From NCBI RefSeq assembly GCF_028276765.1, contig NZ_JAPYVU010000006.1, positions 1 to 49,887 of the forward strand: a stretch of 49,887 nt of DNA. Direction: 5' to 3'. Both the position numbers and the translations under genes were made by a program. Under the pieces are notes generated by a model, which did not search any database, had not been told where the DNA came from, and saw only the letters and a list, made by a program, of their open reading frames with translations. This DNA is from Sulfurihydrogenibium sp. (GTDB taxonomy: Bacteria > Aquificota > Aquificia > Aquificales > Hydrogenothermaceae). Below, piece by piece: positions 1 through 49,887 of the stretch (position 1 is its first letter; each line of letters begins with the position of its first letter).

Positions 1-45
1 GCGTTTTACAAGTTGTTTATTATATTCTTTCCAGTCTCTTTTCAT
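1..45 (-). CDS. 5' end of a probable transposase (runs off the window)
   Basis: Only the first 15 codons are visible, starting at an ATG at 43-45 and reading left out of the window: MKRDWKEYNKQLVKR. A GAGG ribosome-binding site lies about 6 bases upstream. The 'DWKEYNxxLVKRG' opening resembles the N-terminus of DDE transposases of IS5/IS4-like thermophile elements as I remember them. The adjoining repeat debris at 146-262 fits a mobile-element setting. Family assignment from 15 residues is weak. Confidence 0.4.
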   Translation of the reverse strand, partial: MKRDWKEYNKQLVKR

Positions 46-145
46 AAAAACCTCGCCAATTTTTAAGTTTTTAGGTATAATTTTATATGATATTACAATT
101 AAATTGTAAAAGTTTTTGGACAATATCGAAATATATTTAAAGATT

Positions 146-262
146 ATACCTTGGGGTGAGAAATTAACGGTTTTTTATAAAATCTAAAAATGAGATCCTT
201 TGGTCTTACAGCCTCAGGATGACAGGAAAAGGCAACCTTGCAAAAATTTTGTAACACCCTTA
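146..262. repeat. Chimeric MITE-like repeat (class A left half, class B right half)
   Basis: Begins with the class A end (TATACCTTGGGGTGAGAAAT, then the AACGGTTTTTTATAAA block) and the inner arm GAGATCCTTTGGTCTTACAG...CTCAGGATGAC. It finishes with the class B end (CTTGCAAAAATTTTGTAACA). It lies just downstream of the secreted-protein gene that stops at 284. Bases 46-145 hold no gene I can recognise. Confidence 0.6.
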
Positions 263-283
263 CTTCTTGGCATTATCTAGCTT

Positions 284-1684
284 TTAATCTTTATATATCT
301 CCAACTTAATTAAATTTTGACTTTTATCTAATACAGAGTTTACATTATAATTTGGTATGGTTTTTACTTCTATCTCAATTTCTCCTTCTTGATTTTCATA
401 TAAAGATAAACTTCCAATTTTTCTTCCATGTGCTTCTATATTCCTATTTATTTTTATAACTTCTATATCTCTATTTCTATTGGAGATAACTAACTTCAAG
501 ATTTTAATTCCACTTTCTTCTTTCAGTATTTCAATGCTCTCAAGCTTTCCAATGTTTTTAGGTATAAAGAGATTTAAGATTTTGATTGGTTCTTTAGTTC
601 TAACTGTTTTGTCTGGAATAGCTTTCTCTTTTGTTTCTGATTTTTTTGTTATCTCTGGTTTTTTTTCTTCTTTTGGAGTTTCCTTTACTTGTTCTTCGGG
701 TTCTTCACTATAAGATATTTTTTCGTATCCTTCAATTACAGGTGTAATTTTAATTTGTTCATTTTTCGTATAGATCAATTTTACTATAGCTATACCTTTA
801 GAAAATTGCTGAGGATATATAATATCTGGTATCAACTTTCCTGAACCATTATAAGTCAATTTTATAGGTTTTCCTATTTTGTCATAGACTTTTATCAACA
901 AACCGTTTTGGTCGTAAACACTCAGTTTTACTTCAAACTCTTCACCGGCTCTTGTTTTTTCTGGCATTGCAATTTTCACATCTTTTGGAACCTGTCTAAC
1001 AAAAACTAAAGTTTTTGACCCAAGTAAAGACTTATTTTCATCAAAGACTTCTATTTTTATATCATGCAATTCAGAAGGAATGAATTTTATTGTTTTTCTT
1101 CCGTTTTCGAGCTCTTTATTTCTTATAATGGTTTTAAAGCTTCCATTAGTTTGAATTATTAAAGATTGTTCGCCATAAGAAGTATCATTAACTAAATTTC
1201 CGAATTTATCATATGCAACGACAGAAAATTCTTTTTCATACTCAGGTATAAATTCAGGAGAAGTTATAATTTCGACTTTAGAAATTTTATTGTTTAAAAC
1301 ATAAATACTAAATTCATTTAGAAAGCCAGATGTATAAGAGTCTTTTATCTTAAATAACTCATTTTCTAAGTAAATTTTAAAATCATATTTTCCTGCTGTT
1401 TCAGAATAGAATTTTAAGCTTCCAGTACCACCCGAAAAATTAACAACTTCATCTTTATTGTTAATTTTTACTTTAACTTTTCCTGAAAAATCTGTAACAT
1501 CATTATCAAACGGGTCTTTAGCAGTAATAGTAATGGTGGTTTCTTCTCCGGCTCTAAGAGTTTTCTTATAGTTTACTTGAAAATAAGATATATTACCCGA
1601 TTCAACTTTTATTTGTGCTAATGCATACGTTGAATAAAAGACAAATATTAACAATAATAATATTTTAATACGATTAATTAACAT
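284..1684 (-). CDS. Secreted Ig-like repeat protein with AMIN-like C-terminus (paralogue 1)
   Basis: A 466-residue exported protein of unknown function. Residues 1-23 form a signal peptide (basic start, hydrophobic core, ALAQ cleavage site). Three beta-rich, Ig/invasin-like repeats follow (about 25-125, 130-235 and 238-335). Each opens with a phrase like 'RAGEExxxxxxxxDxxGN'. A Glu/Lys-rich linker (about 336-372) leads to a C-terminal beta domain resembling AMIN domains, which bind cell-envelope glycans or proteins. It is clearly paralogous to the gene at 4452-5867: both carry LIKVYDKIG...NGSG...IPDII in the third repeat. A good ribosome-binding site (AGGAGGG) precedes the ATG. It is the last gene of the minus-strand run, 124 bases after the patatin gene. 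An envelope or surface role is inference. Confidence 0.7.
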   Translation of the reverse strand: MLINRIKILLLLIFVFYSTYALAQIKVESGNISYFQVNYKKTLRAGEETTITITAKDPFDNDVTDFSGKVKVKINNKDEVVNFSGGTGSLKFYSETAGKYDFKIYLENELFKIKDSYTSGFLNEFSIYVLNNKISKVEIITSPEFIPEYEKEFSVVAYDKFGNLVNDTSYGEQSLIIQTNGSFKTIIRNKELENGRKTIKFIPSELHDIKIEVFDENKSLLGSKTLVFVRQVPKDVKIAMPEKTRAGEEFEVKLSVYDQNGLLIKVYDKIGKPIKLTYNGSGKLIPDIIYPQQFSKGIAIVKLIYTKNEQIKITPVIEGYEKISYSEEPEEQVKETPKEEKKPEITKKSETKEKAIPDKTVRTKEPIKILNLFIPKNIGKLESIEILKEESGIKILKLVISNRNRDIEVIKINRNIEAHGRKIGSLSLYENQEGEIEIEVKTIPNYNVNSVLDKSQNLIKLEIYKD

Positions 1685-1756
1685 TATCGTTTCCCTCCTA
1701 AAATATCAAAGGTGGTTCAAGTATAGTAATATTCTAACACAAATTAAACAAAAAGA

Positions 1757-1790
1757 GAGAGATTCTTTACTTCACTCAGAATAGCGATAT
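1757..1790. repeat. Fragment of the class A/B repeat inner arm
   Basis: AGAGATTCTTTACTTCACTC followed by AGAATA matches the inner arm of the dispersed repeat (consensus AAGAATCTC reversed with GCTCAGAATGAC). No terminal sequences are visible, so this is a decayed piece in the gap between the patatin gene and the secreted-protein gene. Confidence 0.4.
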
Positions 1791-1808
1791 TGATTATTGG
1801 AGCAATCT

Positions 1809-2597
1809 CTAACCAAGAAGGTTATCTCTCCTTTGATGCTTATCATTTTTTATTTGCTCTTTAATTAACTCTTTTGTAAAAGTATAACCTATTTCTATAG
1901 CCTCTTTTGCTTTCCAAGTAGCAAACAATGGAATATTAACAAGTTCTGTTGGCTGGATAACTAAATCACAAAGCTTTTTGCTTGTTTCAGTGTTAGACCT
2001 TATGGCAAGATAAAAACTTCTTATACCTATTGAAATTATATTATTAAAATCTTTCTCTTCTTCTAAGAATGGGTTTACTTCCACGCCTATTGCAAAATCT
2101 ACCTTTTCTCTTAAAGATTCTACCGGAAGGTTATTCATAACACCCCCGTCAACATAGAGATATTTATCAATCTTAACAGGTTTAAACATGACCGGAATAC
2201 TGCAAGAAGCCTTGACTGTTTTTATTAAACTTCCATTTTGAAAATATTCTACGCTTGCTTTATTTAAATTTGTTGCTGCGATTATTAGAGGAATTTTTAA
2301 ATCTTCAATATTTATCTTCCCAATGTACTTTTCCAAAAAGCTTTCTAATTTGTCTAAGCTAAAGAGAGCTTTTTTAGAAATAGAAGGAAGTATGAAGCTG
2401 TTTAAATTGGTTTTTAAAGCAATCTCTTCCATCTCTTTGGGAGAATATCCGGCACAGTAAAAAGAACCAATGATAGAGCCAGCACTAACCCCAGAGACTA
2501 TATCTGGCTTAATGCCCAGCTCTTCTAAGGCTTTTAAAACTCCAATATGTGCAAGTCCTCTTACTGCACCGCCGGATAATGCTATTCCTATTTTCAA
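1809..2597 (-). CDS. Patatin-like phospholipase (RssA/NTE family)
   Basis: A serine lipid acyl hydrolase of the patatin family, 262 residues, with no signal peptide, so probably acting at the inner face of the membrane. The oxyanion-hole loop SGGAVRGLAHIG (8-19), nucleophile elbow GVSAGS (Ser38) and catalytic Asp in DGGVMNN (Asp150) are all present, which gives the full Ser-Asp dyad. The start is a TTG one base after the guaA stop; it is chosen because the family always begins 'MKIGxALSGGGxRG', and no ATG lies nearby. Tight coupling to guaA suggests co-transcription or translational coupling, not a shared pathway. The natural substrate is unknown. Confidence 0.85.
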   Translation of the reverse strand: MKIGIALSGGAVRGLAHIGVLKALEELGIKPDIVSGVSAGSIIGSFYCAGYSPKEMEEIALKTNLNSFILPSISKKALFSLDKLESFLEKYIGKINIEDLKIPLIIAATNLNKASVEYFQNGSLIKTVKASCSIPVMFKPVKIDKYLYVDGGVMNNLPVESLREKVDFAIGVEVNPFLEEEKDFNNIISIGIRSFYLAIRSNTETSKKLCDLVIQPTELVNIPLFATWKAKEAIEIGYTFTKELIKEQIKNDKHQRRDNLLG

Positions 2598-2598
2598 A

Positions 2599-4134
2599 TT
2601 ATTCCCATTCTATGGTTGCAGGTGGCTTTGAAGAGATGTCATAAACTACTCTATTAACACCTTTTACTTCGTTAATTATTCGTCTCATCATCGTGTCAAG
2701 TAGATCATACGGAAGCCTTGCCCAGTCAGCTGTCATTCCGTCCGTACTTTCTACTGCTCTGATTGCTATAACTTTCTCGTAAGTTCTATAATCTCCCATT
2801 ACTCCGACTGTATGAATTGGCAGTAAAACTGCAAAAGATTGCCATAAATCTTTATAAAGTCCTGCTTTTTTAATTTCTTCTAAAACTATTGCATCTGCTT
2901 CTCTTAAAATATTTAAATCATTTTCATTTACTTCACCAATTACCCTTATAGCCAAGCCTGGTCCTGGGAATGGTTGCCTGTAAATAATCTCTTCTGGCAA
3001 TCCAAGCTCTTTACCAAGCTCTCTTACTTCATCTTTGAATAACTCTCTTAGCGGTTCTATAAGCTTTAGGTTCATTCTCTCCGGTAGCCCGCCAACGTTA
3101 TGGTGAGTTTTAATAACTGCCGACGGTCCTTTGACTGATACGCTTTCTATAACGTCTGGGTACAATGTGCCCTGAACTAAGTATTCTACATCTTTTAATT
3201 TTTTCGCTTCTTCTTCAAAGACTTCTATAAAAAGATTGCCGATTATCTTTCTTTTTTGCTCCGGGTCTGTAATTCCTTTTAATGCCTTTAAAAATCTATC
3301 TTTTGCATCTACTACTATTAATGGAATATGGAAATTGTCTCTAAATGTTTTTTCTACCTGTTCTCTTTCACCTTTTCTCAAAAGTCCATTGTCAACAAAG
3401 ATGCAAGTTAAATTATCTCCAATCGCATTATGAACCAAAACCGCAGCAACGGACGAATCAACGCCACCAGACAAAGCACAGATTGCTTTTTTGCCACCTA
3501 CCATTTTTCTTATTTCAGCCTGCTTTTCCATTAAGAAATTGCCCATAGTCCAATCTTGTTTACATTTACAAATTCTGACTGCAAAGTTTTTCAGCATTTC
3601 TTTACCAAGAAGTGTATGGCTTACTTCCGGATGAAACTGAACGCCCCAAATTTTCTTTTCTTTGTCTCTTACGGCCGCATAAGGTGCGTTAAACGTTCTG
3701 CCGATTACTTCAAAACCTTCGGGTAGTTTTACTACTTTATCTGCATGACTCATCCAAACTTGTGTATAGTGTGGAATATTGCAAAAAAGGTCTTCATGGT
3801 CTAAAACTTCTAACTCAGCTTTACCATACTCATGCTTATCAGCCTTTATTACCTCTCCACCGAAATGATGTGTTATAAGCTGAAGTCCATAACAAATTCC
3901 AAGAATAGGTAAACCTAAATCATAAACTTTTTCATCCGGCTTAGGTGCATCAGGCTCATAAACAGAAGCAGGACCACCAGAAAATATTATTCCTTTTGGA
4001 TTATGTTTTAGAATCTCTTCTACTGATGCGTTAAACGGCAAAATCTCGCTGTAAACGTTTAATTCTCTTACCCTTCTTGCTATTAACTGGGTGTATTGAG
4101 AGCCAAAGTCTAAAATCACTATTCCTTGATGCAT
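2599..4134 (-). CDS. guaA: GMP synthase (glutamine-hydrolysing)
   Basis: Converts XMP, ATP and glutamine to GMP in the cytoplasm. At 511 residues it has normal family length. The N-terminal class I glutamine amidotransferase holds the nucleophile Cys81 (GICYG) and the His168/Glu170 pair (QFHPE). The ATP-pyrophosphatase domain follows with the P-loop SGGVDSS (222-228). The C-terminal dimerisation domain ends in the usual PPATIEWE. It sits between the flagellar block and the patatin gene. I see no purine riboswitch-like leader: it is preceded by the small gene at 4204-4455, so expression probably comes from upstream. Identity is secure. Confidence 0.98.
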
Positions 4135-4203
4135 CTTAACTCCTTTATATTTTATTCTTCTATTTCTACATCAACTTTTTTCGGTGGCAGTTTTATTGTT
4201 TGA

Positions 4204-4455
4204 TTAGATTTTAGATATTTTTTTTGGTATAGAAATTTTTATATGAAGATAATTAGAATCTTTATACACATTTACTTTATAATTTAAATTTTTTCTTTTT
4301 CTTGACACGTAAGAATTCTTTTTCTTTTTAGAAATTGGAATGGAAATTTCCTGCTTATATATAGGAATTTCTATAACATTTTCATTTTTGATTGTCTCTT
4401 TTGGTTGATTGATAAGATTAAGAACAATAGGAATTAAGATTATCTTTTCTATCAT
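4204..4455 (-). CDS. Small basic protein with hydrophobic N-terminus, unknown function
   Basis: An 83-residue unrecognised protein. Residues 1-16 are hydrophobic (MIEKIILIPIVLNLIN) and could anchor it or act as a weak export signal. The rest is rich in Lys and Ile, with a Lys/Ser/Arg patch near 43-56 and a beta-like tail (YKVNVYKDSNYLHIKISIPK). Its start overlaps the stop of the secreted Ig-like gene (ATGA, 4452-4455), so the two are translationally coupled. Near its end is a run of eight A's on the coding strand (T8 at 4218-4225). A shift there would extend the protein to a stop at 4152-4154, with an acidic tail [12 protein letters not shown]. It may be a partner of the upstream secreted protein; that is inference from coupling. 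Confidence 0.55.
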   Translation of the reverse strand: MIEKIILIPIVLNLINQPKETIKNENVIEIPIYKQEISIPISKKKKNSYVSRKRKNLNYKVNVYKDSNYLHIKISIPKKISKI

Positions 4456-5867
4456 TTTTCCATAACCTTAACTTCAACAGTATTTTTTGAATCCTTCAGC
4501 AAAGAAGCTTCTGCTGTGTAACCATCTTTCAAGGATATATTTAAAATTATGTTGTGGTCTTTATCTTCAACGAAGTTTAGCTTTCCTACATTTTCTTTTT
4601 CTATCAGAATATCTCTTTCATAATTCCTTACTTCATAATCTAAATTTCTCTTTGAAAAGTAAACTTTGTATGTATAATTACCTTCTTTTGCAGAAATTAA
4701 GCTTATTTTGTTAATTATTCCAAGCTCTAATAAAAATTTTAATTTTACAGTCGTGGCTTTCTTTTCTTTTTCCTCTGGTATTTGCTCAGACTTCTTTTCA
4801 GATCGTAATTCTTGTTCCTTTTTAGGTTGCTCTACTATTTTTTTCTCTTCCTTTTGAGCTTTTTTTTCTACATCAATACTTGTATTCAATCCAAGAATTA
4901 CAGGCTCTATATTGATTGTTTCACTTTTAGTATAAATAGCTTGAATTTGGGCTACGCCTTCAACAAACGCTTCTTTTGGAATTATATCAGGAATTATTCT
5001 TCCAGAACCATTAACCTTTAGTTTTATATCCGCACCGATTTTATCGTATACTTTTATTAATCTATCTTGAGCATCATAAACTTTTATTTCTAGAGTAAAT
5101 GGTTTTCCAGCTTCAGTTTCTGATGGAGTAATTACCTTAATTTTTCCTATAGTTTGTATCTCAGGCTTTATAGTTTTTGACGCTAAAATGTTTTTATTAG
5201 ATTTATCCTGAACAACAATATTAAAATCTTCAACTACAAAAGGTAATATATCAAATTTGTACACATTTCCATTAAAATCATTTATATTTACTTCCTTAGT
5301 GCCTCCATTAGCGTTAATAAGGAATGTTTGGTTAATATGCGATTTTTCCAATACCGGATTTCCTTCTCTATCAAAAAAGCTTATTTTTATTTCATAAGGA
5401 TAACCAGGTAAATAACTATCCTTAGATTCTATTACCGCTATTTCTGCTTTATTGTTTATTACTCTAAAATTCATAGATGATGTTAAGGCTTCAAGTGGTA
5501 AAACTTTAAGAATTAGCGGTTTTTCATCCAAAAAAAATGCTAAGCTATAAAAACCAGTTTTTTTTCCTTTAACTGTAATAACAATTTCTCCGTTTTTTAT
5601 GTCCCCTGGATAAATCTCAGATTTACTAATTTCAAGACCGTTTGATACTACTTTTATCTTTGATGCAAGACCAAAATTGTTAGACGGGTTTCCGAAAGCA
5701 TCTGTAAATTTTAGGTTTATATTGTAGGCTTCGCCGGCCACTAATATATTGTTATACTGAACTTCTATGTATGATATTTCGCCAGGTTTAATACTTACTT
5801 GCGCAAAGGAGAAATTAATTAAAAATAAAATAAATAAAAAGAAGGTTCTTATTGATTTAAGATTCAT
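4452..5867 (-). CDS. Secreted Ig-like repeat protein with AMIN-like C-terminus (paralogue 2)
   Basis: 471 residues, a full-length paralogue of the protein at 284-1684. A signal peptide (about 1-22, ending FSFAQ) is followed by three beta-rich repeats. The third contains LIKVYDKIGADIKLKVNGSG and IPDII, almost the same as its paralogue. Then come a Glu/Lys/Gln linker (about 330-368) and an AMIN-like C-terminal domain (about 372-471). A strong ribosome-binding site (GGAGG) precedes the ATG. It follows flhB by 23 bases, so it belongs to the flagellar transcription unit, and its stop overlaps the next small gene. A periplasmic or surface role linked to the flagellum or envelope is plausible but unproven. 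Confidence 0.7.
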   Translation of the reverse strand: MNLKSIRTFFLFILFLINFSFAQVSIKPGEISYIEVQYNNILVAGEAYNINLKFTDAFGNPSNNFGLASKIKVVSNGLEISKSEIYPGDIKNGEIVITVKGKKTGFYSLAFFLDEKPLILKVLPLEALTSSMNFRVINNKAEIAVIESKDSYLPGYPYEIKISFFDREGNPVLEKSHINQTFLINANGGTKEVNINDFNGNVYKFDILPFVVEDFNIVVQDKSNKNILASKTIKPEIQTIGKIKVITPSETEAGKPFTLEIKVYDAQDRLIKVYDKIGADIKLKVNGSGRIIPDIIPKEAFVEGVAQIQAIYTKSETINIEPVILGLNTSIDVEKKAQKEEKKIVEQPKKEQELRSEKKSEQIPEEKEKKATTVKLKFLLELGIINKISLISAKEGNYTYKVYFSKRNLDYEVRNYERDILIEKENVGKLNFVEDKDHNIILNISLKDGYTAEASLLKDSKNTVEVKVMEK

Positions 5868-5890
5868 AATTCCTCCACATCAAAAAACAT

Positions 5891-6955
5891 TTATCTATCA
5901 TTATTATACCACTTTTTAGTTTTATAAATCTCCGCAAATATTTTTGCCACTGCCTCATAGAGATTTTCTGGAATATAATCTCCAATTTCACAACTACTGT
6001 ATAATGTTCTTGCTAATGGCGGATCTTCCACTATTTTAACGCCATGTTCTTTTGCTACTTCTTTAATCTTTTGTGCTATTAAATCTTGTCCTTTTGCTAT
6101 CACTTTTGGTGCATGCATTTTTCCTCTTTCGTACTTTAATGCAACAGCATAGTGTTCTGGGTTTGTGATCACAACGTCTGCTTTTGGAACTTCTGCAATC
6201 ATCCTTCTTAATGCAAGCTGCCTCATTCTTTTTCTAATCTCTCTCTTGACTAACGGGTTCCCTTCGTAGGATTTTCTTTCTTCTTTAACTTCATCTTTTG
6301 TCATTTTAAGGTTTTCTTCGTATTCATATCTCCTATAAAGAAAATCGGCGATGGCTATTGGTACAGATAAAAAAGCAAACGACATTACAAGGATAATAAT
6401 CGTTTTACTCAAAACATAAATTTGGTTGTTAATAGAGCCTGTCATGTAAACTAAAAAGTCATTTAATAGATACTTTACAAGGAAATAAGATAAAAACAAT
6501 GCTGCAGTTAGTTTGGCAAGATTTTTAATTAGCTCAAATAAAACAGTCAAAGAGAATAGTCTTTTTATCCCAGAAATAACATTTAATTTATCAAGCTTTG
6601 GAGTAAGAGGTTTTAGCGTAAATAAAAATCCAAACTGCATAACATTTGATGCAATCCCGACTATAAAAAGAATAAGAATTACAGGCAGTATCAAGATTGC
6701 TAATATTTTAAGTGTAAACCAAATAAACATACTCCCGTTTTCTGGAATTAGATATAATGGATTTGAAAACGTATATTTAAAGTATCCAAGAAGATATTTG
6801 TATGCAAAAGGTAAATAAAATATGAAGACAATAAAAATGACAAATAATGATGCAGAAATAGATACATCCATACTTTTGAGAACTTGTCCTTCTTCTCTGG
6901 CTTTCTGCTTCCTTTTCGGGGTTGCTTTTTCCGTTTTACGTGGGTCTTTAGCCAT
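5891..6955 (-). CDS. flhB: Flagellar export switch protein FlhB
   Basis: Inner-membrane part of the flagellar type III export gate. It controls the change from rod/hook to filament substrates. At 354 residues it has normal length. The family N-terminus (DPRKTEKATPKRKQKAREEG) is followed by four membrane segments between about 30 and 205, then the cytoplasmic domain. The autocleavage site reads NPEH at 265-268 instead of the usual NPTH. The scissile Asn-Pro and the His are kept, and the downstream HYAVALKYERGKMHAPKVIAKG is canonical. It lies 3 bases after fliR in the usual fliR-flhB order. Confidence 0.96.
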   Translation of the reverse strand: MAKDPRKTEKATPKRKQKAREEGQVLKSMDVSISASLFVIFIVFIFYLPFAYKYLLGYFKYTFSNPLYLIPENGSMFIWFTLKILAILILPVILILFIVGIASNVMQFGFLFTLKPLTPKLDKLNVISGIKRLFSLTVLFELIKNLAKLTAALFLSYFLVKYLLNDFLVYMTGSINNQIYVLSKTIIILVMSFAFLSVPIAIADFLYRRYEYEENLKMTKDEVKEERKSYEGNPLVKREIRKRMRQLALRRMIAEVPKADVVITNPEHYAVALKYERGKMHAPKVIAKGQDLIAQKIKEVAKEHGVKIVEDPPLARTLYSSCEIGDYIPENLYEAVAKIFAEIYKTKKWYNNDR

Positions 6956-6958
6956 GTT

Positions 6959-7732
6959 TTACCTGCCAAAAATTTTCATCAAAGTTAAATAATAATTTGT
7001 CATTTTATCAATAAAGTTAAGACCTACGCTTATTATTAATGAACTTGCAAATATAAGTATGACAAATCCAATAAAAATCTGTGCTGGAAGTCCAACCATA
7101 AAAACGTTCATTTGAGGGATCAATCTATTTATCAATGCCAAAACCATATTAAATACAAGTAAGACTAAAATAAACGGGAATGCCATCTGAAAAGACAGTA
7201 AAAAAATATCTGAACTTTTTTTGATGATAAATTCAAACACTCCGTTATTTATATTAAAAGAAGAAAGAGGAATCACTTCAAAGCTTTTAAACAAAGCTCC
7301 TATAAAAATTTGATAAGCACCGGATATAAAAAACAAGAGATAAAATAAAAAAAGAAAATATCCGGATAACACAGAAGTTTGACCAAAAGCCGGGTTAAAC
7401 ATATTTAAAACTGTTAGCCCCATGAGATAACTAATTATTTCTGCAGCGTAAGAAAAAGCTCCAATAAATATATTAACTATTATTCCTAAGGAAAAACCAA
7501 TAAAAACTTCTTTTAGAATTAGTGTAAGGAATATTAACAAATCGTATTCTTTTATTTCTAACTTTATATTGAAATTTAGCATTGTAAAGTAAGCAAAAGA
7601 AACGACTAATAAAACTTTAACGTTGTGAGGAATTATTGGAGATGAAATAAGCGGAAAAGCCATAAAAAACGCAATTATTCTTGAAAATATTAATGCAACT
7701 GTTATAGCTTGGTCGGGTGTTATTAGTACCAT
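6959..7732 (-). CDS. fliR: Flagellar export gate protein FliR
   Basis: 257-residue integral membrane protein of the flagellar type III export gate, which assembles with FliP and FliQ into the conical export channel. It is hydrophobic almost throughout, with several predicted membrane helices and family phrases such as FSRIIAFFMAFPL near the N-terminus and LPAQIFIGFVI near residue 210. It sits 7 bases after fliQ and 3 bases before flhB, the canonical fliP-Q-R-flhB order, which supports the call strongly. Confidence 0.95.
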   Translation of the reverse strand: MVLITPDQAITVALIFSRIIAFFMAFPLISSPIIPHNVKVLLVVSFAYFTMLNFNIKLEIKEYDLLIFLTLILKEVFIGFSLGIIVNIFIGAFSYAAEIISYLMGLTVLNMFNPAFGQTSVLSGYFLFLFYLLFFISGAYQIFIGALFKSFEVIPLSSFNINNGVFEFIIKKSSDIFLLSFQMAFPFILVLLVFNMVLALINRLIPQMNVFMVGLPAQIFIGFVILIFASSLIISVGLNFIDKMTNYYLTLMKIFGR

Positions 7733-7739
7733 TTTTCAC

Positions 7740-8009
7740 TCATTGCACAATCTTTAAGATCATCATCAATACTTCTTTTGTATAATCAACTAATTTTGTT
7801 GTCATCCATGAGCCAAAAATGATTAAACCTATCACCGCAGCGATGATTTTTGGGACGAATGTTATAGTCATTTCGTTTATCTGTGTTGCAGCTTGAAATA
7901 TACTAATCAAAAGTCCAACAATAAAGGTTATTAGAATTACCGGACCGGCAACTAAAACAGTAATTTTAAACATGTCAGATGTTAAATTAACTGCCATATC
8001 TATCGTCAT
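7740..8009 (-). CDS. fliQ: Flagellar export gate protein FliQ
   Basis: An 89-residue protein with two transmembrane helices (about 15-40 and 50-75) that forms part of the export channel with FliP and FliR. I start it at the ATG at 8007-8009 and not at the upstream GTG, because the family begins MTIDxAVxL and an AGAGGTG ribosome-binding site lies 6 bases before this ATG. Conserved phrases include FQAATQINEMTITFVPKI. It is followed directly by fliR. Confidence 0.94.
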   Translation of the reverse strand: MTIDMAVNLTSDMFKITVLVAGPVILITFIVGLLISIFQAATQINEMTITFVPKIIAAVIGLIIFGSWMTTKLVDYTKEVLMMILKIVQ

Positions 8010-8023
8010 GATTGCACCTCTCA

Positions 8024-8842
8024 CTACTTATAACTGCTAACAAGAGCTTTGACTAAAAGTTCAAAGCCATCTGCAAGGACAAACAGCATAAGCTTAAAAG
8101 GTAATGATATAAACATCGGCGGTATCATCATCATACCCATGGACATCAAGATGCTTGCAACTATAAAATCTATAACAAGAAATGGTAAGTATATTATAAA
8201 AACAATTTCAAAGGCAGTTTTAATTTCACTTATCATGAAAGCCGGAATTAAGGTTGAAATGCTAATATCCTTTGGAGATAATGGTTTTTCATTGGCTAAA
8301 TCTAAAAATAGTTTTAAATCTTCTTTTCTTGTGTTTTTTAGCATAAACTCTTTTAAAGGCTCTTTTGCGTTTTCTATTGCTTGTATATCAGATATCTGCC
8401 TCTTTAAATATGGAGAAATGCTAACTTCATTTATTTTTTCAAAAGTTGGCTTCATTACAAAAATGGTTAAAAAAAGTGCAAGACCTACTATTACCTGGTT
8501 TGGTGGTGCCGTTGGAATACCAAGAGCATGTCTTAGTAATGATAATACTATAACAATTCTTACAAAAGCAGTCATGCTTATCAATAGCGCCGGTGCTATG
8601 CTTATGATTGTAATTAGTAATAAAATTTTTAGGGTTGTATCTAAACGGTTAAATCCGGCTAAGGTCTCTGAAAATGTATCAGCATAAGAAAAAGAAAAGT
8701 TTAAAAGCGTTAAAACAATGATTATAGATATTATGAGATATAAATTGTGTGAGAAATTTAAAATATCATGAGATTTTTTTCTGGCTTCAGAAGGAGGTAT
8801 TATTTTGTTTGTTATATCGAGATTATTAAGTTGAAAGATCAC
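8024..8842 (-). CDS. fliP: Flagellar export gate protein FliP with a repeat-altered 5' end
   Basis: Core component of the flagellar type III export channel. The conserved part is intact: a signal-like hydrophobic segment ending FSFSYADT, then ALLISMTAFVRIVIVLSLLR, GIPTAPPNQVIVGLALFLT and a C-terminal PPMFISLPFKLMLFVLADG. From the signal segment on it is about 241 residues, normal for FliP. The frame stays open upstream to a TTG at 9035-9037, giving 337 residues, but that extension is read from a dispersed repeat (8748-9050). No ATG with a ribosome-binding site precedes the signal segment. I give the GTG at 8840-8842 as a provisional start. The true start is unresolved. Confidence 0.85.
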   Translation of the reverse strand: MIFQLNNLDITNKIIPPSEARKKSHDILNFSHNLYLIISIIIVLTLLNFSFSYADTFSETLAGFNRLDTTLKILLLITIISIAPALLISMTAFVRIVIVLSLLRHALGIPTAPPNQVIVGLALFLTIFVMKPTFEKINEVSISPYLKRQISDIQAIENAKEPLKEFMLKNTRKEDLKLFLDLANEKPLSPKDISISTLIPAFMISEIKTAFEIVFIIYLPFLVIDFIVASILMSMGMMMIPPMFISLPFKLMLFVLADGFELLVKALVSSYK

Positions 8843-9050
8843 ATATTTTAATGTTTTTTTTGAATAAAAAAAGAGTAGATTCTTTGTTATGTTCAGAATG
8901 ATGTTGTAATGCCGAGGAAGGAGAATTTTGCCCGGCTTTAGAAACGCACATCTTTCGCCTTTAACTTTCCTGTCTGTCATGTCATATAGAGGACGATGCC
9001 CTAAGGATTTCTGTTTTGGTTCTATAAAAATTCCCAATTTTTCACCTGAT
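8748..9050. repeat. Class A MITE-like repeat overlapping the 5' end of fliP
   Basis: The low-coordinate end (TGTGAGAAATTTAAAATATC, then ATGAGATT) matches the 'TACGTCGGGTAAGAATTTAAATA...ATATGAGATT' ends of other copies. The high-coordinate end (TCTATAAAAATTCCCAATTT, then TTCACCTGATAT) matches 'TCTATAAAAACCGCTAATTTCTCACC...GGTAT'. The inner arms (AGATTCTTTGTTATGTTCAG with AATGATG; GAGGACGATGCCCTAAGGAT) are diverged. At about 300 bp it is longer than the other copies and contains extra sequence. It runs into the fliP reading frame. Confidence 0.65.
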
Positions 9051-9076
9051 ATATCACAAGATTTTTATTTTTTAAT

Positions 9077-9355
9077 CTATTCTTTATGCTCAAGATTTTG
9101 AGCAATTTCTTTTTCGCTAATTTTTTCTATTTTACCATTTTGAAATGCAAGTAGAAATATTTTATTATTAAACTCGATTGTAACTAAGCCTATGTCCTTG
9201 GAAATAAATTTAACATCTCTGATTTTTATATCTTCTTGACCGGATTTGCTAAATGGTATTGAATATTTTTTAAGAAAAAATAAAAGCCCATATAGTGTTC
9301 CAATTACTATTAATAAAGATAGAATTAACTTAAAAATTATTGAAAAATCTATCAT
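9077..9355 (-). CDS. fliO: FliO-like flagellar export assembly protein
   Basis: A 92-residue protein with one N-terminal transmembrane helix (about 8-28) and a short cytoplasmic beta domain (about 38-80) of the type that ends 'GLVTIEFNNKIFLLAFQNGKI'. This matches the FliO layout; FliO helps FliP assemble. Sequence conservation in FliO is poor, so position carries weight: it lies between a FliN-like gene and fliP, the standard fliN-fliO-fliP order. Its start overlaps the stop of the FliN-like gene (9352-9355). Confidence 0.8.
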   Translation of the reverse strand: MIDFSIIFKLILSLLIVIGTLYGLLFFLKKYSIPFSKSGQEDIKIRDVKFISKDIGLVTIEFNNKIFLLAFQNGKIEKISEKEIAQNLEHKE

Positions 9356-9618
9356 TTCATTAAATCTACTAATCTTACCCCGTACTTTCCGTTTACATTA
9401 ACAAGTTCGCCAAACCCTGCTTTTTCATTTAAGAAATATATATTTACAAAATCTTCGATGTTCTTTTCAAAGTCTATAATATCACCTTCTTTTAAGTTAA
9501 GCAAAAATTCAAAATCCTTTTTTAATCTTGCTAATTCTATTACGATAGGTATTTTTATATATTTTATTAAGCTAATTTTTTTATATATTATCTCCTCTAC
9601 CTCCATATCCTCACGCAT
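9352..9618 (-). CDS. Short FliN-like SpoA-domain protein (C-ring)
   Basis: 88 residues made almost entirely of one SpoA (surface presentation of antigens) domain, the C-ring building block of FliN, FliM and FliY. Residues about 20-85 show the pattern 'IPIVIELARLKKDFEFLLNLKEG...NIYFLN.KAGFGELVNVNGKYGVRLVDL'. A GGAGG ribosome-binding site precedes the ATG. Its place between fliL and fliO is where fliN normally sits, yet a second, longer FliN is encoded beside fliM at 29727-30248. It could be a second C-ring subunit or the positional fliN with the other being FliY-like. The family is clear, the exact role is not. Confidence 0.8.
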   Translation of the reverse strand: MREDMEVEEIIYKKISLIKYIKIPIVIELARLKKDFEFLLNLKEGDIIDFEKNIEDFVNIYFLNEKAGFGELVNVNGKYGVRLVDLMK

Positions 9619-9633
9619 AATATATCCTCCAAC

Positions 9634-10140
9634 TTAGCTTGTTTGTATTATAAATTCTGTAAAGTAGACATTTTTAACTCCACCAAGGGGTAAAATAGCA
9701 TTTGTTCTTTTAATTATCTCTTCTTTAAGTTTTTCGATTCCTTCCGGTGATTTTAGTTCTTCGCTTGTTTTTGTGAATAATAGCGTATTAATTGCATCTT
9801 TTATCTGGGGCATCCTTTTTGTAGCCTCTTCCTTTACTTTCTCGTTCTGAACTTCCATAATTATAGTAACTTTTATATATCTATCCGCATCTTTATCAGC
9901 CAAGTTCGCTACAAAAGTTCCAACTTCTAACTCTACTCCTTGCTCTTCAGCTTTTTTTATTTCATTTGCAATTTTCTCCGGTGGCTTTTCTTTCTCTTCT
10001 TTAGCAAAGAAAGTGTTATATGCAAAAAAACCTCCACCACCCAATACTAATAATAAAATAGGGATTAATATTATGATTAACTTTTTCTTCCCGCCACCTT
10101 TTTCTTCCTGTTGCTCTTGATTTTCTTTTTCCTCAGCCAT
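9634..10140 (-). CDS. fliL: Flagellar basal body-associated protein FliL
   Basis: 168-residue single-pass inner-membrane protein that surrounds the stator in the periplasm and supports motor output. It has a charged cytoplasmic N-terminus with a Gly/Lys stretch, a transmembrane helix (about 24-44, LIIILIPILLLVLGGGGFFA), and a periplasmic domain with 'VGTFVANLADKDADRYIKVTIIMEV' and a C-terminal 'VYFTEFIIQ', all typical. The ATG at 10138-10140 is preferred over the GTG one codon upstream because it follows GAGAGGTAGGTG. It sits between flgE and the FliN-like gene. Confidence 0.93.
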   Translation of the reverse strand: MAEEKENQEQQEEKGGGKKKLIIILIPILLLVLGGGGFFAYNTFFAKEEKEKPPEKIANEIKKAEEQGVELEVGTFVANLADKDADRYIKVTIIMEVQNEKVKEEATKRMPQIKDAINTLLFTKTSEELKSPEGIEKLKEEIIKRTNAILPLGGVKNVYFTEFIIQTS

Positions 10141-10177
10141 CACCTACCTCTCTTGTGATATATAAAGTTTCATGATT

Positions 10178-11407
10178 TTATCTCTTGATATTCATTGCTT
10201 CTTGAAGTATTTGATCATCTGTAGTAATAACTCTTGCGTTAGCCTGGTACGCTCTTTGTGCTGTAATAAGGCTGATAAACTCTCTTGAAATGTCAACGTT
10301 CGAAAGTTCTAAGAATCCGCTTCTTACTTTACTCAAAATTCCTCCAAGTGTGATAGCCGGAGTAAATGTTTGAGTATTTGGTAAATATAAATTATTACCT
10401 TTTCTAACAAGCACTTCTTTATCTCTAAATGTCGCTACTGCAAGCCTTGCAATATTTTTAACATTTCCGTTTGAATACATACCTTTTATAGTGCCATCTT
10501 CAGCAACGGCAACTCCAAGCAAATCTCCTTTAGCAAAACCATCTTGCTTTGCATAGAATATAAAATCTGAAGCTACTTGTTTTATTTTAGAAACATCAAC
10601 AGTAATTGACTGTGGAGAGGCTGCTCCATTTGTTAAAGTTAAAGATAATGTAAATGGAGAACCTGATGTTAAATTTCCATCTGTATCAAATTGTAAAGTT
10701 GAATCTCCTACTTGTGTTGTTAAATCGTTATCCTTATACGCATAAACTTTCCAAGTGTTTGCACCTGTTTTTTGAAAATAGAAAGATAAAGTATGCGGAT
10801 TTCCAAGAGAATCATAAACAGTCATTGAATTTACATAATTGAATGTAGTTGAATCTGTTGGATTAAAAGTTGCAGATATAACATTTGACCTTGAGTCTAA
10901 ATTTGTTGGTTCAACAAGATATATTTTTGTTGTTATCGTTGGATTAATAGCATAAGGAACGTTTATTTTATCTAAAGCTCTTGCGATATTACCATTATCA
11001 TCAAGCATCCATCCTTGTAATTTCATTCCATCAACGTTCACTAAATCTCCGTTTGCATCCAATCTAAACTGCCCCGCCCTTGTATAATAAATAGTTCCTT
11101 GGTTGTCTTTAACCATAAAAAATCCTTCTCCATCTAATGCAAGGTCAGTTGGAGAGTTTGTATTCATAAAAGACCCTTGTGAAAAGTCTTTTGTAGTAAG
11201 GGTAATAAAAGATCCGCCGCCAATTTCTGTGTTTTTAGGCGTACTGTTAGCAAAAGTTGTTAAACTATGGGCGATTAAATCTTCAAAAGTAACTCTTTCT
11301 GATTTAAAACCAATCGTATTAACATTGGCAATATTGTCAGATATCACATTTAACCATTGCTGATTTCCGTTTAATCCGGTTATTGCTGTATAAAATGACT
11401 GTAGCAT
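10178..11407 (-). CDS. flgE: Flagellar hook protein FlgE
   Basis: Builds the curved hook outside the cell. At 409 residues it is of usual size. The N-terminal rod/hook motif is clear (SFYTAITGLNGNQQWLNVIS, then DNIANVNTIGFKSERVTFEDL, residues 4-44). The central hook-specific region follows, and the C-terminal coiled-coil region ends with 'EFISLITAQRAYQANARVI' and 'ILQEAMNIKR', which packs against the N-terminus. It follows flgD (hook cap) by 13 bases, as expected for a hook operon. There is no signal peptide; it is a type III export substrate. Confidence 0.96.
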   Translation of the reverse strand: MLQSFYTAITGLNGNQQWLNVISDNIANVNTIGFKSERVTFEDLIAHSLTTFANSTPKNTEIGGGSFITLTTKDFSQGSFMNTNSPTDLALDGEGFFMVKDNQGTIYYTRAGQFRLDANGDLVNVDGMKLQGWMLDDNGNIARALDKINVPYAINPTITTKIYLVEPTNLDSRSNVISATFNPTDSTTFNYVNSMTVYDSLGNPHTLSFYFQKTGANTWKVYAYKDNDLTTQVGDSTLQFDTDGNLTSGSPFTLSLTLTNGAASPQSITVDVSKIKQVASDFIFYAKQDGFAKGDLLGVAVAEDGTIKGMYSNGNVKNIARLAVATFRDKEVLVRKGNNLYLPNTQTFTPAITLGGILSKVRSGFLELSNVDISREFISLITAQRAYQANARVITTDDQILQEAMNIKR

Positions 11408-11420
11408 GGCTGTCCCTCCT

Positions 11421-12077
11421 TTACATGCTTATTTCTAATATTTTATCTAAGGACACATTGACATTATTAATTTTCGCACTTAAACTACCGTTATCTTTTA
11501 ATATACTATTTACAATTCCTGTTGAGTAAATAGTCACCTGGACATCATTTCCGGCAGAATCTTTTGCTGATACCAATACTTTATAATAACCATCCGTTAA
11601 ATTTTGATTTTCTATTGATAAAGGATATATAGTATTACCATTTAAATTTGTAAACTCTTTTTGTTCAACTATATTGCCGTTAGAATCTACCAATGAAACT
11701 TTAACGTTTTGTGCTGGAGCATTTAATTTAAACTCGATGCTTGATTGACCTTGTGATACATAAGTCTGATTTCCTTCATACTTAACTTTTTTTCCTATCA
11801 TTGAAGATGCGTTTACTATGCTGTTTGTAAATGTTGAAAGCGTATCTACTAATTTTTGTATACTGTCTAAAGATTCCATCTGCCTAAGTTTAACACTGTT
11901 GTCTATGAAATCCGAGATATCCTTGGCGTTCAATGGATCTTGCCACTTTAAGTCTGCAAGGAGTACTTTAAGAAAATCATTTTGACTCATCTTAGAGTTA
12001 TCATAATTAGCATCAACAATCTTTGGTTTATTGGACGTAGCTAAATCTGGAAACGTTGTTAATGAGGTGTCTATCAT
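11421..12077 (-). CDS. flgD: Flagellar hook cap protein FlgD
   Basis: 218-residue scaffold for hook polymerisation. The N-terminal export/cap region contains 'QNDFLKVLLADLKWQDPLNAKDISDFI' in the characteristic place (about 32-58). Beta-rich FlgD Ig/tudor-like domains follow, with 'VSLVDSNGNIVEQKEF' and 'DGYYKVLVSAKDSAGNDV'. The start overlaps the fliI stop (12074-12077, ATGA), and flgE follows. The usual fliK-flgD-flgE order is altered here: fliI is directly upstream and a FliK candidate lies elsewhere (18866-19966). Confidence 0.93.
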   Translation of the reverse strand: MIDTSLTTFPDLATSNKPKIVDANYDNSKMSQNDFLKVLLADLKWQDPLNAKDISDFIDNSVKLRQMESLDSIQKLVDTLSTFTNSIVNASSMIGKKVKYEGNQTYVSQGQSSIEFKLNAPAQNVKVSLVDSNGNIVEQKEFTNLNGNTIYPLSIENQNLTDGYYKVLVSAKDSAGNDVQVTIYSTGIVNSILKDNGSLSAKINNVNVSLDKILEISM

Positions 12078-13387
12078 CTTAATTCACCCCCTATATTTGT
12101 AAAATAGTTTAACACATTTTTTAAATCATCAATACTTTTTTTAAAATCAATCTTTTCGTTTATATCTTGTTTAATAAAATCTTCTATAATCGGATGCATT
12201 TTAATTGCTAAATCTACTTCCTTAGAAGACCCTTCTTTATAAAGTCCTAAATTTATCATATCTTCCATTTCTCTATACTTTGCCTCTAAGCTTATAATTT
12301 TTGATTGATATAACATTATTTCATCATCAACAAGCTGGGGCATTAATCTGCTTATACTTTTTAGAATATCAATAGCGGGATAAATTCTTTTATTTGCAAT
12401 TTGCCTTGATAATACAATATGACCATCTAAAAATGAAATAGCAGCATCTGCTATAGGGTCGTTTTGAATTTCATCACCTTCAACCAAAACTGTGTATATT
12501 CCTGTAATACTTCCTTTATTTTTAAAATTTCCGGCTTGCTCTATAATTCTTGGTAGAAGTGTAAACACTGATGGAGTGTATCCTTTGGTCGTTGGCGGTT
12601 CTCCTGCAGATAGTCCTATCTCTCTTTGTGCCATAGCTACTCTTGTTAAAGAGTCTAAAAGATAGAGCACATTCTTGCCAATGTCTGAAAAGTATCTCGC
12701 TATAGCAAGAGAAGTCATAACTGCTCTTATTTTTGCTAAAGGCGGCATGTCGGAAGTAGCTACAACAACCACAGATTTTTTTAATCCCTCTTCTTTTAGG
12801 CTATCTTCAATAAACTCTCTGACTTCTCTGCCTCTTTCGCCTATCAAAGCTATTATGTTTACATCACTTTTTGTGAACCTTGAGATCATTCCTAAGAGGG
12901 TACTTTTTCCAACACCTGCACCGGCGAGAATTCCCATTCTTTGCCCTTTTCCAACGGTAAACAAAGCGTTTACTGCTCTAACTCCTAAATCTAAGACTTC
13001 TGTAACTCTTTCTCTTTCCAAAGGATTTATAGCTTCAAGTTTAAGATAATAGCTATTAGAATAGTTAATTTTTTCTTTATTTAAAGGTCTTCCAAAAGGG
13101 TCTACAATAGCTCCAAGCAAATCCAAGCCTACAAATACAGACGGCTTTGTGTAGCAAACCTCTATAGGACTATTAACTTTTATGCCGTCCAAATTTTCAT
13201 AACTCATCAACAATGCTGTACCGTCTTTAAATCCAATTACCTCTGATTCTATAGATTTATCTATTATGCACTTGTCTCCAATGCTAACTTTTGGAATGAG
13301 TGCTTCTATAGTATTGCCTATAACTTTTTTTACTTTCCCAATGGCTTTATATTTCGGATAGTTTTTTAATCTCTCTTTTAATTTCAT
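12074..13387 (-). CDS. fliI: Flagellum-specific export ATPase FliI
   Basis: 437-residue hexameric ATPase that unloads and energises type III export substrates. The Walker A loop GAGVGKST is at 156-163, IALIGERGREVREFIEDSL follows, and the Walker B region reads VLYLLDSLTRVAMAQREIGL. The family motif GEPPTTKGYTPSVFTLLPRI is intact. Its start lies 41 bases inside the end of fliH, so the two are translationally coupled. No fliJ-like gene lies between fliI and flgD, where it often is. Confidence 0.97.
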   Translation of the reverse strand: MKLKERLKNYPKYKAIGKVKKVIGNTIEALIPKVSIGDKCIIDKSIESEVIGFKDGTALLMSYENLDGIKVNSPIEVCYTKPSVFVGLDLLGAIVDPFGRPLNKEKINYSNSYYLKLEAINPLERERVTEVLDLGVRAVNALFTVGKGQRMGILAGAGVGKSTLLGMISRFTKSDVNIIALIGERGREVREFIEDSLKEEGLKKSVVVVATSDMPPLAKIRAVMTSLAIARYFSDIGKNVLYLLDSLTRVAMAQREIGLSAGEPPTTKGYTPSVFTLLPRIIEQAGNFKNKGSITGIYTVLVEGDEIQNDPIADAAISFLDGHIVLSRQIANKRIYPAIDILKSISRLMPQLVDDEIMLYQSKIISLEAKYREMEDMINLGLYKEGSSKEVDLAIKMHPIIEDFIKQDINEKIDFKKSIDDLKNVLNYFTNIGGELR

Positions 13388-14024
13388 CTTTTACAATCTC
13401 TATCTTTTCCCTAAATTTATTTTCTATTTTTCCATTATCAAACTCAATAATAAAATCATTTCCTTTTAAATTTTCGTCTATTTCTAAAGATACACTAGAT
13501 AGAAATTTTTGCAACAATTCTAAATTTTGGTCTTTACTGATTTTAATTTTTAATACTTTAAATTCCCTTAGCTCTTCTAATATCTCATTTATTTTTTCAG
13601 CAACTTCCTTAGGGTCTTTTTCGTGAATGTACAGAAACTCTAAGATTTCTGCTATACTATCAGAGATTATTTCCGATATTTTTGCTAAATATATTTGATA
13701 ATGCTGTTTCAAGGCGTTTTGTATTTTCTCAATAGTATCTTCAGCTTGTTTAATTTCGGCGTTATATTTGTCGTTAAAGCTTGCTTCTATTTCTTTTATT
13801 TTTTGTTCCAACGCATTTTTATACTTTTCTTTTAAGGACTTTATAGCATCTTCAAAGCCTTTTTTATAAGCATTCTTCTTCTCTACTTCAATTTGTTTCA
13901 ATAATTGATTAATTTGATTTTTCAAAGCCTCAATTTCTTTCTCTAAATTATTGCCATTTTCTTTTTCTTCTAAATTTTCAGAAATATTTTTAAGCTGAGT
14001 AAAATCTGTTAAATTCAGCTTCAT
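13347..14024 (-). CDS. fliH: FliH-like regulator of the export ATPase
   Basis: 225 residues, Glu/Lys-rich, with a long coiled coil (about 15-105, for example KEIEALKNQINQLLKQIEVE and YKKGFEDAIKSLKEKYKNAL). The C-terminal alpha/beta domain resembles FliH/V-ATPase subunit E ('LKIKISKDQNLELLQ', 'IIEFDNGKIENKFREKIE'). FliH binds FliI and ties it to the C-ring. Sequence identity in this family is low. Position between fliF and fliI and overlaps at both ends (13347-13387 and 14021-14024) support the call. No fliG lies between fliF and fliH; it is at 31230. Confidence 0.88.
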   Translation of the reverse strand: MKLNLTDFTQLKNISENLEEKENGNNLEKEIEALKNQINQLLKQIEVEKKNAYKKGFEDAIKSLKEKYKNALEQKIKEIEASFNDKYNAEIKQAEDTIEKIQNALKQHYQIYLAKISEIISDSIAEILEFLYIHEKDPKEVAEKINEILEELREFKVLKIKISKDQNLELLQKFLSSVSLEIDENLKGNDFIIEFDNGKIENKFREKIEIVKDEIKREIKKLSEI

Positions 14025-15631
14025 TTTTTAGTATCTTCTTTAATCCATTTAGTTATGATATTTGCTATCATTTGAGGATTTTCTTCAGCTATTTCCAATA
14101 TTTTTAGATATTCAGGTAATTTTTCTATTTCAGACACTAAACCTTTTTCTTCTTCATATTTTTTTGCTAATGCTTCAGCAGCAACCCCGGCTAATTGTGT
14201 TGAAGGAACAGTGGTAGTAGTAACAATCTCTTCTTTTTTCTGTTTTTTCTTGATAAAAATGAATGCTAATAAGCCTAGTATAAGCAAAAGCAGTATTCCT
14301 GCAATTATATACATTATCAAGCTTTGTTGTTTAGGAGAGGCTTCTTCTTGCATAGAGACAGCCTCAAACGGAACGCTGATTACGGTAACTTGATCTCCTC
14401 TGTTTGGGTCAAATCCTATAGCACTTTTGATTAAATTTTCATAGGATTGCAATTCTTGCTGACTTCTTGGCTCAAATTGTTTTATTATATTGCCATCCTT
14501 ATCTTTAATTTCTTTATACTTTCCATCAATCATAACACCAACGCTTACTTTTTTAATAGTAAACAGTGGCTTTTGTGTTTCTATCATTGACTTAGAAACA
14601 TCGTAATTTGTTGTTATATCACTCTTCTCTTTTCTCTTTCCTCCACCGCCCATTATAGGCGTATTCATCACAGGGGGAACGTTTGTTGGTGTACCCGGCG
14701 GTGCGTTTATTGTTTGAGATTCTTCCGTTTCCGATTCTTTAATTTTTCTCTCGCTAACTACTGCTACTTTATCCGGGTCATAGATTTCATCTTTTTGATG
14801 AACTTTTCCCGTTTCAAGCTCTACGCTGGCTTTTACCACTACTCTCTCTGGACCTACTACCTTAGCAAGCATAGACTGAATATCTTTTTCAAGCTGTCTT
14901 TCCAATTTTCTTTTTAAATCAACAGTTTTGTCTCCGGATTCATTGGCAGATTCTTCGTCTATTAAATCAGAAAGAACTCTGCCTCTATTATCTACAACTG
15001 TTACATTTTCTGGTTTTAAGTTTGGTACAGCACGAGAAACTAAAAATACAATAGCTTTAATTTGCTCTTTTGTTAAGTCTTTGTCGGGCCAGAGTTTTAT
15101 AACTACAGATGCTTTTGCTTCGTCTTCTTGTCTGACAAAAATAGAATCCTTAGGAAGAGCTATGTTTACCTTTGCATCCATTACAGCGTCTAACTTTTTG
15201 ATCGTTCTTGTTAATTCTCCTTCTACTGCTCTTATATAATTAACGTTTTCCTGAAATTGTGTTGTTCCAAGCTTTGGCTCTTCAAAAATCTCAAACCCTA
15301 CAACTTTTCCGGAGGGTAATCCCTTTGCAGCCAACTTTAAACGAGCATCATAAACTTTATCTTTTGGAACCATGATTATAGTTCCATTGCCTTCTAATTT
15401 ATAAGGTATGTTTTCTTGCGATAAAGCAGTAAGAATATTACCAGCATCATCCGGAGCTAAACCTGAATATAAAACAGCATAATCTTCTTTATGTAAACTC
15501 TTTGTGAGCAGTATTGCTATAAGAATAATTAAAAATAATCCTACAAGACCACCAATAATGTATTTTTGCTTAGTTTTATCCTGAAATATTTCTTTTATCT
15601 TGTTTATTATTAATTCATTATTTATAGCCAA
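14021..15631 (-). CDS. fliF: Flagellar MS-ring protein FliF
   Basis: 536-residue inner-membrane ring protein that seeds the basal body. It has transmembrane helices near 25-45 and 440-460. Between them are the YscJ/FliF ring-building motifs: 'DYAVLYSGLAPDDAGNIL', 'KVYDARLKLAAKGLPSG' and 'FQENVNYIRAVEGELTRTI', then the second ring-building region with 'SVGVMIDGKY'. A Pro/Gly-rich insert (about 300-322) forms the expected disordered loop. The C-terminal cytoplasmic tail (about 490-536) would bind FliG. The start appears to be a TTG (15629-15631) just after fliE. Confidence 0.96.
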   Translation of the reverse strand: MAINNELIINKIKEIFQDKTKQKYIIGGLVGLFLIILIAILLTKSLHKEDYAVLYSGLAPDDAGNILTALSQENIPYKLEGNGTIIMVPKDKVYDARLKLAAKGLPSGKVVGFEIFEEPKLGTTQFQENVNYIRAVEGELTRTIKKLDAVMDAKVNIALPKDSIFVRQEDEAKASVVIKLWPDKDLTKEQIKAIVFLVSRAVPNLKPENVTVVDNRGRVLSDLIDEESANESGDKTVDLKRKLERQLEKDIQSMLAKVVGPERVVVKASVELETGKVHQKDEIYDPDKVAVVSERKIKESETEESQTINAPPGTPTNVPPVMNTPIMGGGGKRKEKSDITTNYDVSKSMIETQKPLFTIKKVSVGVMIDGKYKEIKDKDGNIIKQFEPRSQQELQSYENLIKSAIGFDPNRGDQVTVISVPFEAVSMQEEASPKQQSLIMYIIAGILLLLILGLLAFIFIKKKQKKEEIVTTTTVPSTQLAGVAAEALAKKYEEEKGLVSEIEKLPEYLKILEIAEENPQMIANIITKWIKEDTKK

Positions 15632-15645
15632 GAGCCTTTACTCCA

Positions 15646-15933
15646 TTAGACTTGCATTCTCATAATTTCTTGATAACTTTCTAAAGCTTTATTTCTGATT
15701 TCTGTTAAAAGTCTAAATGAAATATCAGCTTTTTCTATCTGATACATCGCATCTTGAATGTTTTGGATTTTACCAAGTGCTAAGTCTTGCTCTATATTTT
15801 TAGCATTAATCAAATCATTGTTAACATCTTTTATAAAGTTTTTAAGCAAATCTGAAAAAGATGTTTTACTTTCTTCTTCTTTTTTTTCTACATCTAACTT
15901 TAGTGGTAATCCATCTATTCCTTCAATTCTCAT
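15646..15933 (-). CDS. fliE: Flagellar hook-basal body protein FliE
   Basis: 95-residue protein that joins the MS-ring to the rod and is an early export substrate. The C-terminal half is the conserved FliE region: 'NIQDAMYQIEKADISFRLLTEIRNKALESYQEIMRMQV'. A GGAGG ribosome-binding site lies 5 bases before the ATG. It is the first gene after a class A repeat, with a TATAAT-like hexamer at the repeat junction (15967-15972) facing it. fliF follows 14 bases downstream. Confidence 0.95.
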   Translation of the reverse strand: MRIEGIDGLPLKLDVEKKEEESKTSFSDLLKNFIKDVNNDLINAKNIEQDLALGKIQNIQDAMYQIEKADISFRLLTEIRNKALESYQEIMRMQV

Positions 15934-15966
15934 ACCAGTCCTCCGTTACTTTATTTTTATACTCTA

Positions 15967-15972
15967 ATTATA
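15967..15972 (-). promoter_or_regulatory. Possible -10 box created at a repeat end, upstream of fliE
   Basis: TATAAT on the minus strand, formed by the last bases of the class A repeat (GTA) and the flank. A start site about 7 bases downstream would leave a 25-30 base leader before fliE. No good -35 hexamer lies 16-18 bases upstream, so this is suggestive only. Confidence 0.3.
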
Positions 15973-16134
15973 CGTCGGGTAAGAATTTAAATAAAAATAT
16001 GAGATTCTTCGCTTTGCTCAGAATGACAAAGTGATCATTAACATGCTTTCACTTTCTATGTCATTCTGAGGACTTTAATCCGAAGAATCTCATTTTTAAA
16101 TTCTATAAAAACCGCTAATTTCTCACCCAAGGTA
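15971..16134. repeat. Class A MITE-like repeat between flgC and fliE
   Basis: A nearly complete copy of about 164 bp. Its ends are TACGTCGGGTAAGAATTT and CTAATTTCTCACCCAAGGTA (inverted). The inner arms GAGATTCTTCGCTTTGCTCA...GAATGAC and GTCATTCTGAGGACTTTAAT...CCGAAGAATCTC are also inverted, so either strand could fold into a long imperfect hairpin. A 13-base direct repeat, ATACTCTAATTAT, lies on both sides (15959-15971 and 16143-16155). Confidence 0.75.
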
Positions 16135-16140
16135 TTACTT

Positions 16141-16551
16141 TCATACTCTAATTATTTCCAAGCTTTTTATTAATAAATCTTTATGTGTATTGAATGCCGT
16201 TAAATTTGCTTCATAGGTTCTCATCGCAGTTATCATATCAACCATTTCTCTAATTGGGTCAACGTTTGGAAGTCTAACATAGCCATCTGGTCCGGCATCA
16301 GGATTGTTTGGGTCAAATTTTAATTTAAACGGTGATGGGTCTTCTTGAATATCTTTAACTCTAACTTTATAAACAGGAATTTGAGATTGAGCATCTAAAA
16401 CTGCTTCAAAAACCGGCACCTTTCTTCTATAAGGTTGTCCATTTTCAGTATGGGTAGAATTTACATTTGCAAGGTTGCTTGCAGCTAAATCTATTCTAAC
16501 TCTCTCGGCTTGCATACCGGATACAGATATTTCAAGTCCTTTAAAAAGCAT
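16141..16551 (-). CDS. flgC: Flagellar proximal rod protein FlgC
   Basis: 136-residue rod subunit. The N-terminus 'LEISVSGMQAERVRIDLAAS' followed by NLANVNST and the C-terminus 'DMITAMRTYEANLTAFNTHK' are diagnostic of FlgC, as is the internal 'GYVRLPNVDPIREMVDMI'. It follows flgB by 12 bases. Its stop lies 7 bases from the class A repeat that separates it from fliE, breaking the common flgB-flgC-fliE run. Confidence 0.96.
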   Translation of the reverse strand: MLFKGLEISVSGMQAERVRIDLAASNLANVNSTHTENGQPYRRKVPVFEAVLDAQSQIPVYKVRVKDIQEDPSPFKLKFDPNNPDAGPDGYVRLPNVDPIREMVDMITAMRTYEANLTAFNTHKDLLIKSLEIIRV

Positions 16552-16563
16552 TTTTTACTCCTC

Positions 16564-16932
16564 CTATTTTCCTGATATAGCTAATTTCATCTTTGATAGT
16601 TCTTTTTTCATAACTTCAACAAGAGATTTATACATTATTGAGCTTTCTGCAAGCTTAGCCATTTCTTCTTCGACATTGACTTTATTTTGGTCATATCCTG
16701 TAATGATACCGTTTTGGTAAGGCTTAATTTTTATAAAATTTTTAGTTTCTGGCTGAATATGTCTTTCATCTGTTGTTTTTAAAACTATTTGATTATCCAA
16801 AACTTCTTCAAAGGTTAAATCTACTGGTTTATAAAAAGGAGTATTTGCATTGGCTATGTTTCCCTGGATGACTTTAGTCCTTTCGAAATAGAAAGATGAC
16901 ATAATGTTAATTTTATCCAACTCATCAAACAT
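16564..16932 (-). CDS. flgB: Flagellar proximal rod protein FlgB
   Basis: 122-residue rod subunit adjoining FliE. It shows the family pattern 'RTKVIQGNIANANTPFYKPV' followed by DLTFEEVL near the N-terminus and a C-terminal helix with 'VNVEEEMAKLAESSIMYKSL', as in FlgB. The start touches the stop of the upstream TPR gene (shared base 16932), so expression is coupled to it. flgC follows. Confidence 0.95.
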   Translation of the reverse strand: MFDELDKINIMSSFYFERTKVIQGNIANANTPFYKPVDLTFEEVLDNQIVLKTTDERHIQPETKNFIKIKPYQNGIITGYDQNKVNVEEEMAKLAESSIMYKSLVEVMKKELSKMKLAISGK

Positions 16933-18869
16933 TATTTTCCCACCTCTTGTAATATTTTATAACTTTCGTACATTTCTTTTGCAATAATTGATAGTTCATC
17001 ATTACATCCTGCTAAATAATTATAATACAACTCTATGTTTTCTGTTTTCTTTGTTTTTATTTTAGAGATGATAGACATGCTTGCAAATTTGCAGATATTT
17101 TCTTTCTTTAATTTTTTAAAATCTATTTTATCTAAGATACTTGCAACTTCATTATACCTTTTCATTTTAAATAGATTCTCTATTAGAGAGTTAATTTTGT
17201 TATTAAATATTTCGTTTTTTTCATACATCTCTACAAATTGAGTTTTATTTTTATCAATTAACTCTGTAAGCTTCTCATAATTATTTGTAGAATAATAATA
17301 ATCAAAAGCTATATAAAATGGTAAATTTTCTATATCGCATTTATTTTGAATTGAATTTAGCTCCTCTTTATAGTCTATTTTCATATTAGATTTTGCAACA
17401 GTTGTGAAAATATAGTAATCACAATTTTTATTTTTTACTTTCTCCAAGGTATTTAAGGCATAATTATATTTTTTATCGCTGATAAAGGCTTTGGCAAGGT
17501 CAATATAGTATTTATCCTCCTGATACTTATCGGCCATGAATTTTAGTAAATCGATCTTTTGCTTTAAATCTTTTTCATCAGAGAGACTAGTCAAAATTTT
17601 ATCTAAAACATCTCTATCAAATATATCTTTAAAAAATTTTGGATTTGACAGATATAACATTCTTAATTTATCCGGAGAGAGTTTTAAAAGATATTTTGTC
17701 CATAGATTGGCAATATATTCAGCTTGTTCGTAAGTAAAGTTAGCAGGATAAATTAACGATAGTTCATAAGATAACCTATTAAATAAAAAATCTGTTGGAT
17801 TTTGAAAAACCAAAACTCCAAAATTGCCAAGAGCATATTTGCCAATATAATTGGTTCTGTTTGATATTAAGGTTCTAACTACAAATCTTATTGGGTCTTC
17901 AAGTTGTTTTATAGATTTAATTTTATTCTCTAACTCTGGATACTTTAATCCTAGTGCAAGCATTTTTAGTCTGGCAACTGTATTCTCTTGAGTTTCTGGA
18001 AATCTATTTATTACTATAAGATAATTTTGAAAAGCTTCCATTTTATCATTTTCAATTGATGCAATATCACCAAGTCTCAAATAAGATTTTCTTATTACAT
18101 CATCATTCTTTACATACGAAATGATTTTTCTAAAAATACTTTTCGCAAGATTGTAATTCTTTAATCTGTAAGCAGTTTCGGCTACAGTGTAATAAAACTC
18201 GGGGTTGTCTAATAAATAATCTTCAAAGTTTGCAATTGTGTCTTTAAAGTATTCAAAAGCAGTTTTGTAATCTTTTAGGTAAAAGGCTCTCATTCCCATT
18301 ATAAAAGATAGTTCCTTACTTTCTTTAGATTCTAATGGTGCTAAGTAAATTATATATTTTGTGATATTGTCTATGTTTCCAAGCAATATCGAAGTTCTCA
18401 TTATACCGAGAATGATTTTGTTAGTTAAATTACTACTATCATTTAAAAATAAAGCTATTTTGTAATTGGTAAGAGCTCTTTCATAAAAGCCTAATCTTTC
18501 ATAAACTAAACCTTTGGTATAGTAATAATCTTTATTAGCTTCTCCACCAAATGCTATATACCAATTCAAAAAATATGCTGAATTCCATAAATATTGTTTC
18601 ATTCCGGTCTTTTGACCAATGCTTAGATAAATCTTAGCAGATAGCAACAATGCTTGTCTGTAGTCTTTTGATTTTTTATCTACTGTAGATAAAGCTTTTG
18701 ATAGATTTTCTAATGCACTATAATAAGAACCTACATTATATTCTTTCAAGGCTTTATTTATAAAATCCCTAGGATTTTCCTTTGAGAAGGATTGGAAACA
18801 AAAAAGCAGATTTATCAAAAATGCAACATTAATAATAAACGCATATTTCTTGATAAAAATTTCTTTCAT
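16932..18869 (-). CDS. Exported TPR-rich protein in the flagellar operon, unknown function
   Basis: 645 residues with an N-terminal hydrophobic signal or anchor (about 8-28, ending FQSFSKEN), then helical TPR-like repeats over most of its length. Examples are 'NKALKEYNVGSYYSALENLS', 'GLVYERLGFYERALTNYKIA', 'MRAFYLKDYKTAFEYFKDTI' and 'AFISDKKYNYALNTLEKVKN'. It is locked into the operon: it overlaps both the FliK-like gene (18866-18869) and flgB (16932). A periplasmic TPR scaffold for the motor, comparable in outline to Campylobacter PflA, is a reasonable guess from layout; I see no sequence proof of that. Confidence 0.65.
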   Translation of the reverse strand: MKEIFIKKYAFIINVAFLINLLFCFQSFSKENPRDFINKALKEYNVGSYYSALENLSKALSTVDKKSKDYRQALLLSAKIYLSIGQKTGMKQYLWNSAYFLNWYIAFGGEANKDYYYTKGLVYERLGFYERALTNYKIALFLNDSSNLTNKIILGIMRTSILLGNIDNITKYIIYLAPLESKESKELSFIMGMRAFYLKDYKTAFEYFKDTIANFEDYLLDNPEFYYTVAETAYRLKNYNLAKSIFRKIISYVKNDDVIRKSYLRLGDIASIENDKMEAFQNYLIVINRFPETQENTVARLKMLALGLKYPELENKIKSIKQLEDPIRFVVRTLISNRTNYIGKYALGNFGVLVFQNPTDFLFNRLSYELSLIYPANFTYEQAEYIANLWTKYLLKLSPDKLRMLYLSNPKFFKDIFDRDVLDKILTSLSDEKDLKQKIDLLKFMADKYQEDKYYIDLAKAFISDKKYNYALNTLEKVKNKNCDYYIFTTVAKSNMKIDYKEELNSIQNKCDIENLPFYIAFDYYYSTNNYEKLTELIDKNKTQFVEMYEKNEIFNNKINSLIENLFKMKRYNEVASILDKIDFKKLKKENICKFASMSIISKIKTKKTENIELYYNYLAGCNDELSIIAKEMYESYKILQEVGK

Positions 18870-19966
18870 ACTGCAAGGTTTATCCCGGAAGTATTAGAAT
18901 TATTAGACACTTTATATTCGTATAGTTTTAAAACTTTTTCTTTATCTTTGATTGTTAGGTTATGATGTTTAAATCCATTATCTTTCAATATCTGTTGTAT
19001 TTGAAGAATTGTAGCATCATCTAAAATAACGTCTTTTGTGTTAATAACAAGGTTTAAAGTATTTGATACTAAATTAGCAGATATATTTGTCTGATTGTAT
19101 GAGAATACAAAAGAATTGTTATTTTGATTTTGCCCATTTATACTTTTATTAAAATTGTTATCGTTTTGATTATTTTGATAGTTTGAATTATTATCGTTAG
19201 GGTTGGAAATGTTGATATTTACTGATTGAGGTAGATTATCGTTATAATTTGTAGCGGCCGTATTGTTTCCATCATTATTTTTGTTAGTATAAATATTAAC
19301 TTCATTGGAATTTTGCAAATCTTTCATTGCCAAGCTTTCATTAAAATTATTAACAGATATTTTAATTTCAAGCTCTTTATTTGATTTAAGAATATTAAAC
19401 TCTTTTAACTCCTCAGATTTTTTATCTTCAATTTTTGATGCAAGTTTGTCAAACTCTTCTTTTTTCTTTAGAAGGTTAGAAATGGTATCTTTTTGTAATT
19501 TATCATTTACGTTGCTTGATTTATTTTTATCGTCTAAAGGTGCGCTACTTTTATCTATTATAAGATTGTTCACTTTATTTAATTTTTTTAAAGCAATTTT
19601 TAAATTTTGTAAGTTTTCTTCTTCAATAACATTTAAATTTTCCCTTTTAATACCTTTTTCTAAGCTTTCCTGAGCCAATTTAAAGTCTTTAATTTTATTT
19701 TTTTCACTTTTAACATTCTTTAAATTTTCTGTATTATTAACTGCATTATAACTTAATGCTACATTTAAATTTGATGCTACTTCTAAATCCTTATTGTTAT
19801 TTTCTACATCTCTATCCTTTTTAACTGCTTCTTTTTTATCTACAGATTTAGCAATAATATCATCAAAAATATTTTTTTCTAATTTTTGCTTCTTATTTTT
19901 ATTATTGTTGCTGCCGCCTCTTATTATTCCAAAGCCTTCTATATATGATGACATTAAATTTTCCAT
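18866..19966 (-). CDS. Asn-rich, low-complexity protein, candidate hook-length control (FliK-like)
   Basis: 366 residues without a signal peptide. The first 220 are charged and Lys/Asn-rich. About 225-285 is an extreme Asn-rich tract (for example SNPNDNNSNYQNNQNDNNFN). The last 85 form a more ordered domain ('LNLVINTKDVILDDATILQI', 'KEKVLKLYEYKV'). A long disordered, exported N-terminus plus a compact C-terminal domain is the FliK layout, and no other FliK candidate is in the window. It lies between fliA and the TPR gene, overlapping the latter. I do not see the conserved FliK C-terminal core, so the function is a guess. Confidence 0.4.
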   Translation of the reverse strand: MENLMSSYIEGFGIIRGGSNNNKNKKQKLEKNIFDDIIAKSVDKKEAVKKDRDVENNNKDLEVASNLNVALSYNAVNNTENLKNVKSEKNKIKDFKLAQESLEKGIKRENLNVIEEENLQNLKIALKKLNKVNNLIIDKSSAPLDDKNKSSNVNDKLQKDTISNLLKKKEEFDKLASKIEDKKSEELKEFNILKSNKELEIKISVNNFNESLAMKDLQNSNEVNIYTNKNNDGNNTAATNYNDNLPQSVNINISNPNDNNSNYQNNQNDNNFNKSINGQNQNNNSFVFSYNQTNISANLVSNTLNLVINTKDVILDDATILQIQQILKDNGFKHHNLTIKDKEKVLKLYEYKVSNNSNTSGINLAV

Positions 19967-19970
19967 TTTT

Positions 19971-20612
19971 TTATCCCTCTATATTATCATACACAATTTT
20001 TTTTAATTTTTCCACTGCTCTTGATTTCAATTGTGAAATTCTCCCAAGGCTTATATTCATAATCTCCGATATCTCTTTCGGATCTTTTTCTTCAAAGTAT
20101 AAATATTGAATTATCTTCTTTTCATTATCATCTAAGTATTTATCAATAGCATCTGAGATTTTTTCTAATAATTCTTTTTGCGCATATTCTTCTTCAGGAG
20201 TTTTAGATTTTGATGCAAATAGATCTATAAAGGAAAAATCTTCTCCATCTTCAGAAATAATTTTATCTAAACTTAGCATTATTGCATTTTTAGAAATAGG
20301 AAGTTCATCTCCAAGTTTATCTGCATACTCTATGGTGATTTTATCTTTTTCCGTTTTTGGCATAATATCTTGCTGTCTTAGAAAATCAAGAATTTCTCCT
20401 CTAATTCTGATGTATGCATAGGTTGAAAATTTACCTTTATCTTCATCATAATTTTCTAAAGCTTTTAACAGCCCTACAATACCAGTTTGTACCAAATCAT
20501 CAAATTCTATCTCACAATCCGGCAGTCTATAAAATATTTTTGAAGCAACTTTTTTGACTAGGCCAATATGTTCTTCAACTATTTGCTTTTTTTGTTCTTT
20601 ACTTAAGTTCAC
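19971..20612 (-). CDS. fliA: Flagellar sigma factor sigma-28 (FliA/WhiG family)
   Basis: 213-residue sigma factor for late flagellar genes. Region 2 is clear ('EEHIGLVKKVASKIFYRLPD', 'DDLVQTGIVGLLKALENYDE' and FSTYAYIRIRGEILDFLRQQD), with the FliA-type RIRGxxxDxLR signature. Region 4 carries the helix-turn-helix 'KDPKEISEIMNISLGRISQL'. The start is a GTG (20610-20612) with AGAGGCGG upstream. It is the first gene after a class A repeat and is followed 4 bases later by the Asn-rich gene. No flgM-like anti-sigma gene is visible nearby. Confidence 0.95.
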   Translation of the reverse strand: MNLSKEQKKQIVEEHIGLVKKVASKIFYRLPDCEIEFDDLVQTGIVGLLKALENYDEDKGKFSTYAYIRIRGEILDFLRQQDIMPKTEKDKITIEYADKLGDELPISKNAIMLSLDKIISEDGEDFSFIDLFASKSKTPEEEYAQKELLEKISDAIDKYLDDNEKKIIQYLYFEEKDPKEISEIMNISLGRISQLKSRAVEKLKKIVYDNIEG

Positions 20613-20640
20613 ATCCGCCTCTTTATTACCTGGTCACTTA

Positions 20641-20646
20641 ATTATA
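20641..20646 (-). promoter_or_regulatory. Possible -10 box at a repeat end, upstream of fliA
   Basis: TATAAT on the minus strand at the junction between the class A repeat (end TACATCGGACGAGAAATT) and the fliA leader, the same arrangement as before fliE. It would give a leader of about 20-25 bases. The -35 region is poor, so confidence is low. Confidence 0.3.
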
Positions 20647-20833
20647 CATCGGACGAGAAATTTAATAAAAGTATTATATTCTTCGCCGGCTGCAGAATGA
20701 CACCTAAGGTTACCGTTAATAATATGTTAGAGCAATTCATGAATTGTCCCTACTTCTACTTTCTCTGTCATCCTGGAGACGTAAAAAATCCGAAGGATTA
20801 TTCTGTAAAAACCGCTAATTTCTCACCTAAAGC
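20644..20833. repeat. Class A MITE-like repeat between flhG and fliA
   Basis: About 190 bp. Its ends are TACATCGGACGAGAAATTTA and CCGCTAATTTCTCACCTAAAG. Its inner arms are TTCTTCGCCGGCTGCAGAATG and CTGTCATCCTGGAGACGTAA...CCGAAGGAT. The middle differs from other copies, as is usual for this family. Both strands could form a long imperfect hairpin between two flagellar transcription units. Confidence 0.75.
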
Positions 20834-20855
20834 CTTTCCTGCTTATTCACTTAAA

Positions 20856-21731
20856 TTATTTAATAAAAGAAAACAGTTTTTTAAAGAAGCTTTCTTTATT
20901 TTCTCTTTTAATATCTTCTCCCGTCTCTTTTTTTGCAATTTTAATTAAATTTTTTGTAAAAGAGTCTGTAGAGTCTGTTTTATAACTTTCAGAAATTAAT
21001 GTTCTTGATATAACACTCTTCTTAAGATTTTCAGAAAACGGCAATATCCCTGCAAGATTTAATTCTAAATTTAGAAATCTTTTACAAGAACTTGAAAGTC
21101 TTTCAAAAGTTTCTATTCCTTCTTCTTCACTTTTACACATGTTAATTACTATTTTAAAATTAGAATAGCTATAGATCTTAAAGACAGATTTTATAAGACT
21201 ATAAGCATCTGTAAGGGCTGTAGGTTCAGGTGTTGTTATGATGTATGTCTTATCCGAAGGAAGGATAAAGTTTATCACTTCTTTACCAATTCCTGCGGCT
21301 GTATCTATTATGATGTAGTCATATTCTTCGGATATTTCGTCTAGTCTCTTTATCAAATAGTTTAAATTTATGTTTTCCATATCACTTATGCTGTCTATGC
21401 CGGAAAATCCTGGTATTAAATCAAAATTTTTAACTTTTATTATATTCTCTTTTATATCTTTACCCTCAAAAAATTCTTTTAAAGATTTTATCAATGGAAT
21501 GTTTAATATGACGTGAACGTTGCCAACCCCAATATCAGCATCTATCAAAAGAACTTTTTTATTAAAATGGTTAGCCAGTATATAAGCTAAGTTTATTGAG
21601 AAATTTGTTTTTCCTACTCCGCCTTTACCGCTTGATACACATAAAAATTTTGGATTTCTTTTTGTTTGTATAGCCTCAGGGTTTACTTTACTAACAATCT
21701 CTTTTAACTGTTTTAACTGTTGCTCCATCAT
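20856..21731 (-). CDS. flhG: MinD-like ATPase FlhG (flagellar number regulator)
   Basis: 291-residue P-loop ATPase that limits flagellar number and works with FlhF. The deviant Walker A motif is SSGKGGVGKTNFSINLAY (GKGGVGKT at 35-42). 'VLLIDADIGVGNVHVILNIP' and 'EYDYIIIDTAAGIGKEVINF' are the other MinD/ParA signatures. The N-terminus 'MMEQQLKQLKEIVSKVNPEA' resembles the FlhF-activating segment of FlhG proteins. The start overlaps the flhF stop (21728-21731), and the order flhA-flhF-flhG is canonical. Confidence 0.95.
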   Translation of the reverse strand: MMEQQLKQLKEIVSKVNPEAIQTKRNPKFLCVSSGKGGVGKTNFSINLAYILANHFNKKVLLIDADIGVGNVHVILNIPLIKSLKEFFEGKDIKENIIKVKNFDLIPGFSGIDSISDMENINLNYLIKRLDEISEEYDYIIIDTAAGIGKEVINFILPSDKTYIITTPEPTALTDAYSLIKSVFKIYSYSNFKIVINMCKSEEEGIETFERLSSSCKRFLNLELNLAGILPFSENLKKSVISRTLISESYKTDSTDSFTKNLIKIAKKETGEDIKRENKESFFKKLFSFIK

Positions 21732-22924
21732 TCATTCTCCATAAGCAGGTATGAAGCAAGTCTTTCAGGGGTAATTATCTTCAAGTCTTCGGGAACATTT
21801 TGGCCTGTACTAATGTATGTTAACGGAAGTTTAGTTTTATATGCCAAATTTAATATAGTGCCAGGATAAGCTGTTTCATCTATTTTTGTAAAAAACAAAT
21901 AATCGATGTCGAAGAATTTTTTATATTTTTGAATTAAACTATAACTTTCTTTATTTTTCCAATTACAGCTTACTACCATCATGTACTCTATTTCGTCGAT
22001 CAAACGCAAAGTCTCCTTTATTTCTCCAAGCTTCCAATGGTCATAATGGCTTCTTCCTACAGTATCTATTAGAATAACATCTACAAAATCTAAATCATCC
22101 ACAATTTCCCTTAGTTTTTTAGGGTCGGACAGGATCTGGAAAGGTATTCCAAGTATGTTGCAATAGCTTCTTGCTTGATCTCCCGCTCCTGCTTTAAATG
22201 TATCCGTGGATATAACAGCAACTTTTTTGTTCTCTTCTAAAATAAGCTTTGAGGCTACTTTAAATAGATTTGTTGTCTTCCCAACACCGGTTGGTCCCAA
22301 AAAAGCCACAACTCTCCTTCTGTTAGAATCTTTAAAGATATCTCCTTTAAATATAAAACTTTTTTCAATACCTTCTATAAGAGATTCTCTATATGTAAAG
22401 TGTTTTAAATCTAACTTGTTCGAATCCATTTCTAATCCACAAGCATTTCTTACAATTTCTTTAGCAACATCCAACTCAACATCCTTTTGAATCAGCAAAT
22501 TAATTAAGTCTAAAGCTTTTCCTGTAAATTCTTCTGTGATTTCTTTGTATGTTATATTATTATCGTAATACTCTTCTTTTATGTTTAGTTTTTGATTTAA
22601 ATCATTATGAGCTGTGGTTTTTATAACAGGTTCAACTTTTTCAACAACTTTCTGTCCAATTTTTGCTTTAAATGGGTTATAAGTTTGTACTTCTTTTTCG
22701 TTTTCCTCTTTTAGATTTTCAGATAAAATATCCTCAAAAGAAATTTTATTTTCTATTGGTTCAACTATGAGGATATATTTTGTTTTCTTGAAAAATGGAA
22801 TTTTTGTTTTTTCTTTTATCTCATTTTGATATAGAATTTTAAACTCCTCACCGAAACTTTCTTTTATTTGGTGCATCAATTTGCTTAAATCATAACCTTC
22901 AAAGATTTTTATTTTAGGTTCCAT
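21728..22924 (-). CDS. flhF: SRP-type GTPase FlhF (flagellar placement)
   Basis: 398-residue GTPase that sets the site of flagellar assembly, usually a cell pole. The N-terminal B domain (about 1-130) is poorly conserved. The NG domain holds G1 GPTGVGKTT (210-218), 'DTFKAGAGDQARSYCNILGI' and G3 DTVGRSHYDHWKLGEI, then TKIDE near the C-terminus. The start overlaps flhA by 11 bases, and flhG overlaps its end. This gene pair suggests a defined, probably polar, flagellar pattern. Confidence 0.95.
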   Translation of the reverse strand: MEPKIKIFEGYDLSKLMHQIKESFGEEFKILYQNEIKEKTKIPFFKKTKYILIVEPIENKISFEDILSENLKEENEKEVQTYNPFKAKIGQKVVEKVEPVIKTTAHNDLNQKLNIKEEYYDNNITYKEITEEFTGKALDLINLLIQKDVELDVAKEIVRNACGLEMDSNKLDLKHFTYRESLIEGIEKSFIFKGDIFKDSNRRRVVAFLGPTGVGKTTNLFKVASKLILEENKKVAVISTDTFKAGAGDQARSYCNILGIPFQILSDPKKLREIVDDLDFVDVILIDTVGRSHYDHWKLGEIKETLRLIDEIEYMMVVSCNWKNKESYSLIQKYKKFFDIDYLFFTKIDETAYPGTILNLAYKTKLPLTYISTGQNVPEDLKIITPERLASYLLMENE

Positions 22925-24995
22925 CTACTTCCACAACTCCAATAATATTTAATTTTATTTTACTATCAATCTCTGAATAAGACAAAACTTGCAAGTTAGG
23001 TATATAGTTTTCGATGATTTGCTTGATATATCTTCTTATGTTTGGAGATGTTAATAATATAGGGGTTACACCTTGAATAACAAAGTTTTCTAAATGTTTG
23101 GATATTTCTGTTATCAACTTTTGAACAAAAACAGGATTTAATGATGGCATTTGCCAATCATTCTCTTTAAGTAAATTTATTAAATATTCTTGAGTTTTAT
23201 TTCCAAGTATTAATGCTGTAAGTTGTCCGTTTTTAGCAAACATCGAAGTAATCATTCTGCTTAATGCTGTGCGGACGTATTCAGTTAAGATATCCTGGTC
23301 TTGTGTTTTATTTATATTATCCGCTAATGCTTCTACAATAGTAATGATATCTGTAATAGGAATTCCTTCTTTTAAAAGATTTTGAAGAACTTTATGAAGT
23401 ATATTTAAAGGAACTTGTGATGGAACAATATCCTTTATTATAGGATAACTTTTTGCAATATTATCGATGATTTCTTTAACCTGCATTCTTGTAAGTATTT
23501 CGTAAGAGTATCTTTTAATTATTTCTGATAAATGGGTAACTATTACGGTGGGCACATCTACTACTGTGTATCCGTTTAGCTTTGCCCTGTCTTTGTTAGC
23601 TTCATCTATCCATAAAGCATTTAATCCAAAGGCTGGGTCTTTTGTTGAAACACCTTCCACTTTTTCTCTAATAGAACCTGTATCTAATGCAAGATATTTA
23701 TCCGGTTCTACTTCGTACCTTGCTACTTCTACACCTTTGATTAAAATTCTATATTCATTTGGCTTTAATTCTAAATTATCTTTTATATGTACAGGTGGAA
23801 CTATCAGTCCAAGCTCTTTGCTTAATTGTTTTCTTAAATTTTTTATTCTTTTAATAAGCTCACCTCCTTGTGATTCATCGACTAATTTGATTAATCTGTA
23901 TCCTATCTCAAAAGTTAAAACTTCCGGTGGAGATATATAGCTCTCCGGCTGCTCTTCTTCTAACCGTTTGATAACTTCTTTGGCTTTTTCTTCTTTCTCT
24001 GTTTTTTCTCTCTCCTTTATTGTTAGATACATTATGTATCCTGAAAATCCAAGAATCGCTGAAAGTATTAAGAATGGTAAAGTTGGCATTCCCGGAACGA
24101 TTCCTATAGTAAACACAGCACCTGATGCCATCCATAAGGCCTTTGGAATACTTGTTAGCTGTGTAAAGATTTCTTTACCAAGGTTTGTTTCTGAAGCAGC
24201 ACGGGTAACCATTAAACCTGCAGCTGTTGACGTGATAAGAGCTGGTATCTGGGACACCAATCCATCACCTATTGTTAAAATTGTAAAGTTTTGTAGTGCC
24301 GATTGGAAATCCATTCCTTTTTGAACCATTCCAATTATAATTCCACCAATCATATTTATGAATGTGATGATTATAGCAGCTATAGCATCACCACGAATAA
24401 ACTTAGTTGCACCATCCATCGCTCCATAAAAATCTGCTTCTCTTTGAATTTCTTGACGTCTTCTTTGAGCTTCTTTCTCATCTATAAGACCGCTATTTAA
24501 ATCTGCATCTATACTCATCTGTTTACCCGGCATAGCATCAAGCGTAAACCTTGCAGCCACTTCTGAAATTCTTTCTGTACCTTTTGTGATAACAATAAAG
24601 TTAATGATTACAAGCACTAAAAACACTATAATACCAACTACATAACTACCACCAACAACAAACTGTCCGAAAGACTGTATAACATGCCCTGCTGCATCCG
24701 GTCCTTCGTGACCATGTAGTAAAATTCTTCTTGTTGATGCAACGTTTAAAGACAATCTAAATAGCGTTGCAAGTAAAAGTAGAGAAGGAAAAGAAGACAT
24801 TTTTAAAGGACTATCGATATAAACCGTAGTCATTAAAATTAGCATAGAAAAACTAATGCTCATTGTAAGAAGTATGTCAAGCAAAAACGGTGGAACTGGT
24901 AAAACTAAAGAACCAAGAATTATAAGTATAAAAACAATAATTATCGCATCCGAATTTTGGTTTATTTTGTCAAAAATAGGTAAAACTCTATCCAA
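22914..24995 (-). CDS. flhA: Flagellar export gate protein FlhA
   Basis: 693-residue inner-membrane export gate subunit whose cytoplasmic domains form the nonameric docking ring. The N-terminal half has about eight membrane helices. The conserved cytoplasmic loop (FHIPEP region) reads 'RISEVAARFTLDAMPGKQMS' and 'IDADLNSGLIDEKEAQRRRQ'. The C-terminal half (about 350-693) carries the substrate/chaperone docking domain with 'AFGLNALWIDEANKDRAKLN' and 'VVDVPTVIVTHLSEIIKRYS'. The start is a TTG with GAGGG upstream. It lies between flgJ and flhF. Confidence 0.97.
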   Translation of the reverse strand: MDRVLPIFDKINQNSDAIIIVFILIILGSLVLPVPPFLLDILLTMSISFSMLILMTTVYIDSPLKMSSFPSLLLLATLFRLSLNVASTRRILLHGHEGPDAAGHVIQSFGQFVVGGSYVVGIIVFLVLVIINFIVITKGTERISEVAARFTLDAMPGKQMSIDADLNSGLIDEKEAQRRRQEIQREADFYGAMDGATKFIRGDAIAAIIITFINMIGGIIIGMVQKGMDFQSALQNFTILTIGDGLVSQIPALITSTAAGLMVTRAASETNLGKEIFTQLTSIPKALWMASGAVFTIGIVPGMPTLPFLILSAILGFSGYIMYLTIKEREKTEKEEKAKEVIKRLEEEQPESYISPPEVLTFEIGYRLIKLVDESQGGELIKRIKNLRKQLSKELGLIVPPVHIKDNLELKPNEYRILIKGVEVARYEVEPDKYLALDTGSIREKVEGVSTKDPAFGLNALWIDEANKDRAKLNGYTVVDVPTVIVTHLSEIIKRYSYEILTRMQVKEIIDNIAKSYPIIKDIVPSQVPLNILHKVLQNLLKEGIPITDIITIVEALADNINKTQDQDILTEYVRTALSRMITSMFAKNGQLTALILGNKTQEYLINLLKENDWQMPSLNPVFVQKLITEISKHLENFVIQGVTPILLTSPNIRRYIKQIIENYIPNLQVLSYSEIDSKIKLNIIGVVEVDGT

Positions 24996-24997
24996 TT

Positions 24998-25426
24998 TTA
25001 ACCCTCTGGTTTTGAGTTTTTAATGTAGTTATTAATAGCATTAAGTATGTAGTCTTTAAGTCCAATTTGGTTAGAATCTGCAATTACCTGAGCAAGCTGC
25101 ATAAAAAACATATCCATATACATCTTATTTCCAAAATCTGAAGATGAAAATTCAAAAAGGCCGTTTTTCATCTCTTTAAGCATTATTTCAAAGAAGATTG
25201 TTTGGAATGTATTTGCAACCTCCTCCGGTGTTTTTGACTCTTGTATAGACTTTAAATCAAAGTAAGATTTTATAGGTTTTATCACATCTTGTTTTGGTTG
25301 GTTTAGATATGTCTGCAGAGATTTATCAAAGCTATTGTTATTATGTTTTTGAGGTTTTATGCCTACATCTTTTATATCTTTTAGTTCTTTTATTAAATCT
25401 TCCAGCGGTGGAAGGTCTTTAAACAT
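24998..25426 (-). CDS. flgJ: Rod-capping protein of the FlgJ N-terminal type
   Basis: 142 residues. The C-terminal 75 match the rod-binding domain of FlgJ: 'FQTIFFEIMLKEMKNGLF' and 'GNKMYMDMFFMQLAQVIADS', typical of the scaffold under which the rod polymerises. There is no C-terminal muramidase domain, so peptidoglycan opening must rely on another enzyme, a common arrangement outside the gamma-proteobacteria. It directly follows flgI (11 bases) and precedes flhA (2 bases). Confidence 0.85.
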   Translation of the reverse strand: MFKDLPPLEDLIKELKDIKDVGIKPQKHNNNSFDKSLQTYLNQPKQDVIKPIKSYFDLKSIQESKTPEEVANTFQTIFFEIMLKEMKNGLFEFSSSDFGNKMYMDMFFMQLAQVIADSNQIGLKDYILNAINNYIKNSKPEG

Positions 25427-25437
25427 TTCAATCCCCC

Positions 25438-26529
25438 TTACATTACTTTTATTTCTGCGTGCAATTTACCAGCAGCTTTTATAGCTTGCAGTATTGCTAT
25501 TAAATCGTATGGAGAAACTCCTAAATCGTTCAACGCTTTTACTAAATCAGAAAGTTTTGCTGATTCTATGGATATAATTCTACCTTTTTCTTCTTGAACT
25601 TTAGTAGTTACTCCTTCGGTCACTACTGTTTGGCCACCGGATAAAGGTGGTGGTTGCGATATTACAGGCGTTTTTTCTACTGTAACATAAATACTTCCAT
25701 GCGATACGTAAACAGGAGTGTCTATAACTACATCTCCACTCATGATTACAGTTCCTGTTTTTTCATAAAATACTATAGTTGGTATATTGTCTTTATCGGT
25801 TTTTATTTTTAGGTCTAAAATCTCTGCTAAAAATTCTGTTTTATTTTTTGTTTGCGGCAGTCTAACTTTTATTGAAGTAGGGTCTTGAACAACTGCTAAG
25901 CCTGGATATTTTTGATTTATTACCTTGGCGATTTCTTGAGCCTTTGAAAAGCTTGGATTTTTAAGACTTAAGGTCACCTCCGTCATAGAGTTAAAGTCAA
26001 ATGGGAGCTCTTCTTCAACGATTGCACCGTTTGGAATAATGCCTGCAGTTGGAAATCCCTTTTGAACCTTTCCACCTTTATTTGATTCTAAAAAGCCACC
26101 GCCGGTTGAAACAGGTCCTTGTGCAAAGGCGTAAATCTTTCCATCCGGTCCATAAAGAGGCGTTCTTATTAATAAACCATTGACAATGTCTTTTGCATCA
26201 CCAATCGATGCTACTTGGACATCTATTGCCATCCCGGGCTTAGCAAATGGTGGTAAATTAGCAGTAACCATAACTGCAGCAGCGTTTTTTGTTCTTACTT
26301 GAGCAGGGTCTATGTAAATTCCAAGCTTTCTTAACATATTGGCTATACTGATTAATGTGTATCTGCTTGTAGTCCCATCACCGGTTCCATTCAAACCAAC
26401 GACTATGCCATAGCCGGTAAGATAGTTTGGCCTAAAGCCTTCAATGTATACTTCGTCTCGGATTTTGACTTCAGCAGCAAAAGAAACGTTTGTTATAAGA
26501 ACTATAGCAATTAAAACTTTTTTCCACAT
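25438..26529 (-). CDS. flgI: Flagellar P-ring protein FlgI
   Basis: Forms the periplasmic bushing around the rod. I prefer the ATG at 26527-26529 (363 residues), because it starts a clean signal peptide (MWKKVLIAIVLITNVSFAAE); an in-frame ATG 8 codons upstream lacks a ribosome-binding site. The mature protein shows 'GFRPNYLTGYGIVVGLNGTG', 'MLRKLGIYIDPAQVRTKNAA', 'AVMVTANLPPFAKPGMAIDV' and 'GGFLESNKGGKVQKGFPTAG', all diagnostic. It is the first gene after a class A repeat and is followed by flgJ. Confidence 0.97.
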   Translation of the reverse strand: MWKKVLIAIVLITNVSFAAEVKIRDEVYIEGFRPNYLTGYGIVVGLNGTGDGTTSRYTLISIANMLRKLGIYIDPAQVRTKNAAAVMVTANLPPFAKPGMAIDVQVASIGDAKDIVNGLLIRTPLYGPDGKIYAFAQGPVSTGGGFLESNKGGKVQKGFPTAGIIPNGAIVEEELPFDFNSMTEVTLSLKNPSFSKAQEIAKVINQKYPGLAVVQDPTSIKVRLPQTKNKTEFLAEILDLKIKTDKDNIPTIVFYEKTGTVIMSGDVVIDTPVYVSHGSIYVTVEKTPVISQPPPLSGGQTVVTEGVTTKVQEEKGRIISIESAKLSDLVKALNDLGVSPYDLIAILQAIKAAGKLHAEIKVM

Positions 26530-26567
26530 CCCTTTAATTCTCCTAATAATCATCTTTTTTGAAAAGA

Positions 26568-26742
26568 TATGTAAGGCAAAAATTCAATAAAAATATAAGA
26601 TTCTTCGCTTCGCTCAGAATGACACCTAAGGTTATTCCTGATGCTTGCCATTCAGCCTTTCTCCGCGTCGTCCTGAGGCTGTAAGCTGAAGGATCTCCTT
26701 TTTAAATTTTACAAAAACCGCTAATTTCTCATCCAAGGTATA
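26568..26742. repeat. Class A MITE-like repeat between flgH and flgI
   Basis: About 175 bp. The right end CCGCTAATTTCTCATCCAAGG-type terminus and the left AAATTCAATAAAAATATAAG block are clear. The inner arms are GATTCTTCGCTTCGCTCAGA and GTCGTCCTGAGGCTGTAAGC...TGAAGGATCTCC. The outer left end has decayed (ATGTAAGGCAAAAATTC). It lies in the gap between two flagellar operons. Confidence 0.75.
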
Positions 26743-26792
26743 AAAGTTATTTTAAATTATTTTCAATCTTACTGCTACTTATAAGTATTAGC

Positions 26793-27467
26793 TTAAAACG
26801 GCCAGATTCTTTTTAAGAATTGTGCTAACCAACCCGGTCTTGAGCTATCTGCCATATAACCTTCTCCGTTGTACTCTACATACATATCCGAAATTCTTGA
26901 AGAATCTACAGAGTTATCTTGCATTATATCGGTAGGCTTTACAATACCAGAAATTACAAGTGTTTGATAGTCATCGTTAACTTTAACAACCTTTTTTCCA
27001 ACTATAAACAAATTTCCGTTTGGATAAACTTTTGTAACTCTTGCAGAAATTGTTGCTATTAGAGTTGATTTTCTGTTTGTAGATGCAGATCCTTTATAAG
27101 TATCTGAGTTTTGCTCTGTTATACCGGCGATTGGAGTTTTATTTATTAAATTTTTACCCATTAGCTTTGGTGACGGAACGTTTAAATCCATCTTCTGTTG
27201 CTCTTGTGTATTTGTATTAGAAGCAGTCTGTCCGGCTATATTCTCAACGACTCTTATTGTTATAACATCTCCGACTGTGAAAGCTTTAGAATCGGAAAAT
27301 AAATTGTTGTAGCTACCTGTGTATAAAGAGCCGGGTGTTCTTACGACTTTTTCTTGCTCTATCTCAGGTGGATTTGGATTAAATGGCTTTCCATACTCTG
27401 ACGTTTTTTTAGCACATCCTGCTGTTATAAAACCTATTAATCCAACTAACAGTATTAATCTTTTCAT
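26793..27467 (-). CDS. flgH: Flagellar L-ring lipoprotein FlgH
   Basis: 224-residue outer-membrane ring protein. The signal peptide ends in a lipobox (GFITAGC, Cys18), so it is a lipoprotein sorted to the outer membrane, consistent with lolA at 37358. Family motifs include 'LFSDSKAFTVGDVITIRVVE', 'ISARVTKVYPNGNLFIVGKK' and 'GIVKPTDIMQDNSVDSSRIS'. It follows flgA by 4 bases and has a GGGAG ribosome-binding site. Confidence 0.96.
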   Translation of the reverse strand: MKRLILLVGLIGFITAGCAKKTSEYGKPFNPNPPEIEQEKVVRTPGSLYTGSYNNLFSDSKAFTVGDVITIRVVENIAGQTASNTNTQEQQKMDLNVPSPKLMGKNLINKTPIAGITEQNSDTYKGSASTNRKSTLIATISARVTKVYPNGNLFIVGKKVVKVNDDYQTLVISGIVKPTDIMQDNSVDSSRISDMYVEYNGEGYMADSSRPGWLAQFLKRIWPF

Positions 27468-27471
27468 ATTT

Positions 27472-27984
27472 TTACTCCCTGTTTGCTTCTATCAAAACAG
27501 TATCATTAGAGATAACTTTTCCTACCAATTCTTTGCCTGTAGATATATTTCTAACTTTAATGTAATCCCCTTCTTTACCGTTTTCAAGAGCTACACCAAG
27601 CATTTGTATTTTTATGTTTTTATTTAAATAAACTATGCTAACTTTTTGATTTTTTACAATTGTATATTTTGTAGTAGCTGATATTCTAAATGTTATAGGG
27701 ATAGTTGCGACTGTTTCTTCATCTTTCGAAAAGGTACAATCTAAATATAGATAAATACTGCTTTTTCCTTTGCTTTTACATTCAACTTTATTAAAATCTT
27801 TACTTAACTTCTCTTCATAACTCTGTGGTATTTTAACTACATCTATTATCTCAACGTCTTTAAAATTTTCCTTTGCATACTCTAAAGCCATATTTTTAGC
27901 TTTTTGAAGCCTCTCACCAGCTTTTAAATAAAAAATTGTAAGTAAAACAAGCAATAAAACTACGTTCCAAAGTTTTGCACTCAA
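27472..27984 (-). CDS. flgA: FlgA, chaperone for P-ring assembly
   Basis: 170-residue periplasmic protein with an N-terminal signal peptide or anchor (about 5-22, WNVVLLLVLLTIFYLKAGER). The C-terminal SAF/FlgA domain contains 'YLNKNIKIQMLGVALENGKE' and 'GDYIKVRNISTGKELVGKVI', the typical tail of FlgA. Such proteins help FlgI polymerise. The likely start is a TTG (27982-27984) behind AAGGGT. It heads a two-gene unit with flgH, downstream of a class A repeat. Confidence 0.88.
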   Translation of the reverse strand: MSAKLWNVVLLLVLLTIFYLKAGERLQKAKNMALEYAKENFKDVEIIDVVKIPQSYEEKLSKDFNKVECKSKGKSSIYLYLDCTFSKDEETVATIPITFRISATTKYTIVKNQKVSIVYLNKNIKIQMLGVALENGKEGDYIKVRNISTGKELVGKVISNDTVLIEANRE

Positions 27985-28047
27985 TTTTTTACCCTTAACT
28001 TAATCTTATAAAAATTATAAACTTCTTACCCAAAATAATTATCTAAA

Positions 28048-28180
28048 TATACGTGACGAATAAAGTCCGTCTTTCATTTAAGGTTACCAATCAACCTTTT
28101 CCTGTCATCCTGAGACTATAAGCCGAAGGACCTCCTTATCATAATTCCACAATAATCACTAATTTCTCACCCCAAGGTAT
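28048..28180. repeat. Class A MITE-like repeat between flgG and flgA
   Basis: A shortened copy. The right end (CTAATTTCTCACCCCAAGGT) and right inner arm (CTGTCATCCTGAGACTATAAG, then CCGAAGGACCTCC) are clear. The left arm is decayed, with only a TACGTGACGAATAAA-like end left. A further decayed end-like string (AACTTCTTACCC) lies at about 28019-28031. Confidence 0.65.
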
Positions 28181-28190
28181 TTAAAAATTA

Positions 28191-28991
28191 TTAACTTTTC
28201 AATGTAGTTACAGTCTTAAGCATTTCATCTGCTGTAATAATACCTTTTGAGTTAACTTCGTAAGCCCTTTGTGCTACTATTAGATTTACCATCTCTTCTA
28301 CTATGTTTACGTTAGACATTTCTAAAAATCCTTGTGTAAGTTTTCCAAAAGCATCAGTATTTGGGTCTCCTTCTATAGGCTGTCCGGAAGCTTCTGTATA
28401 CTTAAATAAATTTCCTCCTATTGCTTTAAGTCCTGCCGGGTTTATGAATCTATAAAGCTTTATATTTCCAACTTCTTCTGTTGTTTGTTGTCCACCACTA
28501 TTTCTAACTACAACAACTTTTCCATTTGGGCTTATAGAAATACTTAAAACTGTTTCTGGAGCTGAAATTTGTATGTTTGGACTTAATCTGTACCCTTCTG
28601 GATTTACTATATATCCTTCGTTATCTATTTGGAAATTTCCAGCTCTTGTAAAAGCTTCGCTTCCGTCAGGCATTTCTATTTTGAAAAATCCTTCACCTTG
28701 TATCGCAACATCTAAAGGATTATCTGTTTTCATCAAACTTCCCTGAGAAAACATTTTTGCAACATCAGATACTTTTACACCTAAACCTATCTGAATCCCT
28801 GCCGGAACTCTATTCTGAGTCGAGCTTAAAACACCCGGGTCTCTCACATCTTGATAGATCAAATCTTCGAAATTAGCTCTACTTCTTTTAAATCCAACCG
28901 TGTTCACGTTAGCTATGTTGTGAGAAATTACATCTAAATTTGTCTGTTGTGCTTCCATCCCTGACGCTGATGTCCATAATGCTCTTAACAT
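28191..28991 (-). CDS. flgG: Flagellar distal rod protein FlgG
   Basis: 266-residue distal rod subunit. The N-terminus 'MLRALWTSASGMEAQQTNLD' and 'ISHNIANVNTVGFKRSRANF' with EDLIYQ are textbook FlgG. The C-terminus reads 'QGFLEMSNVNIVEEMVNLIV' then AQRAYEVNSKGI and ends in the expected helix. Length is normal. It follows flgF by 21 bases. Confidence 0.97.
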   Translation of the reverse strand: MLRALWTSASGMEAQQTNLDVISHNIANVNTVGFKRSRANFEDLIYQDVRDPGVLSSTQNRVPAGIQIGLGVKVSDVAKMFSQGSLMKTDNPLDVAIQGEGFFKIEMPDGSEAFTRAGNFQIDNEGYIVNPEGYRLSPNIQISAPETVLSISISPNGKVVVVRNSGGQQTTEEVGNIKLYRFINPAGLKAIGGNLFKYTEASGQPIEGDPNTDAFGKLTQGFLEMSNVNIVEEMVNLIVAQRAYEVNSKGIITADEMLKTVTTLKS

Positions 28992-29012
28992 TTTAATAAC
29001 CTCCTTAACTTT

Positions 29013-29723
29013 TTATGCTTTTCCAATTTCGTTAACTTTACCTTCCAATATATCAAGAGATTTCGCAAGATTCATGTATATGTCAAATCTTCTATGATTG
29101 TTAATCATTTCAACCATTTCTTTAACAATGTTTAGGTTTGCTCCTTCAAGGAATCCTTGTTTTATCTCAAAGTTGGTTGTTTGTTGTTCTTGTCCTTGAT
29201 AGTATGAGTTTCCTACAGCTTGTAAATTTTGTAAATTAACTACTCTTATTCTTCCTGTAATCTGTCCATTTTGATAAATCTCACCTTTAGGCGTTATTTT
29301 AAATTTACTATCCTGAATTTGAATTCTTCTAAAATTCTCATCTAAAACATAAGCACCGTTTACATCTACCAAATAGCCTTCCTGATTTATTGAAAAATGA
29401 CCATTTCTTGTGTAGTATCTTCCTATAGCGCTTTCAACTGTAAAAAATCCATCTCCTACAATCGCTAAGTCTAAATTATTTTCTGTTTTAATTAATGGTC
29501 CTTGAAAGTTTAAAACCGGACTATCCATAAAACGTGGGAAAACAAGCAGATCTCCAACTTTTCCTTTATTTTCTGGTATTTTTTGACTCATTTCTCTAAG
29601 GAGAAGTTTTTTAAAGCCGGGTGTACTGCTGTTAGCTATATTGTTTGTAGTCGTATCAAGCTGCTCTGTCGCTCTTTCTCCACCTGAAGCAAGAATATAA
29701 ATTGGTTGAAAATTTATTGCCAT
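29013..29723 (-). CDS. flgF: Flagellar proximal rod protein FlgF
   Basis: 236-residue rod protein of the FlgE/F/G family. The N-terminus 'ATEQLDTTTNNIANSSTPGF' is the family signature. 'GDGFFTVESAIGRYYTRNGH' and 'FSINQEGYLVDVNGAYVLDE' form the conserved core, and the C-terminus ends 'IVKEMVEMINNHRRFDIYMN'. The Asn-His-Arg-Arg-Phe tail and pairing with flgG favour FlgF over FlgG. It starts 3 bases after the fliN stop. Confidence 0.92.
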   Translation of the reverse strand: MAINFQPIYILASGGERATEQLDTTTNNIANSSTPGFKKLLLREMSQKIPENKGKVGDLLVFPRFMDSPVLNFQGPLIKTENNLDLAIVGDGFFTVESAIGRYYTRNGHFSINQEGYLVDVNGAYVLDENFRRIQIQDSKFKITPKGEIYQNGQITGRIRVVNLQNLQAVGNSYYQGQEQQTTNFEIKQGFLEGANLNIVKEMVEMINNHRRFDIYMNLAKSLDILEGKVNEIGKA

Positions 29724-29726
29724 TTT

Positions 29727-30248
29727 TTAACCTCTTATTTGACTTGAAATAAGTCTTACCCTTTCTTCTTTTGTCAAAATTTCAGTTATCTTTATTGCAA
29801 AATTATCATCTACCTGATAAAGCTCTCCTTTTGCAACAAGAACACCATTTACTTTTAAATCTATAGGTTCATTTAAATATCTGTCTAAATCTATCACAGA
29901 ACTTGGAGCAAGTTTTAAAATCTCTTCTATAGGCATAGATTTTGAACCTATTTCTACTGTAATTGTAATAGGGATATCTAAAAGAATATCAAGTTTATTT
30001 AAAATTTCTGGACTAGATTCTTCTTTTGTAAAGCTTTCTTTTTTTTCTGATTTTTTTAACGGTGTTTGATTAGTATTTGCATCAACAGATTTACTTTTTT
30101 CTTCGTGCAACGTTTCAGACCACTGAGCTGTCAAATCTTCCTGTAACCCTTCCTTTTTCTCACTTTCATTTAACATTTCAGACCAAGCAGCTGCTAAATC
30201 TTCTTGATTGTCTTCAGGTTTATTTTTTTGTCTATCCATTTCCTCCAT
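29727..30248 (-). CDS. fliN: Flagellar C-ring protein FliN
   Basis: Motor switch protein, about 173 residues from the ATG at 30246-30248 (AAGGAG upstream), overlapping the fliM stop. The C-terminal SpoA domain is clear: 'LLDIPITITVEIGSKSMPIE', 'EILKLAPSSVIDLDRYLNEP' and 'KVNGVLVAKGELYQVDDNFA'. The acidic N-terminal region carries a tandem short motif, EDLAAAWSEMLNE and EDLTAQWSETLHE, where many FliN proteins have one DDLWxxAL-type copy. A second SpoA protein is encoded at 9352-9618. Confidence 0.93.
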   Translation of the reverse strand: MEEMDRQKNKPEDNQEDLAAAWSEMLNESEKKEGLQEDLTAQWSETLHEEKSKSVDANTNQTPLKKSEKKESFTKEESSPEILNKLDILLDIPITITVEIGSKSMPIEEILKLAPSSVIDLDRYLNEPIDLKVNGVLVAKGELYQVDDNFAIKITEILTKEERVRLISSQIRG

Positions 30249-31200
30249 CACCGTTCTCCTTAATTATTTTTGTTATCATTACAGCAAATTTTTTGTCTAA
30301 TTTACCTAAGCTTGCTTTAAATTTAATCTTATCTTCAACTTTTAAGTCCAATTCATCAGATTGTTTCTTGCTTAGTATTATTTCTGTTCCAACTTCATAG
30401 TTTAAAAATTCTTTCACTAAAACACTAAATTTATCTAATTCTAATGTTAGTTTAAGGTTTACTTTTAATAACTTTTTAATAAGTTCTTTTCTCCATTCAG
30501 GCGGTACTTCAGAACCAAATGTATCAGTAAAAAGAATATCTTTGATGGGCAAAAACAGCATTTGCGGGAATGCAAATGTTAAAGGAACTTCTAAACCCTC
30601 AATATCTATCATAATTTCTGCTACAATAACTTTTTCTGCATGAGATACTATTCTTACCAAAATTGGATTAAACTCTATACTCTTTCTTTCAATTTCTATA
30701 GGATATACATCTTTCCATATCTTTTCAAAACTTCCTAAAACGATGTCTACTAATTTTTCAATTATCCTGACTTCAAGTTTTGTAAACTCTCTTCCTTCAA
30801 TCTTAAAAGGTCTTGCCCCTCCACCAAACAAAGCACTTACTAAGTTAAAAACAACGCGAGAATCTATAATCAAAAGTGATGGGTCTTTCAAAGGCTTCAT
30901 ATTAAAAATTGTATATGATGCTGGCAGCGGAATTTTTCCAATAAAGTCTCCAAATCTCATTGTTGCTATTTTACCTTTGGAGACCATGTTTACCACAGGA
31001 AATTCAGCTCTAATTTCTTCTCTAAAGATTTTCACCCATCTTTCAAATAAAACTTCTAATCCTTGAAATCCACCTTTTTGAATCTTCTCAAGTCTATTAA
31101 AATCAAATGGCTTTTCTTTTATTTTTTCTTCTGCAGCTGCAGAAGATTTACCCCCACCTATTAATGCATCTATCTCATCTTGAGATAAAAAGTCAGACAT
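30232..31200 (-). CDS. fliM: Flagellar motor switch protein FliM
   Basis: About 322 residues from the ATG at 31198-31200, which follows AGAGGTGATAAGG. The N-terminal LSQDEIDALIGG is the CheY-P-binding motif, so the motor is built for chemotactic switching. The middle CheC-like domain holds 'FLFGGGARPFKIEGREFTKLE'-type sequence in split form (SALFGGGARPF then EGREFTKLEVR), and the C-terminal SpoA domain binds FliN. The gene lies between fliG and fliN with overlap at the fliN side. Confidence 0.96.
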   Translation of the reverse strand: MSDFLSQDEIDALIGGGKSSAAAEEKIKEKPFDFNRLEKIQKGGFQGLEVLFERWVKIFREEIRAEFPVVNMVSKGKIATMRFGDFIGKIPLPASYTIFNMKPLKDPSLLIIDSRVVFNLVSALFGGGARPFKIEGREFTKLEVRIIEKLVDIVLGSFEKIWKDVYPIEIERKSIEFNPILVRIVSHAEKVIVAEIMIDIEGLEVPLTFAFPQMLFLPIKDILFTDTFGSEVPPEWRKELIKKLLKVNLKLTLELDKFSVLVKEFLNYEVGTEIILSKKQSDELDLKVEDKIKFKASLGKLDKKFAVMITKIIKENGDGGNG

Positions 31201-31229
31201 CCTTATCACCTCTTTTGACTTAATTCTAA

Positions 31230-32252
31230 TTATAACATTTCTTCACCACCTGCTCCATATTCAATAACGCCAGATTGTATGAGGTTTTTAATAGTTTGTA
31301 TAATCTTTTTCCTTGCATTTTCAACATCAGATTTTTTAACAGGACCAAGCACTTCCATATCTTCCAAAAACATCTGAGCAGCTCTTTTTGACATGTTAGC
31401 AGTAAATTTATCAATAATTTCTTGTGGGGCACCTTTAAGAGCAATAAGCAGGTCATTTTTATCAACAGCTTTGAGGATTTCCATAATAGCTCTATTATCA
31501 AGTTTAATAATATCCTCAAATTTAAACATACGCTCTTCTATACTGTCTGCAAGAGAAGGTGTTTCTTTTCTTATTTCATCAAGTATTTCTTGAGCTAAAT
31601 CTTTTGGTAAATTATTTACTAGTTCAGCTGCAACATCGATTCCACTTAACATCTCTTCTTTTCCGGCCCCTATCGTATAGAGCTCTTCTTCTAAAGCATC
31701 AGCAACAGTTTTAATCATATTAGATGAAACTTTTTCTAAGGATGCAATTCTTTTTATAACTTCTTCTTGAATGTTGGAAATACCCTGTCTTCTTGGTAAA
31801 TATTGGATTATTTCTGCTGCCTTTTGTGGTTTTAGCTGTGTTAATATTAAAGCAATAACTTGAGGATGCTCATTTTTAATTATATTTGCCACTACCTTCG
31901 CAGGAAGTTTTTCAATTTCCTGAAAAACTGCTTTCCCTTCTTCAGCCATTACCAAGCCTTCAAACAATTCTTTAACTTTTTCCGGAGGTAGCGCTTTTTC
32001 TAATATTTTTTTAATATTATCAGGAAGAAGTTTTAAAGGTACAGCCTCTGATAAGCTTTTATATGCTTCTTGAATAACTGCTTTAATGTTTTCTTTTGTT
32101 GGCTCTTCTAATGTGAGTAATGCTTTGATAATCTTCTCAAGTTCAGCTTGTTTAAGATGTTTAAAAATTTTTACATTCTTTTCTTCTGGCAAAATAGATA
32201 ACAATATGGCTGCTTTTTCTAATCCCGTTAATTTACTTTTTTCTTCAGCCAA
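31230..32252 (-). CDS. fliG: Flagellar motor switch protein FliG
   Basis: 340-residue torque-generating rotor protein. The N-terminal domain would bind FliF ('LTGLEKAAILLSILPEEKNV'). The middle domain has 'EHPQVIALILTQLKPQKAAE' with the conserved EHPQ motif. The C-terminal domain holds the charged torque helix region 'SIEERMFKFEDIIKLDNRAI' and ends 'VENARKKIIQTIKNLIQSGV'. It heads the fliG-fliM-fliN-flgF-flgG unit, downstream of a class A repeat. Confidence 0.97.
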   Translation of the reverse strand: MAEEKSKLTGLEKAAILLSILPEEKNVKIFKHLKQAELEKIIKALLTLEEPTKENIKAVIQEAYKSLSEAVPLKLLPDNIKKILEKALPPEKVKELFEGLVMAEEGKAVFQEIEKLPAKVVANIIKNEHPQVIALILTQLKPQKAAEIIQYLPRRQGISNIQEEVIKRIASLEKVSSNMIKTVADALEEELYTIGAGKEEMLSGIDVAAELVNNLPKDLAQEILDEIRKETPSLADSIEERMFKFEDIIKLDNRAIMEILKAVDKNDLLIALKGAPQEIIDKFTANMSKRAAQMFLEDMEVLGPVKKSDVENARKKIIQTIKNLIQSGVIEYGAGGEEML

Positions 32253-32293
32253 CTTTAGCCTCCATTATAGTTATATTTCTTTGACTTACAAAC

Positions 32294-32446
32294 ATATTTC
32301 GATGAGAAATTCAAAAAAGTATAAGATTCTTCACTTACGCTCAGAATGACGAAATTAGATTGTTCCTTGTCATCCTGAGGACGTAAGTCCGAAGGACCTC
32401 CTATTTTAAAATTCCATAAAAATCCCTAATTTCTCATCCAAGGTAT
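32294..32446. repeat. Class A MITE-like repeat between reverse gyrase and fliG
   Basis: About 153 bp. The left end reads ATTTCGATGAGAAATTCAAA and the right end CCTAATTTCTCATCCAAGGT. The inner arms are AGATTCTTCACTTACGCTCA...GAATGACG and GTCATCCTGAGGACGTAAGT...CCGAAGGACCTCC. It abuts the decayed IS-start piece at 32444-32480. Confidence 0.75.
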
Positions 32447-32480
32447 GCAAAAACTCTAATCTCTATTTTACACTATTTGT
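32444..32480 (+). mobile_element. Decayed copy of the IS start seen at the right edge
   Basis: TATGCAAAAACTCTAATCTC then TATTTTACACTATTT matches 49860-49887 (ATGCAAAACTCTAATCTTTA then TTTTACA), apart from one extra A and a T/C change. The extra A puts a stop (TAA) after four codons. The rest, to 32569, contains inner-arm-like debris (TTCGCTGCTGTATGACAAAC) and no gene. Confidence 0.45.
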
Positions 32481-32569
32481 ATAAGACCCTTCAATTCGCT
32501 GCTGTATGACAAACAGGAAAACATTATCTTTGTTCTGTAGTCGAGTAAAGAATTCCAAGAATAAACATC

Positions 32570-35500
32570 TCAGTTATCGTGTCTTATTTTAATTTTTTCA
32601 AGCAATTCAAAAAGTATAGCTTCGTAATCTTTTTCGCCAATTTCTACCTTATCCATAAGCTCTTCTAATTTTCTTGTAAACTCTTCTGATAAAAACTCTC
32701 TTACATGATTTAAGCTGTTTAAATACTGATAAACTTTTATACCCATAGAAGTTGGAAATAGCAAACCTTTCTTTTCTATTACATATTTTCTTTCAAGAAG
32801 TTTCGCAATGATTGTTGCATATGTAGATGGTCTTCCGATGCCTCTTTCTTTCATTCTAAATACAAGCTCCCCATGGGTAAATGGAAATGCCTTTGGCATG
32901 GTTTTAAATTGTTTATTATTGCTTATATCAATTATTCCCTCTAAATCTGGATGAAGTTCAGCCGGTAATATTTTATTCCATCCATCTTGAATAATATCTG
33001 TATGTAAAACTTTTTCTAATTCAAATCCAAAGCCTTTTATGATTACATCTTTTGCTTTAAATTTAACAGCTCTCATTTGAGAAGCTATGAAACGTTTAAA
33101 GATAAGGTCATAAAGCTTTATATGGTCAAAGGTTAAGCCTTCGTACTGACCGCTTAAAATCATAGATTTTAACTCTTCTGTTTCCATTGCTCTTGTTGGT
33201 CTTATACATTCATGAGCTCCACCTTCTCCCCAAACTCTCGCCTGGAAATAATCCTTTCCAAATGCTTCTTCTATATACTCTCTTGCTAAAGCTATGCCAA
33301 CATCAGAAACTCTTGTTGAATCTGTTCTATGGTATGTAATATATCCAAGCTCAAATAGGTCTTGTGCTAATTCCATTGTTTTTGGGAGTGAAAATCTGTA
33401 TCTATCGCTTGCATCTTTTAGCATTGTATCTGTTCTGTATGGTGGAAGAGGGTTTTTATCTTCTTCTTTTACTTCCTTTACAATAATTTCAATGTTATTT
33501 AGATTATTAAAGATATTTTCTGCATCTTGCTTGTTTTGATAGTCTATGTCCAATTCAAGTTTTCTACTGTCTTGCTGAAGCGTGATTGTTATTCTGTAAA
33601 TTTTTTGCTTTCTCTCTTTTTCTCTTTCTATAATCCATCCAAGTATAGGTGTTTGAACTCTACCTGCCGAAAGCCAATTTTTACCAAAAGCTTTTTGAAG
33701 TAGCTGAGAGTATTCAAACCCGACCCATCTGTCTGCCACTCTTCTAACTATTTGAGCTTTTACTAAATTTTCATCAAAATCTCTTGGGTTTTTAATTGCG
33801 TTAATGATTGCTTTTTTTGTTACTTCATGAAATTCCATTCTTTGGATATTTTTAACATAAGGTTTTAAAAGTAATTCAACATCCCACCCTATCTTTTCAC
33901 CTTCTGTGTCCGGGTCTGTTGCAACGTATACTTCTAAACTTTCAAAGCTTACAGACCTGATGCTTTCTATGATTTCTTCCTTTCCTTCAATCGTTTCGTA
34001 AACTGGCTCAATATGGTCTTTCACAAAAACTCCGTAATATCCAAGCTCTTTATTAAGGTCAAGAATATGACCTAAGGATGCAGTAATCATTAAGTATCTA
34101 TCATCTATTGATGTCTCTAAGATTTCATGGTCGTTTACTCTTCTTCTTACAGATTTTCCAAAGAAGTTTGCTATGGTTCTTGCTTTGTTTGGAGATTCTA
34201 CTACTATTAAAACTGGCTTTAAGATGCTTTCTACTTTCTCAAACTTAATCTCACCTTTGAGTATCTTTCTTACCTTTTCTCTGTCTGAGTCTATCTCTTT
34301 AAGAATTTTGTCTAACTCGATTGACTTAAAATCTACAAATTCAATGTCATCACTAAACCATTTGACTCTCTTTTGTAGATGATTAAAGGCTTTTTTATCG
34401 TCTATTAAAATTACAGATAATCCTTTCGTGATACCGCCGCTGTACATTCTGGAAGTTCTTCCGCTTGCTTGTAAGTATCCTGTCACATCAGATACGACGA
34501 GTTTATATCCATCTTCATCTTTTCTAAGGGTAACTTCGTTAGATTCTTTTAAAAGATTTATTATCTCTTCTGAGTTTAAAAACTGTCCTACTTTCAATCT
34601 TAGATTGTCTACTTTTTCTTTTAGGTTTGGATTGTTTTGTAAAAATTCTTCCGTTAGATACTGATATTTTTTTAACTGAGTTATCCATTTATCAATTTGG
34701 ATTGCATACTGTGGAAATTTTTTCAAAATGTACGCTCTTATAGAACTAAGCGCCCAAAGTAGATGACTTAGATTTGCTTCAAATTTTAATGATAGTACGA
34801 TTTTTGGAACGCCGTAAAAAATTGTATATCTGATTAAATGAGGAAGGTCTATACCTCTTGCCAATGGGTTTCTGTAGGAAGAGATACCAATCAAAACATC
34901 TATCTTTCCATTTTCGTATTTCTTTAAGATTTCGTCATCAATCTCTTCATAGGTAGCAGCCTTAACTCCTTTTTTTGTTAGATATTCTTTAACTTCTTCA
35001 GCATATTCTTTCTTTTTGTCAGAAGGTATAAATACAAGCCCACCTTTTCCAAGTTTTTTTATAAGCTCTGACAATTCGTGATTTTCTATATCATCATAAG
35101 AATCTACAATGTTTCTCAAGTAAAATGTTGGAGTTCCTACTTCAAAGCCAAGAAGTTCTCTAAAAAGCTTTATTCTGTTTGACTTCGGGTTTGAAGTTGC
35201 CGATGAAACTATCAGCACACCTTTTCTCTTTGCTTCTATCTTTCTAAGCTTTTCTGTAAGCTGGTTTATTTTGTTCCAATCTTCATCTGTCTTATTCTGC
35301 TTTGCTTTTAGTTTGATGACTTCTAACGCAAGGTTTATATCATTTTCATCAAAGCCAAGTAAATAAAGTGCTTTGTCTATGTTTTTCGCGGTTTTTAAGA
35401 AAGAGTCTACATCGTCAACAAACACAAGAGAAAAATCTTTTGGAATCTTGTCATGATTTTTGTATAGAAACATAGAAGTTGTTATCAGTACAGAAAAATC

Positions 35501-36004
35501 TCCATCTTTAAGTCTTTCTAATTTGGCTTCTTTTTCTTTTTTGTTTTCCTCGCCAAAAAATAGGATTTGGTCTTCTTTTAGCTTGAATATCTGGGTAAGT
35601 TTTTTTACAGTTTGATTGACTAATAGCTTTGTTGGAAGAATTATGTAAGATTTTTTATTTTTTTGTGCTAAATATGATGCAACCGATAGACCAAAAGAAG
35701 TTTTACCTATGCCGGTAGGTGCTAAAAGTGCAAAAGAGCGATTTAAGAAAAATCTTTTAGCCCAAGTTATCTGTAAGCTCCATGGATGAGATCCTATACG
35801 CTTGCTAAAAAAGTTTTGCCAATTGTTAACTTCATCATCAATGTCACATAATATTTTGAATTTTCCTTTTTTTAAAACATCACAAACATCTTCTTTTGGC
35901 TCTTCTGGTAAACATTTATCACAAGGTAAGCCTTTGTATAATCTTTCTGATGTAATATCTCCACCACAGTTAGGACAGAGTTTTTTGAAAATGCTTGCTA
36001 TCAT
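32570..36004 (-). CDS. rgy: Reverse gyrase
   Basis: 1144-residue ATP-dependent enzyme that introduces positive supercoils, a hallmark of hyperthermophiles and some thermophiles. Order: zinc finger with Cys10/13/28/31; helicase-like domain with Walker A APTGIGKTS (95-103) and DDVD box; the H2 part with 'GYLQASGRTSRMYSGGITKG'; Toprim domain opening 'VVESPNKARTIANFFG' and holding TDPDTEGEKIGWD; topoisomerase IA domain with the catalytic Tyr in ITYHRTDS (about residue 891) and 'MKERGIGRPSTYATIIAKLL'. The usual second zinc finger before Toprim is missing: no CxxC occurs there. The start has a GAGGTGG ribosome-binding site; a TATAAT (minus strand, 36054-36059) lies upstream without a clear -35. Confidence 0.98.
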   Translation of the reverse strand: MIASIFKKLCPNCGGDITSERLYKGLPCDKCLPEEPKEDVCDVLKKGKFKILCDIDDEVNNWQNFFSKRIGSHPWSLQITWAKRFFLNRSFALLAPTGIGKTSFGLSVASYLAQKNKKSYIILPTKLLVNQTVKKLTQIFKLKEDQILFFGEENKKEKEAKLERLKDGDFSVLITTSMFLYKNHDKIPKDFSLVFVDDVDSFLKTAKNIDKALYLLGFDENDINLALEVIKLKAKQNKTDEDWNKINQLTEKLRKIEAKRKGVLIVSSATSNPKSNRIKLFRELLGFEVGTPTFYLRNIVDSYDDIENHELSELIKKLGKGGLVFIPSDKKKEYAEEVKEYLTKKGVKAATYEEIDDEILKKYENGKIDVLIGISSYRNPLARGIDLPHLIRYTIFYGVPKIVLSLKFEANLSHLLWALSSIRAYILKKFPQYAIQIDKWITQLKKYQYLTEEFLQNNPNLKEKVDNLRLKVGQFLNSEEIINLLKESNEVTLRKDEDGYKLVVSDVTGYLQASGRTSRMYSGGITKGLSVILIDDKKAFNHLQKRVKWFSDDIEFVDFKSIELDKILKEIDSDREKVRKILKGEIKFEKVESILKPVLIVVESPNKARTIANFFGKSVRRRVNDHEILETSIDDRYLMITASLGHILDLNKELGYYGVFVKDHIEPVYETIEGKEEIIESIRSVSFESLEVYVATDPDTEGEKIGWDVELLLKPYVKNIQRMEFHEVTKKAIINAIKNPRDFDENLVKAQIVRRVADRWVGFEYSQLLQKAFGKNWLSAGRVQTPILGWIIEREKERKQKIYRITITLQQDSRKLELDIDYQNKQDAENIFNNLNNIEIIVKEVKEEDKNPLPPYRTDTMLKDASDRYRFSLPKTMELAQDLFELGYITYHRTDSTRVSDVGIALAREYIEEAFGKDYFQARVWGEGGAHECIRPTRAMETEELKSMILSGQYEGLTFDHIKLYDLIFKRFIASQMRAVKFKAKDVIIKGFGFELEKVLHTDIIQDGWNKILPAELHPDLEGIIDISNNKQFKTMPKAFPFTHGELVFRMKERGIGRPSTYATIIAKLLERKYVIEKKGLLFPTSMGIKVYQYLNSLNHVREFLSEEFTRKLEELMDKVEIGEKDYEAILFELLEKIKIRHDN

Positions 36005-36087
36005 TATTTTCCACCTCTTTTTATCTTATTAAAATTTTTGTTTTGAGTAATAAATTATACATAAATTGAAAGTTTTAAGAGAATGTT

Positions 36088-36192
36088 AGAGTATTTCAAA
36101 ATTCTTGTAAAGCTTACTTTTTCGTGTCATCTTGAGGATTTTAGTCTGTTTGCCGGCTTCAGAATGACGGCATAAATTTTTGGAACAGTCTC
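36088..36192. repeat. Class B MITE-like repeat
   Basis: About 105 bp with inverted ends: GAGTATTTCAAAATTC at the left and ATTTTTGGAACAGTCTC at the right. The inner arms (GTGTCATCTTGAGGATTTTA; GCCGGCTTCAGAATGACG) are the same kind as in class A. It lies between reverse gyrase and the next class A copy. Confidence 0.65.
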
Positions 36193-36238
36193 ACAATATG
36201 AATTTTGTCCAAAGTGTTTTTTCTTTAAATTATTCTTC

Positions 36239-36423
36239 ATACCTTGGGTGAGAAATTAGTGGTTTTTATAAAATTTAAAAATGAGATCCTTCGACCTTAC
36301 GTCCTCAGGACGATGACAGATAAAGGTTGGCTGATAAATATTAGAGAAAAGATAGGCTTGCTTGTCATTCTGAGCGAAACGAAGAATCTCATACTTTTAC
36401 TGAACTTCTCACCCAGAAGTATA
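36239..36423. repeat. Class A MITE-like repeat upstream of the thioredoxin operon
   Basis: About 185 bp, in the reverse orientation relative to the copies in the flagellar block: left end TACCTTGGGTGAGAAATTAG, right end GAACTTCTCACCCAGAAGTA. The inner arms are GAGATCCTTCGACCTTACGT...CCTCAGGA and GTCATTCTGAGCGAAACGAA...GAATCTC. The arm facing the downstream gene is the same one as in the minus-strand copies. Confidence 0.75.
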
Positions 36424-36466
36424 CAATATTCTGTAAATAGTAGTAAAAAGATAAAACAAAATTGTA

Positions 36467-36495
36467 TTGAAAGAAAAGTTAAAGAGATTTATAAT
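36467..36495 (+). promoter_or_regulatory. Sigma-70-type promoter of the thioredoxin-lolA operon
   Basis: -35 TTGAAA (36467-36472) and -10 TATAAT (36490-36495) with a 17-base spacer. The predicted start near 36502 gives a leader of about 47 bases, with GTAGGAGG before the ATG at 36549. It lies outside the class A repeat that ends at 36423. Confidence 0.65.
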
Positions 36496-36548
36496 TTATA
36501 ATATAAATGAATTTTAGTAAGTTAAACTAAATGTAGGAGGTTAGAAGG

Positions 36549-37358
36549 ATGATAATAGACGTAAACTCTGAAAATTTCTCAGAAATATTAGAAAAATCTT
36601 ATGATAATGTTGTGGTTATAGACTTTTGGGCGCCTTGGTGTGGTCCATGCAGAGCTTTAAAACCAATCTTAGAAAAACTTTCAGGAGAGTTTGGCTTTAT
36701 TTTAGCAAAAGTTAATACAGATGAAAATCCGGATATTGCACAAGAGTTTGGAGTTCATGGAATACCGGATGTTAGAATAATAAAAGATGGAAAAGTAGTT
36801 GATAAATTCGTTGGAGCATTGCCGGAGAGTCAAGTAAGAAAAATAATCAGTAAATATGTTAAATCACCAGCAGATAAAGTTATTGAAGAAGCAAACATGC
36901 TTATTTTGGCAGGCAACAGAGAAGGAGCGTATGATTTATACAAAAGAGCAATTTCTGAATATCCAGATAACAAAAAGTTAATCCTTGAAGCAGCAAAATT
37001 CTTTATTAAACTAAACAAGCTTGAAGATGCAGAAAATTTATTAAACAAAATAAAAGAGTATGACAAAGAGTACTTTACACAAGCTCAAGCATTAAAGGAA
37101 TTTATAGAACTTAAAAAAGAATGTGAAAATACAAATTTACAAACAGAACTTGATAAAATGTTTGCCCAAGCATCATGCTATGCAGTTGAAGAAAATTATG
37201 AAGAAGCATTAAAATTATTTTTAGAAATAGTTAAGAAAGATAGAAATTATAAAAACGATGGTGCAAGAAAAGCTATGGTTTCTATATTCACACTACTTGG
37301 AGAATCTAACCCACTTACAAAAGAGTACAGAAAAAAACTTGCAATGTGGCTATATTAA
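36549..37358 (+). CDS. Thioredoxin-TPR protein (CnoX/YbbN-like)
   Basis: 269 residues with no signal peptide, so cytoplasmic. Residues 1-108 form a thioredoxin fold with a complete WCGPC active site (Cys31, Cys34) and the cis-Pro in GIPD. Residues about 112-265 are TPR-like helices ('NREGAYDLYKRAISEYPDNK', 'ENYEEALKLFLEIVKKDRNY'). This is the layout of E. coli CnoX (YbbN), a holdase/co-chaperone; unlike E. coli CnoX, this one keeps both cysteines and should be redox-active. It is first in the operon, with a good promoter upstream and lolA overlapping its stop. Confidence 0.85.
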   Translation: MIIDVNSENFSEILEKSYDNVVVIDFWAPWCGPCRALKPILEKLSGEFGFILAKVNTDENPDIAQEFGVHGIPDVRIIKDGKVVDKFVGALPESQVRKIISKYVKSPADKVIEEANMLILAGNREGAYDLYKRAISEYPDNKKLILEAAKFFIKLNKLEDAENLLNKIKEYDKEYFTQAQALKEFIELKKECENTNLQTELDKMFAQASCYAVEENYEEALKLFLEIVKKDRNYKNDGARKAMVSIFTLLGESNPLTKEYRKKLAMWLY

Positions 37359-37969
37359 TGAAAAAGATAGCTTTATTTTTGATACTCTTTATTGTTAATT
37401 TTTCTTTTGCAAAGGACATAGTAGAAGAACTTCAGAAAAAATTTAGTGAGATAAAAGGATTTCAGGCAGACATTACACAAAAAACTTATCAATCTGGGTT
37501 TTCCAGCCCGGATATTTTTTATGGAAAAGTATTAGCTGTAAAACCGGATAAAATCAAAATAGAGTATATAAAGCCATATAAACAGATTATTTATCTAAAT
37601 GGTACCAAAGTAGCTTTATACTCTGTAGAAGAAAATCAGGCTGTTATAACATCAACAGATAACAGTGTTTTAATAACAGAAGTTTTAGAAATGATTATCA
37701 AAAACAAACCTATCAAGTCTACCTTTAATGCGTTAGAAACCAAAGAAACCAATGATACATACAAAATATCTTTAAAACCAAAAAACAACACAGAAGTTAA
37801 AAAATTAGAACTGACAATAGATAAATCCAATCTATCATTAACTAAACTTTCAGCACAGGATACAGACAACAACATTATTGAAATAGAGTTTGAAAAATTT
37901 AAATATTTATCCAATCCGGTAAATATAAATTTCAACTTTCCAAAGAATGTTAAGATTTTAAACAACTAA
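37358..37969 (+). CDS. lolA: Outer-membrane lipoprotein carrier LolA
   Basis: 203-residue periplasmic chaperone that carries lipoproteins to the outer membrane. I start at the ATG overlapping the upstream stop (TAATG), which gives a clean signal peptide (MKKIALFLILFIVNFSFAKD). An in-frame ATG four codons earlier would spoil it. The mature part shows 'VEELQKKFSEIKGFQADITQ' and 'FYGKVLAVKPDKIKIEYIKP', typical LolA features, and then the half-barrel strands. FlgH at 26793 is an obvious client. The call fits an outer membrane in this organism. Confidence 0.88.
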   Translation: MKKIALFLILFIVNFSFAKDIVEELQKKFSEIKGFQADITQKTYQSGFSSPDIFYGKVLAVKPDKIKIEYIKPYKQIIYLNGTKVALYSVEENQAVITSTDNSVLITEVLEMIIKNKPIKSTFNALETKETNDTYKISLKPKNNTEVKKLELTIDKSNLSLTKLSAQDTDNNIIEIEFEKFKYLSNPVNINFNFPKNVKILNN

Positions 37970-37979
37970 GGAGATTACA

Positions 37980-38420
37980 ATGCTTAAAAAAGTCTCAATA
38001 TCTTTAATTATAGTTCTGACAGCATTAACTATCTTTTTTTATTTATATGGAAATCTAAAGTTTGCTGTTATGTTTGGTTTAATAGATATAACAGTTATTG
38101 TTTTTTCTATTCTCGTATGGTTTAACGATAAGTATTACAACGAGCAAATATCAGAGAGAATAGTATCATTTCCATCAAAAGAAATGATAAAAGATATTCT
38201 AAAAAAGCAGTCAAACATGCTTAGGTTTGATAAATTCGAAGAAGTAGAAAATGGGTACAAAATTTACAAAGGAAAACATTTAGTTGTAGAAGCTATTTTT
38301 GAAAAAGATAAAAATGGTAATATCTTGGTAGTTGACGGAAGATATGTAGTTAAAATAAAAGCTCCGGAGTATGTTCTGCATAATATTGACAATGAAATAT
38401 GGAGTCACATAGGCAAGTAA
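37980..38420 (+). CDS. Small membrane protein of unknown function
   Basis: 146 residues. Two hydrophobic segments (about 6-23 and 28-47) are followed by a soluble C-terminal domain of about 95 residues with mixed helix and strand ('SFPSKEMIKDILKKQSNMLR', 'VVEAIFEKDKNGNILVVDGR'). I do not recognise a family. It follows lolA by 10 bases with a GGAG ribosome-binding site, so it is the third gene of the thioredoxin-TPR/lolA operon. An envelope role is plausible. Confidence 0.7.
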   Translation: MLKKVSISLIIVLTALTIFFYLYGNLKFAVMFGLIDITVIVFSILVWFNDKYYNEQISERIVSFPSKEMIKDILKKQSNMLRFDKFEEVENGYKIYKGKHLVVEAIFEKDKNGNILVVDGRYVVKIKAPEYVLHNIDNEIWSHIGK

Positions 38421-38549
38421 AGTGATAGATGAAAAGCTAAGAGATAAAAGACAAGAGCGAAAATCGCTATAGACTTAACAAAACTGAATGCTTTATTTTT
38501 ATTCTAAGAGTTTGCTTTATCTATATAGTAGGGATAAGTTCAATGTCCA
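38421..38549. other. Gap without a recognisable gene
   Basis: Downstream of the three-gene operon. A short inverted pair, AGCGA/TCGCT (38456-38460 and 38464-38468), lacks a T-run and is not a convincing terminator. The rest looks like decayed IS flank. Confidence 0.4.
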
Positions 38550-38850
38550 AGATTTTTTACACTTATTGAATCATAACCTTCATCAGCTATAAAAAGTATT
38601 TCTTTAATAAAATCTACTTTGTTTACAAATATCTCCATAGACAAAACCTGTAGCATTTGCTATGTAGCACTATCCTGTTTTTTCCAGCAATAGTTTTAAA
38701 GCCAAGATATTTAAGTTCTTGAAGAACTTCTCTATAAGAATATTGTTTTAGTGTTTGATATAGAAATATAGCTAAATTTTAAAAAATCTTTTTGTAAGCT
38801 TATAGATTTACCTGAAAGACATTCCTGTTTTTCTCATGTAAACATTCCAT
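38550..38850 (-). pseudogene. Broken DDE transposase remnant
   Basis: Read on the minus strand from an ATG at 38848-38850, pieces of one transposase appear in different frames: MECLHEKNRNVFQ, then QYSYREVLQELKYLGFKT, then DFIKEILFIADEGYDS. The last is the familiar 'IADKGYDS' block around a catalytic Asp of IS5/IS4-type transposases. Frameshifts, stops and a large loss between the N-terminal and central parts show that it is dead. An IS-like end (ATTTTGGAACAGTCTCC, 38889-38905) lies just upstream of its start and matches the class B repeats. Confidence 0.6.
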
Positions 38851-38887
38851 TTTTTGATTTTGTGTATTTAATTTTAACTGAGAAAAT

Positions 38888-38904
38888 AATTTTGGAACAG
38901 TCTC
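38888..38904. repeat. Terminal inverted repeat of the broken IS
   Basis: AATTTTGGAACAGTCTC, the same end as in the class B repeats (36176-36192, and inverted at 38916-38932). It is followed within 15 bases by the facing end of the next class B copy. Confidence 0.55.
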
Positions 38905-38914
38905 CTATATCTAC

Positions 38915-39070
38915 TGAGGCTGTTCCAAAAATCCACATCGTCATTCTGAGCGAAGCGAAGAATCTCCTATTTTTCTTTTCAAGTCAAAAAATCAAATTAT
39001 AAAATTCTTCAAACTTACGTCATAAGGATGACGGATAAGGGCAAACTTGTAAAAATTTTGGAATACTCTC
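38915..39070. repeat. Class B MITE-like repeat
   Basis: About 156 bp, a good full copy. Ends are GAGGCTGTTCCAAAAAT and AAATTTTGGAATACTCTC. The inner arms are GTCATTCTGAGCGAAGCGAA...GAATCTCC and CTTACGTCATAAGGATGACG. A class B-specific middle, TTTTTCTTTTCAAGTCAAAA...AATCAAA, recurs at 47017-47050. 39071-39136 holds no gene. Confidence 0.7.
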
Positions 39071-39148
39071 CCTGTATCTACTTGAAAAATCTTACTATTT
39101 ATCTTATTATTATTGGCAAGAACCATTAAATAAAGATTGGAGATAAAG

Positions 39149-39361
39149 ATGGTTGACCCTTCAGCATTTAGCCAAATGGAAAAAGAAGCCACTAATGTAT
39201 TAATAAAAATTCTTATTCCTTTATGGATTATTCTTTCGGTAGCTGTAACTATTTGGAGTTATAAATCTACGAGAGCAAAAGTTTTTTGGAAGAATCTATA
39301 TAGAAGTGTATTTCCACCAAGAGAAAGTAAAGGCGAGAAAAAACCTTGGTTTAGAAGATAG
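39149..39361 (+). CDS. Small single-pass membrane protein of unknown function
   Basis: 70 residues from the ATG at 39149, which is preferred because GGAGAT lies 6 bases upstream; an in-frame ATG four codons earlier has no such site. One transmembrane helix (about 22-42, ILIPLWIILSVAVTIWSYKS) is followed by a strongly basic tail ('TRAKVFWKNLYRSVFPPRES', ending KPWFRR). It is monocistronic and convergent with dtd, with 2 bases between stops. No family is recognised. Codon use and the ribosome-binding site make it a likely real gene. Confidence 0.6.
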   Translation: MVDPSAFSQMEKEATNVLIKILIPLWIILSVAVTIWSYKSTRAKVFWKNLYRSVFPPRESKGEKKPWFRR

Positions 39362-39363
39362 GT

Positions 39364-39807
39364 TCATAACTGTTTTGAATCAAGAATAAATGTTACAGGT
39401 CCATCGTTTAAAATATAAACTTTCATATCAGCACCAAAAACGCCTGTTTGAACTTTCACATATTTAGAAAACTCTTCTACAAATTTTTCGTATAAAGCCT
39501 TAGCTTTATCCGGTTTGGCAGCATATTCAAAAGATGGTCTTCTTCCTTTCCTTAAATTAGCAAGAAGCGTAAACTGAGAAATAATAAGAGCTTCTCCGTT
39601 GACATCAAGAAGGGAATAATTCATCTTTTTATTCTCATCTTCAAACATTCTCAAATTAACAATTTTATTAACTAATTTATTTACATCTTCTTCTGTGTCA
39701 TCTTCGGCTACCCCAAGAAGTATATTAACTCCTTTTCTTATCTCTCCTACAACCTTACCGTCTACTTCAACGCTTGACTTTATAACTCTTTGAACTACTG
39801 CAATCAT
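39364..39807 (-). CDS. dtd: D-aminoacyl-tRNA deacylase
   Basis: 147-residue homodimeric enzyme that hydrolyses D-aminoacyl-tRNA (and glycyl-tRNAAla) to prevent mis-incorporation. Family motifs are in place: '[20 protein letters not shown]' at the N-terminus, [18 protein letters not shown] in the centre (SQFTL motif) and [11 protein letters not shown] at the C-terminus (the Gly-cis-Pro motif). The start overlaps the tetR stop by 4 bases, so it is the last gene of a DHH-tetR-dtd operon. Confidence 0.97.
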
Positions 39808-40391
39808 TTTTTAATAATTCCATAGAATAATTCTGAGATTAACTGATCTGGGTCTTTGATTATTGGTCCTTCTCTTCTTTCCATTACATATGCAAAAACT
39901 TTTGCCTGTATTAGTCCTACAAAAAGCATTGCTGTTTCAGATGGGTCTATATCTTCTCTAACAAATCCTTCTTCTTGTCCTTTTTTAATAACCTCAGAAA
40001 GCTTCTTTTTGTAATCTTCAACAAATTTATGAAGTATATCAAAAAACTTTTTATTTCCGGACCTGCTAAATTCGAAGCATAAAACAGGAACAGCTCCTTT
40101 TGTTTCTTCCAATACTCTTATATGTTCTCTCATTACTTGTTTTAAAGTTTCTTCTACAGAAAGTCCTAATTCTTTTGCTCTGTCAACGCTTTGAGAACAC
40201 CGAGATATATATCTGTTGATAATTTCTACTACTATAGCGTCTAAGGAAGGAAAATGTTTATAGATGGCTGCATCGGTAATACCTATTTTATTGGCAATAT
40301 TTTTTGCTGTAAAGCGTTTTAATCCTTCATGGATTATTATTTCAGCACCTGCTAATATTATTTTTTCTCTTGTAGATAACTCTTCTACCAT
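39804..40391 (-). CDS. TetR-family transcriptional regulator
   Basis: 195 residues. The N-terminal helix-turn-helix (about 8-55) matches TetR: '[20 protein letters not shown]', [20 protein letters not shown]. The C-terminal ligand domain is helical and family-variable ('[20 protein letters not shown]'). A strong AGGAGG site precedes the ATG. It lies between a DHH phosphoesterase gene and dtd, with a 4-base overlap to dtd and 10 bases to the DHH gene. The target and ligand cannot be read from sequence; it may autoregulate this operon. Confidence 0.9.
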
Positions 40392-40401
40392 AAAATTCCT
40401 C

Positions 40402-41253
40402 CTACATCATAATCATGCTGCAAAATTCGTTAATGTTTACAGACGCACCAGCAGCATTTCTATGACCGCCACCATTTAGTAATTTTGCAAGGTCTAAAGC
40501 CGACGGATTATGACTGTCAAGACTTCTAAAACTTAATTTCACATAATCGCCGTTGATTGAAAAAAGACAAACAGCTTCATTATACATAGTAGCTAATAAA
40601 TTTCCAATTTCAGACTGAAATAAACCAGTGTTGTATGCTCTTACTTTATAATTTCCTATTTTTATAAATAGGTCTTTGGCTTTTTCTACAAAGGTGTTGA
40701 TTAAATAAGTTGTATACTGATTTATTATTTTACCTTTTTCTATAATTTCTGTAATATCTTTATCTAAAAGCTCTTTTACCTCTTCTGGTTTGTTGGTAAA
40801 TAGAAATAGATAATCATTAACATATTTTGTTGTATCTCCATACTGCCATTTCCATATATCTTTATCTTCTACATATTTTATTATTTCTGGCGGCTCAGTA
40901 TTAAATAGATAATGCCAAGTCAAAGATGCTCCTGATTTGTCATTGTCAAATACAAATTCAAATTTTGGGTCTTTTATCTCTTCTAATATGTTTTTCATGC
41001 TAATATGATGGTCTAAATTTATTACTTTCGTGGCTTTTTCTAAAACTTTGTTTAAATATTCTGGTTTTAATGCAAAGTCTACAATATAGACTATTGTATC
41101 TTCATCTATCTGCCCAAGTATTTGCTCAAAATCCTCATCTTTGAAGTTATGTTCTATTGGAATAACGGTTGCATCCGGAAATTTTTTTAGTATCACTGCC
41201 GCCGCCGTAGTTCCATCTGTACAATTTTTATGATAGAGTCCGATAATTTTCAT
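40402..41253 (-). CDS. DHH-family phosphoesterase
   Basis: About 283 residues from the ATG at 41251-41253, behind AGGAGGT. The DHH superfamily metal site is visible: HKNCTDG near the N-terminus, VDFALKP, and the DHH triad in INLDHHISM (about residues 80-85). The C-terminal DHHA1-like half ends with LNGGGHRNAAGASV, the substrate-binding glycine motif. Members hydrolyse oligonucleotides, cyclic di-nucleotides or pAp. The substrate here is unknown, and the protein is closer to the short stand-alone 'DHHA1 domain' group than to RecJ. Confidence 0.85.
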   Translation of the reverse strand: MKIIGLYHKNCTDGTTAAAVILKKFPDATVIPIEHNFKDEDFEQILGQIDEDTIVYIVDFALKPEYLNKVLEKATKVINLDHHISMKNILEEIKDPKFEFVFDNDKSGASLTWHYLFNTEPPEIIKYVEDKDIWKWQYGDTTKYVNDYLFLFTNKPEEVKELLDKDITEIIEKGKIINQYTTYLINTFVEKAKDLFIKIGNYKVRAYNTGLFQSEIGNLLATMYNEAVCLFSINGDYVKLSFRSLDSHNPSALDLAKLLNGGGHRNAAGASVNINEFCSMIMM

Positions 41254-41272
41254 ATTCAAAACCTCCTACAAT

Positions 41273-41301
41273 ATTTTAAGTTAATAATTGCTAACTGTAA
41301 A
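41273..41301 (-). promoter_or_regulatory. Possible sigma-70-type promoter of the DHH-tetR-dtd operon
   Basis: On the minus strand, TTTACA (41296-41301) and TAAAAT (41273-41278) are separated by 17 bases. The predicted start would be near 41266, at the ribosome-binding site itself, leaving a leader of only about 13 bases. AT-rich sequence makes chance matches likely. Confidence 0.35.
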
Positions 41302-41343
41302 GATAAAATATGCATTTTTAAATATTTTATATTTTAGCTTTAA

Positions 41344-41534
41344 ACCTCGGGTGATAAATTAGCGGTTTTTATAGAATTTAAAAAAAGATCCTTGGGATTT
41401 CGTCCTCAAGATGACGAAGAAAACTTAATCGAAGAAAGCTTAATAATCGTATATTGAACCAGAGACAACCCTATTTGTCATTCTACAGCCGGCTAAGAAT
41501 CTCACGTTTTTAACGAATTTCTTACCCGACGTAT
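41344..41534. repeat. Class A MITE-like repeat upstream of the IS1595-type remnant
   Basis: About 190 bp. The left end ACCTCGGGTGATAAATTAGC and right end GAATTTCTTACCCGACGTAT are inverted. The inner arms are AGATCCTTGGGATTTCGTCC...TCAAGATGACG and GTCATTCTACAGCCGGCTAA...GAATCTC. Its last bases (GTATG) supply the ATG at which the transposase frame opens. Confidence 0.75.
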
Positions 41535-42083
41535 GAATTTAGTAGAATTACTACAGGTAGCATCATCAGAAGAAAAAGCAGAGGAATTTTTAAGAGAATG
41601 GAGTGTTAGAAAAGACAGTATTCTTAAAGATTTAAAAACTCCATTCTCTAAATTTATATTGGCTGTAAAACTATTCATCCTTGAAGCTGCTGCTCATAAA
41701 GCACATAAAGAGCTTGATTTAGCTTACAATACTACGCACAAAATCTACATAAAACTTAGACAGTGTATATACAAATTTGTCTCAAAAGATGAGCAGCTTT
41801 TATCAGGAGAAGTAGAAATGGATGAAAGCTATTTTGGAGGAAAAAGGAAAGGCTATAGAGGAAGAGGAGCAAAGAATAAAATTTCTGTGTTTAGAATTCT
41901 TGAAAGAAATGGAAAAGTCAAAGTTGAGATAGTAAAGGATGTATCTGCTGAAAGAGGCTACTAAAATTTCATGGTGTAAGTAAGGATAATTTTATTTACT
42001 ATCTAAAAGAGCTTGAATTTAGGTATAACCTTAGGGATAATATTGATGATAGTTTGTATAAATGTTTAGGTGGAATAAATTGA
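41533..42083 (+). pseudogene. IS1595-family transposase with an internal out-of-frame deletion
   Basis: The first part (41533-41964, 143 codons) reads 'LVELLQVASSEEKAEEFLRE', a helix-rich N-terminus, and the DDE-domain start VEMDESYFGGKRKGYRGRG, typical of ISXO2/IS1595 transposases. After DVSAE the frame breaks. From 41952 a different frame gives KRLLKFHGVSKDNFIYYLKE then LEFRYNLRDNIDD, the usual C-terminus, stopping at 42081-42083. The stretch between, which should hold the second catalytic Asp and the final Glu/Asn, is gone (about 70 codons by comparison with intact members as I remember them). No ribosome-binding site precedes the ATG. Not functional. Confidence 0.8.
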
Positions 42084-42135
42084 TGAATTACCTAAAATAA
42101 AAACGTTAAATATTTTTAATTAACACAAAACACAC

Positions 42136-42280
42136 AGCTTGAGTGAGAAACTGTTAATTTTCATAGAATTTTAATAAGGAGTTCCTTAACTTTATTTGCT
42201 GGATGACAATGAGAATAAAAATCTATCAATTTGAAGCCGGTAAAAATCTCATACTTTTATTGAATTTCTAATTCTGCTTG
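42136..42280. repeat. Class A MITE-like repeat upstream of the sigma-54 operon
   Basis: A diverged copy: left end AGCTTGAGTGAGAAACTGTT, right end CTCATACTTTTATTGAATTT then CTAATT. Inner arms are worn (CTGGATGAC; GAAGCCGGTAAAAATCTC). It lies 30-130 bases upstream of the four TGCAACA boxes and in the same relation to the next gene as the other copies. Confidence 0.6.
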
Positions 42281-42314
42281 CATCATTCAAAATAATCTGC
42301 ACCTATCAACCTAT

Positions 42315-42363
42315 TGCAACATACTATGCAACATTTTTAAAGCATGCAACAGTTTTTGCAACA
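42315..42363 (+). promoter_or_regulatory. Four TGCAACA boxes, probable enhancer for the sigma-54 activator
   Basis: TGCAACA occurs at 42315-42321, 42327-42333, 42345-42351 and 42357-42363. The offsets are 12, 18 and 12 bases, so two pairs with the same internal spacing are set 30 bases apart, close to whole helical turns. They lie 56-120 bases upstream of a sigma-54-type promoter, the usual range for activator sites. The likely binder is the product of 43593-45191; that link is inference. Confidence 0.6.
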
Positions 42364-42418
42364 TCTTAGTCAAGGCTTATTTCATAATTAATATCATTTT
42401 ATCAAATACTTAATGTGA

Positions 42419-42435
42419 TTGGCATGAAAATTTCT
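42419..42435 (+). promoter_or_regulatory. Sigma-54-type promoter of the DUF2173 operon
   Basis: TTGGCATGAAAATTTCT fits the -24/-12 pattern (TGGCAYG, 4 bases, TTGCW) with one departure: TTTC in place of TTGC. The gap between the GG and the final C is right. It is 38 bases before the ATG at 42473, which has AGGAGG upstream. Confidence 0.6.
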
Positions 42436-42472
42436 ATATATAATTTTGAATATTTTTTAGGAGGTGTTAGTT

Positions 42473-42814
42473 ATGGCAATTTTATCAAAGTTGCACGAGT
42501 TAATGTCGTTGCCTGGAGCAGTTGCAGCAGGAGAATTTTCTGAAGATGGAAGACTTTTGTCCTACACTGGGGACATTTCAGAAAAGGCTGCAGAAATAGC
42601 TGCATTGATGGCTGCAGCTAACAGAGCTATGGGAAACATGCAAGCTAAAGGTTGGAGCGCGTATACAGGTAAAGAAGGATTTTATCCTGTTCAAGGTTTT
42701 GCAGTAGCGGGTGGAAAATATGCTGCATGCATCATGGGAAATGTCGGAGTTTTTGTTGAGCTTTCAAAAGCTGACTTTGACAAAACTTTTGAAGTTTTAA
42801 GCAAGTACGTTTAA
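42473..42814 (+). CDS. DUF2173 / roadblock-like protein, copy 1
   Basis: 113 residues from the ATG preceded by TAGGAGGTG. A small cytoplasmic alpha/beta protein with 'MSLPGAVAAGEFSEDGRLLS', 'AAANRAMGNMQAKG' and 'KYAACIMGNVGVFVE'. It matches the DUF2173 family as I recall it, whose fold is compared to roadblock/LC7 and profilin-like domains and which is known mainly from chemolithoautotrophs. No catalytic residues are evident. It is the first gene behind the sigma-54-type promoter, with a near neighbour paralogue 16 bases downstream. The function is unknown. A strong ribosome-binding site and the leading position suggest high expression. Confidence 0.75.
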   Translation: MAILSKLHELMSLPGAVAAGEFSEDGRLLSYTGDISEKAAEIAALMAAANRAMGNMQAKGWSAYTGKEGFYPVQGFAVAGGKYAACIMGNVGVFVELSKADFDKTFEVLSKYV

Positions 42815-42830
42815 TTAGGAGGTGGGTAAA

Positions 42831-43157
42831 ATGGCAGACCTAAAAAATTTAATGTCAATCAAAGGTGTTTTTGCAGCAGGCGAATTTAATCCAGATGGCA
42901 CACTTGTAGCTTACGAAGGAGATATAACTGAAGAAGAGGCAGCAATGGCAGCTGCAATGTGTGCAGCAAACAACGCAATGGCAAAAATGCAAACAGACGG
43001 ATACACTGCATTTTCTGGCCAAGAATGGACTCCATTACATGGCTGGGCATTGACAGGTCCTAAATATTCAGTTTGTGTTGCAGGTAATGTTGGTGTATTC
43101 GTTAAAAACGATGAAGTTTCATTTAAGGAAGTTTTTAAAGCCCTTCTTTCTAAGTAA
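42831..43157 (+). CDS. DUF2173 / roadblock-like protein, copy 2
   Basis: 108 residues from an ATG with AGGAGGTGG upstream. It is a clear tandem paralogue of the preceding protein: MSIKGVFAAGEFNPDGTLVA, 'YEGDITEEEAAMAAAMCAAN', 'NAMAKMQTDGYTAFSGQEW' and 'KYSVCVAGNVGVFVKNDEVS' align along the full length. The pair could form a heterodimer, as roadblock-fold proteins often do; that is inference. It is followed by a GC-rich hairpin (43171-43189) before the next gene. It contains three Cys, two in the region around Met-Cys-Ala-Ala-Asn and Val-Cys-Val. Confidence 0.75.
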   Translation: MADLKNLMSIKGVFAAGEFNPDGTLVAYEGDITEEEAAMAAAMCAANNAMAKMQTDGYTAFSGQEWTPLHGWALTGPKYSVCVAGNVGVFVKNDEVSFKEVFKALLSK

Positions 43158-43170
43158 TTAATTAACCCAT

Positions 43171-43189
43171 GCCGGGAGTTTCTCCCGGC
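43171..43189 (+). terminator. GC-rich hairpin between the DUF2173 pair and downstream genes
   Basis: GCCGGGAG (43171-43178), a TTT loop, then CTCCCGGC (43182-43189): eight perfect GC-rich pairs in an AT-rich genome. No T-run follows (TAAAAAATC), so it is not a textbook intrinsic terminator. It may block 3' decay or partly attenuate, leaving more message for the first two genes than for the last two. Confidence 0.5.
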
Positions 43190-43212
43190 TAAAAAATCAA
43201 AGGAGTAGAAAA

Positions 43213-43593
43213 ATGGCAAAATTCTTATCTGAAGAATGGATACAATTATACAAAGATGAATGGAATAAAAATGATAAGCTTGTTAATGATTTGAAAGGGT
43301 TTACTGCGTCTATAAAGTATTTTATAGAAGGAAAGGAAGATGAAGCTGTTGAGCTTATAGTTGAAAATGGAGTTGCAAAATCTGCCGGAAAAGCTGATAA
43401 TAAAAAATATGATTTTGAGATGTGGGCAACATACGATAACTGGAAAATTTTAGCCAAAGGTGAAATGGGACCAAAGGCTGCAATGCTTACTAAAAAATTA
43501 AAATTTAAAGGCTCTATGATTACAGCCATGAAATACATGGGACCTTTTGAAGAAAGCTTAAGAATGATGGGTAGAGTTCCTACAGAGTGGTGA
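43213..43593 (+). CDS. SCP2-like (sterol carrier-type) protein
   Basis: 126 residues with AAAGGAGTAG upstream. The pattern of an N-terminal helix, a beta sheet and C-terminal helices, with 'GVAKSAGKADNKKYDFEMWA', 'YDNWKILAKGEMGPKAAMLT' and 'KKLKFKGSMITAMKYMGPFE', matches bacterial SCP2 domain proteins, which bind hydrophobic ligands in a tunnel. No signal peptide, so cytoplasmic. It lies between the DUF2173 pair and the sigma-54 activator, whose ATG overlaps its stop. A lipid or hydrophobic-substrate link for this operon is possible. Ligand unknown. Confidence 0.75.
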   Translation: MAKFLSEEWIQLYKDEWNKNDKLVNDLKGFTASIKYFIEGKEDEAVELIVENGVAKSAGKADNKKYDFEMWATYDNWKILAKGEMGPKAAMLTKKLKFKGSMITAMKYMGPFEESLRMMGRVPTEW

Positions 43594-45191
43594 TGATGGA
43601 TTTAGACCTGCTTGATAATTTATCAACTGGTGTAATATTTGTTGATAAAAATAAAGAAATAAAATACGTAAACAAAACTGCAAAAGATATTTTGAATATA
43701 AAAGAAGGTCAGTCTTGTAAAAACTTAAAAGTGTTTGATATCTGTGAAAAATGTCCAATAGATTATTATAATAAACATTCAACATTCCCAGAATTTGAAG
43801 ATTTTAATATAACTTTAAGCTGCTGTTCTAAAAAAGTTTGTTACAGTTTTAAACCTGTTTTTGAAAATGGAGAGTTTGTTGGAATAATTGAAGAGATTAG
43901 AGATTCAACAAAAGTTAATCAGTATATAGAAATCATAAAAAGAGAAAAAGAATTTAGTCATTTAATCTTAGATTCTGTAATTGACGCTATTATCGTTGTT
44001 GATAATCAAGGGAAAATAATAAATTACAATCAAAACGCAAAAAATCTACTATGCAGAGAAGTAGATATTAAAGGAATGGATTTAAGTTTGCTTATAAAAA
44101 AGGATTTAAAAGAGCTTCCTTCTTCAAGAGAAGACATTGTCATTGAAACACCTGCATACGGTAAGATAAAAGTTTCAGCTATATTTACAAGGTTAAAAAG
44201 TGGCGAGGGGAGCATATTCTCATTTTATGTCGTTCCAGACTGTATGCTGTCGCAAGAAGCTGCAAGTAATAAATCCAGACTTATCACTAAAAGTAGTTTA
44301 ATGACATATGTTTTAGATATTGCTAAAACTGTTGCCGATACAACCGCAAACGTTCTATTGGAAGGAGAATCCGGAACCGGTAAAAATGTTCTTGCGAAAT
44401 ATATTCACAATCAGTCTTCAAGAAGAGATAAGCCTTTTGTAAAGATAAACTGTGCTGCAATACCTGATAATCTATTAGAAAGTGAACTTTTTGGGTACGT
44501 TAAAGGTGCTTTTACAGGTGCAGTAAAGGACAAGCCTGGAAAAGTAGAGCTTGCTGATGGTGGGACTTTATTTTTAGATGAAATAGGAGAGTTGCCTATA
44601 TATTTACAATCAAAACTTTTACATCTAATTCAAGATAAAGAATTTGAAAGACTTGGAGACACAAAAACAAGAAAGGTTGATGTTAGAATCATTGCTGCAA
44701 CGAACAAAGACCTAAGCCAGCTTGTGAAGGAAGGTAAATTTAGAGAAGATCTGTATTACAGGCTGAAAGTAATTTCAATAAAAGTTCCAGCACTAAGAGA
44801 AAGAAAGGAAGATATTCCGTTTTTGATAAATTACTTCATAGATTTATATTCAAAGCAGTACAATAAACATATAAAAGGTATATCTCCGGAAGCAGTAAGG
44901 CTACTTCTTGATTATGACTATCCGGGTAATATCAGAGAGTTAGAAAATATCATAGAACGGGCTGTAATTTTAGCAAAAGGGAAGCTTATAGAAGTTTCAG
45001 AACTTCCGGATGAGGTAGTATACAATACGAAGATTTTAACGCAAAATAATCTTGATGAAGAGATTGATGAAAAACAAAAAATATTAAGAGTATTAGAAAG
45101 TGTAAACTGGAATAAAAGTAAAGCTGCAAAAATTTTAAATATAGATAGGGTTACTTTATGGAGAAAATTAAAAAAGTACGGGTTAGTATAA
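43593..45191 (+). CDS. PAS-domain sigma-54-dependent activator
   Basis: 532 residues from the ATG that overlaps the SCP2 stop (TGATG); a GTG two codons earlier is possible. Residues about 1-110 form a PAS domain with six Cys (42, 51, 54, 77, 78, 83), including CxxC and CC-x4-C, suited to a metal, haem or redox sensor. A second PAS lies at about 118-220. The AAA+ domain has GESGTGKN (Walker A, about 258-265), GAFTGA (about 305-310, sigma-54 contact), [10 protein letters not shown] (Walker B) and [20 protein letters not shown]. The C-terminal helix-turn-helix is Fis-like ([20 protein letters not shown]). There is no receiver domain. It probably activates its own operon. Confidence 0.92.
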
Positions 45192-46316
45192 TCAAATTTT
45201 AACTTTTACAGTTTTATTTTCATAGTTTCTAAAAACTATATAATCCTCATTTTTTTCAATTATGTAATTTGGAAGGACGGGAACTTTACCAAATCCACCT
45301 AAAAGGTCAACGGCAAAGGTTGGTATTCCAAGTCCTGACAATCTTCCTCTTAAATATTCCATGATTTCTAAACCAACTTCTAACGGAGTTCTAAAATGAT
45401 ACACTCCTTTTGTTGGGTCGCATTGAAAAAGATAGTATGGTTTTATTTTTGCTTTAAGTAAATCTCTCATAAGATTTTCTATTGTTTCTTTACTATCGTT
45501 GATTCCTTTTAGTAAAACGGTTTGATTTAAAACAGGTGTTCCTGTTGATAGAATGTTTTTTACAGCTTTCTTTGTTTCTGATGTTATTTCATTTGGATGG
45601 TTAAAATGTGTAATAAGCCAAACTTTATCGTATTTTTCAAATAGTTGTAATAGTTTTTCATCGTAGAATCTATAAGGATTTACAACAAGCTCTCTGCTTC
45701 CTATTCTTATAATATCAATATGTGATATCTCATAAAGATTTTTGAGAATATATTCTATCTTTTTATTTGGGAGGGTTAGGGGGTCACCGCCAGATATCAA
45801 GACTTCTTTTATAGATTTATTATTTCTTATGTATTCAAACATGGCATCATATTCTTCTTTTGTCCTTGCTCTTTCATCTTCTAAGAACATTCTTTTTCTC
45901 ATACAGTGTCTGCAGTAAACACTACAAAAGTTTGTAGCTCTAAATAAAACTCTGTCAGGGTATCTATGGGTTAAACCGGGTACAGGAGATTTAACATCTT
46001 CTAAAAATGGGTCTAAAAAGGCTCCTTCTTGATATTTTTCATCTATTTCTTTTATGTCCGGTAGAATTTGCTTTAATATTGGGTCGTTCTCATCCTTTGG
46101 ATTGATAAGCGATATATAATAAGGAGTGGTTCCAAAATGAAATATTTGTGATATTTTCAAGAAATCTTCTTCATTTTTAATCGGTATGATTTGTTTTAAC
46201 TCATTTAATGAAGTAATTCTATTGGCTATTTGCCACTTCCAGTCTTGCCACTGCTCCTTTGAGATATTTTTATAAAGATGTATCTTTTGCCAGAAATTTT
46301 CTTCTAAATTTTGCAA
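45192..46316 (-). CDS. KamA-family radical SAM aminomutase (lysine 2,3-aminomutase-like)
   Basis: 374 residues. The radical SAM cluster motif CSVYCRHC gives Cys131, Cys135 and Cys138; SGGDPLTLP follows, and the PLP lysine sits in GGFGKVPVLPNY (about Lys344), so both cofactors are supported. Length lies between EpmB (about 340) and clostridial KamA (about 416). Plausible roles are making beta-lysine for EF-P modification or as a solute; I cannot tell which from sequence. The start is a TTG with GGAG upstream. Its stop abuts the convergent activator gene with no gap. Confidence 0.88.
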   Translation of the reverse strand: MQNLEENFWQKIHLYKNISKEQWQDWKWQIANRITSLNELKQIIPIKNEEDFLKISQIFHFGTTPYYISLINPKDENDPILKQILPDIKEIDEKYQEGAFLDPFLEDVKSPVPGLTHRYPDRVLFRATNFCSVYCRHCMRKRMFLEDERARTKEEYDAMFEYIRNNKSIKEVLISGGDPLTLPNKKIEYILKNLYEISHIDIIRIGSRELVVNPYRFYDEKLLQLFEKYDKVWLITHFNHPNEITSETKKAVKNILSTGTPVLNQTVLLKGINDSKETIENLMRDLLKAKIKPYYLFQCDPTKGVYHFRTPLEVGLEIMEYLRGRLSGLGIPTFAVDLLGGFGKVPVLPNYIIEKNEDYIVFRNYENKTVKVKI

Positions 46317-46389
46317 CTTTACTCCGTTTTAAGAGGTATTTGTAAAAAGTTTATTTTATCATGATTAGATAACAGAGTGTATAGCCTTA

Positions 46390-46454
46390 GGAGACTGTTA
46401 CAACATAACGCTCAGATGACGGAAATGTAAGCCTACAAGAATTTTGGAACACTC
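46390..46454. repeat. Short class B repeat inside the IS scar
   Basis: Ends are GGAGACTGTTACAACATAAC and GAATTTTGGAACACTCC, with a worn arm CGCTCAGATGACGGAAATG between. It is only about 65 bp, with most of one inner arm lost. It abuts the IS256-type remnant. Confidence 0.6.
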
Positions 46455-46458
46455 CTGT

Positions 46459-46629
46459 AATCTTTGTTGACTCTTTTGTAGGGGTCAGGTAGTATTTGTG
46501 GTCTAAACCTACCCTTTCCATCTCTTGGGACATTTATGTTAAGGTTGTTATACCGTTTGGGAAAAGTTCTTTTACTAATTTCTCGGTAGAGCTGTCTAAT
46601 ATTTTTTCAAAGTATTCTTTCTTATCCAT
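46459..46629 (-). pseudogene. IS256-family transposase remnant (N-terminal)
   Basis: From an ATG at 46627-46629 with AAGGAGGAAT upstream: MDKKEYFEKILDSSTEKLVK, then ELFPNGITTLT and a stop. In another frame follows INVPRDGKGRFRPQILPDPY then KRVNKDYR. 'NVPRDRxGxFxPxxxP' is a hallmark of IS256 transposase N-termini. Frameshifted, and the rest of the gene is absent. Confidence 0.65.
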
Positions 46630-46682
46630 TATCATTCCTCCTTATAATTTTATTAGACATAACATTATTTTAACTTCCTAAG

Positions 46683-46982
46683 AGTGTAAAAGATATATCG
46701 AGTTTTATAGGAATTAATCCAAGTCCATATGAAAGTGCAGCATGTGTAAAGAAAAGTGGCAAGATAAAGAAAATGGGAAATCCATATGCAAGAAAGATAC
46801 TATACATGGCAGCATTATCAGCAATAAGGTTTAACAAATACTGTAGAGAATTATACGAAAGATTAGTAAGTAAAGGTAAAGCTAAAAAATTAGCATTAGT
46901 GGCTGTAGCACATAAGTTACTAAGGCAGGCATATGGTGTATTAAAGAATAGAAAACCATTTGATGAAAATTTTTGTACTTGA
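46683..46982 (+). pseudogene. IS110-family transposase remnant (C-terminal)
   Basis: An open frame of about 100 codons without a proper start gives FIGINPSPYESAACVKKSGK, 'IKKMGNPYARKILYMAALSA' and 'GKAKKLALVAVAHKLLRQAY' then GVLKNRKPFD. This is the conserved C-terminal transposase domain of IS110/IS116/IS902 elements. The N-terminal DEDD catalytic half is missing. Confidence 0.75.
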
Positions 46983-46991
46983 CATTTAACA

Positions 46992-47121
46992 TAGAACATT
47001 CTGAAGTCGGCGAAGAATCTCATATTTTTCTTTTCAAGTCAAAAAATCAAAAAAGAGATACTTGGACTTAGTCCTCAGGACAACACGAAAAGGTAAGCTT
47101 ACGAGAATTTTGGAACACTCT
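46992..47121. repeat. Class B repeat at the right side of the IS scar
   Basis: The left end is lost (it begins near ACATTCTGAAGTCGGCGAAG). The middle TTTTTCTTTTCAAGTCAAAA is the class B type, followed by CTTGGACTTAGTCCTCAGGA and the right end GAGAATTTTGGAACACTC. Together with 46390-46454 it brackets the IS256/IS110 debris. 47122-47149 holds nothing further. Confidence 0.65.
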
Positions 47122-47149
47122 TCATTAATCTTTGCAATTTATTATTGTT

Positions 47150-47893
47150 TTAAAATCCATTTTCTAATAAATTCCAAACGTAATCAGTATATTTTTTTTC
47201 CTTAGGATTTTCATAGATAATTAAAGGTGCTTCTACAATTTCTCCGCCTTCTTTTGCGTTCTTTGATGCTTCTACTAAAAAATGAGTAGCTTTTTCATTG
47301 ATTGATGGATGAATAAATCTATAACGTTTTGGCTGAATATTATATTTTTTTAAAAGCGATACGGTTTCTGAAAATCTTTCTGTAATGTTTATTAGATAAA
47401 GCTTTCCTTTATTTTTAATAAGATACCAGCTTCCATGGATAAAATCTTCCAGCTTAGCTAAAGCTTCGCTTCTTGCTATCTTTTCTTGAATATTTTTATA
47501 ATTACCCTCTTTAAAATACGGTGGATTAATTACTACATAATCAAAATACTGATGAGTATAAATCTTTTTTACATCTTTAACATTTCCAAGTGCTACTTGA
47601 ACATTAACGTTGTTAGCTTGAAAATTTCTTTTGGCAATATCAAATAAATCTTCCTGAACTTCTAAAGCATAAAGTTTAAGATTTTTATATTTAAGACTAA
47701 TTAGAATTGGTATGATACCGCTTCCCGTTCCTATGTCTATGATTTTTCCGGATGATTTTATGTTTAAAAAATCAACAAGAAGAAGGCTATCAATATTAAA
47801 CCTATAGCCTTCCTTTTTTTGAATAATTCTTATCTTTCCTCTAATAAAAGGTGAGATATCTTCATCTTCTTTTATTAGAATTTCTTGATTCAC
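47150..47893 (-). CDS. TrmN6-like tRNA1(Val) (adenine-N6)-methyltransferase
   Basis: 247-residue SAM-dependent methyltransferase. Motif I is [18 protein letters not shown] (about 54-71), and the amino-methyltransferase motif NPPYF is at about 124-128. The N-terminal phrase '[20 protein letters not shown]' is typical of YfiC/TrmN6 proteins, which methylate A37 of tRNA1(Val). The same fold and motif occur in related rRNA and protein methylases, so the substrate is likely but not proven. It starts at a GTG that overlaps the typA stop (GTGA), so it is coupled to typA. Confidence 0.85.
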
Positions 47894-49716
47894 TTTCTTT
47901 TGTTTGCTTCTAAAATTTTCTTTCTTATTCTTATAGCATCCGGCGTTACTTCTATAAGCTCATCTTCATTAATCCATTCCATGGCTCTTTCAAAGTCCAT
48001 CTTTTTAGCAGGGATGATTTTAATGTTTTCATCAGAGCCAGAAGCTCTCATGTTAGTTAATTTCTTTTCTCTTGTTACGTTTACATCAAGGTCATTATCT
48101 CTACTGTGTTCTCCTACAATCATGCCTTCGTAAACTTCTGTGCCTGGGTCTATAAAGAAAACTCCTCTATCTTGTAATCCAAAGATTGCGTATGGTGTTG
48201 CTACACCTTTTCTATCAGCTATTAATGCTCCGTTTTGTCTTGTTTTAATCTCTCCCTGCCATTCTTCCCAGCCTTCAAAGATTGTATTGATTAATCCTTC
48301 ACCTCTTGTATCTGTTTTAAACTCTGACCTGTATCCAATCAGTCCTCTTGATGGAACGATAAATTCAAGCCTTACCCTTCCAAATCCATGATTGATCATA
48401 TTTATCATTTTGCCTTTTCTTGAACCAAGCTTTTGCGTAACTGTTCCTACGTACTCTTCTGGAATATCTATTAAAACCCTTTCTACCGGCTCTAATTTTT
48501 TACCATTTTCTTCTTTTACTATAACTTCCGGTTTTGATACTTGAAACTCATAACCTTCCCTTCTCATCATTTCAGCCAATATAGATAGCTGTAATTCTCC
48601 TCTACCCATTACTAAGAATGAGTCTGGATTTTCTGTGTCAGATACTCTTATAGCAACATTAGTTAATGTCTCTTTGTACAATCTATCTCTCAAATGTCTT
48701 GATGTTAAAAATTTTCCGCTTCTTCCTGCAAATGGAGAATCGTTTACTGAGAATACCATTGATATTGTAGGCTCTTCTACTGTTATTGGAGGAAGTCCTA
48801 CAGGATTTTCAGCGTCAGCTATAGTTTCTCCGATGGTTATATCTTCAAGTCCTGCTATTGCTACTATATCTCCTGCTTTTGCTTCTTTTGTCTCTACTCT
48901 TTTAAGTCCTTCGTAAGTATATAATGCTCTTACAGTTCCTTTAATGATTGTTCCATCTTTTTTTACCACTGACACTTGTTGATTCACTTTTACAGAACCG
49001 TTAAAAATTCTTCCAATTGCCAACCTTCCGACAAAGTTGTCATAATCTAAGGATGTAATCAAAAATTGTAATCCCATGTCCGGGTCATAAGATGGTGCCG
49101 GTATATACTCTATGATTTTATCAAACAATGGTTTTAAATCTTTTGAACCATCTTCAAGGTTTTCTTTTGCGATTCCGTCTCTTGCTATTGTGTAAAGAAT
49201 TGGAAATTCAAGCTGCTCTTCTGTTGCGTCTAAATCTATAAATAAATCATAAACTTCATTTATCACTTCTTGAATTCTTGCATCTGGTCTATCTATTTTG
49301 TTTATAACAACGATAGGTGTTAAATTAGATTCTAACGCTTTTCTTAAAACAAATCTTGTCTGTGGAAGTGGTCCTTCTGATGCATCAACAAGAAGTATTA
49401 CACCATCAACCATTTTTAATGTTCTTTCTACCTCTCCGCCAAAATCAGCGTGTCCTGGAGTATCAACGATGTTGATTTTATAGTTTTTATATCTTATAGC
49501 TGTATTTTTTGTCATAATTGTGATGCCACGCTCTCTTTCTAAGTCAATATTATCCATAACTCTTTCTGCTACTTCTTCATTTTCTCTAAAAGTACCACTT
49601 TGTTTAAGCAGTGCGTCTACAAGCGTTGTTTTTCCATGGTCTACGTGGGCAATGATAGCAATATTCCTAATATCTTCCCTAACTGCTTTTGGTGCTTTTT
49701 TATCTTCTAATAACAT
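47890..49716 (-). CDS. typA: Ribosome-associated GTPase TypA/BipA
   Basis: 608-residue translational GTPase involved in ribosome assembly and stress adaptation. G1 is AHVDHGKTT (about 24-32), followed by the effector region [14 protein letters not shown]3 [14 protein letters not shown] and G4 NKIDRPDAR. Domains II, III and V follow, with the BipA-specific C-terminal domain carrying '[20 protein letters not shown]' and '[20 protein letters not shown]'. An AAGGAG site precedes the ATG. A TATAAT (minus strand, about 49753-49758) with TTGAAT 18 bases upstream inside a repeat end could be its promoter. Confidence 0.97.
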
Positions 49717-49752
49717 TTTTTCTCCTTGTGAAATTTAAAAATAAAACTTATA

Positions 49753-49782
49753 ATTATATCATACTTTGGGTGAGAAATTCAA
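49753..49782 (-). promoter_or_regulatory. Possible typA promoter using a repeat end
   Basis: On the minus strand, TTGAAT (about 49777-49782) lies in the class A repeat end (GTTTTATTTATATTTGAATT) and TATAAT (about 49753-49758) lies just outside it, with an 18-base spacer. The predicted start leaves a leader of about 30 bases before typA. Confidence 0.4.
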
Positions 49783-49800
49783 ATATAAATAAAACATCTA
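49765..49800. repeat. Partial class A repeat end upstream of typA
   Basis: TACTTTGGGTGAGAAATTCA then AATATAAATAAAAC matches the gene-proximal end of other class A copies. It is cut off by the putative IS start at about 49801. Confidence 0.55.
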
Positions 49801-49806
49801 AAAAAA

Positions 49807-49854
49807 CTCCTTGGTGGCAGTTAAAATTGTAATAGCAAAAATTCCACCAAGGAG
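49807..49854 (+). promoter_or_regulatory. Hairpin hiding the ribosome-binding site of the right-edge ORF
   Basis: CTCCTTGGTGG (49807-49817) is a perfect complement of CCACCAAGGAG (49844-49854). The 26-base loop is AT-rich. The right arm contains AAGGAGG, the ribosome-binding site of the ATG at 49861. Transcripts entering from outside would fold and mask the site. Confidence 0.65.
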
Positions 49855-49860
49855 GTAAAA

Positions 49861-49887
49861 ATGCAAAACTCTAATCTTTATTTTACA
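49861..49887 (+). CDS. 5' end of a probable IS protein (runs off the window)
   Basis: ATG preceded by AAGGAGGTAAAA; the nine visible codons read MQNSNLYFT. The same start recurs, damaged, at 32444-32480 next to another class A repeat. That makes a multicopy mobile-element gene more likely than a unique host gene. Family not identifiable from nine residues. Confidence 0.45.

Follow-up and report, generated by a model that had tools for sequence, protein, structure and literature searches.

Using the 49,887 nucleotides of contig NZ_JAPYVU010000006.1 from Sulfurihydrogenibium sp. (GCF_028276765.1), hereafter the window, we identified two adjoining genes that, on balance, we take to be an ancient flagellar module, in which an asparagine-rich protein, here called Kx, would be a highly divergent FliK-type ruler, and a TPR protein would be a PflA/MotC/FlcB-like spoke. 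The window is a single contig of 31% GC from a genome of 1.75 Mb, and it holds a large flagellar cluster, in which Pfam names fliG, fliM, fliN, FlgE/F/G-type rod genes, flgA, flgH and flgI, together with a gene for a rod-binding protein, fliF, flgD, flgE, fliL, fliP, fliQ, fliR and flhB, the last at 5891-6955. The main-text literature that we searched contains no description of either gene.

All the genes at this locus are encoded on the minus strand. A conserved upstream block (20856-24995), which we take from its sequence to be flhG, flhF and flhA, and whose order is conserved in relatives, is followed by a fliA-type sigma factor gene (19971-20612; Pfam Sigma70_r2/r4 above cut-off, NCBIfam FliA_WhiG at E 8.9e-43, below its curated cut-off), the gene for Kx (18866-19966; 366 aa), the TPR gene (16932-18869; 645 aa) and the proximal rod gene flgB (16564-16932; NCBIfam FlgB at E 1.3e-21, above cut-off). 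The remainder of the conserved downstream block (14021-16551) comprises flgC and fliE, both named from sequence, and fliF, recognized by Pfam, again in conserved order. Only 4 bases separate fliA from Kx, Kx and the TPR gene overlap by 4 bases (ATGA), and the TPR gene and flgB overlap by 1 base (TAATG), as the preliminary description of this DNA had claimed in stating that the two genes overlap each other and flgB. This close packing of fliA, Kx, TPR gene and flgB suggests translational coupling. When the longest open reading frames are taken in 28 relatives, the overlap between Kx and the TPR gene is 14 bases in 16 of them, 4 bases in 8 and of another length in 4, and the tight packing of this gene run is retained over large evolutionary distances.

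Our survey of relatives showed that the pair is phylum-wide and also common to Nitratiruptor-type Campylobacterota, and that the earlier label of "lineage-specific" was therefore wrong. In the window's own family, the TPR gene lies directly before flgB in all 26 loci, and a Kx-type open reading frame occupies the slot in all 25 loci whose contig extends that far (28 loci fetched). BLAST located the TPR protein in 28 of 61 genomes, all of them among the 37 from this family, and in none of the 24 genomes from two other families of the order; Kx was found by BLAST in 9 of the 61 genomes, with some of those matches due to chance. A profile built from the last 105 residues of Kx recovers nearly all the slot Kx proteins of the window's own family and reaches family f5 (E 1e-12 to 2e-4), where the matches lie ~4 kb before FliF and where all 12 loci examined have the order fliA-Kx-TPR-flgB-flgC-fliE-fliF-fliH-fliI. 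In family f2 (Aquificaceae-like), a TPR-sized gene precedes flgB in 6 of 6 flgB loci, and the position before this gene is taken by a Kx-like open reading frame in three and by tgt in the other three; the f2 flagella with tgt at this position may be without Kx. The slot is occupied by a Kx-like open reading frame in 3 of 4 loci of family f3. This conservation in relatives rules out chance as the source of the gene arrangement. Among genomes of families f1, f4 and f5 that are at least 90% complete, the TPR protein is present in 38 of 38 with FliF and Kx in 35 of 38, and both are absent from the two without FliF, with detection limits that differ between the proteins.

A scan of named contigs extended these findings to 43 loci, from Sulfurihydrogenibium, Persephonella, Hydrogenothermaceae, Thermovibrio and Desulfurobacteriaceae and including 15 titled as Campylobacterota, with Kx called in 41 and both the TPR gene and flgB in 37; the exceptions are contig ends or conflicts in the calling of open reading frames. 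In 150 Campylobacterota genomes, the window-type TPR protein is present in seven at E<1e-229 and has one weak match in an eighth, and the remaining 142 gave no match at E<=1e-6. According to PMC9321776, the flagellar genes of Nitratiruptor were acquired from Aquificota close to Persephonella; the 43 loci agree with this transfer, and both the Kx and the TPR gene lie within the transferred gene order.

Kx falls into two parts. Its N-terminal part evolves fast and lies on the disordered side of the charge-hydropathy line, the only measure that we used to call disorder, and the protein as a whole contains 20.2% asparagine and no cysteine. Among 28 full-length Kx proteins, this part is disordered in 27 and free of cysteine in 23. 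Relatives range from 337 to 836 aa, and the asparagine content of their N-terminal parts from 2 to 21%, other members being rich in lysine, serine or proline. Asparagine richness, the trait by which the protein was initially described, marks only some members and is a local effect of composition without conservation. The C-terminal domain is conserved. Charge-hydropathy and AlphaFold2 together bear out the earlier picture of a long disordered, asparagine-rich protein with a compact C-terminus, and by the former measure Kx has the long unfolded, export-competent N-terminal part of a FliK.

The last ~85 residues of Kx follow a conserved pattern that closes with an EINVKV-like tail. AlphaFold2, run with 40 sequences, predicts three strands (positions 23-29, 32-39 and 42-49 of the C-terminal model), a helix (56-68) and two further strands (74-79 and 84-88), with a pLDDT of ~90 in the core; this folded core, approximately residues 283-349 of Kx (18920-19120, minus strand), would be of the T3S4/FliK type. 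Using hhalign, we compared Kx with a set of seven FliK sequences (E. coli K-12 and six plasmid-borne), which is the check that had been suggested for the C-terminus of this protein. The most diverse Kx alignment, of 40 sequences, matched in register at P 0.0015, but with a probability of only 17%. Two smaller alignments, one of f1 alone and one of f1 with f5, matched FliK weakly (0.021 with 24 sequences, 0.041 with 36), and that of f5 alone did not match the set. Slot proteins of f2 and f3 align to the 40-sequence Kx alignment at E 1.7e-4 and to FliK at E 0.011. For two f3 slot proteins, Pfam Flg_hook gave E 1e-4 and 0.005 when one genome was searched, and for one of them it gave E 0.051 against all of Pfam.

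Searches with Kx itself were less productive. Flg_hook (PF02120) was found for none of 40 Kx C-terminal domains at E<=1 among the 25 of 29 matched families listed, nor for any of the 24 domains of a second set, nor for the Kx of the window; direct Pfam and NCBIfam searches yielded nothing useful, and BLAST reached near relatives only. Among 995 solved chains aligned, the substrate-specificity domain of PscP (5cuk) appears in row 12 with Z 4.9; over 60 residues its rmsd is 2.4, below that of every other row among the best 16. The matches listed for the Kx domain did not include 2rrl, the FliK core structure. Kx could instead be a low-complexity protein that resembles FliK only because small beta-alpha-beta folds are common, as might be argued from a Z under the aligner's own safe level of 8, from the unrelated folds that outrank 5cuk, and from a Foldseek search headed by unrelated enzymes and without a match at E<=0.001. 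We find this improbable, since the register of the alignment, the genomic slot, the co-occurrence with FliF and the Flg_hook signals of the f3 slot proteins all agree with one another. No single line of evidence is decisive, and in combination they favour a remote FliK; on sequence, we class Kx as FliK-like, outside the membership of PF02120.

The proposal that the asparagine-rich protein is FliK thus gains from the slot, the fold topology, the in-register profile alignment and the PscP match, and loses from the Pfam results and from a second gene of Flg_hook type. Of the two observations that the preliminary description had required jointly for a refutation of its reading, such a gene elsewhere in the genome does occur, and a failure of the pair to be conserved with flgB does not. 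A profile search detected this second protein in 76 of 136 genomes at E<=0.001. In the loci examined, its gene lies among housekeeping genes and usually adjoins a gene for an FlhB C-terminal protein (Pfam Bac_export_2, E 1.6e-19; NCBIfam flhB_rel, E 2.9e-33); we refer to it as the flhX-linked gene. The copy in the window's genome (G000:C38:14909-16105) is 36% identical to that of G012, and Pfam recognizes its FlhB-type partner and not the protein itself. A weak Flg_hook match on another contig of this genome (G000:C27) was rejected as a FliK, being a 140-aa frame within genes that look secretion- or pilus-like by sequence.

It is possible, and in our view rather doubtful, that the flhX-linked gene encodes the hook-length protein and that Kx is another protein secreted at the rod/hook stage, e.g., an accessory of the rod or the export gate that has a domain related to FliK. 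The flhX-linked protein aligns to FliK better than Kx does (hhalign E 2.3e-5, 76%), has the FlhB C-terminal partner, and occurs in the f2 genomes with tgt in the Kx slot; Flg_hook passes its cut-off in 10 of 136 genomes of the phylum, and those inspected are of this type. PMC9321776 describes an flhX-fliK pair outside the Nitratiruptor flagellar cluster, which is probably this gene and apparently already bears the name; with two FliK-like genes in one genome, the name fliK would therefore go to the flhX-linked gene in the literature. Against its being the ruler are its housekeeping surroundings, an N-terminal part that begins with a conserved segment and by eye does not look disordered, and its apparent absence from G136, a possibly incomplete Nitratiruptor metagenome-assembled genome that keeps Kx. 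Among near-complete genomes, the gene is present in 48 of 74 with FliF and still in 4 of 14 without FliF (G051 and G055 with long open frames, G019 with a broken copy), and so it is tied to flagella, but loosely. Kx and the TPR gene track FliF more closely in a count that covers f1, f4 and f5 and has different detection limits. We rejected the notion that the flhX-linked gene is unrelated to flagella, because the copy in G019 is disrupted and genomes without FliF carry the gene less often. The two gene types can coexist: Bacillus subtilis has both, ylqG-ylqH beside the operon fliK, and the flhX-linked protein is presumably of the ylqG type. Kx remains, in our assessment, most likely the hook ruler.

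The TPR protein begins with a signal-peptide-like segment of approximately residues 1-29 (18783-18869, minus strand), recognized by inspection and modelled as a hydrophobic helix (2-24) followed by residues of low pLDDT (25-29), and it matches Pfam TPR_2 at E 4.1e-6, at the cut-off. Alignments of 30 and 37 sequences contain many invariant positions. The cysteines are paired: Cys 483, 511, 593 and 622 are present in 37 of 37 sequences; Cys 403 and 432 occur together in 34 and are both absent from the other three; and Cys 493 and 500 occur together in 14 and never singly. Judged from the helix positions in the model, paired cysteines may lie opposite one another where helical hairpins end, and this pairing argues for a periplasmic, disulfide-stapled TPR protein.

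Structure prediction, which had been proposed as a check on this protein, gave an all-helical superhelix with a mean pLDDT of 92 and no strands in its 645 residues, hence no beta-sandwich. The best Foldseek match among 350,542 chains is 9hmf_K (E 4.3e-8), which ranks less than one log ahead of eukaryotic TPR proteins and superposes loosely (TM 0.31); a second structural aligner places generic TPR proteins such as LGN at the top (Z 20). In the literature, 9HMF is a scaffold model of C. jejuni (PMC12222027) and the PflA construct covers 16-788 (PMC11870540); 9hmf_K is thus probably PflA, its 773 residues equalling PflA 16-788. The genome also contains, beside motA-motB (G000:C31), a FlgY-like gene of 145 aa with a signal-like start and a coiled coil, of MgtE_N type (MgtE_N at E 8.8e-4, below cut-off; NCBIfam collar_FlbB at E 6e-4, far below its cut-off). 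In the proposal of PMC11870540, a TPR protein that stands alone near flagellar genes is PflA-like, and FlgY and PflA, but not PflB, are present in Nitratiruptor. The same paper treats PflA as poorly conserved in sequence, and with PMC12222027 it describes PflA as having an N-terminal beta-sandwich and a PflB-binding linker. The lack of a sandwich in our model is consistent with a motor without PflB. The suggestion of an exported, PflA-like scaffold is therefore supported by the Foldseek ranking and the FlgY-like gene, but not in respect of the beta-sandwich or of homology to native PflA, which the TPR search of the 150 Campylobacterota genomes did not reach in the 142 without a match at E<=1e-6.

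The nearest relatives by sequence profile, which are YbgF proteins (TIGR02795, E 3.5e-8, below cut-off; 2xev, E 2e-7), together with the coupling of the TPR gene to flgB and not to motAB, leave some room for a periplasmic assembly or quality-control factor of the BamD/YbgF/PilW type that acts on the rod or the P/L ring. Against PDB sequences, the TPR profile matched generic TPR proteins and, apart from these, only unrelated chains. We hold such a factor to be unlikely, given that the top Foldseek match is a motor scaffold, that a FlgY-like E-ring gene is present, and that the length and invariant pattern of the protein suit a structural part. The TPR protein is most likely a PflA-like spoke without the beta-sandwich of PflA.

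From these features we infer export routes, disulfides, partners and functions as follows. The unfolded N-terminal part of Kx, variable in length, would be exported via the flagellar type III apparatus and span the growing hook as a ruler, after which the C-terminal domain would contact the FlhB switch and stop hook export. The TPR protein would be exported by Sec to the periplasm, made rigid by its paired disulfides, and arranged radially, as spokes seated on a FlgY E-ring that encircles the MS-ring, positioning FliL and the stators much as PflA, MotC or FlcB would, minus the PflB-binding module of PflA. Translational coupling to flgB would ensure that both proteins are made together with the rod.

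A broader and more tentative reading is that Aquificota have a spoke-only scaffold (a FlgY E-ring and a disulfide-stapled TPR spoke, with no PflB rim) and a FliK invisible to Pfam, and that this block moved to Nitratiruptor-type Campylobacterota and replaced their own PflA-PflB motor. If true, this would be a natural swap of motor architectures, and the flhX-adjacent "fliK" would be a separate, second FliK paralogue that serves a different purpose. Across a deep-branching phylum, two conserved genes gain names and a testable role; the identity of the Aquificota hook ruler, between the two FliK-like genes, becomes a question, and a comparison of Nitratiruptor with its sister genera offers a natural experiment on stator scaffolds that have or lack PflB.

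Compared with known systems, Kx shares with the FliK/T3S4 ruler-switch proteins (E. coli FliK; the PscP domain 5cuk) a long unfolded N-terminal part, a small C-terminal domain predicted to be beta-rich with one helix, a variable length, and a gene inside rod/hook operons. It differs in lacking a Flg_hook match, in the reduction of the HPEELG-type loop of FliK, in its conserved EINVKV-like tail, and in the position of its gene, which lies between those for FliA and the TPR protein, whereas fliK lies before flgD. The flhX-linked protein carries, as Kx would, a FliK-type C-terminal domain, and many genomes carry both, but its gene lies outside the flagellar cluster, with an FlhB C-terminal partner and a conserved N-terminal segment. 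With PflA, the Campylobacter motor spoke, the TPR protein shares a TPR superhelix encoded with flagella, its export judged by inspection and cysteine pairing, and a FlgY-type partner gene in the genome; it differs in having neither the N-terminal beta-sandwich nor the PflB-binding linker, in the lack of a detected relationship to native PflA by sequence, and in its conserved disulfide-like cysteine pairs. By description, it is also like MotC/MotK and FlcB, the scaffold partners of MotE and FlbB, for which PMC11870540 and PMC13023049 propose a single TPR protein acting with a FlgY/MotE/FlbB E-ring.

In one contig of the genome under study (C31; L261:5845-8180), motA and motB are followed by a 137-aa open reading frame, which encodes a coiled-coil and possibly FliJ-like protein, and by a gene for a 145-aa FlgY/MotE-like E-ring protein, and this gene order is identical in G004 (L262) and G012 (L264). 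In three Aquificaceae-like genomes (L185, L186 and L191), the position of Kx, the candidate FliK-like hook ruler gene, is taken by tgt (tRNA-guanine transglycosylase, a name assigned from sequence), and this gene and the TPR-flgB block overlap where the block begins.

Within the window, the flagellar cluster has directly upstream of it a gene encoding reverse gyrase (32570-36004), with zf_Rg, DEAD, Toprim and topoisomerase domains. Immediately after flhB lies a gene for a secreted-looking protein of 471 aa with an Ig-like N-part (4452-5867), which is 50% identical to a protein at the same position in G003. A related secreted-looking protein of 466 aa, also with an Ig-like N-part (284-1684), shows 32% identity to that same G003 protein, and the two could be an additional motor or envelope part.

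The near-complete genome G019 (L265, L266) is without FliF, its flagellar export and motA genes persist as fragments, and its flhX-linked gene, the second FliK-like gene, is broken; flagellum loss is apparently under way in this genome.

Follow-up and report, generated by a model that had tools for sequence, protein, structure and literature searches.

Paired TGCA-cored boxes as a probable enhancer of a conserved sigma-54 operon encoding DUF2173 proteins in Sulfurihydrogenibium and related genera

Four exact copies of the heptamer TGCAACA lie within 49 bp of each other, ahead of a predicted sigma-54 promoter, in a genome whose closest named relative is Sulfurihydrogenibium yellowstonense (Aquificota). 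What purpose does this array serve, and which protein reads it? The array was found in a stretch of 49,887 nucleotides (the window), where all four boxes are on the plus strand: box 1 (TTGCAACA, 42315-42321), box 2 (ATGCAACA, 42327-42333), box 3 (42345-42351), and box 4 (TTTTGCAACA, 42357-42363), the last with one mismatch to the palindrome TGTTGCAACA. The start-to-start spacings are 12, 18, and 12, so that boxes 1 and 2 make up one pair and boxes 3 and 4 another, with box 3 starting 30 bp (about three helical turns) after box 1. From the end of box 4 to the TGG of the -24 element (TGGCATGAAAATTTCT) there are 56 bases. An earlier note, written from the DNA letters of this locus, had described the 12-18-12 spacing, the 30-base period near three helical turns, and the 56-base gap, and each of these was recovered exactly.

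The four-box array is not a product of chance. TGCAACA occurs 16 times on both strands of the window, where 5.7 ± 2.3 occurrences are expected, and no other non-trivial 7-mer in the window is repeated as often within so short a stretch. In 200 simulated windows (first-order Markov), a 49-bp stretch held at most 2 same-strand boxes, and the maximum for any non-trivial 7-mer was 3 in 60 simulations vs. 4 in the real sequence. The paired pattern TGCAACA-N5-TGCAACA is present at only three places in the 1.75-Mb genome, namely the two pairs of the window and one site on contig C69, while a reversed control pattern has no match in the whole genome.

The array precedes an operon whose genes all lie on the plus strand. 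It encodes two DUF2173 proteins, D1 (42473-42814; Pfam PF09941, E = 3.6e-38) and D2 (42831-43157; PF09941, E = 3.9e-41), an SCP2-domain protein (43213-43593; PF02036, E = 2.3e-12), and a sigma-54 activator or bEBP (43593-45191; Sigma54_activat, E = 2.2e-73; HTH_8, E = 9e-14), which is the proposed ligand of the boxes. The operon is present in many relatives, usually with the activator as its last gene. According to Pfam matches and alignments, the activator has an N-terminal PAS-type region, an AAA+ domain with a Walker A motif and a GAFTGA loop, and a Fis-type HTH; Pfam gives no receiver domain for it, with PAS-type matches found instead. In alignments of 15 and 21 activators, Cys41, Cys50, Cys53, and Cys82 (numbered from the ATG at 43596) are invariant, and the recognition helix, R-x-T-L-W-R, is nearly so. 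The four cysteines fall in the PAS-type region (43596-44240) and are a possible site for a metal, an Fe-S cluster, or a persulfide. No conclusion here rests on the AlphaFold model of the activator (pLDDT 72). The model of D2 (pLDDT 83) has an alpha-beta-beta-alpha-beta-beta-beta-alpha order of elements, which is that of roadblock proteins, and its best Foldseek matches are roadblock/LC7 proteins, although these are weak and none reaches E 0.001; for D1 the same order is assumed from its paralogue. A sequence search for a solved structure related to DUF2173 found none. Judging from these weak matches, the fold of the DUF2173 proteins (42473-43157) may be roadblock/LC7-like. Contig C69 has, on its minus strand (L040, approximately 2700-3750), an incomplete second copy of the operon, in which D2 is identical, D1 is 96% identical, SCP2 is truncated, and no activator match is present. 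In this copy boxes 3 and 4 are intact and boxes 1 and 2 have decayed.

The boxes are conserved wherever this operon was compared. Exact TGCAACA or TGTTGCA sequences were counted in the 140 bp preceding the -24 element in 38 promoters of the DUF2173-DUF2173-SCP2-activator operon, with dinucleotide shuffles as the control. This set contains 98 exact boxes vs. 2.5 expected, with one or more in 38/38 promoters and two or more in 34/38, counts which overstate independence in that the set includes close relatives and does not represent 38 independent events. The spread of the boxes over many genera in two families holds regardless of those relatives. The earlier note had reasoned that absence of the boxes from orthologous operons would speak against a role as an enhancer, and the opposite was found. 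Of 60 adjacent centre spacings, 23 are 11 bp and 14 are 12 bp, the remainder being mainly 7-8 and 18-20 bp, and 36 of the 38 promoters have an 11-12 bp pair when one mismatch is allowed in one box. The distances between boxes follow the helical repeat (mean cosine of 0.53 at 10.5 bp, vs. 0.02 ± 0.07 for random gaps). The first box tends to lie near 87 bp from the -24 element across orthologues, and across the 38 promoters the boxes keep their distance to the promoter (sd 10.9) better than their distance to the ATG (sd 23.6). In two loci (L101 and L112), boxes and promoter have shifted upstream together, with the -24 element 134-150 bp before the ATG.

Conservation also bears on whether the repeats could be the remnant of a mobile element, or some generic repeat, with no regulatory role. 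A broken transposase gene of the IS1595/ISXO2 type does lie about 350 bp upstream of the boxes (41533-41964), which speaks for such an origin. However, the boxes keep their position relative to the promoter in many genera despite unrelated upstream sequence, and their spacing and orientation vary. A mobile-element origin is thus ruled out by conservation, and the reading as a whole is vanishingly improbable.

The promoter itself is a -24/-12 element (TGGCATGAAAATTTCT, 42420-42435, plus strand) with a good -24 half, its TGG beginning at 42420, and a weak -12 half. Such an element is found in 38/38 operon promoters, most of them with the canonical TTGC at -12; the -12 half departs from consensus in this species (TTTC) and in its nearest relatives. 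The strength of the promoter in the window is uncertain, as its -12 half lacks the consensus GC. The sigma-54 gene, rpoN (Sigma54_DBD), is on contig C24 of the same genome. By geometry, the box centres lie at approximately -129 to -87 relative to the start, within the usual range of an upstream activating sequence (UAS), roughly 80-150 bp upstream. A sigma-70 promoter over the same bases (TTGGCA-TATAAT, spacing 14) was considered and rejected, being poor and, by eye, not the conserved part. Between the last box and the -24 element is a putative IHF/HU-like bending site (TATCAAATACTTA, 42400-42412, plus strand), which contains an exact match to the IHF consensus WATCAANNNNTTR. An exact match is found in the same interval in 10/38 promoters, the window included (vs. 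0.45 in dinucleotide shuffles), and a match within one mismatch in 24/38 (vs. 6.6); three rearranged control patterns of the consensus showed no enrichment in the 38 promoters. Four HU/IHF-family genes are present in the genome.

How would the boxes be read? The earlier note had contrasted these direct repeats with the usually inverted sites of NtrC-type activators, and had suggested that they may mark a different binding mode. That contrast falls away on inspection of the core: TGCA is self-complementary, so the TGCA-N8-TGCA of the window is a direct and an inverted repeat at once, and the same holds for the TGCA-N9-TGCA of the NtrC consensus TGCACCAnnnTGGTGCA (PMC8743547). Nor do the orthologues call for a separate mode, as they use direct, inverted, and fully palindromic (TGTTGCAACA) boxes at the same spacing. 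Among 37 pairs at 11-12 bp, 18 are in the >> arrangement, 2 are <<, 3 are ><, and 14 include one or two complete palindromes. This mixture at constant spacing indicates that orientation is not the constrained feature, and a same-orientation rule was rejected on the same grounds. In the orthologous promoters the opposite flank of TGCAACA prefers TGT, which makes the box a degenerate palindrome.

Alternatively, each TGTTGCAACA-like box could by itself be a full dimer site, or be touched by a single HTH of an activator hexamer. Many orthologues have full 10-bp palindromes, in agreement with this reading, and some have third boxes 7-8 bp from their neighbour, which counts against a simple model of one dimer per pair and resembles the core distance of the LuxO UAS TTGCAWWWTGCAA (PMC10162802). 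On the other hand, the near-universal element is the 11-12 bp pair, and the minimal second target described below consists of a single 12-bp pair. By the geometry of Fis, two dimers of this type would not fit side by side on palindromes 11 bp apart. The single-box reading keeps some weight and is the less probable one. We favor the pair as the unit.

Which protein reads the pairs was approached by asking where else they occur. In 41 related genomes, searched for the direct and both inverted pair arrangements, with the fetched matches outside the operon checked for coding frames, box clusters outside coding sequence are confined to genomes with the activator or with a broken or contig-end remnant of the operon. 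The remnants are those of two genomes with broken activators (G019 and G040) and one in which a contig end interrupts the operon (G001). In G040, a box cluster persists on contig C30 (L059, approximately 1501-2360) despite a broken activator and the loss of the DUF2173 and SCP2 genes, which marks an operon in decay; in G019 (L056) the genes are broken and the GG of the -24 element is mutated (TAGCAT). All fetched box pairs outside the operon are inside ORFs, with the exception of the second target. Genome G031 is informative in that its activator is unlinked from its DUF2173 operon (683 kb vs. 1,100 kb) and instead lies behind genes for a molybdopterin oxidoreductase (sulfite-dehydrogenase-type) and a small haem-binding protein (L221, 915-4029). 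The promoter of its DUF2173 operon and its flavocytochrome-c sulfide dehydrogenase (FCSD) cluster are both still boxed, a correlation which favors this activator as the ligand, acting in trans.

Boxes could still be bound by another regulator, such as a different bEBP or a repressor, with the bEBP of the operon acting elsewhere. Matches in the genome include at least five other bEBP homologues, one of which ends in a similar helix (PATLWRK vs. RVTLWRK). Against this, box presence tracks the operon activator across the 41 genomes, including unlinked G031, and the activator gene is within the boxed operon in most genomes, which leaves another regulator quite improbable. The earlier note had judged the array to be in the right place for an activator enhancer, and the presence of boxes in 38/38 promoters together with their co-occurrence with the activator supports this. 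The ligand of the boxes is very probably, as judged from these comparisons, the activator encoded at 43593-45191.

The earlier note had proposed a search of the genome for 12-spaced TGCAACA pairs near sigma-54 promoters; beyond the window, this yielded only the operon copy on C69. Six other sigma-54-like sites of the genome (four intergenic and two in ORFs) have no box pair. Exact direct pairs are limited to the operon, its incomplete copy on C69, and a coding frame of contig C28, exact inverted pairs are absent, and one-mismatch pairs at 12-bp spacing are in ORFs, so a wider regulon in this genome was rejected on these genome-wide checks, which are pattern searches. One canonical sigma-54-like site (TGGCACAAAGTTTGCA; L255, C50:2822-2837) has no boxes; it immediately precedes a gene that weakly matches Rieske proteins, and a further bEBP gene lies upstream of it.

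The second target suggests what the activator may control. Three genomes of a single genus (G025, G027, and G031) have a box pair of spacing 12 at 54-55 bp from a -24/-12 element (L151, 2990-5095; L152; L158), with a mismatch in one of the two boxes in G031. This promoter is upstream of a Rieske gene that adjoins FCSD flavoprotein genes. The Rieske protein has weak SoxL2 and arsenite-oxidase small-subunit matches, below the NCBIfam cut-off, and orthologues of its gene in other genomes are without boxes. A DUF2173-domain gene is strongly induced by sulfur in Sulfolobaceae (PMC11323534). Taken together, the Rieske/FCSD target and the sulfur-induced DUF2173 gene point to control of sulfur oxidation. 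The activator probably senses a sulfur compound through its PAS region, where the four invariant cysteines lie; it counts against a sulfur sensor that none of the genes adjacent to the operon in the window is a sulfur gene.

These data support a model in which the boxes are the UAS of the DUF2173-DUF2173-SCP2-bEBP operon promoter and in which the bEBP encoded by the last gene is their ligand, a reading we hold with considerable confidence. The enhancer reading in particular is strongly supported by comparative evidence from the orthologous promoters. The unit would be two TGCA-cored boxes in any orientation (core TTGCAA/TGTTGCAACA), separated by one helical turn (11-12 bp), each such pair being bound, in this register, by a dimer of the Fis-type HTH. 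In the window, the activator would occupy two such units, 30 bp apart and on the same face of the DNA. Bending by an IHF/HU-like protein at 42400-42412 would then bring the activator ring into contact with the sigma-54 polymerase at 42420-42435, and the activator would drive its own operon in response to a sulfur compound sensed through the PAS region and its four invariant cysteines. A more speculative proposal, and an unlikely one, is that of an orientation-indifferent enhancer, in which HTH units of the activator ring would dock in any orientation on 2-4 self-complementary, TTGCAA-cored boxes along one face of the DNA, with the four-cysteine PAS sensor controlling sulfur oxidation in the Aquificota. 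Were boxes read in this way, enhancers could evolve by gain or loss of single boxes.

Neither this site nor this activator is described in the literature searched, which has little on how sulfur oxidation is regulated in Aquificota and in which a single paper mentions DUF2173. No sigma-54 site matching TGTTGCAACA, TGTTGCA, or TGCAACA came up in the portions of text returned, where matches looked like primers or unrelated sequence. The present analysis adds a defined operator, a probable activator, a conserved operon whose DUF2173 proteins are uncharacterised, and, in one lineage, a second target in sulfide oxidation, and turns a formerly obscure family into a testable and possibly sulfur-responsive circuit. 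The approximately 38 natural variants of one enhancer, differing in box number, spacing, and orientation, also form a data set on how far a sigma-54 enhancer tolerates rearrangement.

Among known systems, the sites of E. coli NtrC are similar in that TGCA cores about one turn apart are paired upstream of a -24/-12 element and are bound by the Fis-type HTH of an AAA+ activator with a GAFTGA loop. The NtrC consensus TGCACCAnnnTGGTGCA is TGCA-N9-TGCA (PMC8743547), with cores 13 apart as opposed to 11-12 bp in this operon, and it has an obligatory CC/GG inverted flank where the present boxes have AACA on either or both sides; the pairs of the window read TGCAACA-N5-TGCAACA and differ from the inverted consensus TGCACC-N5-GGTGCA. 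NtrC family proteins proper are response regulators with an N-terminal receiver, whereas this activator has a PAS-type sensor and no receiver. The UAS of LuxO at Vibrio qrr promoters (TTGCAWWWTGCAA; PMC10162802) likewise has TTGCA/TGCAA words in two sites upstream of a sigma-54 promoter, but with a core distance of 7 bp in place of 11-12 bp as the main unit, and LuxO is a response regulator. The window, with its core distance of 12, departs from this UAS, and only the third boxes of some orthologues form core pairs at 7 bp. FisR is a sulfane-sulfur sensing sigma-54 activator with sensor cysteines and a link to sulfide oxidation, features which the present activator may share. The tetH (tet) operon of Acidithiobacillus ferrooxidans is regulated by sigma-54 through a two-component response regulator and comprises other target genes (PMC5506826). 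It has a predicted IHF site upstream of -24, as does the operon described here, and likewise a sigma-54 activator gene beside an operon for sulfur-compound oxidation (PMC5506826).
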